Shown here in pieces: positions 1 through 64,000 of a stretch of 64,000 nt of DNA. Where the stretch lies: NCBI GenBank assembly GCA_017447865.1, contig JAFSMO010000072.1:1-64000 (forward strand). The letters are read 5' to 3'. This stretch comes from Thermoguttaceae bacterium. Its GTDB lineage: Bacteria; Planctomycetota; Planctomycetia; Pirellulales; Thermoguttaceae. Position 1 is the stretch's first letter; every line of letters begins with the position of its first letter. A program made the translations under genes and the position numbers. Below the pieces are notes generated by a model. The model saw only the letters and a list, made by a program, of their open reading frames with translations, ran no database searches and was not told where the DNA came from.

Positions 1-346
1 TCCTCGCCGGTCAAGTTAATAAAAGCGTAAAACCTCTAACTTGACCGGCGGGACGCCGGCCCTCCGGATCTTACGGTGGCATTACTGCCACCGCTCGCCA
101 TTAATGCCCCACAGTTCGCCCCCTTTTTCTTTATTTTTTCTAAAAAAACCAAAAAAATCTTAAAATTTTTGGAAAAAATGCCATCGGAGGCCCTTGAAAT
201 TAATTTGGGTTAAGTGTATGCTATAGGATAGTTCATCCCGCGAGGGAGCAGGAATGGTTTTTCGTTTGAGGGAAGCCTTTCCGCCAGCCTAATTTCATCG
301 TGTACGGTTTCTGACCGTCCTTCCTATTCACTCAAGGAGTATTTAA
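1..346. other. Non-coding left edge of window with hairpins
   Basis: No gene is visible in these 346 bases. Positions 5-18 and 37-50 are a perfect 14-bp inverted repeat (CGCCGGTCAAGTTA and its complement) around an 18-nt loop. A second 8-bp hairpin with a TTAC loop lies at 74-93. Neither is followed by a T-run, so they resemble the hairpin-rich intergenic repeats seen elsewhere in the window more than a terminator. Bases 120-180 are A/T-rich homopolymer runs. The promoter and leader of the first gene follow. Confidence 0.6.
194..222 (+). promoter_or_regulatory. Putative sigma-70 promoter of the Gfo/Idh/MocA gene
   Basis: TTGAAA at 194-199 and TATGCT at 217-222 are separated by 17 bp. The start codon is about 120 nt further on, so the leader would be long. 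The ribosome-binding site is AAGGAG at 334-339. Confidence 0.4.
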
Positions 347-1732
347 ATGTTGAAGACGAATCGTCGTACTTTCCTCAAAGCCACCGCTGTGGCTGGTGCT
401 TCCACCCTGGTCGTGAGCGATCTGCTCGCCCAGGAATCCCCGAACGAAAAAGTGCAGTTTGGCTGCGTCGGAATCGGTGGCAAAGGCCAGTCCGATTCCA
501 ATGATGCAAACCGCTTCGGCGTGGTCGTCGCTTACACCGACACCAACCGCAACCAGCTCAAAGGAGGCAAACGCTTCAAGGAAGCTGGCGACAACGCGTT
601 CGAAGACTACCGCGAAATGTTCGATAAGATGGGCGACAAAATCGACGCCATCACCGTCAGCACCGCGGACCACATGCACGCCATCATCGCCGCGACTGGT
701 ATGAAGCTCGGCAAGCACTGCTTCACCCAGAAGCCGCTGACCCGTACCATCTTCGAAGCCCGCCGTCTGCGCGAGATCGCCGCTGAAAAAGGCCTCTGCA
801 CCCAGATGGGAAACCAGGGTTCTGCTGGTAGTGGTCTTCGTGAAAGCGCCCGCATGATCCGCAACGGTCTGCTGGGTCAGGTGAAAGAAGTCGTCGTCTG
901 GTCCAACCGTCCGATTTGGCCGCAGGGCGGCGAACGCGGTGAAGGTCAGCCGGTTCCGGATTACCTCAACTGGGATAGATGGCTCGGCGTTGCTCCAAAA
1001 CGTCCGTACGTTCCGGGCGCTTATGATCCGTTTGCGTGGCGTGGCTGGTGGGACTTCGGTTCCGGCGCTCTCGGCGACATGGCTTGCCACACGGTGAACG
1101 TTGCGTTCGCAGCGCTCGACATTAAAGACCCGCTCTGGGTTCAGGCCATCACTTCCGGTCATAATTACGACTCCCTGCCGAAGTGGAGCAAGATCTCCTT
1201 CGAATTCCCGGCCAACGATTGGCGTCCGGGCTTCAAATTCACCTGGATGGACGGCGGACAGCGTCCGGATCCGTCCCTGCTCGAAGGCAAACAGCCGTCC
1301 GGTTCCGGTCTGCTCATGATCGGTGAAAAGGGTAAATTCTTCTCCCAGAACGACTACGGCCAGGACCGCGACCTGCTCGGCACGATCGACGCGGAAACCG
1401 AAGCCAAGTACCTTGCTCAGGCGAAAGAAGAACTCAAAGCCGCCGACAAATATGCAGATCCTTACGGCGGTCACTTTGGTGAATTCGTCAGCGCCATCAA
1501 GGAAAACAAACCGGATCGCTGCTGGTCCAACTTCCCGAACTACGCTGGTCCGCTCACCGAAACGATCCTCCTCGGCAACCTGGCCGTTTGGGGCGCTTCC
1601 AAACCGGAAACCATCGGTCCGAAAATCGAGTGGGATGCCAAGAACATGAAGATCACCAACAATCCGGAAGACAAAGCCCGCCTCGAAGAGCTCGTTACGC
1701 CGAAATATCAGAACGGTTACGCGAGAATCTGA
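347..1732 (+). CDS. Tat-exported Gfo/Idh/MocA family oxidoreductase
   Basis: 461-residue NAD(P)-dependent sugar or sugar-derivative oxidoreductase. The N-terminus is a twin-arginine signal (RRTFLKA followed by a hydrophobic stretch ending LLAQ), so the protein is probably folded around its cofactor before export. The Rossmann part follows (VQFGCVGIGGKG, residues about 35-45). The Gfo/Idh active-site signature is recognisable near residue 127 as TQKPL, where most relatives have EKP; the E-to-Q change is worth noting. The C-terminal domain contains the WRGWWDFGSGALGDMACH stretch typical of Planctomycetota relatives. Substrate is unknown. The gene has its own terminator and is followed by an alpha-galactosidase-like gene, which suggests a role in processing glycosides. 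Confidence 0.9.
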   Translation: MLKTNRRTFLKATAVAGASTLVVSDLLAQESPNEKVQFGCVGIGGKGQSDSNDANRFGVVVAYTDTNRNQLKGGKRFKEAGDNAFEDYREMFDKMGDKIDAITVSTADHMHAIIAATGMKLGKHCFTQKPLTRTIFEARRLREIAAEKGLCTQMGNQGSAGSGLRESARMIRNGLLGQVKEVVVWSNRPIWPQGGERGEGQPVPDYLNWDRWLGVAPKRPYVPGAYDPFAWRGWWDFGSGALGDMACHTVNVAFAALDIKDPLWVQAITSGHNYDSLPKWSKISFEFPANDWRPGFKFTWMDGGQRPDPSLLEGKQPSGSGLLMIGEKGKFFSQNDYGQDRDLLGTIDAETEAKYLAQAKEELKAADKYADPYGGHFGEFVSAIKENKPDRCWSNFPNYAGPLTETILLGNLAVWGASKPETIGPKIEWDAKNMKITNNPEDKARLEELVTPKYQNGYARI

Positions 1733-1760
1733 GTTTAATGCTTTGAATTCGTAGAATCAG

Positions 1761-1791
1761 GCCGTAACGAAACCCGCGTTACGGCTTTTTT
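1761..1791 (+). terminator. Rho-independent terminator
   Basis: GCCGTAACG at 1761-1769 pairs perfectly with CGTTACGGC at 1777-1785, and six T follow. It lies 28 nt after the stop codon of the oxidoreductase. Confidence 0.9.
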
Positions 1792-1823
1792 ATTAACGAT
1801 TCTCTCATCAGGAAGGACCTAAT

Positions 1824-3998
1824 ATGATCATGAACCCACTTGCAATTATTGCCGCACACATCTTCGCGCTGGTGCTTGGCCCCTGGAATATTCAGTTCAA
1901 CGAGGAAACCTCCGTCCTCACGCTTAAAAACACCGAGCAGAACGTTTCGATCGAAGGGACGCTCACCTTTGAGTCTGGCGATCAGGAATGGCAAATCATC
2001 AAAGCGCGCGACGCCGTCCCGCAGCGGCTCGGCCTGCTCAACAAGAACAACGACGTGATGGGTTACATCACGTTCCAGCAGAACGGAAGCCGCCTGGAGA
2101 TGCTGGTCGCCCACCGTACGCGCCAGTTCTACGAAGGCGTTCTGAAATTCGACGGGAAAGTCCGTTTCCGTGAGACCAGCTTCGCGTGCAAGACGCAAGC
2201 CTCGACCAGCGAGCGCGTTCTGTTCCTCGCCGCCGGTGACGGGGACTCGCTCCTGAACGATACGCTGTTCGCGCCGGAGGAAGACCTCGCCCTGCAGCTT
2301 CGCAGCGCGAACCTGACGGTCTCCTCGGAAGGAAGCGGGATCTACGATGTGCAAATGAGCGGCCGGATCCAGGAATCCGCCGAGGCCGCGTTCGTTTTCA
2401 ACATCGAGCCGCACTACCTGCAGACGCGCTACATTCCGTACTATTCACCGATCAACCGGACCCGTGCGCCGAAAGCGCCGACCGGCTGGATGTCGTGGAA
2501 CCTCTACTTCGACAAAGCGACGGCCGAGGACAATCTGGCGGAAGCCCGCATCGGGAAGAAGTACTTGCAGCCGTTCGGGATGGAGATCTGGCACATCGAG
2601 TCGTGGCAGGGAAATTCCGATCAGCTCCCGGTTTCCAATTTCTATAATCTGAACCTGGAAGTGAACGAGAAACAGTTCCCCGAGGGGATGAAGAAGCTGG
2701 CCGAGGACATTCGCGCGCTCGGTTTCCGTCCCGGGATCTGGATGGCGCCGTTTGGGACCGGAAACGACGAGTTCTACGCGGAGCACAAAGACTGGTTCCT
2801 GCACGACAAGAACGGCGTCCCGATGCGTTCGTGGAACGGCAAATACACGATCGACCCGTCCAATGACGAGGTGATCGCTCATCTGAAGAAGATCCACCAC
2901 ATTGCCGCGTACGATTGGGGGTACGACTACTTCAAGATCGACGGAATGTCCGGCTCCGGCGCCCATTACTGCGCGCACTTCTTTGAACGGCCGGAAACCA
3001 AAGCCGCGATGAAAAACCCGAACTGCCCCGACCCGTTTGAACGATGCGTCCGCGCATTCCGTGAAGGGATCGGTGAGGACCGCATTTTTAACGCCTGCCA
3101 GGGCCACTTCACCGGGCCGGAACCGAAGTACGCCGACTGCGGTCGAATCGGCTCTGACATCGTGCACCCGAATCAGCCGGTCGGCTGGAAGAACCTGATG
3201 GACCAGGGCGGACGGACGCACAACCAGATCTTCGCGCACAATATTGTGTTCTGGGCCGACCCGGACACGCTGCTGGTGAACGACGCTCTGACGATGGATG
3301 AGGCGCGCCTCTCGACCGTCGTCGTGAGTCTCCCGGGCCAGATGATGTTCTCCGGCGACAAACTGGCGGAGCTTTCGATGGACCGCATGCGTCTGCTCCA
3401 GCAGGCCCTCCCGCCGGTTCCGGACATTCACCCGGTGAACCTCTACCCGATCTTCAAGCACCTGCCGGTTTGGGACCTGAAAGTCCGCCGTCCGTGGGAA
3501 AATTACGACGTGATCGCGCTCTTCAACTGGACGGAAGAGGACGCCGAGATCGGCTTCACGGCTGAGGAAGTCGGCCTTTGCCCCGAGACGGAGTTCGTCG
3601 CGTACGAATTCTGGACGAACCAGTTCGTCGGGAAGATCCAGGGGGAATATTCCTGCAAGGTCCCGGCTCATGCCGTGCGTTTGTTCGCGGTGCGCAAGCT
3701 TCAGGCCAATCCGCAGTTCCTCACCAGCGACCGCCACGTCACGCAGGGCGCGGTGGACGTGAAGGCGATGAACTGGGCCGGCTCGAAGCTCCGCGGCACG
3801 GTGGAACTGATCGCGAATTTCCCGACCACGTTCCGCTTCACGGTCCCGGAAGGCAAAACGTTCAAAGCCGCCACGGCAAGCTGCCCGAAAGTGAAGGTGG
3901 AAACTGCACTTGAAGCCGGCGGAAAAGTCGTCGCGGTGAAACTCGGCTCGGAAGAGACGAAGAACGTGAACCTGACGCTGGAATACGCGGAGAACTGA
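1824..3998 (+). CDS. GH36/GH27-like alpha-galactosidase family glycoside hydrolase
   Basis: 724-residue clan GH-D type hydrolase, probably removing alpha-galactosyl (or alpha-N-acetylgalactosaminyl) groups by a retaining mechanism. The barrel begins at APTGWMSWN (about residue 214). The likely nucleophile is D373 in DYFKIDGM. The likely acid/base is D445 in the GRIGSDI segment, matching the R-x-SD pattern of the clan. A beta-sandwich domain precedes the barrel and another follows it. The start at 1824 is supported by GGAAGGA six bases upstream. The first 20 residues are hydrophobic and might be a weak signal peptide, but there is no clear cleavage site. Exact family and linkage cannot be fixed by eye. 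Confidence 0.85.
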   Translation: MIMNPLAIIAAHIFALVLGPWNIQFNEETSVLTLKNTEQNVSIEGTLTFESGDQEWQIIKARDAVPQRLGLLNKNNDVMGYITFQQNGSRLEMLVAHRTRQFYEGVLKFDGKVRFRETSFACKTQASTSERVLFLAAGDGDSLLNDTLFAPEEDLALQLRSANLTVSSEGSGIYDVQMSGRIQESAEAAFVFNIEPHYLQTRYIPYYSPINRTRAPKAPTGWMSWNLYFDKATAEDNLAEARIGKKYLQPFGMEIWHIESWQGNSDQLPVSNFYNLNLEVNEKQFPEGMKKLAEDIRALGFRPGIWMAPFGTGNDEFYAEHKDWFLHDKNGVPMRSWNGKYTIDPSNDEVIAHLKKIHHIAAYDWGYDYFKIDGMSGSGAHYCAHFFERPETKAAMKNPNCPDPFERCVRAFREGIGEDRIFNACQGHFTGPEPKYADCGRIGSDIVHPNQPVGWKNLMDQGGRTHNQIFAHNIVFWADPDTLLVNDALTMDEARLSTVVVSLPGQMMFSGDKLAELSMDRMRLLQQALPPVPDIHPVNLYPIFKHLPVWDLKVRRPWENYDVIALFNWTEEDAEIGFTAEEVGLCPETEFVAYEFWTNQFVGKIQGEYSCKVPAHAVRLFAVRKLQANPQFLTSDRHVTQGAVDVKAMNWAGSKLRGTVELIANFPTTFRFTVPEGKTFKAATASCPKVKVETALEAGGKVVAVKLGSEETKNVNLTLEYAEN

Positions 3999-4007
3999 GT
4001 TAATTCG

Positions 4008-4088
4008 GCTGGGAGTTTCTGGAAATTTTTCCCAGAATCTCCCAGAGACTCCCAGCAGCTCCCAGAAAACTCCCAGAAATTCCCAGCC
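4008..4088. repeat. CTCCCAG tandem and inverted repeat
   Basis: The 125-bp gap between the alpha-galactosidase and DMT genes is filled by CTCCCAG units spaced every 10-11 bp (four copies at 4039-4076, plus degenerate TCCCAG copies on either side). The left edge GGCTGGGAGTTTCTGG (4008-4023) pairs with the right edge (4073-4088) almost perfectly. No T-run follows, so it is not a typical terminator. Confidence 0.7.
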
Positions 4089-4123
4089 AACCCCCTCATT
4101 CATTTTCAACCAGGAGATCAACC

Positions 4124-5383
4124 ATGAGCACCTCTTCGCTCGACCCCGAAACCCCCACCCCCAAGAAACAGATGATGAGCGACAAAGCGTACGGGACGCT
4201 CCTGTGCATTTTGTCCGACACGCTGTTCAGCATCGTGTACGTTTTCGTCCAGTTCATCAACAAGAATACGTTCAACCAGGACGCGATCTTCAACCCGTCG
4301 TGGCGCGGCGACTGGATCCTCTGCTTCAAAGAGTGGATCGCGGCCATGTTCGCGCTCCCGATTTTCATTTACCTCTGGCGCACAGGCAAAACCTCCATCC
4401 CGGGCTGGAAAGTCATCGTCGGCCTGATCATTGCCGCGTTTTTCTGCGAGTACATCGGGATCGGTCACCACGTGCTGGCGAACGACTACATCGGGATGGC
4501 GCTCGGCCTGCCGGTCATCCGGACCATCACGATCCTTGGCTGCGCGATTTTCGGCGCCTTGCTGCTTCGTGAACGGGTTACCGGCCTGAAAATGGCCATG
4601 ATCGCCGTTTTGATCTGTGCCGTTGCGATGTTCGGCTACAGCAATTCGCTCGCCAAGAAAGCCAAGGACGCCGCGAATGCCAACGCCGTGGCCGCAGTCG
4701 CCGTGGAAGACGCTCAGGCGCAGGCGGTCGAGGTCCAGGAATCCGAAGTCCCGGTCGAGCCGGAAGTGGTCGCCGAAGCCGCGGAACCGGCCGAGCCGGA
4801 AGTGAAAGCGGAAGTCAAAGCAGAAGCCGAGACCGAAAAGAAAATCATGTACGCCGGCTACGCCGTCCAGTTCGACGCGCGTACGTTCGGGTTCATCTGC
4901 GCCTTCATCACGGGCATGGGGTACGCGATCTACACGCTGATTCTGCGGGCCGTCATGAAGAAGCCGGAACTCAAAGAGGGCGAAGAAGCGCCGAAGCCGG
5001 TTTCCGCGTATTTCGTCGTTTCGATGGTCTTCGGGTTTGGCGGTCTGTTCGGCTTCATCGCGATGCTGGGCAAGATGCGCGCGGCCGAAACGCCGCTTCA
5101 CCTCAGTGATTTGGCGACTGCCGTGCCGAAGGCGTGCTGGCTGAGCATTCTGGCGGCGGGCGTTCTGACGTTCATCGCGTTCTACCTGAAGAATCTTTCC
5201 TACCGCTACGCTTCCGCCTCGAAAGCCGCCGCGATGTCCGTGCTGCAGGTCCTCCTGAATATTTGCGCCGGAATGTTGATCTTCAGCGAGGCCGCGAGCT
5301 GGAACGGGACGATCTACGCCGTCTTCACGGTCGGAACGGTCCTGACGATTCTGGGGATCATCCTCGCCAGCCGGACGAGCTGA
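4124..5383 (+). CDS. EamA/DMT superfamily transporter with acidic cytosolic insert
   Basis: 419-residue polytopic membrane protein built of two EamA-like halves, as in drug/metabolite transporters that carry sugars, amino acids or metabolites. Hydrophobic helices run from about residue 25 to 165 and again from 255 to 417. Between the halves is an Ala/Glu/Val-rich stretch at about residues 180-242 with repeated PEV, AEP and KAE motifs. Most family members are near 300 residues, so this linker explains the extra length. The second half ends with GTVLTILGIILASR, typical of an EamA repeat. Substrate is unknown; the two preceding genes suggest a carbohydrate breakdown product. The start has AGGAG eight bases upstream. 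Confidence 0.85.
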   Translation: MSTSSLDPETPTPKKQMMSDKAYGTLLCILSDTLFSIVYVFVQFINKNTFNQDAIFNPSWRGDWILCFKEWIAAMFALPIFIYLWRTGKTSIPGWKVIVGLIIAAFFCEYIGIGHHVLANDYIGMALGLPVIRTITILGCAIFGALLLRERVTGLKMAMIAVLICAVAMFGYSNSLAKKAKDAANANAVAAVAVEDAQAQAVEVQESEVPVEPEVVAEAAEPAEPEVKAEVKAEAETEKKIMYAGYAVQFDARTFGFICAFITGMGYAIYTLILRAVMKKPELKEGEEAPKPVSAYFVVSMVFGFGGLFGFIAMLGKMRAAETPLHLSDLATAVPKACWLSILAAGVLTFIAFYLKNLSYRYASASKAAAMSVLQVLLNICAGMLIFSEAASWNGTIYAVFTVGTVLTILGIILASRTS

Positions 5384-5390
5384 GTCTTTC

Positions 5391-5581
5391 GGAGTGCGGC
5401 AATACAGAAGCCGAAGGCTTCATTTGCCGCTTTCCCTTAGCGGTCGAAAAATATCGCGTCGAAAAAAGATTTTTCGCGTGGAGAACGTCCAGCTTGACTC
5501 CGCGGCAAACGCCTCTTCGAGGCGGTATTGCCGCAAGGGAAAGCGGTGAATGTCGCTTGCGCGACTGTATCACCGCACTCC
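5391..5581. repeat. Family A hairpin element, copy 1
   Basis: 191-bp non-coding element bounded by inverted ends GGAGTGCGG and CCGCACTCC. It holds three hairpins with nearly the same outer stem (GCGGCAA/TTGCCGC, or GCGGTGA/TCACCGC) but different inner stem-loops: GAAGCC-gaa-GGCTTC, GCCTC-ttc-GAGGC and TCGC-gcaa-GCGA. The centre is a CGAAAAA/TTTTTCG hairpin. It sits between two convergent genes. Other copies are at 30034, 43629 and 50349. Confidence 0.9.
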
Positions 5582-5605
5582 AAAAAACGACGCTGGAAGC
5601 GTCGT
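5582..5605 (-). terminator. Rho-independent terminator of the 5618-7690 gene
   Basis: Read on the minus strand, ACGACGCT pairs with AGCGTCGT across a 3-nt loop (5605 down to 5587), followed by six T. It begins 12 nt after the stop codon of the minus-strand gene and directly abuts repeat family A copy 1. Confidence 0.85.
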
Positions 5606-5617
5606 CCCCGTAATTTT

Positions 5618-7690
5618 CTATTTCACCGTCACAAAAACGCCTTCGCCCGTTTCGAGCGGGAAAATGTAAAGACCGTCCGCGTCCCGCTCGACTTCTTCCG
5701 GCTCGCCGCGGCGGTAGCACGTGACGGTTTTCCCGCTGAGCTTCAGCTTCGCGACCGTCGTCTTGGCGGCTTCCAGCTCGGTCATGTTCACCAGCGTGAA
5801 CGCGGTTTCGCCGCTTCCGTCTTTCTTGGCGAAGCACCCGATCAGAAGCGGATCCGGGCACTCAATTTCCTGAATCGTCGGGAACTCTTTCAATTCGCCG
5901 CTCATCTTCAGGTACGGCACCTCATCCGATGCATTGTGCGTGAACGCGCCGAGGTTTTTGAACTGGCAGTAAACGTCCGAAACCTTCCGGATCTCGCGGA
6001 AAACTGTCCGGGCGTCGTACCACGCGGGGGTCCTTTCGTTTTCGATCGTGACGAGCGACGGGAAGTCCGGCTTGTACGCGCCGTAAACCCAGCACAGGAT
6101 CCCGCGGCAGCCGAAACTCAGCATCGACCAGCACTGCCACCGGTACTCCGCCGCGTTGGGGGTCCGTTTGGAGGGGATCCACCCGAACGTCTGGATGCAG
6201 CACCAGAACTCTTTGTTCCGTTCCCGGGCCACGGACGCGATGATATTAATGGACTCGATGTACTCCGGGTAGGTGTGGCGAGTCCCGTCCTTGCGCCAGT
6301 TCAGCGGGTAAATGTCGGTGCAAATGTAGTCGGTGGGGACCTGGTCGCAGTACTTCTCGCAGTACTTCCGGTAAAGGTCCGGGTCGGAATCGTAATACTC
6401 GATGGCGGCCGCGCCGGCGCCGAACTTGAGCTGGGCGGCGTTCGCGTACATCGGGAGCAGATTAATGTAGGGAATTTTCCCCGTGGCGTCGGCGTAGGCT
6501 TTGGCCGCTTCCCCCCACTTTCCGTAATAGTCGGTCCCCGGCTCGTCGGTCAGGTAGTGCCCGCAGAAGGAGGGGTGGTCGAAGTACTCCTCGCCCGCGG
6601 TTTCGGGCTGGTTCCACCCGCCGTCGTTGAGGTAAACCTCCACGCCGAGGCGGTCGCACGCCTGCAGGAGGTTCAGACGGTTCACGTTCGAGGACTCATT
6701 TCCCGTCGCGATGAGCAGATCGAGGCCGCAGTCGGCAAAATCCTGGATGAAACGGTCTTCCCACGTCTTGATGCGGGCCAGACCCCAGCCCCCGAGGCGG
6801 ATCCGCTCGCGGGTGAAGTACTCCGGCGGGAACGGGCTGGAAACGTCGCACCCGAAGCGCTGGGCCAGCTCTTTCGGGAACGGAACGGAGTTTTTGTAGG
6901 GGAAAGCCGCCACGTCCTCGAGCGTGTACTTCCCGGCTTTCTCAGCCAGGTAGAACGCGAAGCCGCGGCGATTCACGTGGCACGGGACCGGCAGGCCGTC
7001 ACGGCAGACCGTGAAGACTTTCCCCTTTTCGAGCGTTTCCGGGCGCTGGAGGAGAAAATCTTCCTTTTTCCAGCCGTCGGAGAGCGTCCCGCCGGGGATC
7101 ACGCAGACGAAATGGTCGCCGCGCAAAACCGTTTCCATCGCGTAGTCCGGCTCGTCGTTTGCGGCGCTCAAAAACGCTTCTGCTGCTTCGGCCGTCTCGA
7201 AGAAACCGAGTCGGGAAATCTCGATCTCGGAGTCCAGATCGCTCGGATTGGTCGGGTCAAGCCGGAAGGACGTGACGGTCCCTTTCCAGTTTTCGTGCTT
7301 GCAGGTGCGCAGGTCGAGAGTCACGTGCCGCCACTGGCCGTCGCCGACGATGGGGAACGGCGAGTAGCTCTGGTCGGAGAGGGACTTCAGCGAGTCGGTC
7401 GTGAAGAAGATCCCGCCGATTTTCTGGCTGGTCTTCATGCGGTAGCGCATCGCGAAAAAGGGCTTTTCCTCCGCGGAGAAAGCGTCCTCCGGCTTCATGG
7501 GGATCGTGACCGTCAGGTCCGTTCCCGAGGGCAGGATTTGGGTGAGGCCCAGATTCTGCTGGAGGTTTCCCTGGCCGACGATGACCGGGACTTCCTCCTG
7601 GCCGTGGTTCAGGATCCATTGCGTCTCGGCTTGAACTGCGGCCGGGAGCAGAAAAATGAGACAAAAAACGGGTAAGAGTCGCAAGCGCAT
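5618..7690 (-). CDS. Secreted TIM-barrel glycosidase-like protein
   Basis: 690 residues from the ATG at 7690, chosen because a signal peptide (MRLRLLPVFCLIFLLPAAVQA) starts there and AGAAAGGA lies just upstream. Residues about 25-170 look like a jelly-roll carbohydrate-binding domain (GDGQWRHVTLDLR). The remainder resembles a (beta/alpha)8 glycosidase related to GH42 or DUF4091-type proteins: HYLTDEPG near residue 325 could hold an acid/base carboxylate, and WSMLSFGCRGILCWVYG is a late barrel strand. A small C-terminal beta domain follows. I cannot name a family with confidence. It stands alone with its own promoter and terminator. Confidence 0.6.
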   Translation of the reverse strand: MRLRLLPVFCLIFLLPAAVQAETQWILNHGQEEVPVIVGQGNLQQNLGLTQILPSGTDLTVTIPMKPEDAFSAEEKPFFAMRYRMKTSQKIGGIFFTTDSLKSLSDQSYSPFPIVGDGQWRHVTLDLRTCKHENWKGTVTSFRLDPTNPSDLDSEIEISRLGFFETAEAAEAFLSAANDEPDYAMETVLRGDHFVCVIPGGTLSDGWKKEDFLLQRPETLEKGKVFTVCRDGLPVPCHVNRRGFAFYLAEKAGKYTLEDVAAFPYKNSVPFPKELAQRFGCDVSSPFPPEYFTRERIRLGGWGLARIKTWEDRFIQDFADCGLDLLIATGNESSNVNRLNLLQACDRLGVEVYLNDGGWNQPETAGEEYFDHPSFCGHYLTDEPGTDYYGKWGEAAKAYADATGKIPYINLLPMYANAAQLKFGAGAAAIEYYDSDPDLYRKYCEKYCDQVPTDYICTDIYPLNWRKDGTRHTYPEYIESINIIASVARERNKEFWCCIQTFGWIPSKRTPNAAEYRWQCWSMLSFGCRGILCWVYGAYKPDFPSLVTIENERTPAWYDARTVFREIRKVSDVYCQFKNLGAFTHNASDEVPYLKMSGELKEFPTIQEIECPDPLLIGCFAKKDGSGETAFTLVNMTELEAAKTTVAKLKLSGKTVTCYRRGEPEEVERDADGLYIFPLETGEGVFVTVK

Positions 7691-7776
7691 AAAAAATCCT
7701 TTCTGGGTGGGAGGGAATGGGGCAAAACCCCGATTTAAATCCTGGGTGAGTGACTGGTTCGTCATTTCTTCTCTTA

Positions 7777-7804
7777 ATTCTAAAAGATCCGAAAAAAAAG
7801 TCAA
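7777..7804 (-). promoter_or_regulatory. Putative sigma-70 promoter (minus strand)
   Basis: Minus-strand TTGACT (7804-7799) and TAGAAT (7782-7777) are separated by 16 bp, about 90 nt upstream of the ATG at 7690. Confidence 0.6.
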
Positions 7805-7926
7805 GGGGTGAAACCCCGGAATCGTCCCCGCGAGAGCCTTTGCACTCCAGGGCAAACAAAAAGAAAAAAGACCAAATCCCGTGTACACGACGCTCAGCCC
7901 CTCCGAAAACGTCAGAAGCCGCAATG

Positions 7927-8301
7927 GGCCCCGCGGATCAGGCGGATGGGGCGGATTAAGTCGGATTGGATTTAAATTTTTAAAAGAAAATCCCCCAAAC
8001 CTCAAAACCTTTTTCCAAGTGGGAGCCCAGCCGGGTCCAAACCTCAATTTAAACACGGATTTTCACGGATTAAAAGGATTTCCACGGATTATTTAAATGG
8101 GAAATTTCCCAGTCTTCTTCCTGATTTTGAATCAATGAAAAAGAAATCCTTTTAATCCCTTTAATCCGTGGAAATCCGTGTTTAAATAAAAGGTTGGAAG
8201 TACAACGGGCCTGGTCTTTAGAATGGAAGGTTTGAAGGAATTCCTTAATCCTTTAAAAAAAATCCGCCTTAATCCGCCTCATCCGCCTGATCCGCGGGGC
8301 C
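7927..8301. repeat. Family C nested long inverted repeat, copy 1
   Basis: Outer arms of 41 nt (7927-7967 and 8261-8301) built from GCGGAT-type units are complementary with about two mismatches. Inside them are inner arms (8047-8081 and 8145-8187) beginning ATTTAAACACGGATT. A 375-bp cruciform or long hairpin RNA could form. The inner part recurs at 48590-48710. Confidence 0.85.
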
Positions 8302-8438
8302 TGTAATCGCTGGATTTTGCAGCGAGCTGGACGTGAACCTGGGTTTTGGCATTTTGCCCGGTTCATGAGTTTTCCTCCCCCCGCTGGAGTTTTTTTTGAT
8401 TCTGCGGAAAAAAGAGACTTTTTTGCGGAAAAGCACTC

Positions 8439-8466
8439 TTGCAATTCTGCCGAAATGTGCTAAAAT
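8439..8466 (+). promoter_or_regulatory. Putative sigma-70 promoter of the sugar catabolism operon
   Basis: TTGCAA at 8439-8444 and TAAAAT at 8461-8466, spacer 16 bp. Predicted transcription start is near 8473, about 60 nt before the ATG at 8534. This excludes the in-frame upstream starts as the true one. Confidence 0.6.
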
Positions 8467-8533
8467 TAACGGAAATCATCGGGCAGTGCGCCTGCTCATC
8501 TTCTTTTTCCTGTTTTACAGAAGGTTCATCCAA

Positions 8534-9925
8534 ATGTTAAACTACAAAGTAAAAATCGGACTCGTACCGGAACGCCGGTTTCTTCCCGGTCCGCGCCGGA
8601 CGGAGCTTTTCAGCCAGGACGTCGCGTTTCAGAACAAACAGAAAGCCGTCCGTTTTCTGAAGGAAAAATTCGCTTCGGACGACGTGGAATTCGTCGATCT
8701 GGAATGGCTCAATGACGAAGGGATTCTGGAACAGACCGCAGACGCTTACAAAATCGCGGACCACTTCAAAAAACAGGACGTTGACGCCATTTTCATCATC
8801 AACTGCAACTTCGGGAACGAAGAAGCCGCCGGCAAAATCGGCCAGCTGATGAAACTTCCGACCCTTCTCTGGGGACCGCGCGACGAATTCAAAACCAAGC
8901 GCTACACCGACACGCAGTGCGGCCTTTTCTCGATCAGCAAACAGCTCAAACGCTACAACGTGCCGTTCACGTACATCGAAAACTGCGAGATCGAAGACCC
9001 GAAATTCGAGCAGGGCTTCAACGATTTTCTCTCGATAGTCACGATGGTCAAAAACTTCTACCGCCTGCGCATCATGCAGGTCGGAACGCGCCTGAAGCCG
9101 TTCAAGTGCGTCATGGCCAACGAGCTGGAACTGACTGAGCGCTTCGGGATCGACGTCATTCCGGTGAACATGATCGCGATGAAGTCGAAGTTTGAGGAAG
9201 TGACGGTTTCGAAGAAAGAAACCATCGAAATGCACGTCGAATTCATCAAAAAGCACTACGACGTGAGCGACATCGAGCCGGAAACGCTCTTCAAAATGGC
9301 CGCGTTCATCGAAACGTTCCGCGACCTGATGATCGAGAATCACTGCGACGTGATCGCGACCGAGTGCTGGACCGTGATGAATCAGGCTTTCGGCGCGATG
9401 CCGTGCCTGGCGATGAGCATCCTGGCTGACCTAGGCGTGATCGTGATCTGCGAGACGGACATTCACGGGGCGATCACCTCGGCCCTGCTTTCGTGCGCCG
9501 CCCGTGGGAAGAAGGCGCCATTCTTCGGCGAGTTCACTGTGCGCCACCCCTCGAACGACAATTCGGAGCTTCTGTGGCACTGCGGCGTCTTTCCCACGTC
9601 GATGAAGAAGACGGACGAGAAAAAGCCGCTGGCGGTCTTCAAGCCGAGTTTCTGCGGCAAAGACGGCCACTACACGCTGGCGCGTTTTCAGGGCGAGCGC
9701 GGAAATTACTACCTGCTCGGCGGCGAGTTCGACACGACGGACGGTCCCGAAACCTTCGGAACGTGGGTTTGGGCCGAGTTCAAGGACCTCCCGGCGCTTG
9801 AGCGCAAGCTGATCGAAGGCCCGTACATTCACCACGTGAGCGAAGTGGAAGGCCGTTTCACGAACGTCCTGAAAGAATTCACCAAGTACGTCCCCGGGTT
9901 GATTTTTGACCCATTGGAAAAGTAG
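8534..9925 (+). CDS. L-fucose/L-arabinose isomerase family sugar isomerase
   Basis: 463 residues. The family interconverts aldoses and ketoses with a divalent metal (Mn). Seen here are probable metal-site segments: E in ATECWTVMN (about residue 280), a second acidic site in CETDIHGA (about 316), and a histidine in LLWHCGVFP (about 352). The C-terminal TLARFQGERGNYYLLGGE segment is typical of the fucose/arabinose isomerase fold. The start at 8534 is downstream of the predicted promoter and has AGAAGG nine bases ahead. It heads a run with a flavoprotein, an Fe-S protein, a class II aldolase and a PfkB kinase, so it most likely makes the ketose that is then phosphorylated and cleaved. The natural sugar cannot be deduced. 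Confidence 0.85.
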   Translation: MLNYKVKIGLVPERRFLPGPRRTELFSQDVAFQNKQKAVRFLKEKFASDDVEFVDLEWLNDEGILEQTADAYKIADHFKKQDVDAIFIINCNFGNEEAAGKIGQLMKLPTLLWGPRDEFKTKRYTDTQCGLFSISKQLKRYNVPFTYIENCEIEDPKFEQGFNDFLSIVTMVKNFYRLRIMQVGTRLKPFKCVMANELELTERFGIDVIPVNMIAMKSKFEEVTVSKKETIEMHVEFIKKHYDVSDIEPETLFKMAAFIETFRDLMIENHCDVIATECWTVMNQAFGAMPCLAMSILADLGVIVICETDIHGAITSALLSCAARGKKAPFFGEFTVRHPSNDNSELLWHCGVFPTSMKKTDEKKPLAVFKPSFCGKDGHYTLARFQGERGNYYLLGGEFDTTDGPETFGTWVWAEFKDLPALERKLIEGPYIHHVSEVEGRFTNVLKEFTKYVPGLIFDPLEK

Positions 9926-10083
9926 TCAGTAGTCAGTGGTCAGAAAAAAGTAGTCAGTAGTCAGTAGTCAGTAGTCAGCGTTCTGCCTTCGGCAGAATAT
10001 AGGATTCAAAATTCATCATGCAAAAATTCCATATTTCGGCGCAGCCGAAACACTGACTACTGACCACTGACTACTGACTACTT
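9923..10083. repeat. AGTAGTC heptamer repeat in inverted clusters
   Basis: Tandem AGTAGTC/AGTGGTC heptamers run from 9923 (overlapping the isomerase TAG stop) to about 9979. The reverse complement runs at 10051-10083. Between them is a CTGCC-ttc-GGCAG hairpin. The arms could form a long stem between isomerase and oxidase genes. Confidence 0.85.
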
Positions 10084-10130
10084 AACCCCCCGGACGTAAA
10101 TGCCACCAAAAACCAAACCAAGGAGAAACC

Positions 10131-11549
10131 ATGAATAAATTCCTTTTTTCCATGATCCAGACCGAGCTTGAAGACGCCGTGGGCGTTGAAAATTGCTCCA
10201 TCCGTGAAATCGATAAACTGACGCACAGCGTGGACTACTTCTGGCTTTCCCGTCTTTTTGTGGACCGCGGCGAGAAAATGCCCGAGGCCGATTACGTCGT
10301 TTCGCCGAAAGACGCGAAGGAAGTCTCGAAAGTCCTCCAGATCGCCAATTACTACAAACTCCCCGTCACGACGTGGGGCGGAGGCGGCGGGACCCAGGGC
10401 GGCGCCATCCCGGTCTGCGGCGGCATCGTCCTCGATACGAAGCGCATGAACCAGATTTACGACGTGAACACCGATTCGATGTACATCGAGTGCGGCACGG
10501 GCGCGATCTACAAGCACATTGAAAACGTCGCGAACGAACGGGGCTACGCCACGATGCACTACCCCAGCTCGCTGACGTGCTCGACGGTCGGCGGCTTCCT
10601 CGCCCACCGCGGGATTGGCGTCGTTTCGACCAAGTACGGGAAGATCGACGACATGGTGCTCCAGATGGAAGTCGTGCTTCCGAACGGCGACATCATCGAG
10701 ACCTCCCCGGCGCCGAAACACGCGGCAGGACCGGACCTGAACCAGATCTTCATCGGCTCCGAAGGGACGCTGGGAGTCATCACGAAGGCCCAGATGCGCA
10801 TTTACAATCAGCCGGAAGAGCGCCGTTTCCGCGGGTTCCTCTTCCAGGATCTGCACAGCGCGTTCCTCGCCGGGAAGGAACTCCTTCAGAAGATCAAACC
10901 GTCCGTGATGCGTCTGTACGACGAGACGGAAACCGGCTCGATCATCAAGAAAATCGTCGGCGTCGAGAAAAAAGGCGCGTTCATGAACGTCGCGATCGAG
11001 GGCCTGCACGAGATCGTCGCGATCGAGGAGAAAATCATGCTCGCGACCTTCGCGAAATACGGCGCGGAAGACCTCGGCAGCGAGTATGGCGAAAAGTGGT
11101 GGAAGGAGAAGATCACGTTCTTCTACCCCGGTCACGCGCTTGACCTCCCGTGGATGTTCGGCACGATGGACTCGATCGCCCCGTTCGACAAGATCGAGAA
11201 GATCTACTGGGCGATGAAAAACGCCGTCGAGTCGAATTTCCCGATGGCCCGGTTCATCGCGCACTTCTCGCACTGGTACGAGTGGGGAGCGATGATCTAC
11301 GACCGTTTCATCGTGGAAGAACCCCCGCAGGACCCGGTGGAAGCCCTGCGCCTGCACCAGCAGATCTGGAACTGCGGCGTGCGTGCCGCGCTCGCCAATG
11401 GCGGCGTGGTCAACGACCACCACGGCGTCGGAATCAAGCTCGGCCGCCTCATGAAAGAGCAGTACGGCCCGGCCATGCAGGTCTTCGAGGGAATCAAGAA
11501 GCAGCTTGACCCGAACAACATTTTGAACCCGTTCAAGCTGGGACTTTAA
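10131..11549 (+). CDS. FAD-binding oxidoreductase (GlcD / alkyl-DHAP synthase type)
   Basis: 472 residues. The N-terminal PCMH-type FAD domain (about residues 45-225) has the glycine-rich loop TTWGGGGGTQGGAIP and the GSEGTLGVITKA segment that binds FAD. The C-terminal cap domain ends NDHHGVGIKLGRLMKEQYG, where the paired histidines recall alkyldihydroxyacetonephosphate synthase and D-lactate/glycolate dehydrogenases. A cytosolic 2-hydroxy-acid (lactate, glycolate or similar) dehydrogenase is the likeliest role. The next gene encodes a ferredoxin-like Fe-S protein that could accept its electrons. AAGGAGA precedes the start. Substrate is not determinable here. Confidence 0.85.
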   Translation: MNKFLFSMIQTELEDAVGVENCSIREIDKLTHSVDYFWLSRLFVDRGEKMPEADYVVSPKDAKEVSKVLQIANYYKLPVTTWGGGGGTQGGAIPVCGGIVLDTKRMNQIYDVNTDSMYIECGTGAIYKHIENVANERGYATMHYPSSLTCSTVGGFLAHRGIGVVSTKYGKIDDMVLQMEVVLPNGDIIETSPAPKHAAGPDLNQIFIGSEGTLGVITKAQMRIYNQPEERRFRGFLFQDLHSAFLAGKELLQKIKPSVMRLYDETETGSIIKKIVGVEKKGAFMNVAIEGLHEIVAIEEKIMLATFAKYGAEDLGSEYGEKWWKEKITFFYPGHALDLPWMFGTMDSIAPFDKIEKIYWAMKNAVESNFPMARFIAHFSHWYEWGAMIYDRFIVEEPPQDPVEALRLHQQIWNCGVRAALANGGVVNDHHGVGIKLGRLMKEQYGPAMQVFEGIKKQLDPNNILNPFKLGL

Positions 11550-11553
11550 AGAA

Positions 11554-11583
11554 CGAATAATGAAGAACGAATAACGAATAATG
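11554..11583. repeat. AT-rich repeat family E, copy with exact match at 38601
   Basis: A 30-bp sequence of GAATAA/TGAA type words lies between the flavoprotein and Fe-S genes. It is identical base for base to 38601-38630. Confidence 0.9.
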
Positions 11584-11591
11584 AATTCATT

Positions 11592-11599
11592 AAGGAGAG
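11592..11599 (+). promoter_or_regulatory. Ribosome-binding site that fixes the GTG start of the Fe-S gene
   Basis: AAGGAGAG lies five bases before a GTG at 11605. The in-frame ATG at 11581 is upstream of this site and falls in repeat family E, so GTG 11605 is the better start. Confidence 0.8.
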
Positions 11600-11604
11600 T
11601 TAAA

Positions 11605-12696
11605 GTGCAATTTACTGAAAAAGCCAAAAAAACGATCGACGCCTGCCGTTTCTGCTGGATGTGCCGCCACATTTGCCCGATCGGAAACGCGAACGGGATG
11701 GAGCGCTGCACCTCCCGCGCCCGCGCTCTGGGGCTTTCGATGGTCGTCCGCGACATCACGACGATCGACGCCGCGATCGAAAACGTTTACGAGTGCTCGC
11801 TCTGCGGCGCCTGTACGAAAGAATGCAAGACCGGCTGGGACCCCGTCCTTTTCACCACCGAGGCCAAACTTGAGGCCGCGATGGCCGGCGCGATGCCCGA
11901 GTACATCATGACGCTGCTCGAAAACGTCGAAAAGTTCGGAAACGTTTTCGGAAAGTCCGAGTGCTGCACGAAACTCGGCGAGAAGATCGCCACGCTCCCG
12001 AAAACGGAGGACGTCCTGCTTTTCGTCGGCAAAAACGCGCTCTACCAGACGTGCTGCCAGGTCAAAGCTGCCATCGACCTTTTCGAGAAAGCCGGCGTGA
12101 ATTTCACCGTTTTGGCCGATGAGCCGTCGAGCGGCTGGGACCTCTTCTTCCTCGCTGGCGGTGCGGAGGAGACGCGCCAGACCATGAAGGCGTGCGCCGC
12201 GGCCCTGAACGGCTTCAAAAAAGTCGTGGCCCTCGACCCGAACGACGCCCGGATGTTCCTGCGCCAGTACAAAGAATGGGGGATCGGCCTGACCTCGCCG
12301 GTCGTGACGTTTACCTCGTTCGTGGCGGACCTGATCGCCGAGGGGAAGATCGCTCCGAAGAAGAGCGCCAGCGTGTACACGTTCCAGGATCCGGCCTCGC
12401 TGGCCCGCGATCTGGAAGAGACGGAGCCGGCCCGCAAGATCCTCGCCGCCTGCGGGGAAACGCTGGAAATGCTGGAGCACGGCAAGGACACGAACATCGC
12501 CGGGAACCTGATCATGGCGCAGTACATGCCGGAAACCATCGCCAAAGTGGCGGCGCGGCGCTGGCAGGAGGCGATCCGCGTCGGAGCGAAGACCGTCGTG
12601 ACGGCCAACCCGGACGATCACGCCGCGCTGAAAGCGACCCAGCCCGAGGGGATGGAGCTCGCCTCGATCCAGGAAGTGGTGCTTGCCAATCTGTAA
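11605..12696 (+). CDS. GlcF/GlpC/LutA-like Fe-S electron transfer protein with degenerate CCG domains
   Basis: 363 residues from GTG. Two [4Fe-4S] ferredoxin motifs are clear: C14, C17, C20, C24 (CRFCWMCRHICP) and C64, C67, C70, C74 (CSLCGACTKEC). The rest resembles the two-lobed cysteine-rich part of glycolate oxidase GlcF, GlpC or LutA, but its key cysteines are gone: the position usually reading HDPC is QDPA (YTFQDPASLAR), and the CCG positions read SGWDLF and TNIAG. So it can probably relay electrons through its cubane clusters but not build the non-cubane cluster of HdrB-like proteins. It follows the flavoprotein by 55 bp, suggesting a dehydrogenase-electron transfer pair. Confidence 0.85.
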   Translation: MQFTEKAKKTIDACRFCWMCRHICPIGNANGMERCTSRARALGLSMVVRDITTIDAAIENVYECSLCGACTKECKTGWDPVLFTTEAKLEAAMAGAMPEYIMTLLENVEKFGNVFGKSECCTKLGEKIATLPKTEDVLLFVGKNALYQTCCQVKAAIDLFEKAGVNFTVLADEPSSGWDLFFLAGGAEETRQTMKACAAALNGFKKVVALDPNDARMFLRQYKEWGIGLTSPVVTFTSFVADLIAEGKIAPKKSASVYTFQDPASLARDLEETEPARKILAACGETLEMLEHGKDTNIAGNLIMAQYMPETIAKVAARRWQEAIRVGAKTVVTANPDDHAALKATQPEGMELASIQEVVLANL

Positions 12697-12710
12697 ACTT
12701 TCACGTTTTT

Positions 12711-12734
12711 AAGGAAACCTCAAAGGAAACCTCA
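12711..12734 (+). promoter_or_regulatory. Duplicated ribosome-binding site before the aldolase
   Basis: AAGGAAACCTCA occurs twice in perfect tandem (12711-12722 and 12723-12734). The second copy is well placed for the ATG at 12737. Confidence 0.7.
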
Positions 12735-12736
12735 AA

Positions 12737-13570
12737 ATGCTCGTTAAATTCAAAGACATTCTGGCGATTGCCGAGTCGAAATCCTTTGCGATCCCGGCCT
12801 TCAACGCCTACAACATGGAAACGGCCATGGGGATCATCCACGCGGCGGAAGAGGCGAAGTCGCCGGTCATCATTCAGGCGTACTCCCGTTTGTTCGAGTA
12901 CGGCACGGCGTTCTACCTTGCTCCCACGATCCTGAAAGGGGCGGAAGAGGCCAAAGTGCCGGTCTGCTTCCACCTGGACCACGGAACGGGCCTCGTGCCG
13001 GTCATGCGCGCCCTGCGTTACGGCTGCACGGGGATCATGTTCGACCGTTCCTCCCTCTCGTTCGAGGAAAACGCCGCCCAGACCCGGCAGGTCGTGGACC
13101 TCTGCGCCGCCTGCGGAGTCACGGTCGAAGGCGAGCTGGGCCACATCGGAACGACGAAAGAGGAAGTTTCCGAATTCGTGTACACCGAAGTCGATGACGC
13201 GGTAAAATTCGTGGAACAGACGGGAGTGGTGGCTCTGGCGATCGCCGTCGGGACCGCGCACGGCCGCTACAAAAAAGCCCCGCAGGTGAATATTTCCCGC
13301 ATCGCCGAGATCCACAAAGCGATCCCGGCCGCGGTGGTCCTGCATGGCGGAAGCGGCATTCCGGACGACCAGGTCCGCGACGCGATCGCCGCCGGCATCC
13401 GGAAGGTCAATTTCGGCACGGACGTCTGCTACTCGTTCCTCGATAAAGTGTTCGAGACCTCGCGCGAAATCTTCGCCGTCGACATTTTCATGCGCGACGC
13501 GATCAACGCCGTACGGGACTTCGCGGTCAGCAAGATCCAGCTCCTCGGCGCTGAGGGCAAAGCAGAATAA
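12737..13570 (+). CDS. Class II (zinc) ketose-bisphosphate aldolase family
   Basis: 277 residues, matching the GatY/KbaY/FbaA/IolJ family, which cleaves a ketose 1-phosphate or 1,6-bisphosphate to dihydroxyacetone phosphate and an aldehyde. Zinc ligands are visible: H82 in FHLDHG, H175 in GTAHG and H203 in LHGGSG. D81 is the expected catalytic aspartate. The phosphate-binding end KVNFGTD is present. Placed between a dehydrogenase pair and a PfkB kinase, it should split the phosphorylated ketose made by the upstream isomerase and the kinase. Tagatose-, fructose- and 2-deoxy-5-keto-gluconate-specific members cannot be told apart by eye. Confidence 0.9.
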   Translation: MLVKFKDILAIAESKSFAIPAFNAYNMETAMGIIHAAEEAKSPVIIQAYSRLFEYGTAFYLAPTILKGAEEAKVPVCFHLDHGTGLVPVMRALRYGCTGIMFDRSSLSFEENAAQTRQVVDLCAACGVTVEGELGHIGTTKEEVSEFVYTEVDDAVKFVEQTGVVALAIAVGTAHGRYKKAPQVNISRIAEIHKAIPAAVVLHGGSGIPDDQVRDAIAAGIRKVNFGTDVCYSFLDKVFETSREIFAVDIFMRDAINAVRDFAVSKIQLLGAEGKAE

Positions 13571-13587
13571 AAACGAAAGAGGATTTT

Positions 13588-14487
13588 ATGGCTCAAATCA
13601 CCGGCATCGGGGCCAACGTTTTTGATACGCTGGTCAAGGTCCCATCGTTTCCCGTCGAGGACACGAAAAGCTGCGTCGAGACCGTCGTCGCCAGCGGCGG
13701 CGGCCCCACGGGCACCGGTCTGGTCGCTGCGGCCAAACTCGGCGCGCGCTGCTCCGTCCTGGCCGTTCTTTCGACGGACGCCGGCGGGCACTTCCTCATG
13801 GACGATTACAAAAAATTCGGCGTCGATACTTCGCTGGTCGAGATCCGCGACGGTGAGTCGTTTTCCGCCATCGTGCTTTTGAACTCGGCGACGGGCTCGC
13901 GTACGTGCCTCTTGAACCGGGGCACGCTCCCGAAACTCGTTCTGAACGAGGCGCAGAAGGCGGAGATCCGCGGCGCTCAGGTCCTCATGGTCGATGGAAA
14001 CGAGATGGACGCCGCCGTGGCTGCGGCCGAAATCGCCCGTGCGTCCGGAACGAAAGTCCTCTACGACGCCGGGGGCCTGTACGCGGGCATTGAGCGCCTT
14101 TTGCCGCTGGCGGACATTCTGATCCCCTCCGCCGAATACGCTCTGGGATTCACCCAAAAAGCGACGCTTGAGGACGCCGCGCGTGACCTCAACGCCCGGT
14201 TTCATCCGGAGATCGTCGTGATCACGAATGGGGCGGAAGGCGGAATCCTTTTCGACGGCGCGCAGATTCGTTCCTACCCGGCCTTCAAGGTCGAGGTGGC
14301 GGACTCGAACGGCGCGGGCGACGTTTTTCACGGAGCGTTCGCCTTCGCGGTGACGCGAGGGTGGGACTACTTCAAATGCTGCGTCTTTTCCAGTGCCGTT
14401 TCGGCGCTGAAATGCACCAAGGTCGGCGCGCGTTCCGGCGTGCCTTTTTACACGGAAGTTGAAGACTTTTTAAGGAAAAATTACTGA
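13588..14487 (+). CDS. PfkB family carbohydrate kinase
   Basis: 299-residue ribokinase-fold sugar kinase. The C-terminal signature is DSNGAGDVFHGAF with catalytic base D245; the usual threonine of DTxGAGD is asparagine here. The N-terminal substrate loop GGGPTGTGLVAAAKLGA is typical. It starts 17 bp after the aldolase stop and ends one base before the MscS gene, so it is certainly within an operon. It probably phosphorylates the ketose produced by the isomerase. Alternatives by homology are fructokinase, 1-phosphofructokinase, tagatose-6-phosphate kinase and IolC-like kinase. Confidence 0.9.
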   Translation: MAQITGIGANVFDTLVKVPSFPVEDTKSCVETVVASGGGPTGTGLVAAAKLGARCSVLAVLSTDAGGHFLMDDYKKFGVDTSLVEIRDGESFSAIVLLNSATGSRTCLLNRGTLPKLVLNEAQKAEIRGAQVLMVDGNEMDAAVAAAEIARASGTKVLYDAGGLYAGIERLLPLADILIPSAEYALGFTQKATLEDAARDLNARFHPEIVVITNGAEGGILFDGAQIRSYPAFKVEVADSNGAGDVFHGAFAFAVTRGWDYFKCCVFSSAVSALKCTKVGARSGVPFYTEVEDFLRKNY

Positions 14488-14488
14488 C

Positions 14489-16489
14489 ATGAATGCACGA
14501 TTTCTTGCATTTCTCGTTTTGTTTTTGAGCTTTGTGCCGGTTTGGGCGGATGAACCCACGGGTCAGGGACTTGATCTGGGGATCGAAATTGTGCCGGATG
14601 CGGCTGCAGACTCTATGAAGGGATCTGTCCCTCAAACGATGCCGCCAGAAAAAGAAATTCCCCGCTTGGAAGCCGCGCCGAAGGAAGTAAAGGCCACGCC
14701 TGAGAAACCGGTCTCCAAAGCGGAGCAAATGTTCAATTCCGACGAGGAAATTGTGGACATTACGGTGGAGGCCGATGAGGTTCCAGAAGAGGCCAAGCCG
14801 GAAAATGATGTGATGGTCCAGTCCTCCATGGAGGCCGCAGAAAAGGTGAGAGAATCGAATCCTGCCAAATCAGGAGATGCGACTAATGAAAATTCTGAAA
14901 ACGTCGCAGAGGAGCTTCCGGACGAGCTTCCGGAGGACAAGCCCCAGAACTCGGCTGGGGGGGCGGGATCATCTGGCAATTCGCCGACCGCTTCGGACAC
15001 AGTTTCAGAAAGTTTGACACCGCAAGAGATCGCCCTTCAGAAAACCCTGAAAAATCCACGTGTAACGGTGAATTTCTTCATCGAAAAGATCATCGAAAAA
15101 AAGTACGACGAGGCGATTTTAGCGATGGATTTTTCCGCCCAGCCTGATCTGGACAAACTACAGCGCCACAATCTCGCCTATCAGCTTTTCGCAATCATCT
15201 CGCGGCTAGATCATTTTCAGTTAAACGGTATTCCGGAAAATTATGATCGGAACGAGTGTTACCTGATGCCGGACCGGAACTACCACGCCATCGTTTTGAC
15301 TCGCCAGCCGGATGGTACGTGGCGGTTTGGCACGGCGACGGTGGCGGATATTCCGTCATTTTATGACAAAATCAAAGCCAAAACTCCGAAATTCATTCGT
15401 AAAACATGGATGGGATTCCTGCCAGATTTTATGTTCCATCACTATTTCGGCATGTCGGTGGTTCAGTGGAGCATGTTCTTTATTGCTGTATGTCTGGGAA
15501 TTATCGTGGCTTGGGCGCTCCCTAAAATCTGTGCCCGTGTAACGCTTCTTTTCATTCATCTGGTGAAAGGACGAAAGGATTTCATTCCTTACCTTAGCAG
15601 GGTGTACAGTCCGCTGGCCCTCTATATGATGTTCATCATTTGGTATTTTGGTCTGGTTTATGTCAGCGCGTCTCCTGTGATTTTGAGGAACGCGTTCCTT
15701 GTGCTGAAGCCTTTGGGACTCTTTTTCCTGATGTTGACCTTGTTACGCGCGGTGAATGTTTTCGGATTGTGGTTCCGCAAGCGGCTTGAGCGAAGCCGAA
15801 ATAAAACCGGGACGGTCCTGGTTGACATTACCACGGGTGGAATGAAAATCCTTGTGGTTTGCATTGGAACCATCATGATCGCCGAGGTTTTCGGCTTTTC
15901 TGCAATCGGAATCATCTCCGGCATGGGAATCGGTGGTATCGCCGTCGCTTTGGCAGCCCAGCAGACAATCGCGAACTTTTTCGGAAGTTTGACGATCCTC
16001 CTCGACCGGCCGTTTACGGTGGGTGACCGCGTGGTGATCGGCTCGATTGAAGGCCTGGTGGAATCGATTGGGGTCCGCTCGACACGAATCCGCACGCTGT
16101 ACGATTCAAGCGTCATCATTCCGAACGCGACTCTTTCGACCGACACGATCGACAATTTGGGGCGTCGTGCTGCGCATCGTTTCCGCACGATGCTGACCGT
16201 CACATACGATACGACGCCGGAAAAACTGCAGGAATTTTGCGAGAATATCAAGAAGATCCTCAAAGAAGACCCGGATGTTCTTGAGGATCGCTGCACCGTT
16301 TCCGTTTACGATTTCTCGGAATCTTCGATCGATATTTTGTTTAACACTTTCTTCCGCGCAGACACTTCGGCACAGGAGTTTGCCATCCGTGAGCGTCTTT
16401 TGCTGAGTATTTTGAAACTTGCGAGTGAGATGGGCGTGGATTTTGCGTTCCCGACTCAGACAAACTACGTGATTTCCGAAAAGAAATGA
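14489..16489 (+). CDS. MscS family mechanosensitive channel with long acidic N-terminal domain
   Basis: 666 residues. A signal peptide (MNARFLAFLVLFLSFVPVWA) is followed by about 165 residues rich in Glu, Pro, Ser and Asp that look disordered, then a small folded domain (about 180-290). Transmembrane helices begin near residue 324. The MscS pore and beta domain occupy about 470-560 (GIGGIAVALAAQQTIANFFGS, then RPFTVGDRVVIGSIEG). It opens under membrane tension to release solutes during osmotic downshock. The ATG is two bases after the PfkB stop, so it is translated from the sugar operon. Base composition is visibly less GC-rich than in the kinase gene. Confidence 0.9.
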   Translation: MNARFLAFLVLFLSFVPVWADEPTGQGLDLGIEIVPDAAADSMKGSVPQTMPPEKEIPRLEAAPKEVKATPEKPVSKAEQMFNSDEEIVDITVEADEVPEEAKPENDVMVQSSMEAAEKVRESNPAKSGDATNENSENVAEELPDELPEDKPQNSAGGAGSSGNSPTASDTVSESLTPQEIALQKTLKNPRVTVNFFIEKIIEKKYDEAILAMDFSAQPDLDKLQRHNLAYQLFAIISRLDHFQLNGIPENYDRNECYLMPDRNYHAIVLTRQPDGTWRFGTATVADIPSFYDKIKAKTPKFIRKTWMGFLPDFMFHHYFGMSVVQWSMFFIAVCLGIIVAWALPKICARVTLLFIHLVKGRKDFIPYLSRVYSPLALYMMFIIWYFGLVYVSASPVILRNAFLVLKPLGLFFLMLTLLRAVNVFGLWFRKRLERSRNKTGTVLVDITTGGMKILVVCIGTIMIAEVFGFSAIGIISGMGIGGIAVALAAQQTIANFFGSLTILLDRPFTVGDRVVIGSIEGLVESIGVRSTRIRTLYDSSVIIPNATLSTDTIDNLGRRAAHRFRTMLTVTYDTTPEKLQEFCENIKKILKEDPDVLEDRCTVSVYDFSESSIDILFNTFFRADTSAQEFAIRERLLLSILKLASEMGVDFAFPTQTNYVISEKK

Positions 16490-16509
16490 CCTTAACCCCC
16501 CTTTGAATC

Positions 16510-18900
16510 ATGAGACATTTTCTTGCCTTTCCACTTGTGTTTTTTTTCGTTTTTTCGGCCTTCGTTTCGGCGGAACCCCCGGAGGTGGTGACGCTCATTT
16601 CCGGTGGTCGATCGGACTGCCGGATCGTTCTGCCGGCCGAGCCGACCCCGGTCCAACAGACGGCGGCGCAGGAGCTTCAGAAATACTTGGCCCAAATCTC
16701 GGGCGTGGAGCTTCCCATTGTTTCTGAAACGGACGCGCAGGAGGCCGGAAACCGAATCGTTCTGGGGCCTTCCGCTCTTTCGCAGAAACTGCTGGGGGAG
16801 ACGCTCGACGAGTCCAAAATCGGCTACGACGGGATCGCGCTTCAAACGGTCGGCTCGGATCTCGTTCTGACGGGCCACCCGCAGCGCGGAACGCTCTACG
16901 CCGTGTACGAGTTCCTCGAAAGAGTACTCGGCTGCCGCTTCTGGATGCCGGACTGCGAAACGGTCCCGAAGGCCGAAACGGTTCAGGTCCCGGTGGGGTT
17001 TTCGTACCAGTACACGCCGAAACTCGTGTACCGCGACGCCTTCTACCGGTCGGATCGGGACGCGGCTTTTGCGGCCAAGATCCGGAATAACGGGACGCAG
17101 AACATTCCGCCGGAACTGGGAAACCACCACGAGTTTTGTCATTTCGTGCACAGTTTTTACCCGATCCTCCCGCCGTCGAAGTACTTTGACGCGCATCCCG
17201 AGTGGTACAGCGAGGTGGACGGCAAACGGACGTGCGACCACGCCCAGCTTTGCCTCACGAACGAGGAAATGTTCCACGAGTTCGTGAAAAACGCGAAGGA
17301 GCACCTGCGAGGGCAGCCGAACGCGACGTTCCTCTCGGTCAGTCAGAACGACTGGCACAAGAATTTCTGCCACTGCGAGAAGTGCATGAAACTCGCCGAG
17401 GAGGAAGGCTCCCAGTCCGGCCCGCTGATCCATTTCGTGAATCGGGTCGCGGAGGAGATCGAGAAGGAATTTCCAAACGTTTACGTCGAGACGCTGGCCT
17501 ACACGTACACGCGCAAGCCGCCGAAGCACGTGCGCCCGCGGCATAACGTCGTGGTGCGTCTTTGCACGATCGAGTGCTCCTTCTGCCAGCCGCTTTCGGG
17601 CGAGCAGAACGTGACGCTCCGCGAGGATCTGGACGGCTGGTCGAAGATCGCGCCGAACCTTTTCATCTGGGACTACGTCACGAATTTCTCGTACTATTTG
17701 CTCCCGTACCCGAATTACTACGTTCTGGCGCCGAATATCCGCTTTTTTGTGGACCACCACGCGATCGGGATCTTCGAGCAGGGCGATACGCACACGGAGG
17801 CGGGCGACTTTATGCCGCTGCGGGCGTGGGTCATTTCCAAACTTTTGTGGGATCCGACGCTTGATTTCGACGCGCTGAAAGACGAATTCGTCGCCGGGTA
17901 CTACGCGCCGGAACTGGTGCCGGTCTTCGACGAGTACTTCAAGTTGATGCGTTCCGAAGTCGAGAAGTCCGGGATCTACCTCGGGATTTACCGCCAAACG
18001 GTCCGCGACTGGCTTTCCTTCGCCGGCCTGAACCGGGCGACGCAGCTGATCAAGGAGGCGCAGAAAATCGCCGCGAAACTCGAAGCGCAGGACCCCGAGC
18101 GGTACGCGGGCCTCGTGAAGAAAATCGAGCGCGAGACGTTCCCGACCGGCCTGGTATGGGTCGAGGACTGGAAGTTTTACAAAAACGAGTCGTTCTTTGA
18201 CTCTCAGCCGTGGGAAGGCCCGGAGGCTTACCCGCAGGCGGTCGACAAGATGATCCGGCATTTCGATTCGTACGGGCTGACTCAGTTCCGCGAGTCGAAC
18301 GGCGCGATCCAGAACCTGAAAGAAAAGCTCCTCGGGAAGAAAGAGCTTTGGGAAAAATGCCAGAGCCGGAATTACGAGACGAAGCCCGAAACGTTCCCGG
18401 AGGAGGTGCGAAACCTTCCGCCGAAGTCGTGGGTCGAGATCGAGCAGGAGAGTTTTAACCTGCACATTCCCGGGAAGTACGTTTTCATCGAGGAGGACCC
18501 GCAGGCGTCGAACGGCCTGACGTTCCGCATGGGCGGCGACCACACGCAGTGGGCGACGTCCTGGCCGATCCAGAAGTGGGTCCACCGGATGACGCCGGCG
18601 CTGGGGGAGGAAAACGCTGAAAAAACGGCCGGGAAGTTCCGCGTTTTCGCCGCCGTTCGCTGTGACGCCACTGGAACCGGCCGCGCGATGGACATCGGGA
18701 TCTACGACGAGACTCAGCACAAGAATCTGGTTTACCGTGCGCCCAGCGCCGAGACGATTTCGGGCCCGGAGTACCACTGGATCGATCTGGGCGAGGTGGA
18801 ATTCATCCAAGGGAACTGCCAGTACTTCTGGGCCGCCCCGGTGAATCGTCCGAACGAGGTGCAGAATGTTTACGTGGACCGGATTTTGATCGTGCATTAA
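16510..18900 (+). CDS. Secreted DUF4838 family protein (alpha-glucuronidase-like)
   Basis: 796 residues with signal peptide (MRHFLAFPLVFFFVFSAFVSA). Residues about 25-130 match the non-catalytic N-terminal domain seen in GH67/GH115-type alpha-glucuronidases and GH20-type enzymes (TAAQELQKYLAQISG, IVLGPSALSQ). The DUF4838 barrel follows, including a CHCEKC motif near residue 292 after FLSVSQNDWHKN. A C-terminal sandwich (about 640-795) may bind carbohydrate. The enzymatic activity of DUF4838 is not something I can state; a role on uronic-acid-containing glycans is inferred. It begins 20 bp after the MscS gene. Confidence 0.8.
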   Translation: MRHFLAFPLVFFFVFSAFVSAEPPEVVTLISGGRSDCRIVLPAEPTPVQQTAAQELQKYLAQISGVELPIVSETDAQEAGNRIVLGPSALSQKLLGETLDESKIGYDGIALQTVGSDLVLTGHPQRGTLYAVYEFLERVLGCRFWMPDCETVPKAETVQVPVGFSYQYTPKLVYRDAFYRSDRDAAFAAKIRNNGTQNIPPELGNHHEFCHFVHSFYPILPPSKYFDAHPEWYSEVDGKRTCDHAQLCLTNEEMFHEFVKNAKEHLRGQPNATFLSVSQNDWHKNFCHCEKCMKLAEEEGSQSGPLIHFVNRVAEEIEKEFPNVYVETLAYTYTRKPPKHVRPRHNVVVRLCTIECSFCQPLSGEQNVTLREDLDGWSKIAPNLFIWDYVTNFSYYLLPYPNYYVLAPNIRFFVDHHAIGIFEQGDTHTEAGDFMPLRAWVISKLLWDPTLDFDALKDEFVAGYYAPELVPVFDEYFKLMRSEVEKSGIYLGIYRQTVRDWLSFAGLNRATQLIKEAQKIAAKLEAQDPERYAGLVKKIERETFPTGLVWVEDWKFYKNESFFDSQPWEGPEAYPQAVDKMIRHFDSYGLTQFRESNGAIQNLKEKLLGKKELWEKCQSRNYETKPETFPEEVRNLPPKSWVEIEQESFNLHIPGKYVFIEEDPQASNGLTFRMGGDHTQWATSWPIQKWVHRMTPALGEENAEKTAGKFRVFAAVRCDATGTGRAMDIGIYDETQHKNLVYRAPSAETISGPEYHWIDLGEVEFIQGNCQYFWAAPVNRPNEVQNVYVDRILIVH

Positions 18901-18907
18901 TACTTGG

Positions 18908-18934
18908 GTACGGCGGGCCGCCGTCCTTCCGAAT
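18908..18934. repeat. Family H GGACGGCGG palindromic repeat, copy 1
   Basis: A GGCGG/CCGCC palindrome flanked by CCTTCCGAA. It is the reverse complement, with about three mismatches over 26 bases, of the hairpin at 46228-46253. Confidence 0.6.
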
Positions 18935-18966
18935 TTAAACTTTAACCATTAATCAAGGAGAAACTC

Positions 18967-19764
18967 ATGAGCGACTATTCCTACAAGAAATCCTGGAACA
19001 AAGAAAACGGCAAATCGGCCGTCATTACGTTCGAGAACAGTTCACTCGAAATGCTCGAAGTGGACATGCTGAAGCTGCAGCCGGGCGACAAAAAGTCGTA
19101 CCAGGAAGGCGGCAAAGAGTACGGCCTCCTCATCCTCGGCGGTCAGTGCTCCGTCGTGGGTTCAGGCTTCAGTTTCGAGAACATCGGCAAGCGCGCGAAC
19201 GTGTTTGACGGTCCGGCCACTTGCGTGTACATTCCGGGCGAAACCCCGTTCACCATCACCGGGGTCACGGAAGTTTCCATCGCCGTCTGCAAATCGGTCG
19301 CAGGTGACGGTTTCGAGCCGAAACTCATCAATCCCGAAGACGTGGTGATCAAGGACCTCGGCAAACCCGGCTGGGAACGTCAGGCGCATTTCATTCTGGA
19401 CGAGCGCTGCCCCGCCAACCTGATCTACATCGGCGAGGCGTACGTCAAGGGCGGCCAGTGGGCAAGCTATCCCCCGCACAAACACGACGACGACAACATG
19501 CCGATCGAAGGCGTTCAGGAGGAGATCTACTACTACGAGTTCGATAAACCGAGCGGATTCGGCATCCAGCGCGTGTACACGAAGGAAGGCGACATCGATG
19601 AGACGTACACCGTCAAGTCGGGTGATTTCGTCGAGATTCCGCGCGGCTACCACCCGTTCTGCTGCGCGCCGGGGTATAACAATTACTACTTGTGGATCAT
19701 GGCCGGTGAAAATCGCGGTTTCCACATGACGACCGAGGAAGGACACAAATGGCTGAACAAATGA
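18967..19764 (+). CDS. IolB/KduI family 5-deoxyglucuronate isomerase-like cupin
   Basis: 265 residues forming a double cupin. In inositol catabolism IolB opens 5-deoxy-D-glucuronate to 5-dehydro-2-deoxygluconate. The metal-binding segment is conserved: PPHKHDDDNMPIEGVQEEIYYY (about residues 173-194) supplies His, His and Glu, and a later histidine lies in IPRGYHPF. AAGGAG lies nine bases upstream. No iolD, iolE or iolA is present, so a substrate other than inositol breakdown products is possible. The stop overlaps the next start as ATGA. Confidence 0.85.
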   Translation: MSDYSYKKSWNKENGKSAVITFENSSLEMLEVDMLKLQPGDKKSYQEGGKEYGLLILGGQCSVVGSGFSFENIGKRANVFDGPATCVYIPGETPFTITGVTEVSIAVCKSVAGDGFEPKLINPEDVVIKDLGKPGWERQAHFILDERCPANLIYIGEAYVKGGQWASYPPHKHDDDNMPIEGVQEEIYYYEFDKPSGFGIQRVYTKEGDIDETYTVKSGDFVEIPRGYHPFCCAPGYNNYYLWIMAGENRGFHMTTEEGHKWLNK

Positions 19765-20372
19765 AAATTTACCGCGTGACGGACCCGGAATTCAAGCCCT
19801 ACGGCCGGGTCATCCCGATGGATGCGTCGGAACTGATCGACGCGGCGAAGAAGCAGGAAATGCCGGTGGAAGGCTCGAAGTACGAACCCTCCCTGGCGTC
19901 TCTGGAAGCGACCGCGGCCATGCCCTGGTTCACGGACGAAGTGTACGGCGAAATGCCGGTCCAGATCGGCCTCTGCTGGGGGCACAACCGCCAGATGAAC
20001 GCGCTGGAGTGGCACCGCGATTCCGAAATCAACGTGGCCGTCACGGATTTCGTTCTGATCCTCGCCAAACTGGACGATCTGGACGCGGACGGTCGGCTGG
20101 ACTCTGCGAAGTGCAAAATGTTCCAGGTCAAGGCGGGCGAAACGGTCGAAGTGTACGCGACGAGCCTGCACTTCTGCCCCTGCACGACCGACCCGGCCGG
20201 GTTCAGCTGCGTCGTGGTGCTTCCGAAAGGCACGAACGTCCCGCTCGACAAAAAACCGGCAGACGCGCTTCTTTTCCGCAAGAACAAATGGCTCATCTGC
20301 CACGAAAGCGCCGAAGGCCTGAAATCCCGCGGCGTCGTGGCGGGCATTTACGGCGAAAACTGGTCGCTGTGA
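19761..20372 (+). CDS. DUF4867-like small cupin-type protein
   Basis: 203 residues from the ATG at 19761, preferred over the ATG at 19749 because it gives the 4-base ATGA overlap typical of translational coupling. The opening MKIYRVTDPEFKPYGRVI and internal GHNRQMNALEWHRDSEINV and EVYATSLHFCPC are what I recall of DUF4867 proteins; this family assignment is from memory and unverified. Several His and Glu residues in a beta-rich context suggest a metal-binding cupin. Coupling to the IolB-like gene implies that the two act together on a sugar acid or keto-sugar. Confidence 0.6.
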   Translation: MKIYRVTDPEFKPYGRVIPMDASELIDAAKKQEMPVEGSKYEPSLASLEATAAMPWFTDEVYGEMPVQIGLCWGHNRQMNALEWHRDSEINVAVTDFVLILAKLDDLDADGRLDSAKCKMFQVKAGETVEVYATSLHFCPCTTDPAGFSCVVVLPKGTNVPLDKKPADALLFRKNKWLICHESAEGLKSRGVVAGIYGENWSL

Positions 20373-20381
20373 GTTTTCTTT

Positions 20382-20590
20382 GGAAGGCGGTAATGAAGCG
20401 CGGAGCGCGGAATTACGCGCCGGTAAAATCACCACGGACGTAGTGACGCGTAATTCCGGCCTTCGGCCTCCATTACCGCCTTCCAACCGCCCGTAGTAAT
20501 TCAAATGGCGCGTAATTCCGGCCTTGCGGCCTCCATTACCGCCTCTCATTTATGCGTAATTCCGACCTTGCGGCCTCCATTACCGCCTCT
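20382..20590. repeat. Family B nested hairpin repeat, copy 1
   Basis: GGAAGGCGGTAATG (20382-20395) pairs with CATTACCGCCTTCC (20471-20484). The inner arm GCGGAATTACGCG pairs with CGCGTAATTCCG. Two further half-modules of the type GCGTAATTCC-ggccttgcggcc-CATTACCGCC follow at about 20510-20543 and 20553-20588. It fills the gap before the metallo-hydrolase gene; no gene lies in it. Confidence 0.85.
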
Positions 20591-20606
20591 CATCATAGGA
20601 GATTTT

Positions 20607-21533
20607 ATGCTTACCCCCACCCGTCGTCAATTTCTCACCGCAGTCGGCGCGTCGGCGCTCTGCGGAACTCTTTCCGCCTCCGCTTCTGCTGAGGAGGGCC
20701 AGGCCCCGGCCGTCGGCATGACGGTCTGCCAGCTGAAAAACCAAACGCGCACCCAAATGATGGGCTACATCATCCGGACTGCCACCGGCGAGCTGATCGT
20801 CGTGGACGGCGGAAACGCCGGCGATGCGTCGCACGTGCTCGAAATGCTCGAGCAGCTCAACGGCGGCCCGAACCCCAAGGTCACCGCGTGGTTCCTCACG
20901 CACGCCCACTCCGACCACTACGGGGCGCTCTGCGAGCTGATCCGCACGGAGCGCCTGCCCGAGGTGAAGGAATTCTGGTTCAATTTCCCCTCGACCGAGT
21001 GGGTCCTCGGCGGTGAACCGGGATGCAAACCCTACATTACCACGTTCGACGAGCAGATCGTGAAGGTTCAGGACCGGTGCTTCAAAACGCAGAAGGACCA
21101 GAAATTCACGTTCGGAAACGTGACGGTCACGGTCCTGAACGACCCGTACCTGGATCAGAAGCGCAACCCGGTCAATAATTCGAGCGTCTGCTTCCGTTTC
21201 GAGACGGCTTCCACGTCGCTGATCTTCCTCGGCGACCTGGGCAAAGAAGGAAGTCTGGACCTTTTGAACTCGCAAAAGCCGGAACTTCTGAAAGCGGACG
21301 CGGTGCAGATGGCGCATCACGGCCAGCAGGGTTCCGACCGCTCGCTGTACGCGGCGATCGCGCCGAAAACCGCCTTCTGGCCGACTCCGGACTGGCTCTG
21401 GGTGAACGACTCCGGCCGTGGTCCCGACTCGGGCCCGTGGAAGCCCCACTACGAGCAGCGTTGGGCGATCGAGCTCGAAATCACGAAGAATTACATCGCA
21501 AAAGATGGCACGCGCTGCGTGGAGTTTCCGTAA
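20607..21533 (+). CDS. Tat-exported metallo-beta-lactamase-fold hydrolase
   Basis: 308 residues from the ATG at 20607, chosen because the twin-arginine signal (PTRRQFLTAVGASAL...ASA) begins there and AGGAG is upstream. The MBL metal motif is THAHSDH (H99, H101, D103, H104). Later ligands are probably D in IFLGDLG and H in MAHHGQQGSD, which resembles the ComEC-associated subgroup of the fold. It is a probable exported hydrolase of unknown substrate. The upstream family B repeat separates it from the sugar operon. Confidence 0.8.
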   Translation: MLTPTRRQFLTAVGASALCGTLSASASAEEGQAPAVGMTVCQLKNQTRTQMMGYIIRTATGELIVVDGGNAGDASHVLEMLEQLNGGPNPKVTAWFLTHAHSDHYGALCELIRTERLPEVKEFWFNFPSTEWVLGGEPGCKPYITTFDEQIVKVQDRCFKTQKDQKFTFGNVTVTVLNDPYLDQKRNPVNNSSVCFRFETASTSLIFLGDLGKEGSLDLLNSQKPELLKADAVQMAHHGQQGSDRSLYAAIAPKTAFWPTPDWLWVNDSGRGPDSGPWKPHYEQRWAIELEITKNYIAKDGTRCVEFP

Positions 21534-21558
21534 TAGTTAGGAGTGAGGAGTTAGGAGT

Positions 21559-21601
21559 GAGGAATTGCGCGGAAGGACTGCGTAATTCCTCGTTCTTTTT
21601 T
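21559..21601 (+). terminator. Rho-independent terminator
   Basis: GAGGAATTGCGC (21559-21570) pairs with GCGTAATTCCTC (21580-21591), with one G-T pair, and a T-rich tail follows at 21593-21601. Its stem is made of the same GGAATT/GCGTAATTCC words as repeat family B. GAGTTAG/GAGTGAG repeats precede it. Confidence 0.75.
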
Positions 21602-23051
21602 AAAAGGGTTCGATGTTCACCGCTTCGTCGAAGAGTTTTTCCACTTCTTCACCCGGCTTGGTTAAAAGCGAAACGACGACTGCGGCGGTCAGGCCCGCGA
21701 GGAAGCCGGGGGCCAGCTCGTAGATCCCGGTCTGGGTCATGAAGAAGATCCACGCGATGTCCACGGCCGCACCCATGACGATCCCCGCGACGGCTCCCGC
21801 GAAGCTGAACCGCCTCCAGAAGAGCGAAAGCAGGATCGTCGGGCCGAACGATGCGCCGAAAACGCCCCATGCGTTCGTGACCAGGTCCATGATGGACCCC
21901 GTATTGGGGCCGGTGGCTAAAAGGAAGGCGCAGGCCGCGACCGCCAGCACGACGATCCTCCCGACCCACATCAACTCCCGATCCCCCGCGCGGTGTCGTC
22001 GGATCACCGGTTTGTACACGTCGCTGGAGAAGGCGGAGGAAGCCGAGAGGAGCTGACTGTCGGCCGTACTCATCGAGGCGGCAAGCACCGCCGAAAGGAG
22101 GATCCCGGAAAGGATCCCCGGGAAAATCATCCGGACCATCTGCACGAAAACCAGTTCGTTTTGCGCAATCTCATCGTTCAATCCGAGTTTCACCCGGCCG
22201 ATGATCCCGATGATCGTCGCGAAAAGAAGCACCAGAACGGTCCAGGAAACCCCAATGACGGCCGATTTCTTCAGCTCGTTCTGAGACTTGATCGACATGA
22301 AGCGGATGATGATGTGCGGCATTCCGAAGTATCCCAGCCCCCACGCCAGGCCCGAGACGATTTTCCGCCAGTCGCCAAAGAGGTTCCAGTAGTTCGGGTC
22401 GGAAATGCTCTGCGAGGAAGGTTCAAGCATGAAGCAGGCAAAAATCGGCGCGAGGAACAGGGCGCCGAGGATCAGAAGCCCCTGAAAAAAGTCGGTCCAG
22501 CAGACTGCCGAGAAGCCACCGAGGAACGTGTAGCCGACGATGATGAGGACGGCCAGCCACATTGCGCAGGTGGGATCCATGCCAACGACTTTCCCGAAGA
22601 TGATCCCGCACCCTTTGATGCTCGCGGCCGTGTAAATCGTGTAGGCGAAAAGAAAGACCGCCGCGCAGATGACCTGGAGGGCTTTTGACTTCGCGAGGAA
22701 CCGGTTGGAGAGGTACTGCGGGATGGTGATTGCGTCCCCCGAAACGATCGAAAACCGGCGCAGACGCGGCGCCTCGAAGATCCAGCAGCAGGTCAACCCG
22801 ATCGCCAGCCCCACGGGGATCCAGATCTCGCCGAAGCCTTTCAGGTAGATGGCCGTCGGAAGTCCCATCAAAACCCACGCGCTCATATCCGACGCCCCGG
22901 TCGAGAGCGCACTGACCCACGCCCCCATCTTCCGGTCGCCGAGGAAGTACGTCTTCTCCCCCCCGTTCCGGTCTTTGATGAAGAAAAACACGCCGACGCC
23001 CAGCATGAAGGTGAGGTAAAGGACGAAAACGATGATTTCGGAAATTTGCAT
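21600..23051 (-). CDS. putP: PutP-type sodium/solute symporter
   Basis: 483 residues with about 13 hydrophobic helices. The hallmark of sodium/proline symporters is near residue 50: STGASDMSAWVLMGLPTAIYLKG. The middle contains the AVCWTDFFQGLLI helix and later LSAVLAASMSTADSQLLSASSAFSSDVYKP, which contributes to the sodium site in the SSS family. Uptake of proline or a similar small amino acid with Na+ is likely. It is the last gene of a minus-strand run and starts 12 bp after the pseudouridine synthase stop. Confidence 0.85.
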   Translation of the reverse strand: MQISEIIVFVLYLTFMLGVGVFFFIKDRNGGEKTYFLGDRKMGAWVSALSTGASDMSAWVLMGLPTAIYLKGFGEIWIPVGLAIGLTCCWIFEAPRLRRFSIVSGDAITIPQYLSNRFLAKSKALQVICAAVFLFAYTIYTAASIKGCGIIFGKVVGMDPTCAMWLAVLIIVGYTFLGGFSAVCWTDFFQGLLILGALFLAPIFACFMLEPSSQSISDPNYWNLFGDWRKIVSGLAWGLGYFGMPHIIIRFMSIKSQNELKKSAVIGVSWTVLVLLFATIIGIIGRVKLGLNDEIAQNELVFVQMVRMIFPGILSGILLSAVLAASMSTADSQLLSASSAFSSDVYKPVIRRHRAGDRELMWVGRIVVLAVAACAFLLATGPNTGSIMDLVTNAWGVFGASFGPTILLSLFWRRFSFAGAVAGIVMGAAVDIAWIFFMTQTGIYELAPGFLAGLTAAVVVSLLTKPGEEVEKLFDEAVNIEPF

Positions 23052-23063
23052 TGAGCGTTTCCC

Positions 23064-23717
23064 CTACTCAAAAAAAACTTTCCACGCGGCGGGAAATGGG
23101 GCGGTGAACGTCATTTCCTCCTCGAGGGTCGGGTGGCGGAGCGTCACCTGACGGGCGTGGAGGGCGATCCCCACCGGGAATTTCGTCCGCGAGCGGTATT
23201 TGTAGTCGCCGACGATCGGAAAGCCGTGGTGGGAAAGCTGGACGCGGATCTGGTGTTTGCGGCCGGTTTCAAGATGAATTTCCAGCATCGTCCGGTCCTT
23301 GAATCGCCGAACGACACGGTAGTGCAGAACGGCCTCGATGCCGCCCGGGTCCTGCGTGATGAACATTTTGCGGTGGCGTTTCTCCTCGGCCATCCGATCG
23401 CGCAGCGTGCCCGAATCCTCCGGGACGATCCCGTCCACGACGGCGACGTAGGTCTTCGTCACGGTATGCTGCCGGAACTGCTCCACCAGGCGCGAGGCCG
23501 CCTTGCTCGTGCGGGCGATCACGACCACGCCGGTCGTCGGTGTATCGAGCCGGCTCACGATGCCGAGGTACACGTTCCCGGGCTTCTGGTACTTCTCGGC
23601 AATGTAATCTTTCGCGAGCGTCAGGAGGGATTTTTCCCCCTTTCCGACCCCCATCGTCGGCAGTCCGGCGGGTTTTACCACGACCAACAGGTGATTATCT
23701 TCGTAAAGGACCTGCAT
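23064..23717 (-). CDS. RluA family RNA pseudouridine synthase
   Basis: 217 residues converting uridine to pseudouridine in rRNA or tRNA. The catalytic aspartate is in the SRLDTPTTGVVV segment (about residue 58), where the canonical form is HRLDxxTSG. The KPAGLPT start and GRKHQIRVQLSHHGFPIVGDYKY block are diagnostic. There is no N-terminal S4 domain, so it belongs to the short RluA/RluC-like group. It lies between the MBOAT and symporter genes with short gaps. Confidence 0.9.
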   Translation of the reverse strand: MQVLYEDNHLLVVVKPAGLPTMGVGKGEKSLLTLAKDYIAEKYQKPGNVYLGIVSRLDTPTTGVVVIARTSKAASRLVEQFRQHTVTKTYVAVVDGIVPEDSGTLRDRMAEEKRHRKMFITQDPGGIEAVLHYRVVRRFKDRTMLEIHLETGRKHQIRVQLSHHGFPIVGDYKYRSRTKFPVGIALHARQVTLRHPTLEEEMTFTAPFPAAWKVFFE

Positions 23718-23751
23718 AAATGCGCCTCTTGAATGGGGATTTGATCTCTTC

Positions 23752-25227
23752 TTAAAAATTAAAATAAATAAAAGGATTGTACCCGCTCTTTACGACGTAA
23801 GCCACCGAAAGGAGAAACACTCCGAAGAACGCAAGGGAAAAGCAAAGCGTGTAGGCCCGCTGAGCCGCTGGACTTTTCAGCGCGTCCGCTTTGCGGATCA
23901 GCCACGGGACGATCGGGAAACTGAAAATCAGCGCGAAAGCGTAGAACCAGCGTGTCTCGTGAAGCCAAAGCGTTGCCGTATCCGACCAGAGCGGCTGGCC
24001 GTTCAGGTGGAACATCGTGCTGATGTAATGCAGCGTCGCGGGGAGACTGTTCACCATCTCCCCCTTCATCGCGGCCATATTCGCATCGAAACCGCACTTG
24101 AAAAGGACCCAGCCGACCACCACGATCAGCATCGTGTACGCGTATTTCAGAGGCACGAACCACCGCGAGGTGAGGCGTTTTTCGAAGCCCGTGAATTTCT
24201 CAAAAACGAGGAACACGAAGTAAAGCAGGCCCCACAGAACGAACGCCCAGTCCGCGCCGTGCCAGAGCCCGGTCAGAGCCCAGACGACGAAAAGATTCAC
24301 GATCAGACGCGCAGTAGAGACGCGGTTCCCGCCCAGCGGAATGTACACGTAGTCCCTGAAAAACGAGCTGAGCGAAATGTGCCACCTGCGCCAGAACTCG
24401 CTGATGGAGGTCGAAATGTACGGGTAATTAAAGTTTTCGAGGAACCGGAAGCCGAACATTCGGCCCAGGCCGATCGCCATGTCGGAATAGCCGGAAAAGT
24501 CGAAGTAAATTTGAAACGTGTACGCGACCGCGCCGAGCCACGCCAGCCCGGTGGAAAGCTCATCCCCCGGCGTGGCGAAGGCGGCATCGGCGGCGAGCGC
24601 CACGTTATTCGCGATCAGGACCTTTTTACCCAGCCCGACGATGAACCGGTACACCCCCTCGGAGAAATCGTCGAACGTTTCCTTCCGGTTGAAAATCTGC
24701 TGCGCGATGGTCTCGTACCGTACGATCGGCCCGGCGACAAGCTGCGGGAAAAACGCGATGTAAAGCCCCACGTTGAGCGGGTTCTTCTGCGCTTCCCCCT
24801 TGCCGCGGTGAACGTCCAGCACGTACGAAATCGCCTGGAACGTGAAGAACGAGATCCCGATCGGGAGCATGATCTGCGGGATCGGCAGATGGGTCCCTGC
24901 GAAGTAATTCACGTTTTTCAGGAGGAACATCCAGTACTTGAACCAGGCCAGAATGCTCAGGTTTCCGATGAGCATCAGGACCAGGACGTGAACCGCTCGG
25001 CGTCCTTTCTCCCGGCATCGGCTGACCCAGAGGCCAAACGCCCAGTTCATCAGGATGGAAAGGATGAGCATCGCCGTGAATTTCGTCTCACCGTACGCGT
25101 AAAAGGCGAGGCTCATCACGAGCAGAAAAGTATTCCTAGCCGTCACGAAACGTCGCGGTATTCCGTAATAGACCAAAAGGACGAACGGAAGGAACAGGAA
25201 CAGGAATATTTTGCTCGAAAAAACCAT
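23752..25227 (-). CDS. MBOAT family membrane O-acyltransferase (AlgI-like)
   Basis: 491-residue polytopic membrane protein. The family signature is strong: FWRRWHISLSSFFRDYVYIPLGGNR (about residues 280-303) and TGLWHGADWAFVLWG (about 322), with the catalytic histidine in the latter. AlgI-type members pass acetyl groups across the inner membrane to acetylate an exopolysaccharide. The AlgJ/AlgX-type periplasmic partner that normally sits beside it is absent from the window. It follows potC by 48 bp on the same strand. Confidence 0.9.
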   Translation of the reverse strand: MVFSSKIFLFLFLPFVLLVYYGIPRRFVTARNTFLLVMSLAFYAYGETKFTAMLILSILMNWAFGLWVSRCREKGRRAVHVLVLMLIGNLSILAWFKYWMFLLKNVNYFAGTHLPIPQIMLPIGISFFTFQAISYVLDVHRGKGEAQKNPLNVGLYIAFFPQLVAGPIVRYETIAQQIFNRKETFDDFSEGVYRFIVGLGKKVLIANNVALAADAAFATPGDELSTGLAWLGAVAYTFQIYFDFSGYSDMAIGLGRMFGFRFLENFNYPYISTSISEFWRRWHISLSSFFRDYVYIPLGGNRVSTARLIVNLFVVWALTGLWHGADWAFVLWGLLYFVFLVFEKFTGFEKRLTSRWFVPLKYAYTMLIVVVGWVLFKCGFDANMAAMKGEMVNSLPATLHYISTMFHLNGQPLWSDTATLWLHETRWFYAFALIFSFPIVPWLIRKADALKSPAAQRAYTLCFSLAFFGVFLLSVAYVVKSGYNPFIYFNF

Positions 25228-25275
25228 GAAATCTAAAATTTCAAATTAAGGAAGGGGAAACGTGACCAGAAAACG

Positions 25276-26073
25276 TCACGCTTTGTTTTCGCCGCCTTCC
25301 AGCAGCTGCGAGTTTTTCGTGAAGAGCAGACTGATCGTCACGAGGATGAACGTCACCGCGAGCAGGGCGGACGAAAGGGCGTAAAGGCCCGGGACTTTGC
25401 CGTGCTTCAGCGAGTTGTAAATGTAAACCGGAAGCGTCGCGCCGCCGTGACCCGAGACGAAAAACGTCACGATGAAGTCATCCAGCGAAAGCGTAAACGC
25501 GAGCAGGGTCCCCGCCAGGATCGCCGGCCGAAGGAGCGGGAAAATCACCTTGAAGAACGACTGGAAGTACGTCGCGCCCAAGTCCCGGGACGCTTCCACG
25601 AGCGTGAAGTCGAAACCGTCCAGGCTCGATGCGATCACGACCGTGACGTAACTCGTACAGAATGCCACGTGCGCGGCGATCACGGTCCCGCGGCCGAATG
25701 GAATGTTCATGCTCGAGAAGAAGATCAGGAGGCTCAACCCCATGAGAATTTCCGGAAGCACGAGCGGAATGTAAAGCAGGCCGGAGTGGATCTCCTGCAG
25801 TTTGCTGCGGTATTTGTAAATCGCCAGCGCGCTCAGCGTTCCGAGGATCGTCGAAATGACCGACGCGGAAAGCCCAACGATCACGGTATTCCAGACGGCC
25901 GCCAGAACTTCCCGTTTGTGAAAGACCTGGTCGTACCATTTCAGGGTCCACTCGTACCCTCCGCCGTTCACTTTGCCCAGGAACGACATTAAAACCATCC
26001 AGACCAGCGGAAAGTAGAAAAAAAGCATCACCAAAACGGTCGTGATGAGCGGGATGTGCTTGCCTTTGAGCAT
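25276..26073 (-). CDS. potC: Spermidine/putrescine ABC transporter permease PotC
   Basis: 265 residues from the ATG at 26073; a GTG one codon earlier is also possible and both have AGGAG upstream. Six transmembrane helices are visible. The EAA loop that docks on the ATPase is VEASRDLGATYFQSFFKVIFPLLRPAI (about residue 165). It pairs with PotB as the inner-membrane channel. It overlaps potB by a single base. Confidence 0.9.
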   Translation of the reverse strand: MLKGKHIPLITTVLVMLFFYFPLVWMVLMSFLGKVNGGGYEWTLKWYDQVFHKREVLAAVWNTVIVGLSASVISTILGTLSALAIYKYRSKLQEIHSGLLYIPLVLPEILMGLSLLIFFSSMNIPFGRGTVIAAHVAFCTSYVTVVIASSLDGFDFTLVEASRDLGATYFQSFFKVIFPLLRPAILAGTLLAFTLSLDDFIVTFFVSGHGGATLPVYIYNSLKHGKVPGLYALSSALLAVTFILVTISLLFTKNSQLLEGGENKA

Positions 26074-26963
26074 CACGTCTTCTCCTTTCTGACGGTCAGT
26101 TCACCGTCCTGCTTCGCCCGGCGGATCGCACTGACGCGGTAAACGACCCACGGGATGAACATCGCGAGGAGAAGGAAAAGCGAAAGCGCCGCCGCGATCG
26201 GAATATTGTGGCTCTGGGTCGAGGTGTACTGGTAAATTTTGTTGGCGTACAGGACGTCACAGCCAGGCCCTCCGACGAGCTGCGGGATGATGTAGCACCC
26301 GAAAACCGGCACGAAAACCAAAACCGCCGCCGACGCGATCCCGTTCCGGATCCCGGGAAGGAACACGCGGAAAATCGTCTGCGTCGATGTGGCGCCCAAA
26401 TCGCGGGCGGACTCCATCAGGCGGAAGTCGAATTTCTCGATGGCCGCGTACAGCGGGATGATCGCGAACGGGAGAAAAACGTAAATGAAAAGCGTCAGCA
26501 CCGCGAACGGCGTATTCCAGAGGAGCTGCTTCTCGCCGATCAGGTGCAGAAAAACGAGCACGTCGTGCAGGATTCCGTCCGGGTGAAGCACGATTTTCCA
26601 TGCCGCGATGTGCACGATCATGTTCGTCCAGAACGGAATGAAAATCATCAGCAGAAGGAGCTGGCGCAACTTCCCGCGGCACCGGGCGATAAAATACGCG
26701 ACGGGGAGCCCGATCAGGATCGAGAAAAACGTCGTCAGCACGGTGTAAATGATGGTCTCCAGCGTGATCTCCGCGTAATAAAGCGTAAAAATCTCCCGGA
26801 AGGCGTCGAGGGAAAAACCATTTTTCCACGTCCCGTTCGAGTCCGCGCAAAAGGCGGTGAAAATCACGATCAGCGTGGGGATCCCCACCAGAATGATGAG
26901 CATCAGCAGCGACGGGAGCGTCAGAAGCAGCTCGCTCCCGATCCGGTTTTCATTCTTTTTCAT
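26073..26963 (-). CDS. potB: Spermidine/putrescine ABC transporter permease PotB
   Basis: 296 residues with six predicted helices and the EAA loop MESARDLGATSTQTIFRVFLPG (about residues 186-207). The first periplasmic loop (about 45-65, DSNGTWKNGFSLDAF) is typical of PotB. Its ATG overlaps the potA stop in an ATGA arrangement, so the three subunits are translationally coupled. Confidence 0.9.
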   Translation of the reverse strand: MKKNENRIGSELLLTLPSLLMLIILVGIPTLIVIFTAFCADSNGTWKNGFSLDAFREIFTLYYAEITLETIIYTVLTTFFSILIGLPVAYFIARCRGKLRQLLLLMIFIPFWTNMIVHIAAWKIVLHPDGILHDVLVFLHLIGEKQLLWNTPFAVLTLFIYVFLPFAIIPLYAAIEKFDFRLMESARDLGATSTQTIFRVFLPGIRNGIASAAVLVFVPVFGCYIIPQLVGGPGCDVLYANKIYQYTSTQSHNIPIAAALSLFLLLAMFIPWVVYRVSAIRRAKQDGELTVRKEKT

Positions 26964-28204
26964 GCGCCGACCTCCTCGTCACCCGTGAAGAGCTCCGCAC
27001 CGATCACTTCCGGAGCGTTTTCATCCATCGGGAGGATCAAACAATCCCGCACGTGCCACGAAAGCTGGACTTTCTGCCCGAGTTGAAGTTCCTGCTCCAG
27101 CGGATTATCACGTGTAACGAACCCGCGGGAGTGGATCAGGCGCGTCGTCATGACGGAATATTCTCCGACGTCCACGAAAAAGCGGGACTCACTGCCGTAG
27201 TAAATCTCGCGCTCCAACACGCCGTTCATAAGATTCTGGAAAATTTCAAGATTGTAGCCGGGATGAAAATCGTCTCCCGCCTGACCGTGAATGAGGAATT
27301 TTTCCGGTCGCACACACATCAGAACGGTCTGACCAACGCTCAAACGCCCCCCGAAATGCGGGAGCATCGCCGCCGAGGGCTTGGGAACCATAAAGACCGC
27401 GTCCGAATTTTCGCCCGTTTCGGTGATTTGGACCTCCATGTTATCGTCCGGCAGAATTTTTTTGATGTCCGCTTCGAAGAAATTCATGCGCCCGACGAAC
27501 GACGCGACAAAACGACTGATCGGGTTTTCGTAGATCCCGTCGGACGTACCGTACTGCTCGATTTTTCCTTTGTTCATCACGGCAATACGGTCGGAAATGC
27601 CCAGCGCTTCCTCCTGGTCGTGGGTAACGTAAAGGAACGTGATCCCCACTTCGTCGTGGATCCAGTCCAGCTCAGCAAGCATACGCTGACGGAGTTTCAG
27701 GTCCAGCGCGGCAAGCGGTTCGTCGAGCAGAAGCACCTGAGGCCGATTCACCAGCGCTCGGGCGATGGCGACACGCTGGCGCTGTCCGCCGGAGAGTTTG
27801 GAGGGTTTTTTCCCGGCGTGGTCGATCAGCTCGGTCATGTCGAGCATTTTCGCGACTTCTTTTTCAACTTCGTCGTTTTTCATGCCGCGCAAACGCAGCG
27901 GGAACGCGATGTTCTCGAAAACGGAAAGATGCGGAAAGAGCGCGTACTGCTGGAACACCGTATGGACCGGGCGTTTTTCCGGCGGAAGGTCCGTAATGTC
28001 CTGGCCGTTAATGTAAACGCGTCCCTCATCAGGCTGCTCGAACCCCGCGCAGATTCGCAGGAGGGTCGTTTTCCCGCAGCCGCTCGGACCGAGCAGGGCG
28101 AAAACCTCGCCTTTTTTAATTGAAAGTGAAATCCCGTCAACGGCCCGGTTCGTACCAAAGGCCTTGACCACGTTTTCAAAACGCAAGAAATCTTCTTCCA
28201 CCAA
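26960..28204 (-). CDS. potA: Spermidine/putrescine ABC transporter ATPase PotA
   Basis: 414 residues. Walker A is GPSGCGKTT (about residue 38), signature LSGGQRQRVAIARAL (about 137) and Walker B LLLDEPLAALD (about 160). A C-terminal TOBE-type regulatory domain follows from about residue 240 and includes a roughly 20-residue extension rich in acidic residues. The start is uncertain: TTG 28204 and GTG 28201 are adjacent and share GGGAGA upstream; there is no ATG nearby. It provides ATP hydrolysis for PotBC. The substrate-binding PotD is at 56042-57088. Confidence 0.9.
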   Translation of the reverse strand: MVEEDFLRFENVVKAFGTNRAVDGISLSIKKGEVFALLGPSGCGKTTLLRICAGFEQPDEGRVYINGQDITDLPPEKRPVHTVFQQYALFPHLSVFENIAFPLRLRGMKNDEVEKEVAKMLDMTELIDHAGKKPSKLSGGQRQRVAIARALVNRPQVLLLDEPLAALDLKLRQRMLAELDWIHDEVGITFLYVTHDQEEALGISDRIAVMNKGKIEQYGTSDGIYENPISRFVASFVGRMNFFEADIKKILPDDNMEVQITETGENSDAVFMVPKPSAAMLPHFGGRLSVGQTVLMCVRPEKFLIHGQAGDDFHPGYNLEIFQNLMNGVLEREIYYGSESRFFVDVGEYSVMTTRLIHSRGFVTRDNPLEQELQLGQKVQLSWHVRDCLILPMDENAPEVIGAELFTGDEEVGA

Positions 28205-28558
28205 CCGTTTCTCCCACAGTTGAGCAAGCTGAACATCGAATCGGATCCAGAATCACCGGCAGATCGGGCAAAGAGGCAAACTCCCTTTTGACCCCATAAA
28301 ATTTCATTCCATCGTGCGACAGAGACTCGCGAGAATTTTAAAAAAATTTTTAAAATTAAAGCCTCTGACCGCTACGTGAAAGCCGAGCGATTTGAAATCA
28401 AATCAAACGATATTAAGTTTGCTTTTCTACTAAAAAATGAAATCACACAACTACCGGATTCTCACCACTCGCGCAGGGCGAATAACGATCAAACCCAGCA
28501 ATCCTCCTCTCCATTGGGGGACCGTACTTTTTGATGAACATTTCATCATGAAAACATA

Positions 28559-28586
28559 ATTATAACTCGTGCGAAAAAAAATACAA
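28559..28586 (-). promoter_or_regulatory. Possible promoter of the potABC run (minus strand)
   Basis: Minus-strand TTGTAT (28586-28581) and TATAAT (28564-28559), spacer 16 bp. The long distance to potA makes this tentative. Confidence 0.35.
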
Positions 28587-28616
28587 GCAGGGGGGCGAAT
28601 ATTTTTTCGGGGTCCC

Positions 28617-28644
28617 TTGACAAAAAAAAGATTTTATGAATAAT
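28617..28644 (+). promoter_or_regulatory. Putative promoter of the propeller gene
   Basis: Perfect TTGACA at 28617-28622 and AATAAT at 28639-28644, spacer 16 bp. About 65 nt of leader before the ATG at 28714. Confidence 0.55.
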
Positions 28645-28713
28645 GAAGGGTGAAAACTTTCAAAAGCCTTAATTTTTAACTCATTTTGCCTCATTTTTTA
28701 CTGGAGAAATACC

Positions 28714-30027
28714 ATGCGTAGAACCCTCGTTTTGGCTTCCCTTGCCGCGGGGCTTTTGCTCCCGATTTCCTTGCAGGCTCAGGACGCCGCTCCTGCAGCT
28801 GAGCCAGCCCCTGCCGCCGAAGCTGCACCCGCTGAAGCCGCGCCCGCTGAAGCCGCGCCCGCTGAAGCCGCACCCGCCGAAGCCGCGCCCGCTGAAGCCG
28901 CACCCGCCGAAGCTGCGCCTGCTGAAGCCGCGCCTGCCGAAGCTGCACCCGCCGAAGCCGCACCCGCCGAAGCCCCGGCCGTCGCGGAACCTTTGACCAA
29001 GGCCACGCTTTTCGCCGAGCTTCCGCCGGAAATTTGCGTCACGCCGGACAGTTTCGTGATCGCTCCGTGGGGCGACATGCTGCTCTCCTGCCCGAACTAC
29101 GCCGACCCGGAGATGCCGCGCGTCATCATGAGCATCAGCCCGGAGAACAAGATCCGCCTGTGGGGCATTTTCCCGAACAATCCAAACTACAAAATCTCGA
29201 CCGAGCCGGGGAAACTCAGCTCTCTGTGCGGCCCGATGGGGATGGAATTCGGTCCGGACGGCAATCTGTACGTCGTCGATAATGTCGGCTGGTACGGTGA
29301 TCCGCTTGCGGGCGACCCGAATTTCCAGAACGGCCGGATCATCCGGATCCTGGTGAAGAATAATCGTCCGGTTGGCGCCGAGGTGGTCGCGTATAATATG
29401 AGCCACCCGAACGACATCAAAATCAAGGACGGCTGGATCTACGTCTCGCACAGCATGCTCGCGAAAGAGGGCGAAGACGGCAAAACGCTCGTTTCGGCCG
29501 TGTATCGCTTCCCGCTTGACGCCCAGAACGTCCGGGTGAGCAACACGGTGGACGACCCGCAGATCGTCGTCACGACCCGCACGACGAAACTCTGGTACGG
29601 CATCGACGGGATCTGCTTCGGAAACCAGGGTGAGTTGTACATCGGGAACTTCGGCGACGGCACGATCGAAAAAGTGACGTTCGACGCCGACGGTAAAGCC
29701 TCGCAGCCCGAAATCTTCGCGCAGGGGCCTGAAATGTGGACGAACGACGGCATGTTCTTCGACAAAGAGAACGGCCACATTTACGTCTGCGACTTCTCGC
29801 AGAACGCGATCCTGGACGTTGATCAGGACGGCAAGATCCGCATCCTGGCGAAAAACCCGGACTGCGACGGCAGAGACGGGCTGGACCAGCCGGCCGGCGT
29901 GATCCTGCGCGGCAAGCAGCTCATCATCTCCAACTTCGATAATGTGACGGGCGAACCCCACACGAACTCGGGGCACGATGAACACTGCACGCTTTCCGTG
30001 ATCGATCTTGAAGGGATCGTGAAGTAA
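28714..30027 (+). CDS. Secreted SMP-30/NHL-like beta-propeller with AEAAP repeat
   Basis: 437 residues. A signal peptide (MRRTLVLASLAAGLLLPISLQA) is followed by a low-complexity spacer of ten perfect AEAAP pentapeptides and one imperfect one (residues about 35-89). The rest (about 95-437) is a propeller-like domain with repeated blade motifs GMEFGPDGNLYVVDNVG, GICFGNQGELYIGNFGDG and GMFFDKENGHIYVCDFS, as in SMP-30/gluconolactonase and NHL proteins. A lactonase or sugar-binding role is possible but unproven. The Ala-Pro spacer probably holds the propeller away from the envelope. Repeat family A copy 2 follows. Confidence 0.75.
   Translation: MRRTLVLASLAAGLLLPISLQAQDAAPAAEPAPAAEAAPAEAAPAEAAPAEAAPAEAAPAEAAPAEAAPAEAAPAEAAPAEAAPAEAPAVAEPLTKATLFAELPPEICVTPDSFVIAPWGDMLLSCPNYADPEMPRVIMSISPENKIRLWGIFPNNPNYKISTEPGKLSSLCGPMGMEFGPDGNLYVVDNVGWYGDPLAGDPNFQNGRIIRILVKNNRPVGAEVVAYNMSHPNDIKIKDGWIYVSHSMLAKEGEDGKTLVSAVYRFPLDAQNVRVSNTVDDPQIVVTTRTTKLWYGIDGICFGNQGELYIGNFGDGTIEKVTFDADGKASQPEIFAQGPEMWTNDGMFFDKENGHIYVCDFSQNAILDVDQDGKIRILAKNPDCDGRDGLDQPAGVILRGKQLIISNFDNVTGEPHTNSGHDEHCTLSVIDLEGIVK
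28816..28980 (+). repeat. 15-bp coding tandem repeat (AEAAP)
   Basis: Eleven consecutive 15-bp units of the type GCYGAAGCYGCNCCY encode AEAAP; the last unit is imperfect. Third positions vary between units, so the array is not the product of very recent slippage alone. Confidence 0.95.
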
Positions 30028-30033
30028 ATTTTT

Positions 30034-30223
30034 GGAGTGCGGCAATACAGAAGCCGAAGGCTTCATTTGCCGCTTTCACTTAGTGACCGAAAAATACGGC
30101 GATGAAAAAGGTTTTTTCACGTGGTGAAAGTCCAGCGTGTGCCGCGGCAAATGCCTCTTCGAGGCGGTATTGCCGCAAGGGAAAGCGGTGAATGTCGCTT
30201 GCGCGACTGTATCACCGCACTCC
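30034..30223. repeat. Family A hairpin element, copy 2
   Basis: 190 bp with the same ends and orientation as copy 1 (5391-5581), and the same three nested hairpins. The central region differs most: the AT hairpin is GATGAAAAA-ggtt-TTTTCACGTG-like. It lies between convergent genes. Confidence 0.9.
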
Positions 30224-30264
30224 AAAAAAACAGTGCGCGGCCAAAACTGACCGGGCACTGTTTT
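30224..30264. terminator. Bidirectional terminator between the propeller gene and carB
   Basis: AAAACAGTGC (30227-30236) pairs with GCACTGTTTT (30255-30264) around an 18-nt loop. On the minus strand the stem is followed by seven T, suiting carB; on the plus strand by TTTTCG. Confidence 0.7.
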
Positions 30265-30274
30265 CGTTTACTCG

Positions 30275-30296
30275 GCCTCATTACGAGGCTTTTTTT
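30275..30296 (+). terminator. Rho-independent terminator
   Basis: GCCTC-attac-GAGGC followed by seven T at 30290-30296 on the plus strand. Confidence 0.75.
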
Positions 30297-30303
30297 CTGA
30301 CTC

Positions 30304-33300
30304 CTACTTCACCATCGCGTGGAATTCCTGCAGCGAGTGAATGACGATCTCGTCTTTGTTGATCGCTTCGATCCCCTGCGCGGCGGCTTCCGCGGCGGCG
30401 AGCGTCGTGAGGTACGGGATCTTCAGCCGGATCGCGTCCTTCCGGATGTACGAGTCGTCGAACTTGCTCGACGGACCCGCCGGAGTGTTCACGATCAGCT
30501 GGATCTCACCGTTTTTCAGCGCGTCGCAAATGTTCGGCCGGCCTTCGTAAATCTTGTTCACGTGCTCGCACGGGATCCCGGCGGACTGCAGGAATTCGTA
30601 CGTTCCGCCCGTCGCGAGGATCTTGAACCCGAGGTTGGCGAAATGCGCGGCGGCTTTGTGAACGGCCGGCCGGTCGTTTTCGTTCACCGTGATCAGGACC
30701 GTGCCTTTGCGCGGCAGGCAGGCGTTGGCGGCTTCCTGCGCTTTGTAGTACGCCAGACCGAACGAGCTGCACATTCCGAGCACTTCGCCCGTTGAACGCA
30801 TTTCCGGGCCGAGGATCGGGTCCACTTCCGGGAACATGTTGAACGGGAAGACCGCCTCTTTCACGCCGTAGTGATTGAGGTGACGGTGGTGCAGGTCAAG
30901 CTCTTTGATCGTCTTGCCCAGCATGCACTGCGTCGCCAGCGCGGCCATCTGGATGGCGCAGACCTTCGAAACGAGCGGCACCGTACGGCTTGCACGCGGG
31001 TTGGCTTCCAAAATGTACACCGTGTCGCGGGCGATGGCGTACTGAATGTTCATCAGACCCACGACGCCCATTTCGATCGCGATCCGTTTCGTGTATTCGA
31101 CGATCGTGTCGATGTGCTTCGGCGGAATGCTCTTCGGCGGAATGACGCAGGCCGAGTCGCCGGAGTGGATGCCCGCCAGTTCGATGTGCTCCATGACGGC
31201 CGGGACGAACGCATCCGTTCCGTCGCAGATGGCGTCCGCTTCGGTTTCCGTCGCGTTTTCCAGGAATTTATCGATCAGGATCGGGCGTTCGGGCGAAACG
31301 TCCACCGCGGCCGCCACGTAACGGCGCAGGTGATCTTCGTCGTAAACCACTTCCATCGCACGGCCGCCAAGGACGAACGACGGACGCACCATCAGCGGGT
31401 AACCGATCCGCGCCGCGATTTCCAGCGCTTCGTCGATCGTCGAGGCCATGCCCGACTCCGTCTGCGGGATCCCCAGTTTCGTCATCATCTTGCGGAACAG
31501 GTCACGGTCTTCGGCCAGCGCGATCGTATGCGGCTGGGTCCCGAGGATCTTCACGCCTTCTTCAGCGAGTTCTGCCGCGATGTTCAGCGGGGTCTGACCG
31601 CCGAACTGGCACACGACGCCGTCCGGTTTCTCGTACTCGTAAATGCTCAGCACGTCTTCGACCGTCAGCGGCTCGAAGTACAGTTTGTTCGACGTGTCGT
31701 AGTCGGTCGAAACCGTCTCCGGGTTGCAGTTCACCATGATCGTTTCGTACCCGGCCTTGCGCAGGGCGAACGAGGCATGCACGCAGCAGTAGTCGAACTC
31801 GATCCCCTGGCCGATCCGGTTCGGGCCGCCGCCCAGAACCATGACTTTTTTGTTCGGGGAGACCGGGCAGTTGCCTTTGCCCGCCGGAATGTTGTAGCTG
31901 GAGTAGTAGTAACTGGCGTTTTCCACGCCGCTGACCGGGACGGCGTCCCACTGCTCGACGCAGCCGAGCTTCAGACGGCGGTGACGCACGTCGGCTTCCT
32001 TCTGGCCGGTGATCTGGGCGATGTATTTATCGGCGAAACCGTCTTTCTTGGCCTGGATCAGCTGCTCGTCCGTCATGGCGGCGCCGGCGGCGATCAGGGC
32101 TTCTTCCTCATCGACCAGTTCTTTCATCTGGGTCAGGAACCACTTCTTGATCTTCGTTTTGTCGTAGATCTGATCGACGGTGATCCCCTTGCGCAGCGCT
32201 TCGTAGATCTGGAAGTACCGCTCCGAGTTAGGCGTGCTGAGGCGGCGGAAAAGTTCCTCGCCGGAGAGTTTGTGGAAGTCCTTCACGAAGCCCAGCCCCA
32301 TGCGCCCTTTTTCGAGCGAACGGACGGCTTTCTGCATCGCTTCCTTGAAGTTCTTCCCGATGCTCATCACTTCGCCGACGGCGCGCATCTGGGTCCCCAG
32401 TTTGTCTTCGACGCCGTGGAATTTCTCGAACGCCCACCGCGCGAATTTGATCACGACGTAATCGCCGGACGGCGTGTACTTCTCGAGGGTTCCGTCACGC
32501 CAATACGGCATTTCGTCGAGCGTCATGCCCGAGGCCAGACGTGCGGAAACCAGTGCGATCGGGAAACCGGTCGCTTTGGAAGCGAGGGCCGAGCTTCTCG
32601 AAGTACGCGGGTTGATCTCGATGACGACCACGCGGTCAGTGACCGGGTCGTGCGCGAACTGGACGTTGGTTCCTCCGATGACCTGAATGGCATCGACGAT
32701 TTTGTAAGAATATTCCTGAAGACGTTTTTGAAGTTCCTCGGAGATGGTCAGCATCGGCGCCGCGCAGAAAGAGTCGCCGGTGTGAACGCCCATGGGGTCG
32801 ATGTTTTCGATGAAGCAGACGGTGATCATCTGGCCCTTGGCGTCACGAACGACTTCCAGTTCCAGCTCTTCCCAGCCGATGACGCATTCTTCGATGAGGA
32901 CCTCATGGACGAGCGAAGCGGCAAGCCCCCGATTCGCGATCGTCCGCAGCTCCTCGAGGTTATACACGATTCCGCCGCCGGTCCCGCCCATTGTGTAAGC
33001 AGGCCGGACGACCACCGGGTAACCGAGTTTTTCGGCGATCTTTTCGCACGTCGCAACGTCTTTGGCGGTTTCGCTGCGCGGCGTGTCAATCCCGAGCTTC
33101 GCCATCGTATCTTTAAAGGCCTGACGGTCTTCACCGCGTTCGATCGCATCGAGCTGAACGCCGATGACCTGCACATTATATTTATCGAGGACGCCCGCTT
33201 TGGCAAGAGACTCGGAAAGGTTCAATCCGGATTGCCCGCCAAGGTTCGGGAGCAGGGCATCAGGACGTTCCTTCGCGATGATGCGTTCAAGTGATTCGAC

Positions 33301-33510
33301 AGTCAGCGGCTCGATGTAGGTCGCGTCAGCCATTCCGGGGTCGGTCATGATCGTGGCCGGGTTGGAGTTCACCAGGACGATCTCGTAGCCGAGGGCGCGG
33401 AGAGCTTTGCAAGCCTGCGTGCCGGAGTAGTCAAACTCGCACGCCTGTCCGATGACGATTGGTCCGGAACCGATGATCAGAACTTTTTTGATGTCTTCAC
33501 GTTTTGCCAT
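30304..33510 (-). CDS. carB: Carbamoyl-phosphate synthase large subunit
   Basis: 1068 residues from the ATG at 33510, the usual length; the longer frame upstream has no support, and GAGGA lies just ahead of this ATG. The enzyme makes carbamoyl phosphate from bicarbonate, ammonia and two ATP for pyrimidine and arginine synthesis. Two homologous ATP-grasp halves are visible (VLIIGSGPIVIGQACEFDYSG near the start and VMVLGGGPNRIGQGIEFDYCC in the middle). The C-terminal MGS allosteric domain (VLITVNENDRPAVHKAAAHF) is present. The glutaminase subunit gene carA is not in the window. It has a good minus-strand promoter and terminator, so it is transcribed alone. Confidence 0.97.
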   Translation of the reverse strand: MAKREDIKKVLIIGSGPIVIGQACEFDYSGTQACKALRALGYEIVLVNSNPATIMTDPGMADATYIEPLTVESLERIIAKERPDALLPNLGGQSGLNLSESLAKAGVLDKYNVQVIGVQLDAIERGEDRQAFKDTMAKLGIDTPRSETAKDVATCEKIAEKLGYPVVVRPAYTMGGTGGGIVYNLEELRTIANRGLAASLVHEVLIEECVIGWEELELEVVRDAKGQMITVCFIENIDPMGVHTGDSFCAAPMLTISEELQKRLQEYSYKIVDAIQVIGGTNVQFAHDPVTDRVVVIEINPRTSRSSALASKATGFPIALVSARLASGMTLDEMPYWRDGTLEKYTPSGDYVVIKFARWAFEKFHGVEDKLGTQMRAVGEVMSIGKNFKEAMQKAVRSLEKGRMGLGFVKDFHKLSGEELFRRLSTPNSERYFQIYEALRKGITVDQIYDKTKIKKWFLTQMKELVDEEEALIAAGAAMTDEQLIQAKKDGFADKYIAQITGQKEADVRHRRLKLGCVEQWDAVPVSGVENASYYYSSYNIPAGKGNCPVSPNKKVMVLGGGPNRIGQGIEFDYCCVHASFALRKAGYETIMVNCNPETVSTDYDTSNKLYFEPLTVEDVLSIYEYEKPDGVVCQFGGQTPLNIAAELAEEGVKILGTQPHTIALAEDRDLFRKMMTKLGIPQTESGMASTIDEALEIAARIGYPLMVRPSFVLGGRAMEVVYDEDHLRRYVAAAVDVSPERPILIDKFLENATETEADAICDGTDAFVPAVMEHIELAGIHSGDSACVIPPKSIPPKHIDTIVEYTKRIAIEMGVVGLMNIQYAIARDTVYILEANPRASRTVPLVSKVCAIQMAALATQCMLGKTIKELDLHHRHLNHYGVKEAVFPFNMFPEVDPILGPEMRSTGEVLGMCSSFGLAYYKAQEAANACLPRKGTVLITVNENDRPAVHKAAAHFANLGFKILATGGTYEFLQSAGIPCEHVNKIYEGRPNICDALKNGEIQLIVNTPAGPSSKFDDSYIRKDAIRLKIPYLTTLAAAEAAAQGIEAINKDEIVIHSLQEFHAMVK

Positions 33511-33586
33511 TTTTTTTTCCTCGTATGGTTGGAAAACATTTTGGACTGCTGAATACAGAAAAGCACAGCCCATACAAATTAGAAAA

Positions 33587-33615
33587 AGTATAAACCCGTG
33601 AGGCGATTTTTTCAA
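33587..33615 (-). promoter_or_regulatory. Sigma-70 promoter of carB (minus strand)
   Basis: Minus-strand TTGAAA (33615-33610) and TATACT (33592-33587) separated by 17 bp. Leader about 70 nt to the ATG at 33510. Confidence 0.7.
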
Positions 33616-33696
33616 GGGGGGGGAAGGGGCTTTTTCCCAAAAAAATCCAAAAAGTTTAAAAATTTTAAAATTTTTGGTTAAATTTGCGTAAAATAG

Positions 33697-33725
33697 TTGA
33701 CTTTTGGGGGAGTTTCTGCTATAAT
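33697..33725 (+). promoter_or_regulatory. Sigma-70 promoter of the exported epimerase-like gene
   Basis: TTGACT at 33697-33702 and a perfect TATAAT at 33720-33725, spacer 17 bp. It stands back to back with the carB promoter. Confidence 0.8.
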
Positions 33726-33809
33726 TCAGGCTCCAGAGAAAGTCGTGCCGAACTGGAAAATAACGGCATTTTTGCCACTTTTTTTACACTCATTCCAAAG
33801 GAGAAAATC

Positions 33810-34643
33810 ATGAAATTGACCCGCCGTGAAATGCTTCAAAGAAGTATCGTCTGCGCGGCCGCCTGCGCCCTGCCGGCCACGCTCAAAGCCGAGGATTCAG
33901 GACCGTGCAAAGTCGGGATCTGGAGCTCCAATTTCGACCAGGCGAAGGCGCTGGGGCTCGACTGCCTCCAGATCTCCCTTCCGCTGCGTCCCACCGGGAA
34001 CGATCTGCGCCTGAAGGAGAATCAGGAGAAAACCCTTGAAAAATCGGCCGAGACCGGCATCGGGATCGACTGCCTGGCGATGGGCGAGTTCAACGGGAAT
34101 CCGTTCTGGCAGATCCCGGACGCCGTGGAGCAGGTCTCGACGTGCATCGACGTTCTGGCCGCGATGAAGGTCCGGTGCGTGCTGATCTCGTTCTTCGGAA
34201 AGGGCGATCTGAACACGGACGAGAAGTACGACGAAACGATCCGCCGCTTCCGCGAATTGGCGCCTAAAGCCGAGGATAAAGGCGTGATTTTGGCCATCGA
34301 AGCGCCGCTCCGGTACGATAATCACCTCCGTCTGCTCGAGGGGATCAAGTCCCAGGCGGTCAAAATCTTCTACGATCCGGGAAATATTCGCAGATTGTAC
34401 GGCAATAATACCGATGAGGTCTGCGAGGACATTTTAAAATTGAAGGGCGAGATCGTGGCCGTCCACGCCAAAGACGGCGGACTGCTGGGCAAGGCAAACC
34501 TCGATTACGCGAAAATCTTCAAGGCGTACTCCGCCGCGGGCTTCACCGGCGCGCAGATCATTGAAGGCTCCATCGACCAAAAACTCGGCTACGAGGAAAG
34601 CATCCGCCAGAACACGGCGTACCTGAAGAGCCTCCGGTATTAA
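33810..34643 (+). CDS. Exported sugar phosphate isomerase/epimerase-like TIM-barrel protein
   Basis: 277 residues from the ATG at 33810 (AAAGGAG upstream, promoter 85 bp upstream). The N-terminus TRREMLQRS plus hydrophobic stretch ending LKAE is a Tat-like signal. The fold is the xylose isomerase-like/AP endonuclease 2 type. Metal-ligand candidates are E in ILAIEAPL (about residue 168), D in KIFYDPGN (about 192), H in VAVHAKDG (about 220) and E in QIIEGSID (about 252), spaced as in the family. In Planctomycetota such exported proteins accompany exported Gfo/Idh proteins; a role on 3-keto-glycosides or free sugars is inference. Confidence 0.8.
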   Translation: MKLTRREMLQRSIVCAAACALPATLKAEDSGPCKVGIWSSNFDQAKALGLDCLQISLPLRPTGNDLRLKENQEKTLEKSAETGIGIDCLAMGEFNGNPFWQIPDAVEQVSTCIDVLAAMKVRCVLISFFGKGDLNTDEKYDETIRRFRELAPKAEDKGVILAIEAPLRYDNHLRLLEGIKSQAVKIFYDPGNIRRLYGNNTDEVCEDILKLKGEIVAVHAKDGGLLGKANLDYAKIFKAYSAAGFTGAQIIEGSIDQKLGYEESIRQNTAYLKSLRY

Positions 34644-34648
34644 TTAAT

Positions 34649-34693
34649 AAAAAAGAGTGGGACGTTTCAGGAAGCCCCCAAAACGTCCCACTC
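34649..34693 (-). terminator. Strong (bidirectional) terminator between convergent genes
   Basis: A perfect 13-bp stem: GAGTGGGACGTTT at 34655-34667 with its complement at 34681-34693. On the minus strand six T follow at once, serving the 1255-residue protein gene; on the plus strand the tail is weaker. Confidence 0.9.
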
Positions 34694-34707
34694 GTCTTTC
34701 GCGTTTT

Positions 34708-37700
34708 CTACTTTGATTTTCCGTTTTTGATCCGGAACGAGCGCAGCGACATCGGCTCGAGTTTCACGGTCAGCTTCCCGTTCTTTACGGGCCGCTGCAC
34801 GTTCGCGCCGAGGTCCACCGCTTTTTCGGCCTTCATCGGGATGGTGACGTGCTGCGGTTTCTCGCTCGCGTTGACGGCGTAGAACCACGTGTACTTCGAG
34901 TTCGAGTACTTACGGACCTTCACGTCTTCCGTGCTGCACGATTTCAAGTCCTCAAACGCCACGGCGGGAAGCGCACGGTATGCGGCCGCGAATTTCACCA
35001 GTTCCTCCTCCATCCCGTATGTGCCGATCAGGAAACCGCCTTTCGTAAAGCCCAAAATGTCCTGGTACTTCAGCGGCATGATGTAGTGCTTCATCGCGTA
35101 GAACCCGGTCGGGTTGAGCGTCGAGACGCGCCAGCCGTGCTCGCGGAGCCAGTCGGCCTGGAGCTTGACCTTGGCGTCGGAGCCGATCGCGGACTCCCAG
35201 TACCGGTCGTGGTGGTGGATCCAGGCGTTTTTCGAGGGTTTCAGCGAGGCGTACTGGCCCGCGGTCTCCTCGGTCTTGCGCAGACGGGCGCGGCTTTCCG
35301 CGTCTCTGCCGTTTTCGGTCCAGCGGTAGTCGGCCGGGAAAAGCGTCTGGTCGATGAAAATGTTCGGCACGTCGGCGAAGTACTTCGCGTCGATCCCCAT
35401 TTCACGGTTCACCAGGCCCCAGAAATCGCGCATTTCCTTGTGGGCGTCGTACTCGCTCGACTCGTAAACGATCGGCCGCATGCAGTTGATCCCGAGTTTC
35501 AGGTCGGGGCGCGCCTTGCGCAGCCGCTCGGCCAGGGTTTTGTACCAGTCGGCGATTTTCCTGCACCGCCAGTCGATCCACTCCTCGCGGGCGTTTTCCA
35601 TGAGCCACTCGTACGCGAGTTTGCCTCGTTCCGGCGCTTTGTGGTCGATCTCGATTTTGATCCCGGTTTCCTTCTCAAACGCGTCGATCATGTAGTCGTT
35701 GTAGCCGGCGCGGATGTCGCCCAGCGAGTGGATGGCGTGGCGCGGAAGGTGAAGAATGATCCCCTTGAAGGACGGGTGCTTCGCCGCGACCGCCAGAATG
35801 TCGTCGAGCTGCTTGAGCGTCATTTTCTGAACGTCCGGGTGCAGCGTATTGAAAACCGGCGGCGTTCCGTGCCACCCTCCGGGATGGAGCGTCCCGACGC
35901 TGTGGATCGAGAACGCGGAATTATTCAGTTTTCCGTTCGGCTTGGTCTCCTCAAACGTCACGGTCGGAACCGGGAACGTCACGTTATTCTGGTTGAACGT
36001 TCCCATGAATTCCAGCCCTTCGCGGTCGAATCGGGACAAAATCCCCTCGAAGAAGCACGAGACGTGGTTCCGTGGATTGTACTGTTCGCCGATCGGGCCG
36101 TGGTACCAGACCATCGGGTACGCCAGCATGTTCTGGCCGCTGTATTTCATGTACGAAACGATGTGGTCGAGCATGACCGGGTAATCCTCGGCATTCGAGC
36201 CGTTCACGCCGAAATCGTAGTTGATCGCGGGGTCCTCGAAGTAGATCCCGACCGGGCGGGTCCAGCCGTCCACCGGGTGCGCGGGGTTGATCCGGGCGAC
36301 CGGAAGTTCCGGGTTCAGGACTTCGTAAACGCGGATCTTTCCGATGGCCGCGCCGCCGCCGACGCACTCACCGTTCGGGCAGTTCGGGTTTTTCGTATCG
36401 ACCGGCGTCACTTTCCGGTTCGTCGTGAAGACCAGCGCGTAGTCGTCGGCCCGGGACCAGAGCAGGTCGCGCTGAACGATCCACTTCCCCGTGTTCGGGT
36501 ACTCGTCGCCGGTGCAGTAGCCGGTCTGGAGCTCGTACTCGCTTCCGGCGGTGAGTTTGGCGGACTGCGCGATGATGTCCACCGTGCGCATTTTATCGTC
36601 CGGGACCTCCCACTCGAAGCAGTAGAGTTTCCCCTTCTGCAGCGCGGGCAGGTGGATGGCGAAACGGAAGCCCTTTTCGTTCTTCATTTCCAGGTACTTG
36701 CGCCCGTCAAGCGTCCCCACGGCCGTCTCGCCGAAGCTGGTGATGCGGTCCGGCGAAATCGTCGTCGGGTCGATCTCCTCGAGGAGTTTCAGCTTCAGGT
36801 CCTCGGTCCAGAGGTCCTTCAGCGCGCTTTCTTTCCGGATCTTTTCCTGCTGGGCCTCCAGCATTTCCGGCGAGTGCGGGACCGGAAGGACCGGCAGGAT
36901 GCGCGACGCGGCCAGAACGTCCTGGTCGTGGTCTTTCTGGAAAACCTGCAAGTGGAAGGCGTTCACTTTAGCCGACTTGGACCCCAGTTTCTTCGGATCG
37001 AGCGTGAGCTGGAACGGCGTTTCCGCGCCGGCCTTGAACTTCATTGGGAGTTCCTGCACGGGCTCGGTCTGGTCATCGGCGAAAAGTTTCACGGTCCCTT
37101 CCAGATCGGTTTTTCCCTGATTCTGGATCGTTCCTTCAATTTCGCCCGGGCCGTCCGCCATGACGCAGAGCGTGCCGGTGTTCTTCAGGGAGACGGGCCG
37201 AAATTCGCGGTAAAGCTTCTGGATCTCGTCGCGGTTCAGCGGGGCCGAGAAGATCTTCAGCTCGTCCAGATTCCCCTGGAGGCACTGCCAGTTCGGGAAG
37301 CCGCCGACGAAAAACGATTCAAACGGGAGGCGCGAGAAAAGGTACGGCCTCGCCGGTTTTTGGGGCTGGAATCCGTCGCCGATCGAGCCGTTGCGCTTGC
37401 CGTCGACGTAAATTTCCTTGCTCGCGGGCGTCCAGTTGAAGACCAGATGGACCCACGCGTCGCCGTGGTTGATCGTGGCCTGAATGTACTGGTCGTTCAT
37501 GTCGCTCGTGTCCATCCGGAGCTTTCCCTCGTGCATCCACGCGGCGATCGCACCGGAGCCGATGCGCGTGTTCCCGCTGTACGGTTCCGCCACGATCGAG
37601 CGCCACGTGTGCTTCTTTTCCGGGTCGTTCCAGTCCGGCTTGATCCAGACGGAGATCGCGCCGTACTCCTGATCCATATTTCCGGCGGTCAGGTACTCCA

Positions 37701-38475
37701 GAAGCGGATGCTCCTCAGATCGGAATTCGAGCGCCTGCCCCGAGACCGCGTCGTCGGTGAATTTCAGATTTTGCGCCCGTTTCGGCGTTTTTTCGCCCTT
37801 GGCGACTTGCGCGTCGGCGGTCCCGTCAAAATTCGCGCTGAAAATCAGCACCGGCTTTTCGTCCTTGATCTGGGCCTCGGGGAGCGCCTGGGTCGGAACG
37901 ACTTTCGTCTCGTAAATGCGGAACTCGCCCTTCCCGAAAAAGTCGTAGCGCAGGCCGAGGTTTTCCACCTTCTCCGAGATCAGTTTGTAAAAAATGAGCT
38001 TTTGCGGGTGGCTGTTGAACCGGATCTTCTGCGCCTCGTAGTAGTGCTTCCCGTCGCTGGTGTGCCCTTCAAAGTAGAAATTTCCGGTCGTGCCCGATGG
38101 CCCCTGGACCGTGTAGCAGAGCGCGTACATATTCCCCGCCATGGCTTTGGCGTTCAGAATATTCGAGCGGACCTGAATGTTCCCGAACTCGGCCTCTTCC
38201 ATCCCGTTCGTGTTCATGATCACGCAGTCTTTCTCGAGTTTGACGTCGAGTTTTTCCGTGGCGCCCTGCTTCAGGGCGTAGATCACGATTTTGTCTTTGC
38301 CGTCCGAGGACTTCAGCACCGCGCGGGAGGGATTGCGCGTCAGCGTGAGGGTCTCCATGGGCGGAACCTCAAAAGAAGGGGGAATCGAGGCGTCATCCGC
38401 GGCCTGCGTGAACGACGCGAAACTGAAACAAACCGTCAAAAAAAGGAACGCGAGCGGGAACGTGATCTTTCTCAT
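34708..38475 (-). CDS. Giant secreted protein with LamG domain and TIM-barrel glycosidase-like domain
   Basis: 1255 residues. The signal peptide is MRKITFPLAFLFLTVCFSFASFTQA. Residues about 205-430 form a LamG/concanavalin-like domain (LIFSANFDGTADAQ, GAISVWIKPDW, GNLDELKIFSAPLNRDEIQKLYREF). An Ig-like region follows to about 560. Residues about 560-760 hold a further beta domain (KGKLYCFEWEVPDDK). The C-terminal part (about 760-1180) looks like a glycosidase barrel (NMLAYPMVWYHGP, GILSRFDREGLEFMGTFNQ, WIDWRCRKIADWYKTLAERLRK). I cannot assign a numbered family. Such long multi-domain secreted proteins are usual in glycan-degrading Planctomycetota and Lentisphaerota. Confidence 0.65.
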   Translation of the reverse strand: MRKITFPLAFLFLTVCFSFASFTQAADDASIPPSFEVPPMETLTLTRNPSRAVLKSSDGKDKIVIYALKQGATEKLDVKLEKDCVIMNTNGMEEAEFGNIQVRSNILNAKAMAGNMYALCYTVQGPSGTTGNFYFEGHTSDGKHYYEAQKIRFNSHPQKLIFYKLISEKVENLGLRYDFFGKGEFRIYETKVVPTQALPEAQIKDEKPVLIFSANFDGTADAQVAKGEKTPKRAQNLKFTDDAVSGQALEFRSEEHPLLEYLTAGNMDQEYGAISVWIKPDWNDPEKKHTWRSIVAEPYSGNTRIGSGAIAAWMHEGKLRMDTSDMNDQYIQATINHGDAWVHLVFNWTPASKEIYVDGKRNGSIGDGFQPQKPARPYLFSRLPFESFFVGGFPNWQCLQGNLDELKIFSAPLNRDEIQKLYREFRPVSLKNTGTLCVMADGPGEIEGTIQNQGKTDLEGTVKLFADDQTEPVQELPMKFKAGAETPFQLTLDPKKLGSKSAKVNAFHLQVFQKDHDQDVLAASRILPVLPVPHSPEMLEAQQEKIRKESALKDLWTEDLKLKLLEEIDPTTISPDRITSFGETAVGTLDGRKYLEMKNEKGFRFAIHLPALQKGKLYCFEWEVPDDKMRTVDIIAQSAKLTAGSEYELQTGYCTGDEYPNTGKWIVQRDLLWSRADDYALVFTTNRKVTPVDTKNPNCPNGECVGGGAAIGKIRVYEVLNPELPVARINPAHPVDGWTRPVGIYFEDPAINYDFGVNGSNAEDYPVMLDHIVSYMKYSGQNMLAYPMVWYHGPIGEQYNPRNHVSCFFEGILSRFDREGLEFMGTFNQNNVTFPVPTVTFEETKPNGKLNNSAFSIHSVGTLHPGGWHGTPPVFNTLHPDVQKMTLKQLDDILAVAAKHPSFKGIILHLPRHAIHSLGDIRAGYNDYMIDAFEKETGIKIEIDHKAPERGKLAYEWLMENAREEWIDWRCRKIADWYKTLAERLRKARPDLKLGINCMRPIVYESSEYDAHKEMRDFWGLVNREMGIDAKYFADVPNIFIDQTLFPADYRWTENGRDAESRARLRKTEETAGQYASLKPSKNAWIHHHDRYWESAIGSDAKVKLQADWLREHGWRVSTLNPTGFYAMKHYIMPLKYQDILGFTKGGFLIGTYGMEEELVKFAAAYRALPAVAFEDLKSCSTEDVKVRKYSNSKYTWFYAVNASEKPQHVTIPMKAEKAVDLGANVQRPVKNGKLTVKLEPMSLRSFRIKNGKSK

Positions 38476-38549
38476 CGTGAAACCTGATCAAGCAGAAAAT
38501 ATTTCGAAAAAACTGGGAGGTTGAGACTTGGCCTCCCACACAATATAAT

Positions 38550-38577
38550 ATTTTACGAAAGAACTGCCGAGTGTCAA
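38550..38577 (-). promoter_or_regulatory. Sigma-70 promoter of the 1255-residue protein gene (minus strand)
   Basis: Perfect minus-strand TTGACA (38577-38572) and TAAAAT (38555-38550), spacer 16 bp. Confidence 0.7.
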
Positions 38578-38600
38578 GAGGGGGAGGGGCGGGGAAGAAA

Positions 38601-38630
38601 CGAATAATGAAGAACGAATAACGAATAATG
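38601..38630. repeat. AT-rich repeat family E, exact match to 11554-11583
   Basis: A 30-bp run of GAATAA/TGAA words identical to the copy between the flavoprotein and Fe-S protein genes. It lies upstream of both divergent genes here. Confidence 0.9.
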
Positions 38631-38748
38631 GGGAGAAAGTGTTTCACTTTTGAGCCCTCATTTTTGATTTTACCCATTTGCCACCTTTCCCACTTTGTTT
38701 AATTTAACATCTATTCCGGTTTTGTCAAGAAATTTCCTCACGGGGGGG

Positions 38749-38776
38749 TTTACAATCGGATGAAAAAGTTTATAAT
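38749..38776 (+). promoter_or_regulatory. Sigma-70 promoter of purF
   Basis: TTTACA at 38749-38754 and a perfect TATAAT at 38771-38776, spacer 16 bp. Because transcription would start near 38783, the in-frame ATG at 38760 cannot be used. Confidence 0.7.
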
Positions 38777-38849
38777 GTGCAAGTGTGAGGTTTTCTGTTT
38801 CCTTGTGCCTTTGGGCGCTTCCCTTTTCAAAAAAATCCAGAAAGAAACT

Positions 38850-40436
38850 ATGAGCGAAGTTTTGAATCATGAATGCAGCGTCGCCGCGCTTTATCTTCTG
38901 TCCGAGTCCGTGGCCCCGGAAGGCGAAGCGAGCCGCTCGGCGCAGTCGGGCAATGTGGCTCCGATGATCCAGCAAATGTTGGGCGAAATGCAGAATCGCG
39001 GCCAACTCGCCGCCGGCCTGGCGACCTACAACGAGACGCGGCCCGATATTCTGGCCATCTACAAAAACACCGGAACGGTCAACGAAGTTTTCAAAACGAC
39101 CCGGAAGCGCAAATTCCAGGAGATCCTTCAGACCTTTGCCGGGCGCGCCGGGATCGGCCATACGCGCTACGCCACTAGTGGACAGGACGATCCGCGCTAC
39201 GCGCAGCCCTTCGAACGCCAGCACGGCCGCCTCTGGAAATGGTTCACTTTCGCTTTCAACGGCACTCTGGCCAACTATCAGGCTCTGCGCGACAGTCTTC
39301 TCTCCAAAAATCAGTACCACATCGTCTTCGATAACGACACGGAAATCATCATGCACTGCATCGCGCAGGCTCTCCAGGGTGAGGACGCACCGGATCTTCA
39401 GGACGTGATGGCTCAGCTCGCCCGCCGGTTCGACGGGGCGTACAACATCGTGTACCTTGATGGAATGGGCCGCATGTTCGCCTCCCGTGACCCGCGCGGC
39501 ATTCGTCCGCTCTGCTGGTCCGTTCAGGGAAATCTTTTCGGCGTGGCCAGCGAGTCGCTCGCCCTGCAAAACCTCGGCTTCACCGACATCAAACATTTCA
39601 AGCCGGGCGAAATGGCGATCGTCGATAAAGAGGGCTTCAAACTGGTTCAGTACGCGCCGTCTCCGTGCAAGGCGAGCTGCTTCTTCGAGTGGATCTACTT
39701 CGCGAACGCCGCCAGCGACATCGACTACGCGAGCGTTTACCAGTGCCGCGAAAAGTGCGGGAAGATCCTCGCCGAGGAAGAGGACATTCCGTGGGACGAA
39801 AACTCCATCGTGGTCCCGGTCCCCGACACGGCAAAAAGTGCCGCGGGCGGTTACGCCTACCAGGCGCACATCCCGTTCACCGAGGGGCTTCTTCGGAACC
39901 GTTACGCCGGCCGCACGTTCATCCAGAGCGACGACACGCGGGCGTATGCCGTCCGCAGCAAGTACTGGATCATCCCGTCCGTCCTGAAGGGGAAGAAAGT
40001 CTTCCTTGTGGACGACTCGATCGTCCGTTCCACGACGCTGCGCGCTCTGGTCAAACGTCTGCGTGAGGTCGGCCAGGTCGCGGAGCTTCACGTGCGTATC
40101 GCCTGCCCGCCGGTTTTGGCGCCGTGTTTCTACGGGGTCGATATGAGTACGGTGACGGACCTTTTCGCTCCCGCGTACCTCAAAGACGGCGAGCCGCTGA
40201 AACCGAGCAAGGAAATCCTGGACGTCATGGCGAAAGACCTCGGCGTCGATTCCCTTCGTTACGTCCCGGTGGACCGCGTGGCGGAAACGATCGGGCTCCC
40301 GGAGAGCGAACTCTGCATGGGCTGCGTGAACCGCAAGTACCCGACCCCGAAGGGCGAGGAACTGTACCAACTCGCCATTCATGGCGACAATTCGTTCCGC
40401 GAAGAGTCCTGCATGGGAGTCTCTGATAATGAATAA
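38850..40436 (+). CDS. purF: Amidophosphoribosyltransferase
   Basis: 528 residues from the ATG at 38850. First committed step of purine synthesis: PRPP plus glutamine gives 5-phosphoribosylamine. The start leaves an 8-residue propeptide before the likely nucleophile C9 (HECSVAALYLL), as in PurF enzymes that cut off a short leader. GHTRYATSG is the glutaminase signature, VFLVDDSIVRSTTLR (about residue 390) the PRPP loop. Cys-containing segments AYLK...ELCMGCVNRKYPTP near the end are typical. The N-terminal part is somewhat longer than in E. coli because of an insertion at about residues 20-40. pyrG follows after 99 bp. Confidence 0.95.
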   Translation: MSEVLNHECSVAALYLLSESVAPEGEASRSAQSGNVAPMIQQMLGEMQNRGQLAAGLATYNETRPDILAIYKNTGTVNEVFKTTRKRKFQEILQTFAGRAGIGHTRYATSGQDDPRYAQPFERQHGRLWKWFTFAFNGTLANYQALRDSLLSKNQYHIVFDNDTEIIMHCIAQALQGEDAPDLQDVMAQLARRFDGAYNIVYLDGMGRMFASRDPRGIRPLCWSVQGNLFGVASESLALQNLGFTDIKHFKPGEMAIVDKEGFKLVQYAPSPCKASCFFEWIYFANAASDIDYASVYQCREKCGKILAEEEDIPWDENSIVVPVPDTAKSAAGGYAYQAHIPFTEGLLRNRYAGRTFIQSDDTRAYAVRSKYWIIPSVLKGKKVFLVDDSIVRSTTLRALVKRLREVGQVAELHVRIACPPVLAPCFYGVDMSTVTDLFAPAYLKDGEPLKPSKEILDVMAKDLGVDSLRYVPVDRVAETIGLPESELCMGCVNRKYPTPKGEELYQLAIHGDNSFREESCMGVSDNE

Positions 40437-40450
40437 TGAATAACGAATAG

Positions 40451-43624
<3,174 letters not shown>

Positions 43625-43628
43625 TTTC

Positions 43629-43814
43629 GGAGTGCTGTGATACGGCGCGCAGCGCATTCACCGCTTTCCCTTCCGGCAATAAAGCCTCGAAGAGGCATTT
43701 GCCGGTGAACTACGTGGGATTTTTCCACGTGATAACCAATCCCACCCCAACGTTTTTTAGTCGCTAAAGTGAAAGCGGCAAATGAAGCCTGCGGCTTCTG
43801 TATTGCCGCACTCC
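43629..43814. repeat. Family A hairpin element, copy 3 (inverted)
   Basis: 186 bp, opposite orientation to copies 1 and 2: it opens with the GTGATA/TTCACCGC-type hairpin and closes with the GAAGCC/GGCTTC-type hairpin and CACTCC. It lies between two tandem plus-strand genes. The inner stem-loops again differ in sequence while keeping base pairing (for example GCGC-gca-GCGC). Confidence 0.85.
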
Positions 43815-43848
43815 AAACTCCCCAGACCCTCTACAAGGAAACCAGCCC

Positions 43849-45204
43849 ATGAAATCCCCCCTCCCATTTCTTTGCTTCACCTTCATTTTGACCCTCGCTG
43901 CGCTGGCCAACGCGCAGGACGACTCGGTCATGTCGGCCAAGTACCGCGAGTTCTGGAACGCCGACGTTCAGGCGCAGATCGACGCGAACATCGAGAAGAA
44001 CCGCAAGGCCGACGCGCGTTTCGTCCTTGAAAATGCGGCTCCCGGCACGGAGGTCCAGGTCGTGCAGAAAACCCACGCTTTCCGTTTCGGAAGCAATATT
44101 TTCCTCTTCGGCCAGCTCGATTCAGCCGAGAAAAACGCGAAGTACGCCGACCTTTTCGGGACGCTCTTCAACTCGGCGAGCGTCGCGTTCTACTGGAAAA
44201 CGATGGAACCCGAGCAGGGCAAACCCCGTTACGAGATGACGGACCGCGACACGCAGGAATTCTGGGCGACGGTCAAGGAGCCGTGGGCTCAGCCGCACTG
44301 GCGCCGTCCGCCGACGGACCCGGTCGTGAACTTTTTGAAGTCCCGCGGCGTGAATATTCACGGCCACGCGATCATCTACGGTATGCGCCGCTGGGGCCAC
44401 CCCGAGTGGATGCCGGAGGACCGCAAGGCGATGGAGCCGCTTTTCGAGAAACGCGTGCGTGAACTGGCCGAGCGCTACGGGAACGTGATCCAGGAGTGGG
44501 ACGTCGTGAACGAGTGCATCGACCAGGCGAACCGCGGGATCATGCCGGACGATTACACGTACAAAACCTTCGCGTGGGCGAAAAAGTATTTCCCCGAAAA
44601 CGTGAGGCTTTCGTCGAATGAGTGCGACATGAGCTGGGGCCCGAATCGCCGGTACGTCGAAATCGTGCGCGACCTGGTGGACCGCGGCGCCCGGGTCGAT
44701 CTGGTGGGCGTCCAGATGCACATTTTCAACCAGGCGCACTGCAAGAGGATCGCCGACGGTGCGGACAGTCACACGCCGGCGAAGCTCGGGGCCGTGCTCG
44801 CCACGCTCGCGGAAACGGAACGCCCCGTTCACATCAGCGAGGTGACGATTTCCGCTCCGAGTGACGACGAGACGGGCCGCCAGATTCAGGCGATCATCGC
44901 GCGGAACCTTTACCGCTTCTTCTTCTCGCAGCCGAACGTGGCGGGCGTGACCTGGTGGAACGCGGCAGACGGCGGGGCGGCGCCGGGTGAACCCTCCATT
45001 TCGGGCGTGCTCGACAAGAACATGGAAAAGAAGCCGGTCTGGTACGCGCTGGACCAGCTGATCAATCACGAGTGGCGGACTAATCTCACGCTGAAAACCG
45101 ACGCCGACGGCGCGATCGCGTTCCGGGGGTTCCGCGGGAAGTATGAACTCACGTGGACCGACCGCGACGGAAACAAACAGACCAAAGAAGTCGAAGTCCA
45201 ATAA
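43849..45204 (+). CDS. GH10 endo-1,4-beta-xylanase-like secreted hydrolase
   Basis: 451 residues with signal peptide (MKSPLPFLCFTFILTLAALANA). Secreted retaining beta-xylanase family. The acid/base is E222 in WDVVNE and the nucleophile E331 in HISEVT, where the usual form is ITELD. GHAIIYG and LVGVQMHIF are expected GH10 strands. A short beta domain at the end (residues about 405-451, LTLKTDADGAIAFRGFRGKYELTW) resembles the C-terminal module of Planctomycetota/Verrucomicrobia members. Acts on xylan backbones outside the cytoplasm. Confidence 0.9.
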   Translation: MKSPLPFLCFTFILTLAALANAQDDSVMSAKYREFWNADVQAQIDANIEKNRKADARFVLENAAPGTEVQVVQKTHAFRFGSNIFLFGQLDSAEKNAKYADLFGTLFNSASVAFYWKTMEPEQGKPRYEMTDRDTQEFWATVKEPWAQPHWRRPPTDPVVNFLKSRGVNIHGHAIIYGMRRWGHPEWMPEDRKAMEPLFEKRVRELAERYGNVIQEWDVVNECIDQANRGIMPDDYTYKTFAWAKKYFPENVRLSSNECDMSWGPNRRYVEIVRDLVDRGARVDLVGVQMHIFNQAHCKRIADGADSHTPAKLGAVLATLAETERPVHISEVTISAPSDDETGRQIQAIIARNLYRFFFSQPNVAGVTWWNAADGGAAPGEPSISGVLDKNMEKKPVWYALDQLINHEWRTNLTLKTDADGAIAFRGFRGKYELTWTDRDGNKQTKEVEVQ

Positions 45205-45219
45205 AGAAAGGAGTCACTG

Positions 45220-46227
45220 ATGCAGTACGTAGAACTGGGAAAAACCGGGATCCAGACCTCGGTCATTGCGCTGGGAACGTGGGGGATCGGCGGCTGGATG
45301 TGGGGCGGAGCCGATGAGGCCGAGTCCATCGACGCCATTCACGCCGCGCTTGACCACGGCGTCAACTTCATCGATACGGCCCCGCTTTACGGCTTCGGCC
45401 GTTCGGAGGAGGTCGTCGGGAAGGCGATCGCCGGCCGCCGAGATTCGGTCGTGCTGACGACCAAGTGCGGGATCTGGTGGTCGAAAGACCCGTTCCCGGA
45501 GGGCCAGGGCGAACTTCACGTCTACTCCAACGGCGGAGCGCTCGGGGACGCGGAGCATTACGACCGGATCCTTTACCGCTACCTGCGCCCCGACTCGATT
45601 CGGGCGGAGCTGGAACGGAGCCTGAAACTCCTCGGGACGGACTACCTGGACCTCTACCAGGTGCACTGCCAGGACGCGACCTCGCGCATCGCCGAGACGA
45701 TGGAAACCCTTCTGGACCTGAAAAAAGAGGGCAAGATCCGCGCGATCGGCGTTTCCAACGTGACGCCGGCGCAGCTCGCCGAGTACCAGGCCGTCGGGTA
45801 CGTGGACGTTCTGCAGGAACGTTTCAGCCTGCTGGACCGCGACGTCCAGACGTCCGGCATGGCCGCGACCGTGGAGAAGGAGTCCATGACGCTTCTGGCC
45901 TACGCGCCGATGGTCCACGGCCTCTTGACGGGCAAACTCACGCCCGAGACGAAGTTCCCGGAGGGCGACTTCCGCGCCTCCACGCCGCTTTTTGCGCCCG
46001 AGTGCATCCGCTCGATCAACGAAAAACTCGCGAAACTCCAGCCTTTGTGCGAGAAGTACCTGGCGACCACGACGCAGATCGTCCTGGCTTGGACGTTCAG
46101 CACCGGCCCGAAAACGAGCGTCTTGTGCGGCGCCCGCTCGGCCCGCCACTCCATCGAAAACTCGAAGGCCGGCGCCATTGAACTGACCGCGGAAGACCGC
46201 GCGATGATCGATGAGATCTTTCAGTGA
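45220..46227 (+). CDS. Aldo/keto reductase
   Basis: 335-residue NADPH-dependent reductase of the AKR superfamily. The catalytic tetrad is recognisable: D and Y in FIDTAPLYG (about residues 50-58), K in VLTTKCG (about 82) and H in LYQVHCQD (about 148). GVSNVTPAQLAEYQ and the late cofactor-binding CGARSARHSIENSKA segment are typical. Sixteen bases after the xylanase stop with AAAGGAG upstream, so probably cotranscribed; it may reduce a sugar aldehyde, but this is inference. Confidence 0.92.
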   Translation: MQYVELGKTGIQTSVIALGTWGIGGWMWGGADEAESIDAIHAALDHGVNFIDTAPLYGFGRSEEVVGKAIAGRRDSVVLTTKCGIWWSKDPFPEGQGELHVYSNGGALGDAEHYDRILYRYLRPDSIRAELERSLKLLGTDYLDLYQVHCQDATSRIAETMETLLDLKKEGKIRAIGVSNVTPAQLAEYQAVGYVDVLQERFSLLDRDVQTSGMAATVEKESMTLLAYAPMVHGLLTGKLTPETKFPEGDFRASTPLFAPECIRSINEKLAKLQPLCEKYLATTTQIVLAWTFSTGPKTSVLCGARSARHSIENSKAGAIELTAEDRAMIDEIFQ

Positions 46228-46324
46228 TTCGGAAGGACGGCGGCTCGCCGTCCTGTGCGGCCGTCCCGGCCGCCGCAACCCCGGAAGGGTTGAACGTTAA
46301 TAGCCGTGGGTGAAACCCACGGAT
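46228..46324. repeat. Family H run of four short hairpins
   Basis: Consecutive hairpins directly after the aldo/keto reductase gene: GGACGGCG-gct-CGCCGTCC, GCGGCC-gtccc-GGCCGC, AACCC-cggaa-GGGTT and CCGTGGGT-gaa-ACCCACGG. The first recurs inverted at 18908-18934. No T-run, so not a standard terminator. Confidence 0.75.
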
Positions 46325-46330
46325 TGAGAT

Positions 46331-46400
46331 GCGGTAATGGATCGTGGAATTACACGCCAGGTTTACACGCGTAATTCCGGCCTTCGGCCTCCATTACCGC
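46331..46400. repeat. Family B nested hairpin repeat, copy 2
   Basis: GCGGTAATGG (46331-46340) pairs with CCATTACCGC (46391-46400); inside, GTGGAATTACACG faces CGCGTAATTCCGG, and GGCC-ttc-GGCC forms the tip. Same plan and words as 20382-20590. Confidence 0.85.
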
Positions 46401-46450
46401 CTTGCATTTTCTCTGAATTGGCTTTGGATTCACTTGATGGAGGGCGCGTT

Positions 46451-47692
46451 ATGCACCGTTTTTTGATCTCCTGGATCGGTTTTTTCGTTTTGCTTTCCCC
46501 GTCGGACTGCCTCTCTGAGTCCACCAGCCGGGACTCCTTTCAGTGGGAGGGGACGAAAATCACTGAATTCATCGGCAAGGAAACCGAGGTCGTCATTCCC
46601 GACGGCACGACGGCGATTGGTGAGATGGCTTTTTTGAATTGCAAAACGCTGACGTCCGTCGTCATTCCCGGCAGTGTGACGGAGATCGAAGATGATGCCT
46701 TCTCGCACTGCTCTTCCTTAAAGTCCCTTACGATTTCCAAAGGCGTGAAGAAGATTGGATGTTCCGCTTTTCTGGGCTGCGATTCTTTGACGTCCGTCGT
46801 GATCCCAGATAGCGTGACGGTGATTGGAGATGCCGCGTTTGCTGGCAGTGAGTCTTTGAAATCCGTCGTCATTCCCGGCAGTGTGACGGAGATGGAAAGG
46901 TACGTTTTTATGGGCTGCTGTTCCTTAACGTCCGTTACGATCCTCGAAGGCTTGAAGAAGATTGGAGAAAGCGCATTCGATGAATGCGAGAACTTGTCCT
47001 CCATCGTCATTCCCGAAAGTGTGACGGAAATTGGAGAATGCGCTTTCAGAGGATGTGAATCTTTGAAGTCCGTCGTGATTCCCAGGAATGTGACGGTGAT
47101 TGGAGAGGCCGCGTTCGGTGGCTGCAGTTCCTTAACTTCTTTCACGATCCCCGAGAAAGTGACGGTAATTGAAGACAGCGTGTTCAATGAATGTACCTCT
47201 TTAAAATCAGTCACCATCCCGGAAGGCGTCACCAGGATTGAAATGTGGGCGTTTCAAAAATGTGAATCCTTAACGTCCATCGTGATCCCCAAAGGAGTGG
47301 AGGAGATCGATTATCAGGCTTTCAAAGACTGCAAAGCCTTGAAAACCGTCGTCATTCCGGAAAGTGTCAAGGAAATCGGAAGAGGAGCATTTGAAGGGTG
47401 CGTTTCCTTAACGTCCATTGTGATTCCCAAAGGGGTGAAGGAAATTTGGTTCGAGGCCTTTAAAGGGTGCATTTCCTTAACGTCCATCGTTATTCCGGAA
47501 GGGGTGGAAATGCTTGAGTCGGGACTGTTCAAAGGCTGCAAAGCCTTAAAAACCGTCGTCGTTCCGGGAAGTGTGGAAGACATTTTTGACGACACGTTCG
47601 AGGACTGCCCGAACGTGACGATCCACGCCCCGGCAGGCTCCGAGGCCGAAAAATTCGCGAAAGAAAAGAAGATCCCGTTTCAGGCGAAATGA
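46451..47692 (+). CDS. BspA-type leucine-rich repeat (LRR_5) surface protein
   Basis: 413 residues from the ATG at 46451 (GGAGG upstream and a signal peptide MHRFLISWIGFFVLLSPSDCLS). Residues about 42-386 are fifteen consecutive 23-residue repeats of the pattern TSVVIPxSVTEIGExAFxGCxSL. The end, TIHAPAGSEAEKFAKEKKI, is the usual cap. Such proteins bind host or bacterial surfaces or matrix proteins; here the target is unknown. The DNA is visibly less GC-rich than neighbouring genes and made of 69-bp repeats, which suggests recent expansion and perhaps transfer from another lineage. Confidence 0.9.
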   Translation: MHRFLISWIGFFVLLSPSDCLSESTSRDSFQWEGTKITEFIGKETEVVIPDGTTAIGEMAFLNCKTLTSVVIPGSVTEIEDDAFSHCSSLKSLTISKGVKKIGCSAFLGCDSLTSVVIPDSVTVIGDAAFAGSESLKSVVIPGSVTEMERYVFMGCCSLTSVTILEGLKKIGESAFDECENLSSIVIPESVTEIGECAFRGCESLKSVVIPRNVTVIGEAAFGGCSSLTSFTIPEKVTVIEDSVFNECTSLKSVTIPEGVTRIEMWAFQKCESLTSIVIPKGVEEIDYQAFKDCKALKTVVIPESVKEIGRGAFEGCVSLTSIVIPKGVKEIWFEAFKGCISLTSIVIPEGVEMLESGLFKGCKALKTVVVPGSVEDIFDDTFEDCPNVTIHAPAGSEAEKFAKEKKIPFQAK

Positions 47693-47716
47693 AACTCCCG
47701 CAAGAAAGAAGATTTT

Positions 47717-48544
47717 ATGCTGTTTCCCACGATTCAAATTGATGAAAAAAAGTGCGTCCGCTGCGGCTCGTGCGTGAAGGACTGCCTCGCGAAGATTTTG
47801 ACGCTCGACTCGGGTTTTCCCCGGTTTGTGCCGGGTGGAGAGGCGCGCTGCTTCCGGTGCCAGCACTGCATGGCCGTCTGTCCGACCGGGGCGTTCGGCT
47901 GGAACGGGAAGGAAGCAGGAAAGTCGCTTTTGCCCGGCAAAACGCCCGACCCGCAGGAGGTCCTGAACCTTTTGCGCCAGCGCCGAAGCATCCGCCAGTA
48001 CAAGCGCGAAAACGTCCCGGATGAGGTCCTGCAGGCCCTGCGCAGCGCCATGTATTTCGTCCCGACCGGGTGCAATGACCACCGGCTTTTTTTCACGTGC
48101 GCCGAGGACGTGAGCGTCACCGACTCGTTCCGTGAGGACGCCCGAAAAGCCGTGCTGGAACGGATCCGCAACGCGACGCTGCCCGCGAAAATCGCCCATT
48201 TCGCGCGGCTTCAGCCCGCTTTGGAGGGTGGGGCGGACGTTTTCTTCCGGAACGCCCCGCACTTCGCGGCCATCGCGGTTCCTCCGGACGCCAAGGACGC
48301 GCACATCGACCCGTACATCGCCGCGGCCCAGTTCGAGATTCTCGCCTCGGCTTTCGGCATGGGGACCTGCTGGGGCGGCATGGCGACCGATCTGTTTCAG
48401 AGCGTTCCGGCGCTTCTCGAGCGGCTCGAGATCCCGGCGACGCACGAGCTGAAGATCATCATGCTTTTCGGAAAACCCGCGGTCCAGTACCGGCGCCTCC
48501 CGCAGCCCGAGCCGTGTGAGTGGCGGAGCCTGAAAAGCGAATAA
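47717..48544 (+). CDS. Ferredoxin-nitroreductase fusion
   Basis: 275 residues. The N-terminus carries two [4Fe-4S] ferredoxin motifs (CVRCGSCVKDC and CFRCQHCMAVCP, residues about 14-53). From about residue 75 there is a nitroreductase (FMN) domain starting RRSIRQYKRENVPDEVL and continuing to AFGMGTCWGG. The family reduces nitro or quinone compounds, or acts on ferredoxin-linked substrates, in anaerobes. It follows the BspA gene by 24 bp. Confidence 0.9.
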   Translation: MLFPTIQIDEKKCVRCGSCVKDCLAKILTLDSGFPRFVPGGEARCFRCQHCMAVCPTGAFGWNGKEAGKSLLPGKTPDPQEVLNLLRQRRSIRQYKRENVPDEVLQALRSAMYFVPTGCNDHRLFFTCAEDVSVTDSFREDARKAVLERIRNATLPAKIAHFARLQPALEGGADVFFRNAPHFAAIAVPPDAKDAHIDPYIAAAQFEILASAFGMGTCWGGMATDLFQSVPALLERLEIPATHELKIIMLFGKPAVQYRRLPQPEPCEWRSLKSE

Positions 48545-48589
48545 AGAAATTTCCGGCTAAACACCACGCCAGTCCCGCTTCGGCGCGAG

Positions 48590-48710
48590 ATTTAAACACG
48601 GATTTTCACGGATTAAATGGATTTCCACGGATTTTTTAAGAAAAAAGGTCGAACTCTTCTCCAGACGAATCCTTTTAATCCATTTAATCCGTGGAAATCC
48701 GTGTTTAAAT
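48590..48710. repeat. Family C inverted repeat, copy 2
   Basis: 121-bp palindromic element with arms ATTTAAACACGGATTTTCAC... and the complementary right arm ending 48710. Same words as the inner part of 7927-8301. It lies between convergent genes, and no terminator-like T-run is visible. Confidence 0.9.
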
Positions 48711-48803
48711 GGAACTCTGAGGCGTTGAGCGCTTTCTGCCTCTTTGAAACGTTACAAGAAAATGCGCTTTTCTGATTTTCCAGTTCGCAAGCTGGCCCAG
48801 AGG

Positions 48804-50219
48804 TCAGACCCAGCCCTCGAATTCTTCCAAAATTCCGTAGTCGGCGTACTCGAAAATCCTTGCCTCCCGGTCCGGATTCACCGCGATGATGACGTCGGCG
48901 TTTTCGACCGCGCACGTGTGCTGGACGGCGCCGGAGATCCCGATCGCGAGGTAGATTTTCGGCGAAACGTTTCTTCCCGTCAGGCCGATCTGGAAGGAGT
49001 ACGACGCGTCGCCTGCATCGACCAGCCCCCTCGAGGCCGCCGGCTCGGCGTGGAGCTTTTCGGCCAGTTTCTGAATTTCGGCCCACTTTCCTTTCACGCC
49101 CCGGCCCCCCGAGACGATGACGTCGGCGCTGGAACTGGCCGTCCGCACGGTCGCCATTTGGGGGCGCGTCCGGCACTCGATTTTCGCCAGAATGTCGCCC
49201 GAATGCGCGGGCCGGTACATGAAAAGGGCGGTCCCGTCGGTTTCCAAAGCCGTGCAGTCGGCGCAGAGGCCCGTCCCGAGAAGCGCGGCCGTTTGCGGTG
49301 CGGTCCGTCGGCCCCACAAGTCGGCGTTCCAGAGGACCACCTCGGCGTCTTTCACGGCCTCGGCGATCTGGCGAGCCGACGATTTCTCCACGAAAACCAC
49401 CTCTTCGGCAATCGCCCGCGCCTGGGGTTCCACCTCGTGCCCGACGGCGTAAACCCTCGGCAGACGCACGGCGCTTTCAGGAATTTCCAGCCCGGATTTG
49501 GGCCGCTTGCGCAGTTCCTCGATGAGCGGGAAAAGCTTGTCCCGCGTGATCCACCGGCACTTTCTGCGGCCGCGCTCGGACGTGAACGTCTGCAAAACGC
49601 GCGTCGGTGAGCCGGCCGTCCCGCAGAGCGCCGCGTCGATCCCGAGTTTCTCCCGGTCCCAGACTTCCACCTCGAGCGGCTTGGAACGCAGTGAGGGAAA
49701 CCGCAGTTCACGGACCCGTTCGAGCGTCAAAACGGCGGGCGAAACGGCAGTTTCCGGCCCGAGCCGCGTGGGGATTTGGACCGTCTCGTCGAAAATCCTG
49801 GGGATTTCCATGCAGTTCGTGACCAGCCCGAAGCCGAGCAGGGCGGCAAGTTCCGGCCCGACCTGCGCCGTGTCGCCGTCGATGCTCTGGCGGCCGCAGA
49901 AAACCCAGTTGATGGGCGTTTGGGCCGCGATTTTTCGGATGGCCGCGCTCAAGATCCGGCTCGTCGCCAGCGTGTCGCTCCCGGCAAACGCAGGATCCGA
50001 GAGCAAAACCGCCCGCAAATTCCCGTTTTTCGCGAGCCTCGTGACCCGCCGCATCGGCTCGACCCACGCCGTGGGCCCCATTCCCAGCGCGACGACCTGC
50101 GCACCGCGTCTCGCACCCTCGGGAGACTCCGCCAGCTCCAGCGCACATTCGAGCGCGGCCGCGTCGAACGGGTTCAGCTCCCCCTGAATGAATTTGGTAC
50201 ACACAAGAATCGTCAGCAT
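48804..50219 (-). CDS. Single-chain electron transfer flavoprotein (EtfB-EtfA fusion)
   Basis: 471 residues. ETF is normally a heterodimer that carries electrons from acyl-CoA and related dehydrogenases to the quinone pool or takes part in flavin bifurcation. Residues about 1-230 are the beta subunit: VVALGMGP, and GRQSIDGDTAQVGPELAALLG is the EtfB signature. Residues about 255-471 are the alpha subunit: VVLWNADLWGRRTAPQTAALLGTGLCADCT, VSGGRGVKG, and the FAD signature IYLAIGISGAVQHTCA followed by VNPDREARIFEYADYG. The order beta-alpha with one reading frame and no internal stop is a real fusion. No acyl-CoA dehydrogenase or EtfQO gene is nearby. GGAG and a promoter lie upstream. Confidence 0.9.
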   Translation of the reverse strand: MLTILVCTKFIQGELNPFDAAALECALELAESPEGARRGAQVVALGMGPTAWVEPMRRVTRLAKNGNLRAVLLSDPAFAGSDTLATSRILSAAIRKIAAQTPINWVFCGRQSIDGDTAQVGPELAALLGFGLVTNCMEIPRIFDETVQIPTRLGPETAVSPAVLTLERVRELRFPSLRSKPLEVEVWDREKLGIDAALCGTAGSPTRVLQTFTSERGRRKCRWITRDKLFPLIEELRKRPKSGLEIPESAVRLPRVYAVGHEVEPQARAIAEEVVFVEKSSARQIAEAVKDAEVVLWNADLWGRRTAPQTAALLGTGLCADCTALETDGTALFMYRPAHSGDILAKIECRTRPQMATVRTASSSADVIVSGGRGVKGKWAEIQKLAEKLHAEPAASRGLVDAGDASYSFQIGLTGRNVSPKIYLAIGISGAVQHTCAVENADVIIAVNPDREARIFEYADYGILEEFEGWV

Positions 50220-50266
50220 TTCACGCTCCGTCGGGTCAATCGTTTTTTCTCGTCACGAGTTCTTTC

Positions 50267-50294
50267 AGTATAGCAGATTTTTCGGCTTTGGCAA
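50267..50294 (-). promoter_or_regulatory. Putative promoter of the EtfB-EtfA gene (minus strand)
   Basis: Minus-strand TTGCCA (50294-50289) and TATACT (50272-50267), spacer 16 bp; leader about 40 nt. Confidence 0.55.
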
Positions 50295-50348
50295 TCCACC
50301 ACCCCCCTTTTCAAAAGGAAATTTTTTTGGTAAAATGCAAGAAGTTTT

Positions 50349-50538
50349 GGAGTGCGATGATACAGTCGCGCAAGCGACATTCATCGCTTTCCCTTGCGGC
50401 AATACAGTCGCGAAGCGACTTTTGCCGCTGAATCTCGCTGGACGTTCCCCACGAGAAAATCATTTTTCGCCGCACTATTTTTCGGTCACTAAGTGAAAGC
50501 GGCAAAGGAAGCCTTCGGCTTCTGTATTGCCGCACTCC
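50349..50538. repeat. Family A hairpin element, copy 4 (inverted)
   Basis: 190 bp in the orientation of copy 3, with the GGAGTGC and GCACTCC ends. Its inner stems are TCGC-gcaa-GCGA, TCGCGAAGCGA-type and GAAGCC-ttc-GGCTTC, again compensated changes under a constant outer stem. It lies between divergent genes, so position relative to transcription is not conserved among copies. Confidence 0.9.
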
Positions 50539-50600
50539 ATAAGACGCGCAAGCGTCGCCCGTAATTCATAATTCATAATTCTTCATTCATAATTAAAAAA

Positions 50601-52283
50601 ATGCCTCCACACTACATTTTTGAGATGAATCGCGTTGGAAAACGCTACGGTGAAAAGGTCGTCCTGCAGAACATCAGCCTGATGTTTTACTACGGCGCGA
50701 AAATCGGGATCGTCGGCGAAAACGGAGCCGGTAAATCGACCCTCTTGAAGATCATGGCCGGGATCGATAAAGATTTCGAGGGCGAGACCAAACTCGCGAA
50801 AGGGATGCGGGTCCGGTACGTCGCGCAGGAGCCGGAGCTGGAACTCGAAGCGACGGTCCGCGAGAACCTGATGACCGCCGTGAAGCCGATCACGGACAAA
50901 ATCGACCGCTTCAACGAGATCTCCGTCCTGATGGGCGACCCGGATCAGGAGGCGAATTTCGATAAACTGATGGAGGAAATGGGCGCCCTGCAGGAAGAGA
51001 TCGACGCGGTGGACGGCTGGAACCTCGACCACCAGATCGACCTGGCCGCCGACGCGCTGGTGCTTCCGCCGGACGACGCGATCGTTCGGAAACTCTCGGG
51101 CGGGGAGCGCCGCCGCGTCGCGCTTTGCATGGCGCTTCTGGAAAAGCCGGACCTTCTGCTTCTCGATGAGCCGACGAACCACCTGGACGCCGAAACGATC
51201 CAGTGGCTTGAAGGGACTCTGCGCGACTACCCCGGCACCGTGATCATCGTGACGCACGACCGGTACTTCCTCGATAATGTGACGAAGTGGATCCTCGAGC
51301 TGGAAAACACGCGGGGGATCCCATTCGAGGGGAACTATTCGAGCTGGCTCGCGCAAAAGGCCGAGCTTCTGAGGATCATCGAGAAAAAGGAGACCCAGCG
51401 GCAAAAAACGCTCCAGCGCGAGCTGGAGTGGATCCAGATGGCGCATAAAGGCCGCAAGCAGAAGAACGAGGCGCGAATCAAGTCGTACGAGCAGCTCGCC
51501 AGCCAGGAAACGATCGACGATAAAAGCGACGCGATCATTCAGATCGCCCCCGGCCCGCGCCTCGGGGAAAAGGTCATTCAGCTCGACGGTGTTTCGAAAG
51601 GTTTCACCATCGGAGGGAACGAGATCACACTGCTCGACGACGTTTCGTTCAACGTCCCGCGCGGCGCCGTGGTCGGCGTCATCGGCCCGAACGGGACCGG
51701 TAAAACGACGCTTTTCCGCATGATCGTCGGCGAGGAAAAACCGGACTCGGGCACGATCGCCATCGGCGACACGGTGCAGCTGGCGTACGTGGACCAGCAC
51801 CGCGACGCGCTGAACGACCAGAACACGATCTTCGACGAGATCACGGACGGCAAAGACGTGATCGAGCTCGGAAAAACGAAGATGAACAGTCGGGCGTACG
51901 TTTCCCGGTTCAATTTCCGCGGGACCCAGCAGTCGAAACTGGTCGGCCAATGCTCGGGCGGTGAGCGGAACCGCGTGCATTTGGCGAAACTCCTGCGCCG
52001 CGGCGGAAACGTGATCCTGCTCGACGAACCGACGAACGACCTGGACGTGAACACGATGCGCGTGCTGGAGCAGGCGATCCTGGATTTCAGCGGCTGCGTG
52101 GTGGTGATCAGCCACGACCGTTTCTTCCTCGACCGCATTTGCACACACACGCTCGTTTACGAAGGGAACGGAAAGGTCCGCTGGTTCGAGGGCAATTTCT
52201 CCGAGTACGAGGAAATGCTCAAGACCCAGGACCCGGGCCGATTCGAAAACCGGCGCAGCAAGTACAAGAAAATCATCCGTTAA
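50601..52283 (+). CDS. ettA: ABC-F translation factor EttA
   Basis: 560 residues with two ABC domains and no membrane segments. EttA binds the ribosomal E site and adjusts translation to the ATP/ADP ratio. Walker A sequences are GENGAGKST (about residue 38) and GPNGTGKTT (about 358); signatures are LSGGERRRVAL and CSGGERNRVHL. The linker between domains (about 245-310) is rich in Arg, Lys and Glu, and an arm in the first domain matches EttA. The C-terminal ENRRSKYKKI resembles the EttA end. No recognisable Shine-Dalgarno precedes the ATG; the upstream DNA is an AT-rich repeat. Confidence 0.93.
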   Translation: MPPHYIFEMNRVGKRYGEKVVLQNISLMFYYGAKIGIVGENGAGKSTLLKIMAGIDKDFEGETKLAKGMRVRYVAQEPELELEATVRENLMTAVKPITDKIDRFNEISVLMGDPDQEANFDKLMEEMGALQEEIDAVDGWNLDHQIDLAADALVLPPDDAIVRKLSGGERRRVALCMALLEKPDLLLLDEPTNHLDAETIQWLEGTLRDYPGTVIIVTHDRYFLDNVTKWILELENTRGIPFEGNYSSWLAQKAELLRIIEKKETQRQKTLQRELEWIQMAHKGRKQKNEARIKSYEQLASQETIDDKSDAIIQIAPGPRLGEKVIQLDGVSKGFTIGGNEITLLDDVSFNVPRGAVVGVIGPNGTGKTTLFRMIVGEEKPDSGTIAIGDTVQLAYVDQHRDALNDQNTIFDEITDGKDVIELGKTKMNSRAYVSRFNFRGTQQSKLVGQCSGGERNRVHLAKLLRRGGNVILLDEPTNDLDVNTMRVLEQAILDFSGCVVVISHDRFFLDRICTHTLVYEGNGKVRWFEGNFSEYEEMLKTQDPGRFENRRSKYKKIIR

Positions 52284-52305
52284 GGATTTCGTGGACCATT
52301 TAAAT

Positions 52306-52311
52306 GAGGAG
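52306..52311 (+). promoter_or_regulatory. Ribosome-binding site that fixes the start of the GH5/GH42-like gene
   Basis: GAGGAG lies seven bases before the ATG at 52319. The in-frame ATG at 52304 overlaps this site, so 52319 is the true start. Confidence 0.85.
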
Positions 52312-52318
52312 TTTTCAA

Positions 52319-54970
52319 ATGAAGCGTTTCCTGTTTTTGCTCGCGGCTCTTTTTTCGGCTTCCGGTCTTTTGGCTGACGAGGAGAATCTGGGGCTTTTCC
52401 AGTTTTACCCGCAGCGGGGCGTGGCGCCTGAAGTTTCGGCTCCGGCCGGGGCGGACGGTCAGGTCGTGGTGGATGGCGACCGGTTCATCACGGCCGGGAC
52501 CGGCAAGGAGATCCGCTTCTGGGGCCTGAACACGTGCTTCGTGATGAATTTTCCCGAAAAGGCCGATGCCGCCCGCTACGCCCAACGGATCGCCGGGTTC
52601 GGGTTCAACGCCGTGCGTCTGCACCACATGGACCGGCGCGACATCTGGGGGAAAAACTACCCCAAAGACCTCACGACGATCGACCCGGAAATGCTCGACC
52701 GCCTCGACTGGTTCATTTACCAGCTCAAACTGAACGGCATTTACGTGAATATTAACCTCCACGTCTCGCGTGAATTCGGCCCGGCCAACGGTTTCCTCCC
52801 GGAGGATCAGGGGACCCGGTACGATAAAGGGCTGGATAATTACGAGCCGCGGATGATCGAGCTTCAGAAAAAGTACGCCCACGACCTTCTGACCCACGTG
52901 AACCCGTACACGAAAATGGCGTACACCGACGACCCGTGCGTCGCGATGATCGAAATTAATAACGAAAACTCCATCCTGACCCAGTACCGTGACGGGGCGC
53001 TGGATTCGCTGGGCACCGACTACGAGCTTACCCTTCAGAAACTTTGGAACGAGTGGCTCGCGAAGAAGTACGGCACGACCGAAAAACTTCGCGCGGCGTG
53101 GGCTTGCGAGGTCATTCCGGTCAGTGAAAACCTCATCGGCCCGGACCAGAAATGGGTGCTGGAAGTCAGCAGCGGCGCGAAGGCGTCGGTCGAAGTGCAG
53201 GACGAAACCCACCGCCTGACGGTCGAAAAGCTCGGCACGGTCGCGTGGCAGCCGCAGTATAACGTCCGGTCGTTCGAGGTCCAGGAAGGGATCCCGTACA
53301 CCATCCGCTTTCAGGCGCGGCGCGTCAGTCCGTCGGAAGGCCAGGGCGGCAAAACCGTTTCCCCGGCGCAGGTTTCCTCGAGCGTCATGCAGAGCCACGA
53401 CCCGTGGTCGAATCTGGGCTTCCGGAAGGAGTTCACGCTCACGTCCGAGTGGCAGGATTTTGAGTTCCGCTTCATCCCCACCGCGAGTGACGAGGCGGCG
53501 CGTTTCGGTTTCTCCCGCTTCCCCGAGGGCGTTTACGAGATCCGGAACGTTTCGATCCACTCCGGCGGTGAGATCGGGATCAAGCCGGCCGAGCGTCTGG
53601 AGGACGGGGCGGTCCGAATCATTTACTTCCGCCGCGAGACGGAGCGCAACACCGAGGCAGCGCGGCAGGATTTCCAGCGTTTTCTGGTCGATCTTGAGAC
53701 GAAATACTGGGCGGAAATGCGCCGGTACATCGTGGAGGACCTGCACGCCAAGGCCCCGGTGACGGGTACCCAGCTGCAATACGGCGCACGCTCGGCTCAG
53801 GCCCAGCTCGATTACTGCGACATTCACTCGTACTGGAACCACCCGCGTTTTCCCGGAGTTCGCTGGGACCAGAAAAACTGGTTCGTCGTGAACACGGCTC
53901 TGGCCAATTCGCTGGGCAAAAAGGATGGAAACCTGAACCTCCTTGCGAGCCAGCGCGTTTTGGGGAAGCCGTACACGGTGAGCGAGTACAATCACCCGTA
54001 CCCGAATTTCTACGGGGCGGAAGGCTGCCCGATGATCGCCGCGGTGGGCGCATTCCAGAACTGGAGCGGCGTCTTCAATTTTGCGTGGTCACACTCGACC
54101 GACTTCAAGGAAACGACGCCCCCGAGTTTCTTCGATTTGAAGGCGAATTCGGTCAAACTGGTCCACACGGCCGCGTGCCGGAACCTTTTCGTTCGCGGTG
54201 ACCTCGCAAGCGCCCCGGCCGAGGAAACGCTCGAGTACGCGCTGACGCCGGCGCAGGAACGGGAGTTCATCGCGGAAAAATCGCACCGCTGGAATTTTGA
54301 CGTGAACCCGGCGGGTTTCAGCCCCACGGCCCCGCTGGAAAAACGGGTCGGGATCCGGTTCAGAGCCGACGGTAAAGAAGTGGCGGAGCCTTCCGATGAG
54401 GAAACCGCCCAAACGGCGACCTGCGCCAAAGACGGCGTGCTTCAGTGGAACGCGGAAACGCCCGACCAGGGGTTCTTCCTGGCCGATACGCCAAAAACCA
54501 AGGTCTTTACCGGCTTCACCCAGAACCGGACGTTTGAATTCCGGAACGGCCCGGGGCTGAAAATTGAGTTTGGCCCGACGCTACTGAACTGGGCGACGGT
54601 CTCCTTGACGGAGCTGGAGCCGAACCGTCTGCTTCTGGCCGCGACGGGCTTGCAGAAGAATCAGAACTGCGAGCTGGGCGAGTACGACCCCGACGCGATC
54701 CAGGGCGTGGAGGTGACGGAGTACCCGAGCCTGATCAACAAGCGGATCTCCTGCTGCAAAAAGCAGGGCACCGGCCCGGTTCTTTGTGAGGGGATTTCGG
54801 CCAGGATCACGCTTGAGGTTCCGAAAGACGCGGCGGTGAAATGTTTCGCTCTCGACGCAAACGCCGAGCCCGCGCAGGAGGTCAAGGTGAAACGCGTCGA
54901 TGAAACGCACGCGGCGATAGAAATTTCCAAAGAGTTCAAAACGCTGTGGTACGAAGTCCGGTTTGAATGA
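52319..54970 (+). CDS. Secreted GH5/GH42-like (clan GH-A) glycoside hydrolase
   Basis: 883 residues with signal peptide (MKRFLFLLAALFSASGLLADE). The barrel begins near residue 65 (FWGLNTCFVM) and carries the acid/base E216 in EINNENS and the probable nucleophile E556 in YTVSEYNHPYPNF, the paired carboxylates of clan GH-A. Between them, residues about 285-440 form an inserted jelly-roll carbohydrate-binding domain (VLEVSSGAKASVEVQDETH, SEWQDFEFRFIP). Beta-sandwich domains follow the barrel to the end. Such insertion of a binding module inside the barrel is uncommon. Substrate may be a mannan, glucan or galactan; unknown. Confidence 0.75.
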   Translation: MKRFLFLLAALFSASGLLADEENLGLFQFYPQRGVAPEVSAPAGADGQVVVDGDRFITAGTGKEIRFWGLNTCFVMNFPEKADAARYAQRIAGFGFNAVRLHHMDRRDIWGKNYPKDLTTIDPEMLDRLDWFIYQLKLNGIYVNINLHVSREFGPANGFLPEDQGTRYDKGLDNYEPRMIELQKKYAHDLLTHVNPYTKMAYTDDPCVAMIEINNENSILTQYRDGALDSLGTDYELTLQKLWNEWLAKKYGTTEKLRAAWACEVIPVSENLIGPDQKWVLEVSSGAKASVEVQDETHRLTVEKLGTVAWQPQYNVRSFEVQEGIPYTIRFQARRVSPSEGQGGKTVSPAQVSSSVMQSHDPWSNLGFRKEFTLTSEWQDFEFRFIPTASDEAARFGFSRFPEGVYEIRNVSIHSGGEIGIKPAERLEDGAVRIIYFRRETERNTEAARQDFQRFLVDLETKYWAEMRRYIVEDLHAKAPVTGTQLQYGARSAQAQLDYCDIHSYWNHPRFPGVRWDQKNWFVVNTALANSLGKKDGNLNLLASQRVLGKPYTVSEYNHPYPNFYGAEGCPMIAAVGAFQNWSGVFNFAWSHSTDFKETTPPSFFDLKANSVKLVHTAACRNLFVRGDLASAPAEETLEYALTPAQEREFIAEKSHRWNFDVNPAGFSPTAPLEKRVGIRFRADGKEVAEPSDEETAQTATCAKDGVLQWNAETPDQGFFLADTPKTKVFTGFTQNRTFEFRNGPGLKIEFGPTLLNWATVSLTELEPNRLLLAATGLQKNQNCELGEYDPDAIQGVEVTEYPSLINKRISCCKKQGTGPVLCEGISARITLEVPKDAAVKCFALDANAEPAQEVKVKRVDETHAAIEISKEFKTLWYEVRFE

Positions 54971-54999
54971 AACCGGTCCCCGCGCCGTTGAGCGTTTCC

Positions 55000-55950
55000 C
55001 TAGATCAGATCCATTTTCTGCAGACACTTGTACGTCAAAAATCCCACGATTCCCAAAAACAGGAAAAGGAGCGGATAGGAAACCGCCATGGGCATTTTGA
55101 AGTACTCCTCATTGAAGACGGTGAATTCCGACATTCCGCCGATCCCCGCGATCAGGTTCATCGGCATCATGATGAGCGAAATGACAGTCAGACGTTTCAT
55201 CAGGTTGCTCATGTTATTACCCATGAGCGAGATGCGGGCGTCGGTCATTTTCGTCATGATTGCCGTGGTGATCTGCGCCTCCTGACAGCACTGCGCGGAG
55301 TCCAGGCGAATGTCGTCAAGTATTTCTTTCTGCGATTCGTTGAATCCGAGCTTCTGCGTATTATTGTAAATGCGCTCGATCAGGGCGTTATTCCCGTTCA
55401 GGGCGCTGACGTAGTACGTCATGCTCTTTCCGAGACTGAAAAGCCTCATGAGCTGGTCCGAGTCCGCCGTCTCAATGACTTCTTCTTCCAACTGCTCCAT
55501 CGCCAGACTCATGCAGCGCAGATGCTCGTGGAAGTGCAGCGTCGTGCGATGCAGAACATTGATCAGAACGTCCCGAATGTCCTCGACCCGCATCGGCGCG
55601 TAGAGGAATTCCTTGAACGAAATGTCCTCGTTGAAAATGAAGAGCAGGCGGTCCTCGAAAATGACCGCGCCGAGGGACATGACCCGGGATTCGATCTCAC
55701 GGTCAATGATCCCAATGTGCATCGGATGCTTGCAGATCACGACGATTTTGTTGTCGCGGCTTTCGATTCGCGGCAGCTCGTTTTCGTCGAGTACCGATTG
55801 CAGCGTATGGATCCCCAAATGAAAATCGGTCTGAATGAACTTTTTTTCGATTTGGTCAGGCTCGGTGCATATAAGTACGGGGGCGGTATTGGCTTCCTGC
55901 TCGTCAGCTTCGACTAGTTTGCCGTTTTCAAAAACGTAGCCGGTAATCAT
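55000..55950 (-). CDS. CorA-like divalent cation transporter
   Basis: 316 residues. A large cytosolic N-terminal domain precedes two C-terminal transmembrane helices, the architecture of CorA magnesium/cobalt channels. The pore signature, normally YGMN, appears as GIGGMSEF (about residue 268), so Asn is Ser. This GMS form occurs in some CorA-type proteins and may change ion choice. Helices are about 250-266 and 290-310. It is 91 bp downstream of potD on the same strand, with a GAGAAAAGGA/TCCTTTTCTC hairpin (55985-56013) in the leader. Confidence 0.8.
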   Translation of the reverse strand: MITGYVFENGKLVEADEQEANTAPVLICTEPDQIEKKFIQTDFHLGIHTLQSVLDENELPRIESRDNKIVVICKHPMHIGIIDREIESRVMSLGAVIFEDRLLFIFNEDISFKEFLYAPMRVEDIRDVLINVLHRTTLHFHEHLRCMSLAMEQLEEEVIETADSDQLMRLFSLGKSMTYYVSALNGNNALIERIYNNTQKLGFNESQKEILDDIRLDSAQCCQEAQITTAIMTKMTDARISLMGNNMSNLMKRLTVISLIMMPMNLIAGIGGMSEFTVFNEEYFKMPMAVSYPLLFLFLGIVGFLTYKCLQKMDLI

Positions 55951-56041
55951 GTGAACCCCCTTTCTGGCTTTTTCAGGACCCCGAGAGAAAAGGATTCACG
56001 CCGTCCTTTTCTCCCGGAGGACTATAATTTCATCTTGAGAA

Positions 56042-57088
56042 TCAATCCTTCGCTTTGATTTCGTCCCAGATTTTGGTGTATTTCTTCGTGGCTTCTTCAT
56101 CGAGGTTTTTGGTGATGCAGAGTTTCTCTTTTACCTCATCAGAAAGGAGGAACCCCGGAATGGCCCGCGTCTCTTCCGAAACGCCGTCTTCCGCACCTTC
56201 CACGCAGACGTAGTACTTCGTGAACTCCATGTTGCGGGAGGCGTTGGTTTTGTCGCACATGAAATTAATGAAAGCGTGCGCCAATTCCACGTTTTGCGCG
56301 TTGCCCGGAATGACGAAATTGTCGATGCTGATGATCGCGCCTTCTTTCGGAATAACAAAACGAATATTATTATCCTCGGCCGTCATTTGCATGATGTCGC
56401 CGCCGTAGCCGTGAATGATGAAGTTCGCGCCAGAGTTGAGGTCCTGCTTCAGGTCATCGACCCCGAACTTCGCGATGTTTTTCTTCCAGGAGATCACGAG
56501 CTGCTTCGCTTCCTCGAGCTGCTGGTCGTCGGTGGAATTATTGTCGTAACCCAGAGTGATCAACGCTGCGCCGATCGTTTCCCGCATGTCGTCCAGCAGG
56601 GAAACACGCTTGACGTATTTCTGATTCTCGCAGTTGTAAACGGTCCAGGAATCTGGCAGAGGGTCACACTCGCTCACGAGGCAGCCGAGCCCAGTCACGC
56701 CGCCGTAATACGGAACCGCGTACTCGAAATTCGGGTCGCCGTTTTTCTCGGCCATCGCTTTGTCCGAGTTCTGGACCACGTTCGGGAGCTTCTTCGTGTC
56801 GAGCTTCTGAAGGAGATTCTCGTCGCGCATGGTTTCCACGGCGTAAGTCGTCGGGAGAATGACGTCATAATGAACGCTTCCCGTGCGGATCTTCGCGATC
56901 ATGTCCTCGTTGCTGTCGAAGGTTTCGAGCATGACGTGGCAGTCGAACTTCTTCTCAAAGTCGGAAACGACTTCCGGGTCGATATAGTCTTCCCACGTGT
57001 AGAAGTACAGAACGGGCTTGGACGGCCCGCAGCCAACCAAAAGGAGCAGGGCGAAGCAGGACAAAACAAACGCAAAGGATTTTTTCAT
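56042..57088 (-). CDS. potD: Spermidine/putrescine-binding lipoprotein PotD
   Basis: 348 residues from the ATG at 57088 (an upstream TTG codon is less likely). A lipoprotein signal ends LLLVGC, so the mature protein is anchored at the outer leaflet of the inner membrane. PotD-type motifs include LYFYTWEDYIDPEVVSDF, HYDVILPTTYAVE and IISIDNFVIPGNAQN. It should feed the PotABC transporter encoded at 25276-28204, about 28 kb away, an unusual separation. The gene lies between a Gfo/Idh gene and the CorA-like gene. Confidence 0.93.
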   Translation of the reverse strand: MKKSFAFVLSCFALLLLVGCGPSKPVLYFYTWEDYIDPEVVSDFEKKFDCHVMLETFDSNEDMIAKIRTGSVHYDVILPTTYAVETMRDENLLQKLDTKKLPNVVQNSDKAMAEKNGDPNFEYAVPYYGGVTGLGCLVSECDPLPDSWTVYNCENQKYVKRVSLLDDMRETIGAALITLGYDNNSTDDQQLEEAKQLVISWKKNIAKFGVDDLKQDLNSGANFIIHGYGGDIMQMTAEDNNIRFVIPKEGAIISIDNFVIPGNAQNVELAHAFINFMCDKTNASRNMEFTKYYVCVEGAEDGVSEETRAIPGFLLSDEVKEKLCITKNLDEEATKKYTKIWDEIKAKD

Positions 57089-57106
57089 CAAGCGACCTTT
57101 CTTTCA

Positions 57107-57166
57107 ATTAGGAATTAGGAGTTAGGAAATTTAATTATGAATTACGAATTATGAATTATGAATTAA
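57107..57166. repeat. AT-rich repeat family E between the Gfo/Idh and potD genes
   Basis: TTAGGAATTAGGAGTTAGG words followed by GAATTATGAATTATG words. It fills the 79-bp intergenic gap; no gene lies in it. Confidence 0.85.
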
Positions 57167-57167
57167 T

Positions 57168-58619
57168 TCAGATTTCCGGGACCACGAAACCTTCGCGGTA
57201 TTCGCGTTTCAGCAGGGCGTTGGCCGCATCGGCGCCGTCACCGGTGAATTTGCCGGCGGCTTCGTCGTACGTCAGCATGTCGCTCAGGACGATCGGCGAG
57301 TTTTCAAGCGTCAGGCCGTTTTTCCCAAGCAGGTCACCCATGTTCGCGAGGAGTTCTTCCCAGCGGCCGTCGGTCTTGCCGTTCAGAACGTCAGCGTTTT
57401 CCTGACGGTACGGCTTGCCGACCTGGAACGCGATGTTCGAGAAGTTGCACCACGCCACGACGTGATTGTGCAGCTCCACGTCGGCCGTCTGGATGGAACG
57501 GTCGTGGGCACGGATCGCGTCGAGGAAGTTTCTCTGGTGCTGGCCGCCCGAGTCGCCTTTGAACTCACGGATCACTTTGCCGTCGTACGTCACGGCCTTT
57601 CCGCGGCCGCGCTCGCCCCAGTACATGCCGCCCTCGCAGTACACGCAGTAGCCGCTTCCCGGGCCGGTGCACTTGCCGGCGGATTTGGAGTCGGGGCCTT
57701 CCGTGATGTTGGAAAGACCGATCACCATCGGGATCGAGCCGGTGTCGAACCAGACGAAGTGGACGTTCGGCGTTTCGCCCGCATCGTTGTACACGACCCG
57801 CGCGCCGCCGCCGAGGATGCGTTTCGGGTACGCCACCTTGTCGAGCAGGACGTTATTGATCGCATCGTCGAGGACGTGAACGCCCCAGTTGCCCATCTCG
57901 CCGGAACCGGTGTTCCAGTCCCAGTGCCAGTCGTAATGGAGTTTGTCGCGGAAGATCGGTTTGTCCTGCGCCGGGCCGAGCCAGAGATTGTAGTCCACTT
58001 CCGGCGGGATCGGGAGCGGCGTTTCCCGTTTGCCGATGGAGGCGCGGCGGCCGTAGCGGTTGACCGCAAGAGATTTGATCTCGCCCAGAGCTTTTTCTTC
58101 GTGGAGGAATTTTTTGATTTCGGCCTGCATCGGGTCACTGCGCTGCTGCGTGCCGACCTGGCAGATCACGTTGTATTTGCGCGAGGCTTTCACGACCTGG
58201 TCGCCTTCCCACTGGCTGTGCGAGAGGGGTTTTTCGACGTAAACGTGCTTGCCCGCCTGCATCGCCCAGATGCTCGCCAGACAGTGCCAGTGGTTACACG
58301 TGGAAACGTAAACCGCGTCGATGGAGGGATCGTCGAAGATTTTGCGCATGTCGCGGTAGCCGACGGAACCCGGAACGCGGGCAGTCGCCGCTGCGAGAAT
58401 ATTTTCGTCCACGTCGGAGAAGGCGCAGAGGTTCACGTCGCTCATCTTGCTGTAGCAGTTCAGATGGTCGCCGCCGCGCCAGCCGATGCCGATCCCGGCG
58501 ATGTTGATTTTTTCATTGGCTCCGGTCCCGGCCTGAATTGCGGGAGTGGGGAACAGAGAGGCGAGTGCTCCGGAGGCAAGCGAAACGCGGACGAACTGAC
58601 GACGATTCATGGAACGCAT
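57168..58619 (-). CDS. Tat-exported Gfo/Idh/MocA family oxidoreductase
   Basis: 483 residues. Twin-arginine signal NRRQFVRVSLASGAL ending PAIQA. The Rossmann fold starts INIAGIGIGWRGG and the dinucleotide-binding acid is likely D in AFSDVDENIL. The active-site signature VEKPLSHS (about residue 140) is intact, unlike that of the first Gfo/Idh protein. The second half includes WHWDWNTGSGEMGNWGVH, typical of Planctomycetota exported members. It uses bound NAD(P) to oxidise a sugar or polyol; substrate unknown. GAGGA precedes the start; the promoter is at 58676. Confidence 0.92.
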   Translation of the reverse strand: MRSMNRRQFVRVSLASGALASLFPTPAIQAGTGANEKINIAGIGIGWRGGDHLNCYSKMSDVNLCAFSDVDENILAAATARVPGSVGYRDMRKIFDDPSIDAVYVSTCNHWHCLASIWAMQAGKHVYVEKPLSHSQWEGDQVVKASRKYNVICQVGTQQRSDPMQAEIKKFLHEEKALGEIKSLAVNRYGRRASIGKRETPLPIPPEVDYNLWLGPAQDKPIFRDKLHYDWHWDWNTGSGEMGNWGVHVLDDAINNVLLDKVAYPKRILGGGARVVYNDAGETPNVHFVWFDTGSIPMVIGLSNITEGPDSKSAGKCTGPGSGYCVYCEGGMYWGERGRGKAVTYDGKVIREFKGDSGGQHQRNFLDAIRAHDRSIQTADVELHNHVVAWCNFSNIAFQVGKPYRQENADVLNGKTDGRWEELLANMGDLLGKNGLTLENSPIVLSDMLTYDEAAGKFTGDGADAANALLKREYREGFVVPEI

Positions 58620-58675
58620 GGTTTTTTTCCTCGTGGTTTGGGGTGGGGGAGAAAAAACAAAACAAATTATTACCT

Positions 58676-58704
58676 ATTATAAACGAAAAAGTCGTTTTTG
58701 AAAA
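58676..58704 (-). promoter_or_regulatory. Putative promoter of the Gfo/Idh gene (minus strand)
   Basis: Minus-strand TTTTCA (58704-58699) and a perfect TATAAT (58681-58676), spacer 17 bp, about 57 nt before the start. Confidence 0.55.
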
Positions 58705-58802
58705 GCCCCTAAGGCCGGATTTTTACTAAAAAAGTGAGAAAATATTGGGCAAATGAGCAGGATTCATACGAATCCGATGGATGAGGCGCCTTTCCAATGA
58801 AG

Positions 58803-58935
58803 AAGCCTCCCCTGAAAGGGGAGGTGCCCCGAAGGGGCGGAGGGGTTCCGGAACTGGTGAAAACCCGTCCTTTATTCCGACCCCCCCAGCCTCGCTTAGC
58901 TCGGCAGCCCCCCCCTCATGGGGGACTTTAATTTA
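58803..58935. repeat. Family G G/C-rich hairpin repeat
   Basis: CTCCCCT-gaa-AGGGGAG, GCCCC-gaa-GGGGC and a CCCCCTCATGGGGG palindrome near 58913-58924 follow priA on the minus strand. It looks like a degraded mobile hairpin element. Confidence 0.6.
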
Positions 58936-58943
58936 AAATCCGC

Positions 58944-61382
58944 TCAGAGCATTGCAAGCGGGTCCAGGTCGATGATCCACTGAATGTCCGAGGGGATCTT
59001 GGCTTCGGCTTGGATCTTTCGCAGGACTTCCACCAAAAACGGCCGGGAGTCGGAGTGGACCTGAATGTGGAACCGGTAAAAGTCCCGGAGCTTGACCACC
59101 GGGCAAGGGGCCGGGCCGAGGACCCGGAACGGCGGAATGCCGGGATTGGTGGCCGGCTGATTTGCGCCCCCCGCGAGGCGGATCTGCCCGGCGAGCGTTT
59201 CGGCGATCTTTTTTGTTTCCGCTTCGTTGGTCCCGCGAATGACGAGGCGGGCCAGCTCGCCGTAGGGCGGGTACTTCAGTTTCTGCCGCAGCGGCAGCGC
59301 GTAGCGGGCGAAGCCCAGGTAGTCGTGGCGGCAGGCGAACTGGATGGCTGGATTTTCGGGCTGGTACGACTGCACCAGAACGTTCCCGCCGGCGTCGCCG
59401 CGCCCGGTGCGCCCTGCGACCTGAGTGATGAGGTGGAACGTCCGTTCCTCCGCGCGGAAATCCGGCAGATGGAGCGCCGTATCGGCATTGATCACGCCGA
59501 CGAGCGTTACGTTCGGGAAATCCAGCCCTTTCGCGATCATTTGCGTTCCGAGCAAAATGTCGATTTGTCCCGCCCGGAACTGCGCGAACGCCTTCTCGTG
59601 CGCCCCGCGGGCCTGCATCGAGTCCGTGTCCATCCGCAGAACGCGCGCCTGCGGGAATCGCGTCTGGATTTCCTGCTCGAGTTTCTGCGTCCCCATGCCG
59701 GAGTAACGGATCGAGGGGCTTCCGCACTGCGGGCAGTTCTGCGGCGGCGCGGCGTGGTAGTCGCAGTAGTGGCACACGACTTCGTCCGTCACTTTGTGGT
59801 GCGTCAGGGAAATCTCGCAGTGGGGGCACGAAAGCACCGCTCCGCACGACGGGCACTGAATGTGCGTTGAGAAACCGCGGCGGTTCAGCAGGAGAATCAT
59901 TTGGTGCTTTTCGCTGAGGCACTCGTGCATCGCGACGTGGAGTTTCCGCCCGATCGCGCCGTTCGAAAGCGTGTCGCGAATGCGTAAATCCACGGTCGAA
60001 ACGTTCGGCAGGATCCGGTTTTTCACGCGTTCCGCAAGCGTCAGAAGCTGGTAGTCGCCGCGGCGTGCGTGCCAGTACGTCTCCAGCGTGGGCGTGGCGG
60101 AGCCGAGCAGGACCAGCGCGTTTTCCATTTTTCCACGCTGGATCGCCACCTCGCGGGCGTGGTAGCGCGGAGCCATGGAGTCCTGCTTGAAGCTCGTTTC
60201 GTGCTCCTCGTCGATGACGATCAGCCCCAGGCGCGGCGTCGGCGCAAAGACGGCACTCCGCGCGCCGATGATCACTTCCACGTCGCCGTGCAGGATCCGC
60301 TGCCACTCGTCGTGGCGCTGCGCGTCCGTCAGGTGCGAGTGCAGGACCGCGATGTTCTGGAAGCGGCTCCGGAAGCGCTGGACCGTCTGCGGCGTCAGGG
60401 CAATTTCCGGGACCAGAACGATCGCCTGGCGGCCCGTCCGGACTACTTCCCGGATCGCGTGAATGTAAACCTCCGTCTTTCCGCTTCCCGTCACGCCGTG
60501 CAAAAGGATCGGCTTCGGAGCCGTCCGGGCGTGAAGTGCTTCGCGGATCGTTTCCATTGCCGCCGCCTGTTCCGCGTTCAGGTCCAGATCCGCCTCATTG
60601 GAAAGGTCGGTCCCCTCGCCTCCGAAATCGCCTGCGCCGGTACGAACGCGGGCCTGCTGGGACTGGATCAGCCCCCGGTCACGCAGGAGTTTGATCGGCC
60701 CGAAAGAAACGTTTGCCCGGCGCGCAAGCTCGTCGTTCGTGAGCGGTTTCCCCCAGAGGATCAGCGTGCGCAGGATTTTTTCCTGCGTCGGCGTAAGGCG
60801 CAGTTCCTGCGGGATTTCGGTCTTCTGCTGCGCTTTGCGGGCCTTGGCGTCGGCGGCCGACTCAAACGCGGCGTAGGAAACCGGCTTCTTTTCCTCTTCG
60901 GCCTCTTTTTTCAGGAGGTCCAACGCTTTGCGGCCCTGCGCCGAAACGGAGAGCAAAACGGCCATTCGGGTCCCGGCCTGATCCCGGACGCCGGCGGGAA
61001 GAATGCACTGGAGGACCGCGCCCCACGAGCAGAGGTAAAACTCGCTGATCCAGCGCGTCAGTTCGAGCATCGTGGGGGAAATAAGCGGTTTTTCGTCCAG
61101 AATTTTCAGGAAATATTTGAGTTTTACCCGTGATTTCTGGACCGAGTGCACGTCCACGCAGAAAGCCTCGCACGGGCGGTTTGACTTTCCGAGCGGGACC
61201 TGAAGGCGCATTCCCCGCTGGACTTTGCCGACCCAGGCGGGCGGGACCGCGTAGTCGAGCGGTTTCTCGATCCCCTCGGCGAAAACGACGCTCACGGCGG
61301 GAATTTCCTCGCCGGCGGCATCATCGTCCCACGGATTTGGCGGGTCTTTCGGAGTTTCAAAAAGGAAAAGCTGATCGTCCAC
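58944..61382 (-). CDS. priA: Primosomal helicase PriA
   Basis: 812 residues beginning with GTG (no ATG nearby; no clear Shine-Dalgarno). PriA restarts stalled replication forks. Walker A is GVTGSGKTEVY (about residue 297), Walker B is IDEEHE and motif III is LGSATPTLET. The zinc-binding block CPSC...CPHC...CHYC...CPQC (about 520-570) and IGTQMIAKGLDFPNV are diagnostic. The N-terminal DNA-binding domain begins near residue 28 (VSVVFAEGIEKPLDYAVP). A C-terminal domain closes the protein (FHIQVHSDSRPFLVEVL). Confidence 0.95.
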   Translation of the reverse strand: MDDQLFLFETPKDPPNPWDDDAAGEEIPAVSVVFAEGIEKPLDYAVPPAWVGKVQRGMRLQVPLGKSNRPCEAFCVDVHSVQKSRVKLKYFLKILDEKPLISPTMLELTRWISEFYLCSWGAVLQCILPAGVRDQAGTRMAVLLSVSAQGRKALDLLKKEAEEEKKPVSYAAFESAADAKARKAQQKTEIPQELRLTPTQEKILRTLILWGKPLTNDELARRANVSFGPIKLLRDRGLIQSQQARVRTGAGDFGGEGTDLSNEADLDLNAEQAAAMETIREALHARTAPKPILLHGVTGSGKTEVYIHAIREVVRTGRQAIVLVPEIALTPQTVQRFRSRFQNIAVLHSHLTDAQRHDEWQRILHGDVEVIIGARSAVFAPTPRLGLIVIDEEHETSFKQDSMAPRYHAREVAIQRGKMENALVLLGSATPTLETYWHARRGDYQLLTLAERVKNRILPNVSTVDLRIRDTLSNGAIGRKLHVAMHECLSEKHQMILLLNRRGFSTHIQCPSCGAVLSCPHCEISLTHHKVTDEVVCHYCDYHAAPPQNCPQCGSPSIRYSGMGTQKLEQEIQTRFPQARVLRMDTDSMQARGAHEKAFAQFRAGQIDILLGTQMIAKGLDFPNVTLVGVINADTALHLPDFRAEERTFHLITQVAGRTGRGDAGGNVLVQSYQPENPAIQFACRHDYLGFARYALPLRQKLKYPPYGELARLVIRGTNEAETKKIAETLAGQIRLAGGANQPATNPGIPPFRVLGPAPCPVVKLRDFYRFHIQVHSDSRPFLVEVLRKIQAEAKIPSDIQWIIDLDPLAML

Positions 61383-61527
61383 GAGAATATTTTAATATTT
61401 TTTCCAATGAAATGAGTCGTTGGGAGTTCAAAATCAGGCGCTGGCGCAAACCCCACGACCGGGGGATCCAGACAGGCAGAAAAGTTCTGAAAGTGCATTT
61501 TAGCAAAAATCTTCCAAAATGCAAGAG

Positions 61528-61539
61528 TTCCGGCCGGAA
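61528..61539. other. Perfect 12-bp palindrome
   Basis: TTCCGGCCGGAA between priA and the 560-residue protein gene, 40 bp before a promoter. A possible operator, with no direct evidence. Confidence 0.3.
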
Positions 61540-61578
61540 AATTCTCAAAAAACCTGAAAAAGTTTCCGGGAAGCCCTC

Positions 61579-61606
61579 TTGAAAGAAGTCGAAACTGCGG
61601 TATAAT
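61579..61606 (+). promoter_or_regulatory. Sigma-70 promoter of the 560-residue membrane protein gene
   Basis: TTGAAA at 61579-61584 and perfect TATAAT at 61601-61606, spacer 16 bp. Leader about 40 nt. Confidence 0.75.
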
Positions 61607-61653
61607 AAAAATGATCGTGTTTTTTCCTGCAAATCCCTCAGAAAAATCGTACC

Positions 61654-63336
61654 ATGAAATCCGCTCCATTTTCCAAAAGACCTAAACGTTTCTGGAATTC
61701 CCGGCCAATCGTGCAGATTTACCGGGTTTTGAGACGTTACGTTTCCCTGCGGTGGTGGGTGAAACGGTCCTGGAAGACCAAGGTGCAGCTGCTCATCGGG
61801 TTGACCGCTTTGCTGCTTCTCGTTCTTTCGCTCGCGGCATGGTACGTTTTTCAGAAAGAGCAATCCAAAATCGCGAATAATTTTCTCCGGCTCCAGCTTT
61901 TCGGCCCTCAGGAGATTTTCCTCCAGCCTCCCGGCAGTCCCAAGGACACGCCAAAGTCGAATTTTTGTCCGTATTATCTTGAGGTGCGTCGGCCGTATGG
62001 GGGCGCGCTCGCGAACGTCCGGGTCGAAGCCTCGTTTCAGACGCCCGACGACGCTCCGTTCTGGTTTCTTTCGGATGTGACGAATCGGGAGGGACGGTTT
62101 CAGCTCGACGTCCCGGACATGCAGATGCCGGAGCGGGTGAAATTAAAGATCCACGCGGAAGACGGTAAAAAAAGCGCCGATTTCACCGCGTTCCTGAAGG
62201 CACAAACTCTTCACGAATCTGAACCTCAGCCTGAAACCGTTTCGGAAGATTCTTTTTTGCTTGAGGATCGACCGCTTGACTCGATTGTGCCCCAATTGGA
62301 ATCCGCTCCGGAAAAACCGCTTTCGCTGGTGATCCCTCATCGGGTCTTTGAGAATCCGGAGCTTTCCTTTTCGGTTTTAACTTCGGAAGAAGAGTTTCAT
62401 CCCGTTTTTGTGGGCGTCTGGCAGAATGGGAAACTTTTGATCTGCCGGCCGCTTTTGGCGCGAAAAGAGTGGCGATACGCAGCGCTTTCCCTTCCTGAAA
62501 ATGCTTTCGGAATGTTCTCGGTGCTTCTGATCGACTCGGCCGTCTCCCCGCCGCGGGTGCTCCAGCACGAACTGATTTACCGTTTGCCGCCGCAGGATCC
62601 GGAACGTGAAGCGGCTCAGCGTGCTTTTTTGCGTTCGTATGCGAACAGTCTGAACACGCCGGAGTTTCGCGCGGAAAAACAGTCGCTGGAGTTCCTGCCC
62701 GGCGAACTGGCGGAGCCGGTTGAAGGGACCGATTCGGAAAACTCCGCGCTTTTGGCAGCTGCGGACCGTTTGCTCGGCGGGACGATCGTGACGAAGCCGA
62801 CTCTTGGGCCCGGATTAGCGCTACCGGAGTTGGAGCCGATGAGCCGGCTGATGGCGCAGCTGGACCAGCTTTCAGCCATCCAGCCTTTCGTTCCTCCGCC
62901 GGAGATGAGTTACAATCCGGAAAGTATTCGCTCGCTCATGGATCGGGCCTTGAAACTGCAGGGGCTTTTCCTGCGGCGGAATTTGGCCTCGCAGACGGTT
63001 CAGGCGCAGTATGCTCCGAGTCTGCCGGTCGTGTTTGACAGTCTGAGCGTCCAGGAGGAAAGCTACAGGATGGCGGTCCAGAAGTTCCGTCTGAACGTCA
63101 AAAAACGGCTTGGAAGTCTGGTCTGCCTGATCCTTTGCTCGGCGCTTTGCCTGGTCGTGATGATGCTCATGATGACGATTCTGGGCCTCCCGACCGACTG
63201 GCGGAACTGGATGCTGACGTTCTGCGTGGTCCTGCTCGCAATGGGACTTGCGACGGTCATTTCGTCGCAGTCCGACGTGGATTCCGCCGGGGAAAGCGTT
63301 CACTACGCGATTTTCGAGGGCGTTCCGGGACCGTAG
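61654..63336 (+). CDS. Unrecognised membrane-anchored protein
   Basis: 560 residues; I do not recognise a family. A positively charged N-terminus (about 45 residues) precedes one transmembrane helix (about 46-66). A beta-rich stretch follows, with YYLEVRRPYGGALANVRVEASF and a DVTNREGRFQLDVPD segment like carboxypeptidase regulatory or Ig-like domains (about residues 105-170). A disordered, Glu/Pro-rich part follows (190-235), then more folded sequence, a possible coiled region (430-490), and two C-terminal hydrophobic helices (about 502-527 and 532-550). It may be an envelope-spanning protein in which the N- and C-terminal helices both enter the inner membrane. Codon use is less GC-rich than for neighbours. 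Confidence 0.6.
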   Translation: MKSAPFSKRPKRFWNSRPIVQIYRVLRRYVSLRWWVKRSWKTKVQLLIGLTALLLLVLSLAAWYVFQKEQSKIANNFLRLQLFGPQEIFLQPPGSPKDTPKSNFCPYYLEVRRPYGGALANVRVEASFQTPDDAPFWFLSDVTNREGRFQLDVPDMQMPERVKLKIHAEDGKKSADFTAFLKAQTLHESEPQPETVSEDSFLLEDRPLDSIVPQLESAPEKPLSLVIPHRVFENPELSFSVLTSEEEFHPVFVGVWQNGKLLICRPLLARKEWRYAALSLPENAFGMFSVLLIDSAVSPPRVLQHELIYRLPPQDPEREAAQRAFLRSYANSLNTPEFRAEKQSLEFLPGELAEPVEGTDSENSALLAAADRLLGGTIVTKPTLGPGLALPELEPMSRLMAQLDQLSAIQPFVPPPEMSYNPESIRSLMDRALKLQGLFLRRNLASQTVQAQYAPSLPVVFDSLSVQEESYRMAVQKFRLNVKKRLGSLVCLILCSALCLVVMMLMMTILGLPTDWRNWMLTFCVVLLAMGLATVISSQSDVDSAGESVHYAIFEGVPGP

Positions 63337-63351
63337 TTTTTAGTTCCTGAT

Positions 63352-63388
63352 TTAATTACGCATTACGCATTCCTAATTCCTAATTGAA
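63352..63388. repeat. AT-rich repeat family E before ubiE
   Basis: ATTACGCATTACGCATTCC followed by TAATTCC words directly upstream of the ubiE start; a spacer repeat like those at 11554, 50561 and 57107. Confidence 0.75.
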
Positions 63389-63391
63389 CCG

Positions 63392-64000
63392 ATGGTTGAT
63401 CATTCCGGCACGCGCGTCAAGAAAATGTTTGGGCAGATTGCCCCGCGGTACGATTTTCTGAACCACTTCCTTTCGGGCGGCGTGGACCGTTTCTGGAGGT
63501 GGTACGTCGTGCGGAAAGTGTACCCGAATCCGTACCTGAACGGCAAGATCCTCGACATTTGCACGGGCACGGGCGACCTGGCGATTGCGTTCTGGAAACG
63601 GTACAAAATCCCCGTCGTTGGTGGGGATTTTACGCCTGAGATGCTGGAAGTCGGCCGGAAAAAACTCGAGAAAATGGGGATCACGCCCGAGCAGATCGAG
63701 CTGGTAGAAGCGGACGCGACGGCGATCCCGTACCCGGAACACTCGTTCAGGCTCGTCTCGGTGGCGTTTGGGCTTCGGAACGTGGAAAACTGGGAAAAGG
63801 GCCTTTCCGAAATGACGCGCGTCTGCATTCCCGGCGGCCAGGTGGCGATCCTGGAGTTTTCGACCCCGACTTTTCCGCCGTTCCGCTGGCTTTACCTTTT
63901 CTACTTCCGCCACATTTTGCCGAAAATCGGGCAGTGGACCGCCAAAAACCAGTTCGACGCGTACAACTACCTCCCCGAGAGCGTCGAGGCGTTTCCGCAG
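63392..64000 (+). CDS. ubiE: Demethylmenaquinone/ubiquinone methyltransferase (partial)
   Basis: 203 residues read before the window edge; the 3' end is missing. SAM-dependent methylation of demethylmenaquinone (MenG) and, in other bacteria, the ubiquinone pathway. Motif I is DICTGTGDLAIAF (about residue 54), and the UbiE signature RYDFLNHFLSGGVDRFWR is near residue 19. SVAFGLRNVENWEKGLSEMTRVCIPGG is the second signature. The ATG at 63392 is the only reasonable start; the ribosome-binding site is weak. Typical UbiE is about 230-260 residues, so some 30-50 are missing. Confidence 0.93.
   Translation, partial: MVDHSGTRVKKMFGQIAPRYDFLNHFLSGGVDRFWRWYVVRKVYPNPYLNGKILDICTGTGDLAIAFWKRYKIPVVGGDFTPEMLEVGRKKLEKMGITPEQIELVEADATAIPYPEHSFRLVSVAFGLRNVENWEKGLSEMTRVCIPGGQVAILEFSTPTFPPFRWLYLFYFRHILPKIGQWTAKNQFDAYNYLPESVEAFPQ

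Follow-up and report, generated by a model that had tools for sequence, protein, structure and literature searches.

A conserved, apparently undescribed sugar pathway gene cluster in Thermoguttaceae and gut Clostridia

A run of nine plus-strand genes in the genome of a Thermoguttaceae bacterium (4.8 Mb, 110 contigs) raises the question of which genes form a pathway and what kind of sugar that pathway breaks down. The run lies in a stretch of 64,000 nucleotides, referred to here as the window; neither RNA families nor tRNAs were detected in these 64 kb. A sequence-only reading had proposed an undescribed sugar or sugar-acid catabolic route in which an isomerase, a kinase and an aldolase yield DHAP and an aldehyde. 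It had named structure prediction of the isomerase, active-site comparison of the aldolase and a search for conserved gene neighbourhoods as ways to check this.

Gene content and conserved core of the cluster

All nine open reading frames were recovered with the coordinates, order and strand that had been claimed. The gaps of 205, 55, 40, 17, 1, 20, 66 and -4 bp were reproduced with GTG 11605 as the start of the Fe-S protein and ATG 19761 as the start of the DUF4867 protein, which are reasonable choices. Eight of the identities were borne out by Pfam and NCBIfam (FAD_binding_4 with FAD-oxidase_C, Fer4_8, F_bP_aldolase, PfkB, MscS, DUF4838 with a GH67 N-terminal domain, KduI/IolB and DUF4867), and that of the isomerase by its predicted fold instead. 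The nine genes, followed by three related ones from elsewhere in the window, are:

8534-9925, plus strand: predicted aldose-ketose isomerase with the fold of arabinose and fucose isomerases, distantly related to SftI/SqvD
10131-11549, plus strand: FAD-linked dehydrogenase (PF01565/PF02913), nearest E. coli relative YgcU, not GlcD
11605-12696, plus strand: Fe-S protein, two-[4Fe-4S] electron carrier (Fer4_8); alternative start ATG 11581 possible
12737-13570, plus strand: class II DHAP aldolase, YdjI/KbaY-like (PF01116, 289 bits)
13588-14487, plus strand: ketose kinase of the PfkB family, YihV-like (PF00294)
14489-16489, plus strand: channel with MscS domains, an insertion outside the conserved pathway
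16510-18900, plus strand: secreted DUF4838/GH67N protein (PF16126, 341 bits), an insertion outside the conserved pathway
18967-19764, plus strand: IolB-like isomerase, a KduI/IolB-family cupin (TIGR04378, 243 bits; cut-off 205)
19761-20372, plus strand: DUF4867 protein, a SqvB/SftX-family cupin (PF16161, 241 bits); alternative start ATG 19749 possible
4124-5383, plus strand: EamA-family transporter (PF00892), displaced member of the planctomycete clusters
42155-43624, plus strand: XylB-like FGGY carbohydrate kinase (TIGR01312, 381 bits; cut-off 380), displaced core member
48804-50219, minus strand: electron transfer flavoprotein (ETF), fused beta-alpha, displaced core member

The neighbourhood search revealed a core that recurs across Thermoguttaceae, Clostridia and Cloacimonadota. 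At least 565 loci related through the isomerase were found in one scan, and 49 related loci extended 8.5 kb or more downstream from the isomerase gene. These 49 contained the aldolase in 42 cases, the FAD dehydrogenase, the Fe-S protein and the PfkB kinase in 41 each, the ETF in 38, the FGGY kinase in 37, the IolB-like isomerase in 35 and the DUF4867 protein in 23; FAD dehydrogenase, Fe-S protein, aldolase, PfkB and FGGY kinase occurred all together in 36. The core is made up of the isomerase and these eight proteins, and planctomycetes add the EamA transporter.

In other Thermoguttaceae the genes are contiguous, in the order isomerase, FAD dehydrogenase, Fe-S protein, aldolase, PfkB, IolB and DUF4867, then FGGY kinase, fused ETF and EamA. 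The displaced FGGY kinase and ETF of the window are 63% and 54% identical, respectively, to the in-cluster kinase and ETF of a relative. A genome of the same genus (G340) carries the FGGY gene directly after that for IolB, followed by the ETF gene and, downstream, an EamA gene whose product is 72% identical to that of the window, which indicates that the scatter of the three genes in the window is probably secondary. Two further genes stand near these displaced members: one for a melibiase-like protein (1824-3998; PF02065, 36 bits) directly 5' of the EamA gene, and one for an aldo-keto reductase (45220-46227; 38% to YdjG) close to the FGGY and ETF genes, of which G340 has a 72% copy about 10 kb from its cluster.

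The MscS channel and the DUF4838 protein had no match in any of 80 related loci, nor in any of the 49 loci with the longer downstream sequence. At the corresponding place, between the PfkB and IolB genes, G340 has a gene with a SIR2_2 domain (L053, 4322-5917), so that this gap seems to be a site prone to taking up insertions. The membership proposed by the sequence-only reading was accordingly correct for the isomerase, FAD dehydrogenase, Fe-S protein, aldolase, PfkB, IolB and DUF4867 and incorrect for the two inserted genes, and it had missed the FGGY kinase, ETF and EamA. The idea that the DUF4838 enzyme releases the sugar was rejected and has lost its basis, as no related locus examined carries this gene.

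Isomerase, kinase and aldolase

The isomerase has no Pfam match and scores 108 bits against the SftI model NF048012, for which the cut-off is 700. An AF2 model (mean pLDDT 88.8) was found to match L-arabinose isomerase over its full length (VIA Z 33, rmsd 3.2, 433 residues aligned; Foldseek TM 0.81) and also L-fucose isomerase (Z 27). By its predicted fold, the protein is therefore an aldose-ketose isomerase.

The PfkB kinase is closest to E. coli YihV (30%), and its nearest solved relative is the sulfofructose kinase 7ag6. Lys27, Asn109 and Arg138 of YihV are taken here to be the sulfonate-binding residues. An equivalent of Lys27 is present in 58 of 59 kinase copies and one of Arg138 in none of the 59, while the column of Asn109 depends on the alignment. 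The aldolase, whose best PDB match is YdjI (6ofu), has kept the zinc-site His residues but differs from the bisphosphate aldolases at two positions. In FbaA, KbaY and GatY an Arg binds the second phosphate of the substrate; all 59 aldolase copies have Asp249 at its place, which argues against a bisphosphate substrate. All 59 likewise have Arg51, where those three enzymes have Gly or a gap. Together, the residue changes in aldolase and kinase argue against sulfoquinovose, and on this comparison both enzymes seem to be built for another sugar.

The nearest described system is sulfo-EMP2, composed of SqvD, SqvB, SqiK and SqiA, whose isomerase family is also paired with transaldolase or transketolase genes (PMC9594981). 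The cluster shares with it a FucI-type isomerase, a DUF4867 protein, a ketose kinase and a class II (PF01116) aldolase that yields DHAP. In contrast to sulfo-EMP2, the kinase is of the PfkB type and not PF00365 like SqiK, the isomerase lies far below the SftI threshold, the sulfonate-binding Arg is missing, and genes for FAD/Fe-S/ETF, IolB-like and FGGY proteins are present, which are undescribed for sulfo-EMP2. DUF4867 proteins make up the SqvB/SftX family, which occurs in clusters for sulfo-EMP2, sulfo-TAL and sulfo-TK (PMC9594981, PMC11968277); the open-access papers retrieved that name DUF4867 mostly dealt with sulfoquinovose. The metal ligands reported for SqvB (PMC11968277), an E..H...E motif and a later His, are conserved in the DUF4867 protein of the run.

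The preferred reading, to which we assign a probability of about 0.5, is a DHAP-forming sugar pathway that follows the logic of sulfo-EMP2; its substrate would probably be neither sulfoquinovose nor any other sulfonated sugar. The DUF4867 protein would help the sugar into a reactive ring or open-chain form, by analogy with the proposal for SqvB, and the isomerase would convert the aldose to a ketose. The kinase would then phosphorylate the ketose, presumably at C1, and the aldolase would cleave the ketose-1-phosphate into DHAP and an alpha-hydroxyaldehyde. In this order of reactions the tail of the sugar would be neither phosphorylated nor sulfonated; EamA would be the transporter in planctomycetes. 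In favour of this reading are the conserved gene set, the shared distribution of isomerase and FAD dehydrogenase, the isomerase fold, the nearest kinase, the DUF4867 family, the exchange of cleavage modules described below and the active-site residues. The invariant Arg51 of the aldolase counts against it, as this residue could take over from the lost Arg and hold an anionic tail. There is good support for the claimed route, in which isomerase, kinase and aldolase lead to DHAP plus an aldehyde, and likewise for a likeness to sulfosugar breakdown.

That likeness could also mean plain sulfoglycolysis, that is, a hybrid of sulfo-EMP and sulfo-EMP2 for sulfoquinovose in which the FAD/Fe-S/ETF proteins and EamA handle sulfolactaldehyde or sulfolactate. 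An SftI-like isomerase, a YihV-like kinase with Lys27 kept, a class II aldolase like SqiA and a DUF4867 protein like SqvB (PMC9594981) would all fit such a scheme. It is nevertheless quite improbable: the isomerase score is far under the SftI cut-off, no SftI above cut-off was found in 24 host genomes of the clostridial and cloacimonadal clusters, Arg138 of YihV is kept nowhere, and the IolB-like isomerase and the FGGY kinase would be left without a job. The kinase resembles YihV of the E. coli yih sulfo-EMP pathway, but the isomerase and the aldolase show no sequence relationship to YihS and YihT, no YihQ or YihU was found nearby, and E. coli YihQ, YihS, YihT and YihU had no match in the related loci compared. 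E. coli YihQ, the one sulfoquinovosidase used as a query, gave no match in the window's own genome either; these YihQ searches had no positive control.

A second alternative is double phosphorylation, as in the tagatose-6-phosphate route: the FGGY kinase would form a ketose-6-phosphate (or 5-phosphate), PfkB would add the C1 phosphate, and the aldolase or a TalC-like protein would cleave the product. The FGGY gene is indeed found in nearly all full clusters (37/49), DUF4867 genes often lie near FGGY and fucose isomerase-like genes (PMC11968277), and the TalC-like protein of a divergent cluster version scores 277 bits against a fructose-6-phosphate aldolase cut-off of 246. This alternative is still considered unlikely, because the Arg with which tagatose-6-phosphate-type bisphosphate aldolases bind the second phosphate is replaced by Asp in 59/59 copies, and because YihV, the nearest relative of the kinase, acts on a substrate that gains its single phosphate in the reaction itself.

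Dehydrogenase, IolB-like isomerase and FGGY kinase

The FAD protein scores 184 bits to YgcU (29% identical) and 95 bits to GlcD, and AGPS is also nearer to it than GlcD; a function as a plain glycolate or D-lactate dehydrogenase was set aside as less likely for this reason. The Fe-S protein has two conserved Cys clusters. Together with the Fe-S protein and the ETF, the FAD dehydrogenase would be expected to hand electrons on to NAD or ferredoxin. The IolB-like isomerase shares its HKHD and EE motifs with 2qjv, and both it and the FGGY kinase travel with the FAD/Fe-S block.

These genes may constitute a second module of the preferred pathway. At a guess, the FAD/Fe-S/ETF dehydrogenase would oxidise an intermediate or by-product with electrons leaving via the ETF, the IolB-like protein might isomerise a second aldehyde to a ketone, and the FGGY kinase might phosphorylate the product for central metabolism. 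Neither the FGGY nor the IolB substrate could be tied to the first module, that of DUF4867 protein, isomerase, PfkB and aldolase. In some loci a GlcD-like FAD protein and a LarA-like gene (the latter assigned by eye) stand in place of IolB; this replacement, which hints at a hydroxy-acid product, is otherwise unexplained and counts against the preferred reading.

The sequence-only reading had also been reminded of the end of inositol breakdown, and a uronate or inositol-derived acid might indeed be degraded through a branch resembling IolB, IolC and IolJ. The lower inositol pathway likewise combines an IolB-family isomerase, a PfkB kinase and a class II aldolase; the IolB-like protein scores above the 5-deoxy-glucuronate isomerase cut-off, PfkB matches the IolC model (95 bits, below cut-off), and YdjI, the best aldolase match, acts on an octuluronate phosphate. 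This likeness did not hold up, and the reading has only a slim chance of being correct. The best IolD match in the window's own genome reached 217 bits, far from the cut-off of 715, in line with the earlier remark that IolD is missing, and the inositol route was rejected on this search. The extra isomerase, dehydrogenase and FGGY kinase also differ from that pathway. Moreover, IolB accompanies the FAD/Fe-S and FGGY genes where PfkB and aldolase were not found, whereas some loci in which both occur lack it.

The combination of FAD protein, ETF and FGGY kinase found in the second module also occurs in the ygc locus of E. coli K-12 (ygcQ, ygcR, ygcU, ygcE; L162, 8920-17375). Unlike the cluster, this locus has no annotated isomerase, aldolase, PfkB, IolB or DUF4867 gene. 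A search of the open-access literature with the ygc names returned nothing.

Spread, possible lateral transfer and exchangeable cleavage modules

Of the 119 family genomes, 11 encode a close copy of the isomerase, and exactly these 11 also encode one of the FAD dehydrogenase, an association that is not due to chance; two other members of the window's genus have neither. Isomerase orthologs in Thermoguttaceae are 63-87% identical and share the same start Met. In a scan of named genomes, dozens from gut Clostridia and one from Cloacimonadota had the same gene set, rearranged and usually without EamA. The hosts include the cultured Ructibacterium gallinarum DSM 107454. In many Lachnospiraceae loci, the genes for isomerase, aldolase and PfkB are neighbours, frequently joined by that for DUF4867, and the FAD/Fe-S/ETF block comes next.

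The FAD protein is 84-96% identical within Thermoguttaceae and, in the window's lineage, still mostly 80-85% identical to type A Clostridia of another phylum. In the FAD tree, planctomycete, type A clostridial and cloacimonadal copies form one group (support 100/100), and a second lineage with the Hungatella and Herbinix copies is separate, as are divergent copies of the window's own family. The tree and the identities across phyla fit lateral transfer. Neighbouring genes in some loci give conflicting hints and were not used as a clue to the substrate: galactosidase-like (L096, L140), NagA-like and NagB-like (L098, L114) and lactate permease (L118).

Other genomes of the family contain a divergent version (L185-L188) with IolB, FGGY, FAD and Fe-S genes and an isomerase closer to SftI (255 bits). 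Neither PfkB nor aldolase was found in it within the stretch covered, and in L186 the gene for the TalC-like protein takes their place. In L148 and L159, a relative of the isomerase adjoins a split transketolase. These exchanges of PfkB and aldolase for a TalC-like protein or a transketolase parallel the EMP2, TAL and TK forms of sulfoglycolysis. L148 and L159 also contain a glycyl radical enzyme (759 aa) with its activase, a GalM-like epimerase and a small RhaM-like protein (assigned by eye); the glycyl radical enzyme is below threshold for all curated families, and its best solved match is a diol dehydratase.

The pathway is real and conserved and apparently undescribed, as no paper combining the parts of the cluster was retrieved from the open-access literature. 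A wider proposal is made tentatively, at somewhat less than even odds: the cluster would encode a complete, undescribed catabolic route for a sugar to which no gene has so far been assigned. Cleavage would come in three interchangeable versions, in parallel to sulfoglycolysis, an oxidation step would be linked to ETF, and the route would have been exchanged among Clostridia, Cloacimonadota and Planctomycetota of the gut. If this holds, a module widespread in the gut degrades a sugar whose fate there is not yet known. It would also provide a context for a role of DUF4867 outside sulfoglycolysis and for the purpose of gene groups that combine FAD, ETF and FGGY proteins, among them the uncharacterised ygc locus.

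One related locus (L138, 2151-13089) has a run of isomerase, SDR, aldolase and PfkB genes after genes for an aldehyde dehydrogenase, a glycerate kinase-like and an enolase-like protein (the last assigned by eye), a gene set that suggests glyceraldehyde as the aldehyde formed there.
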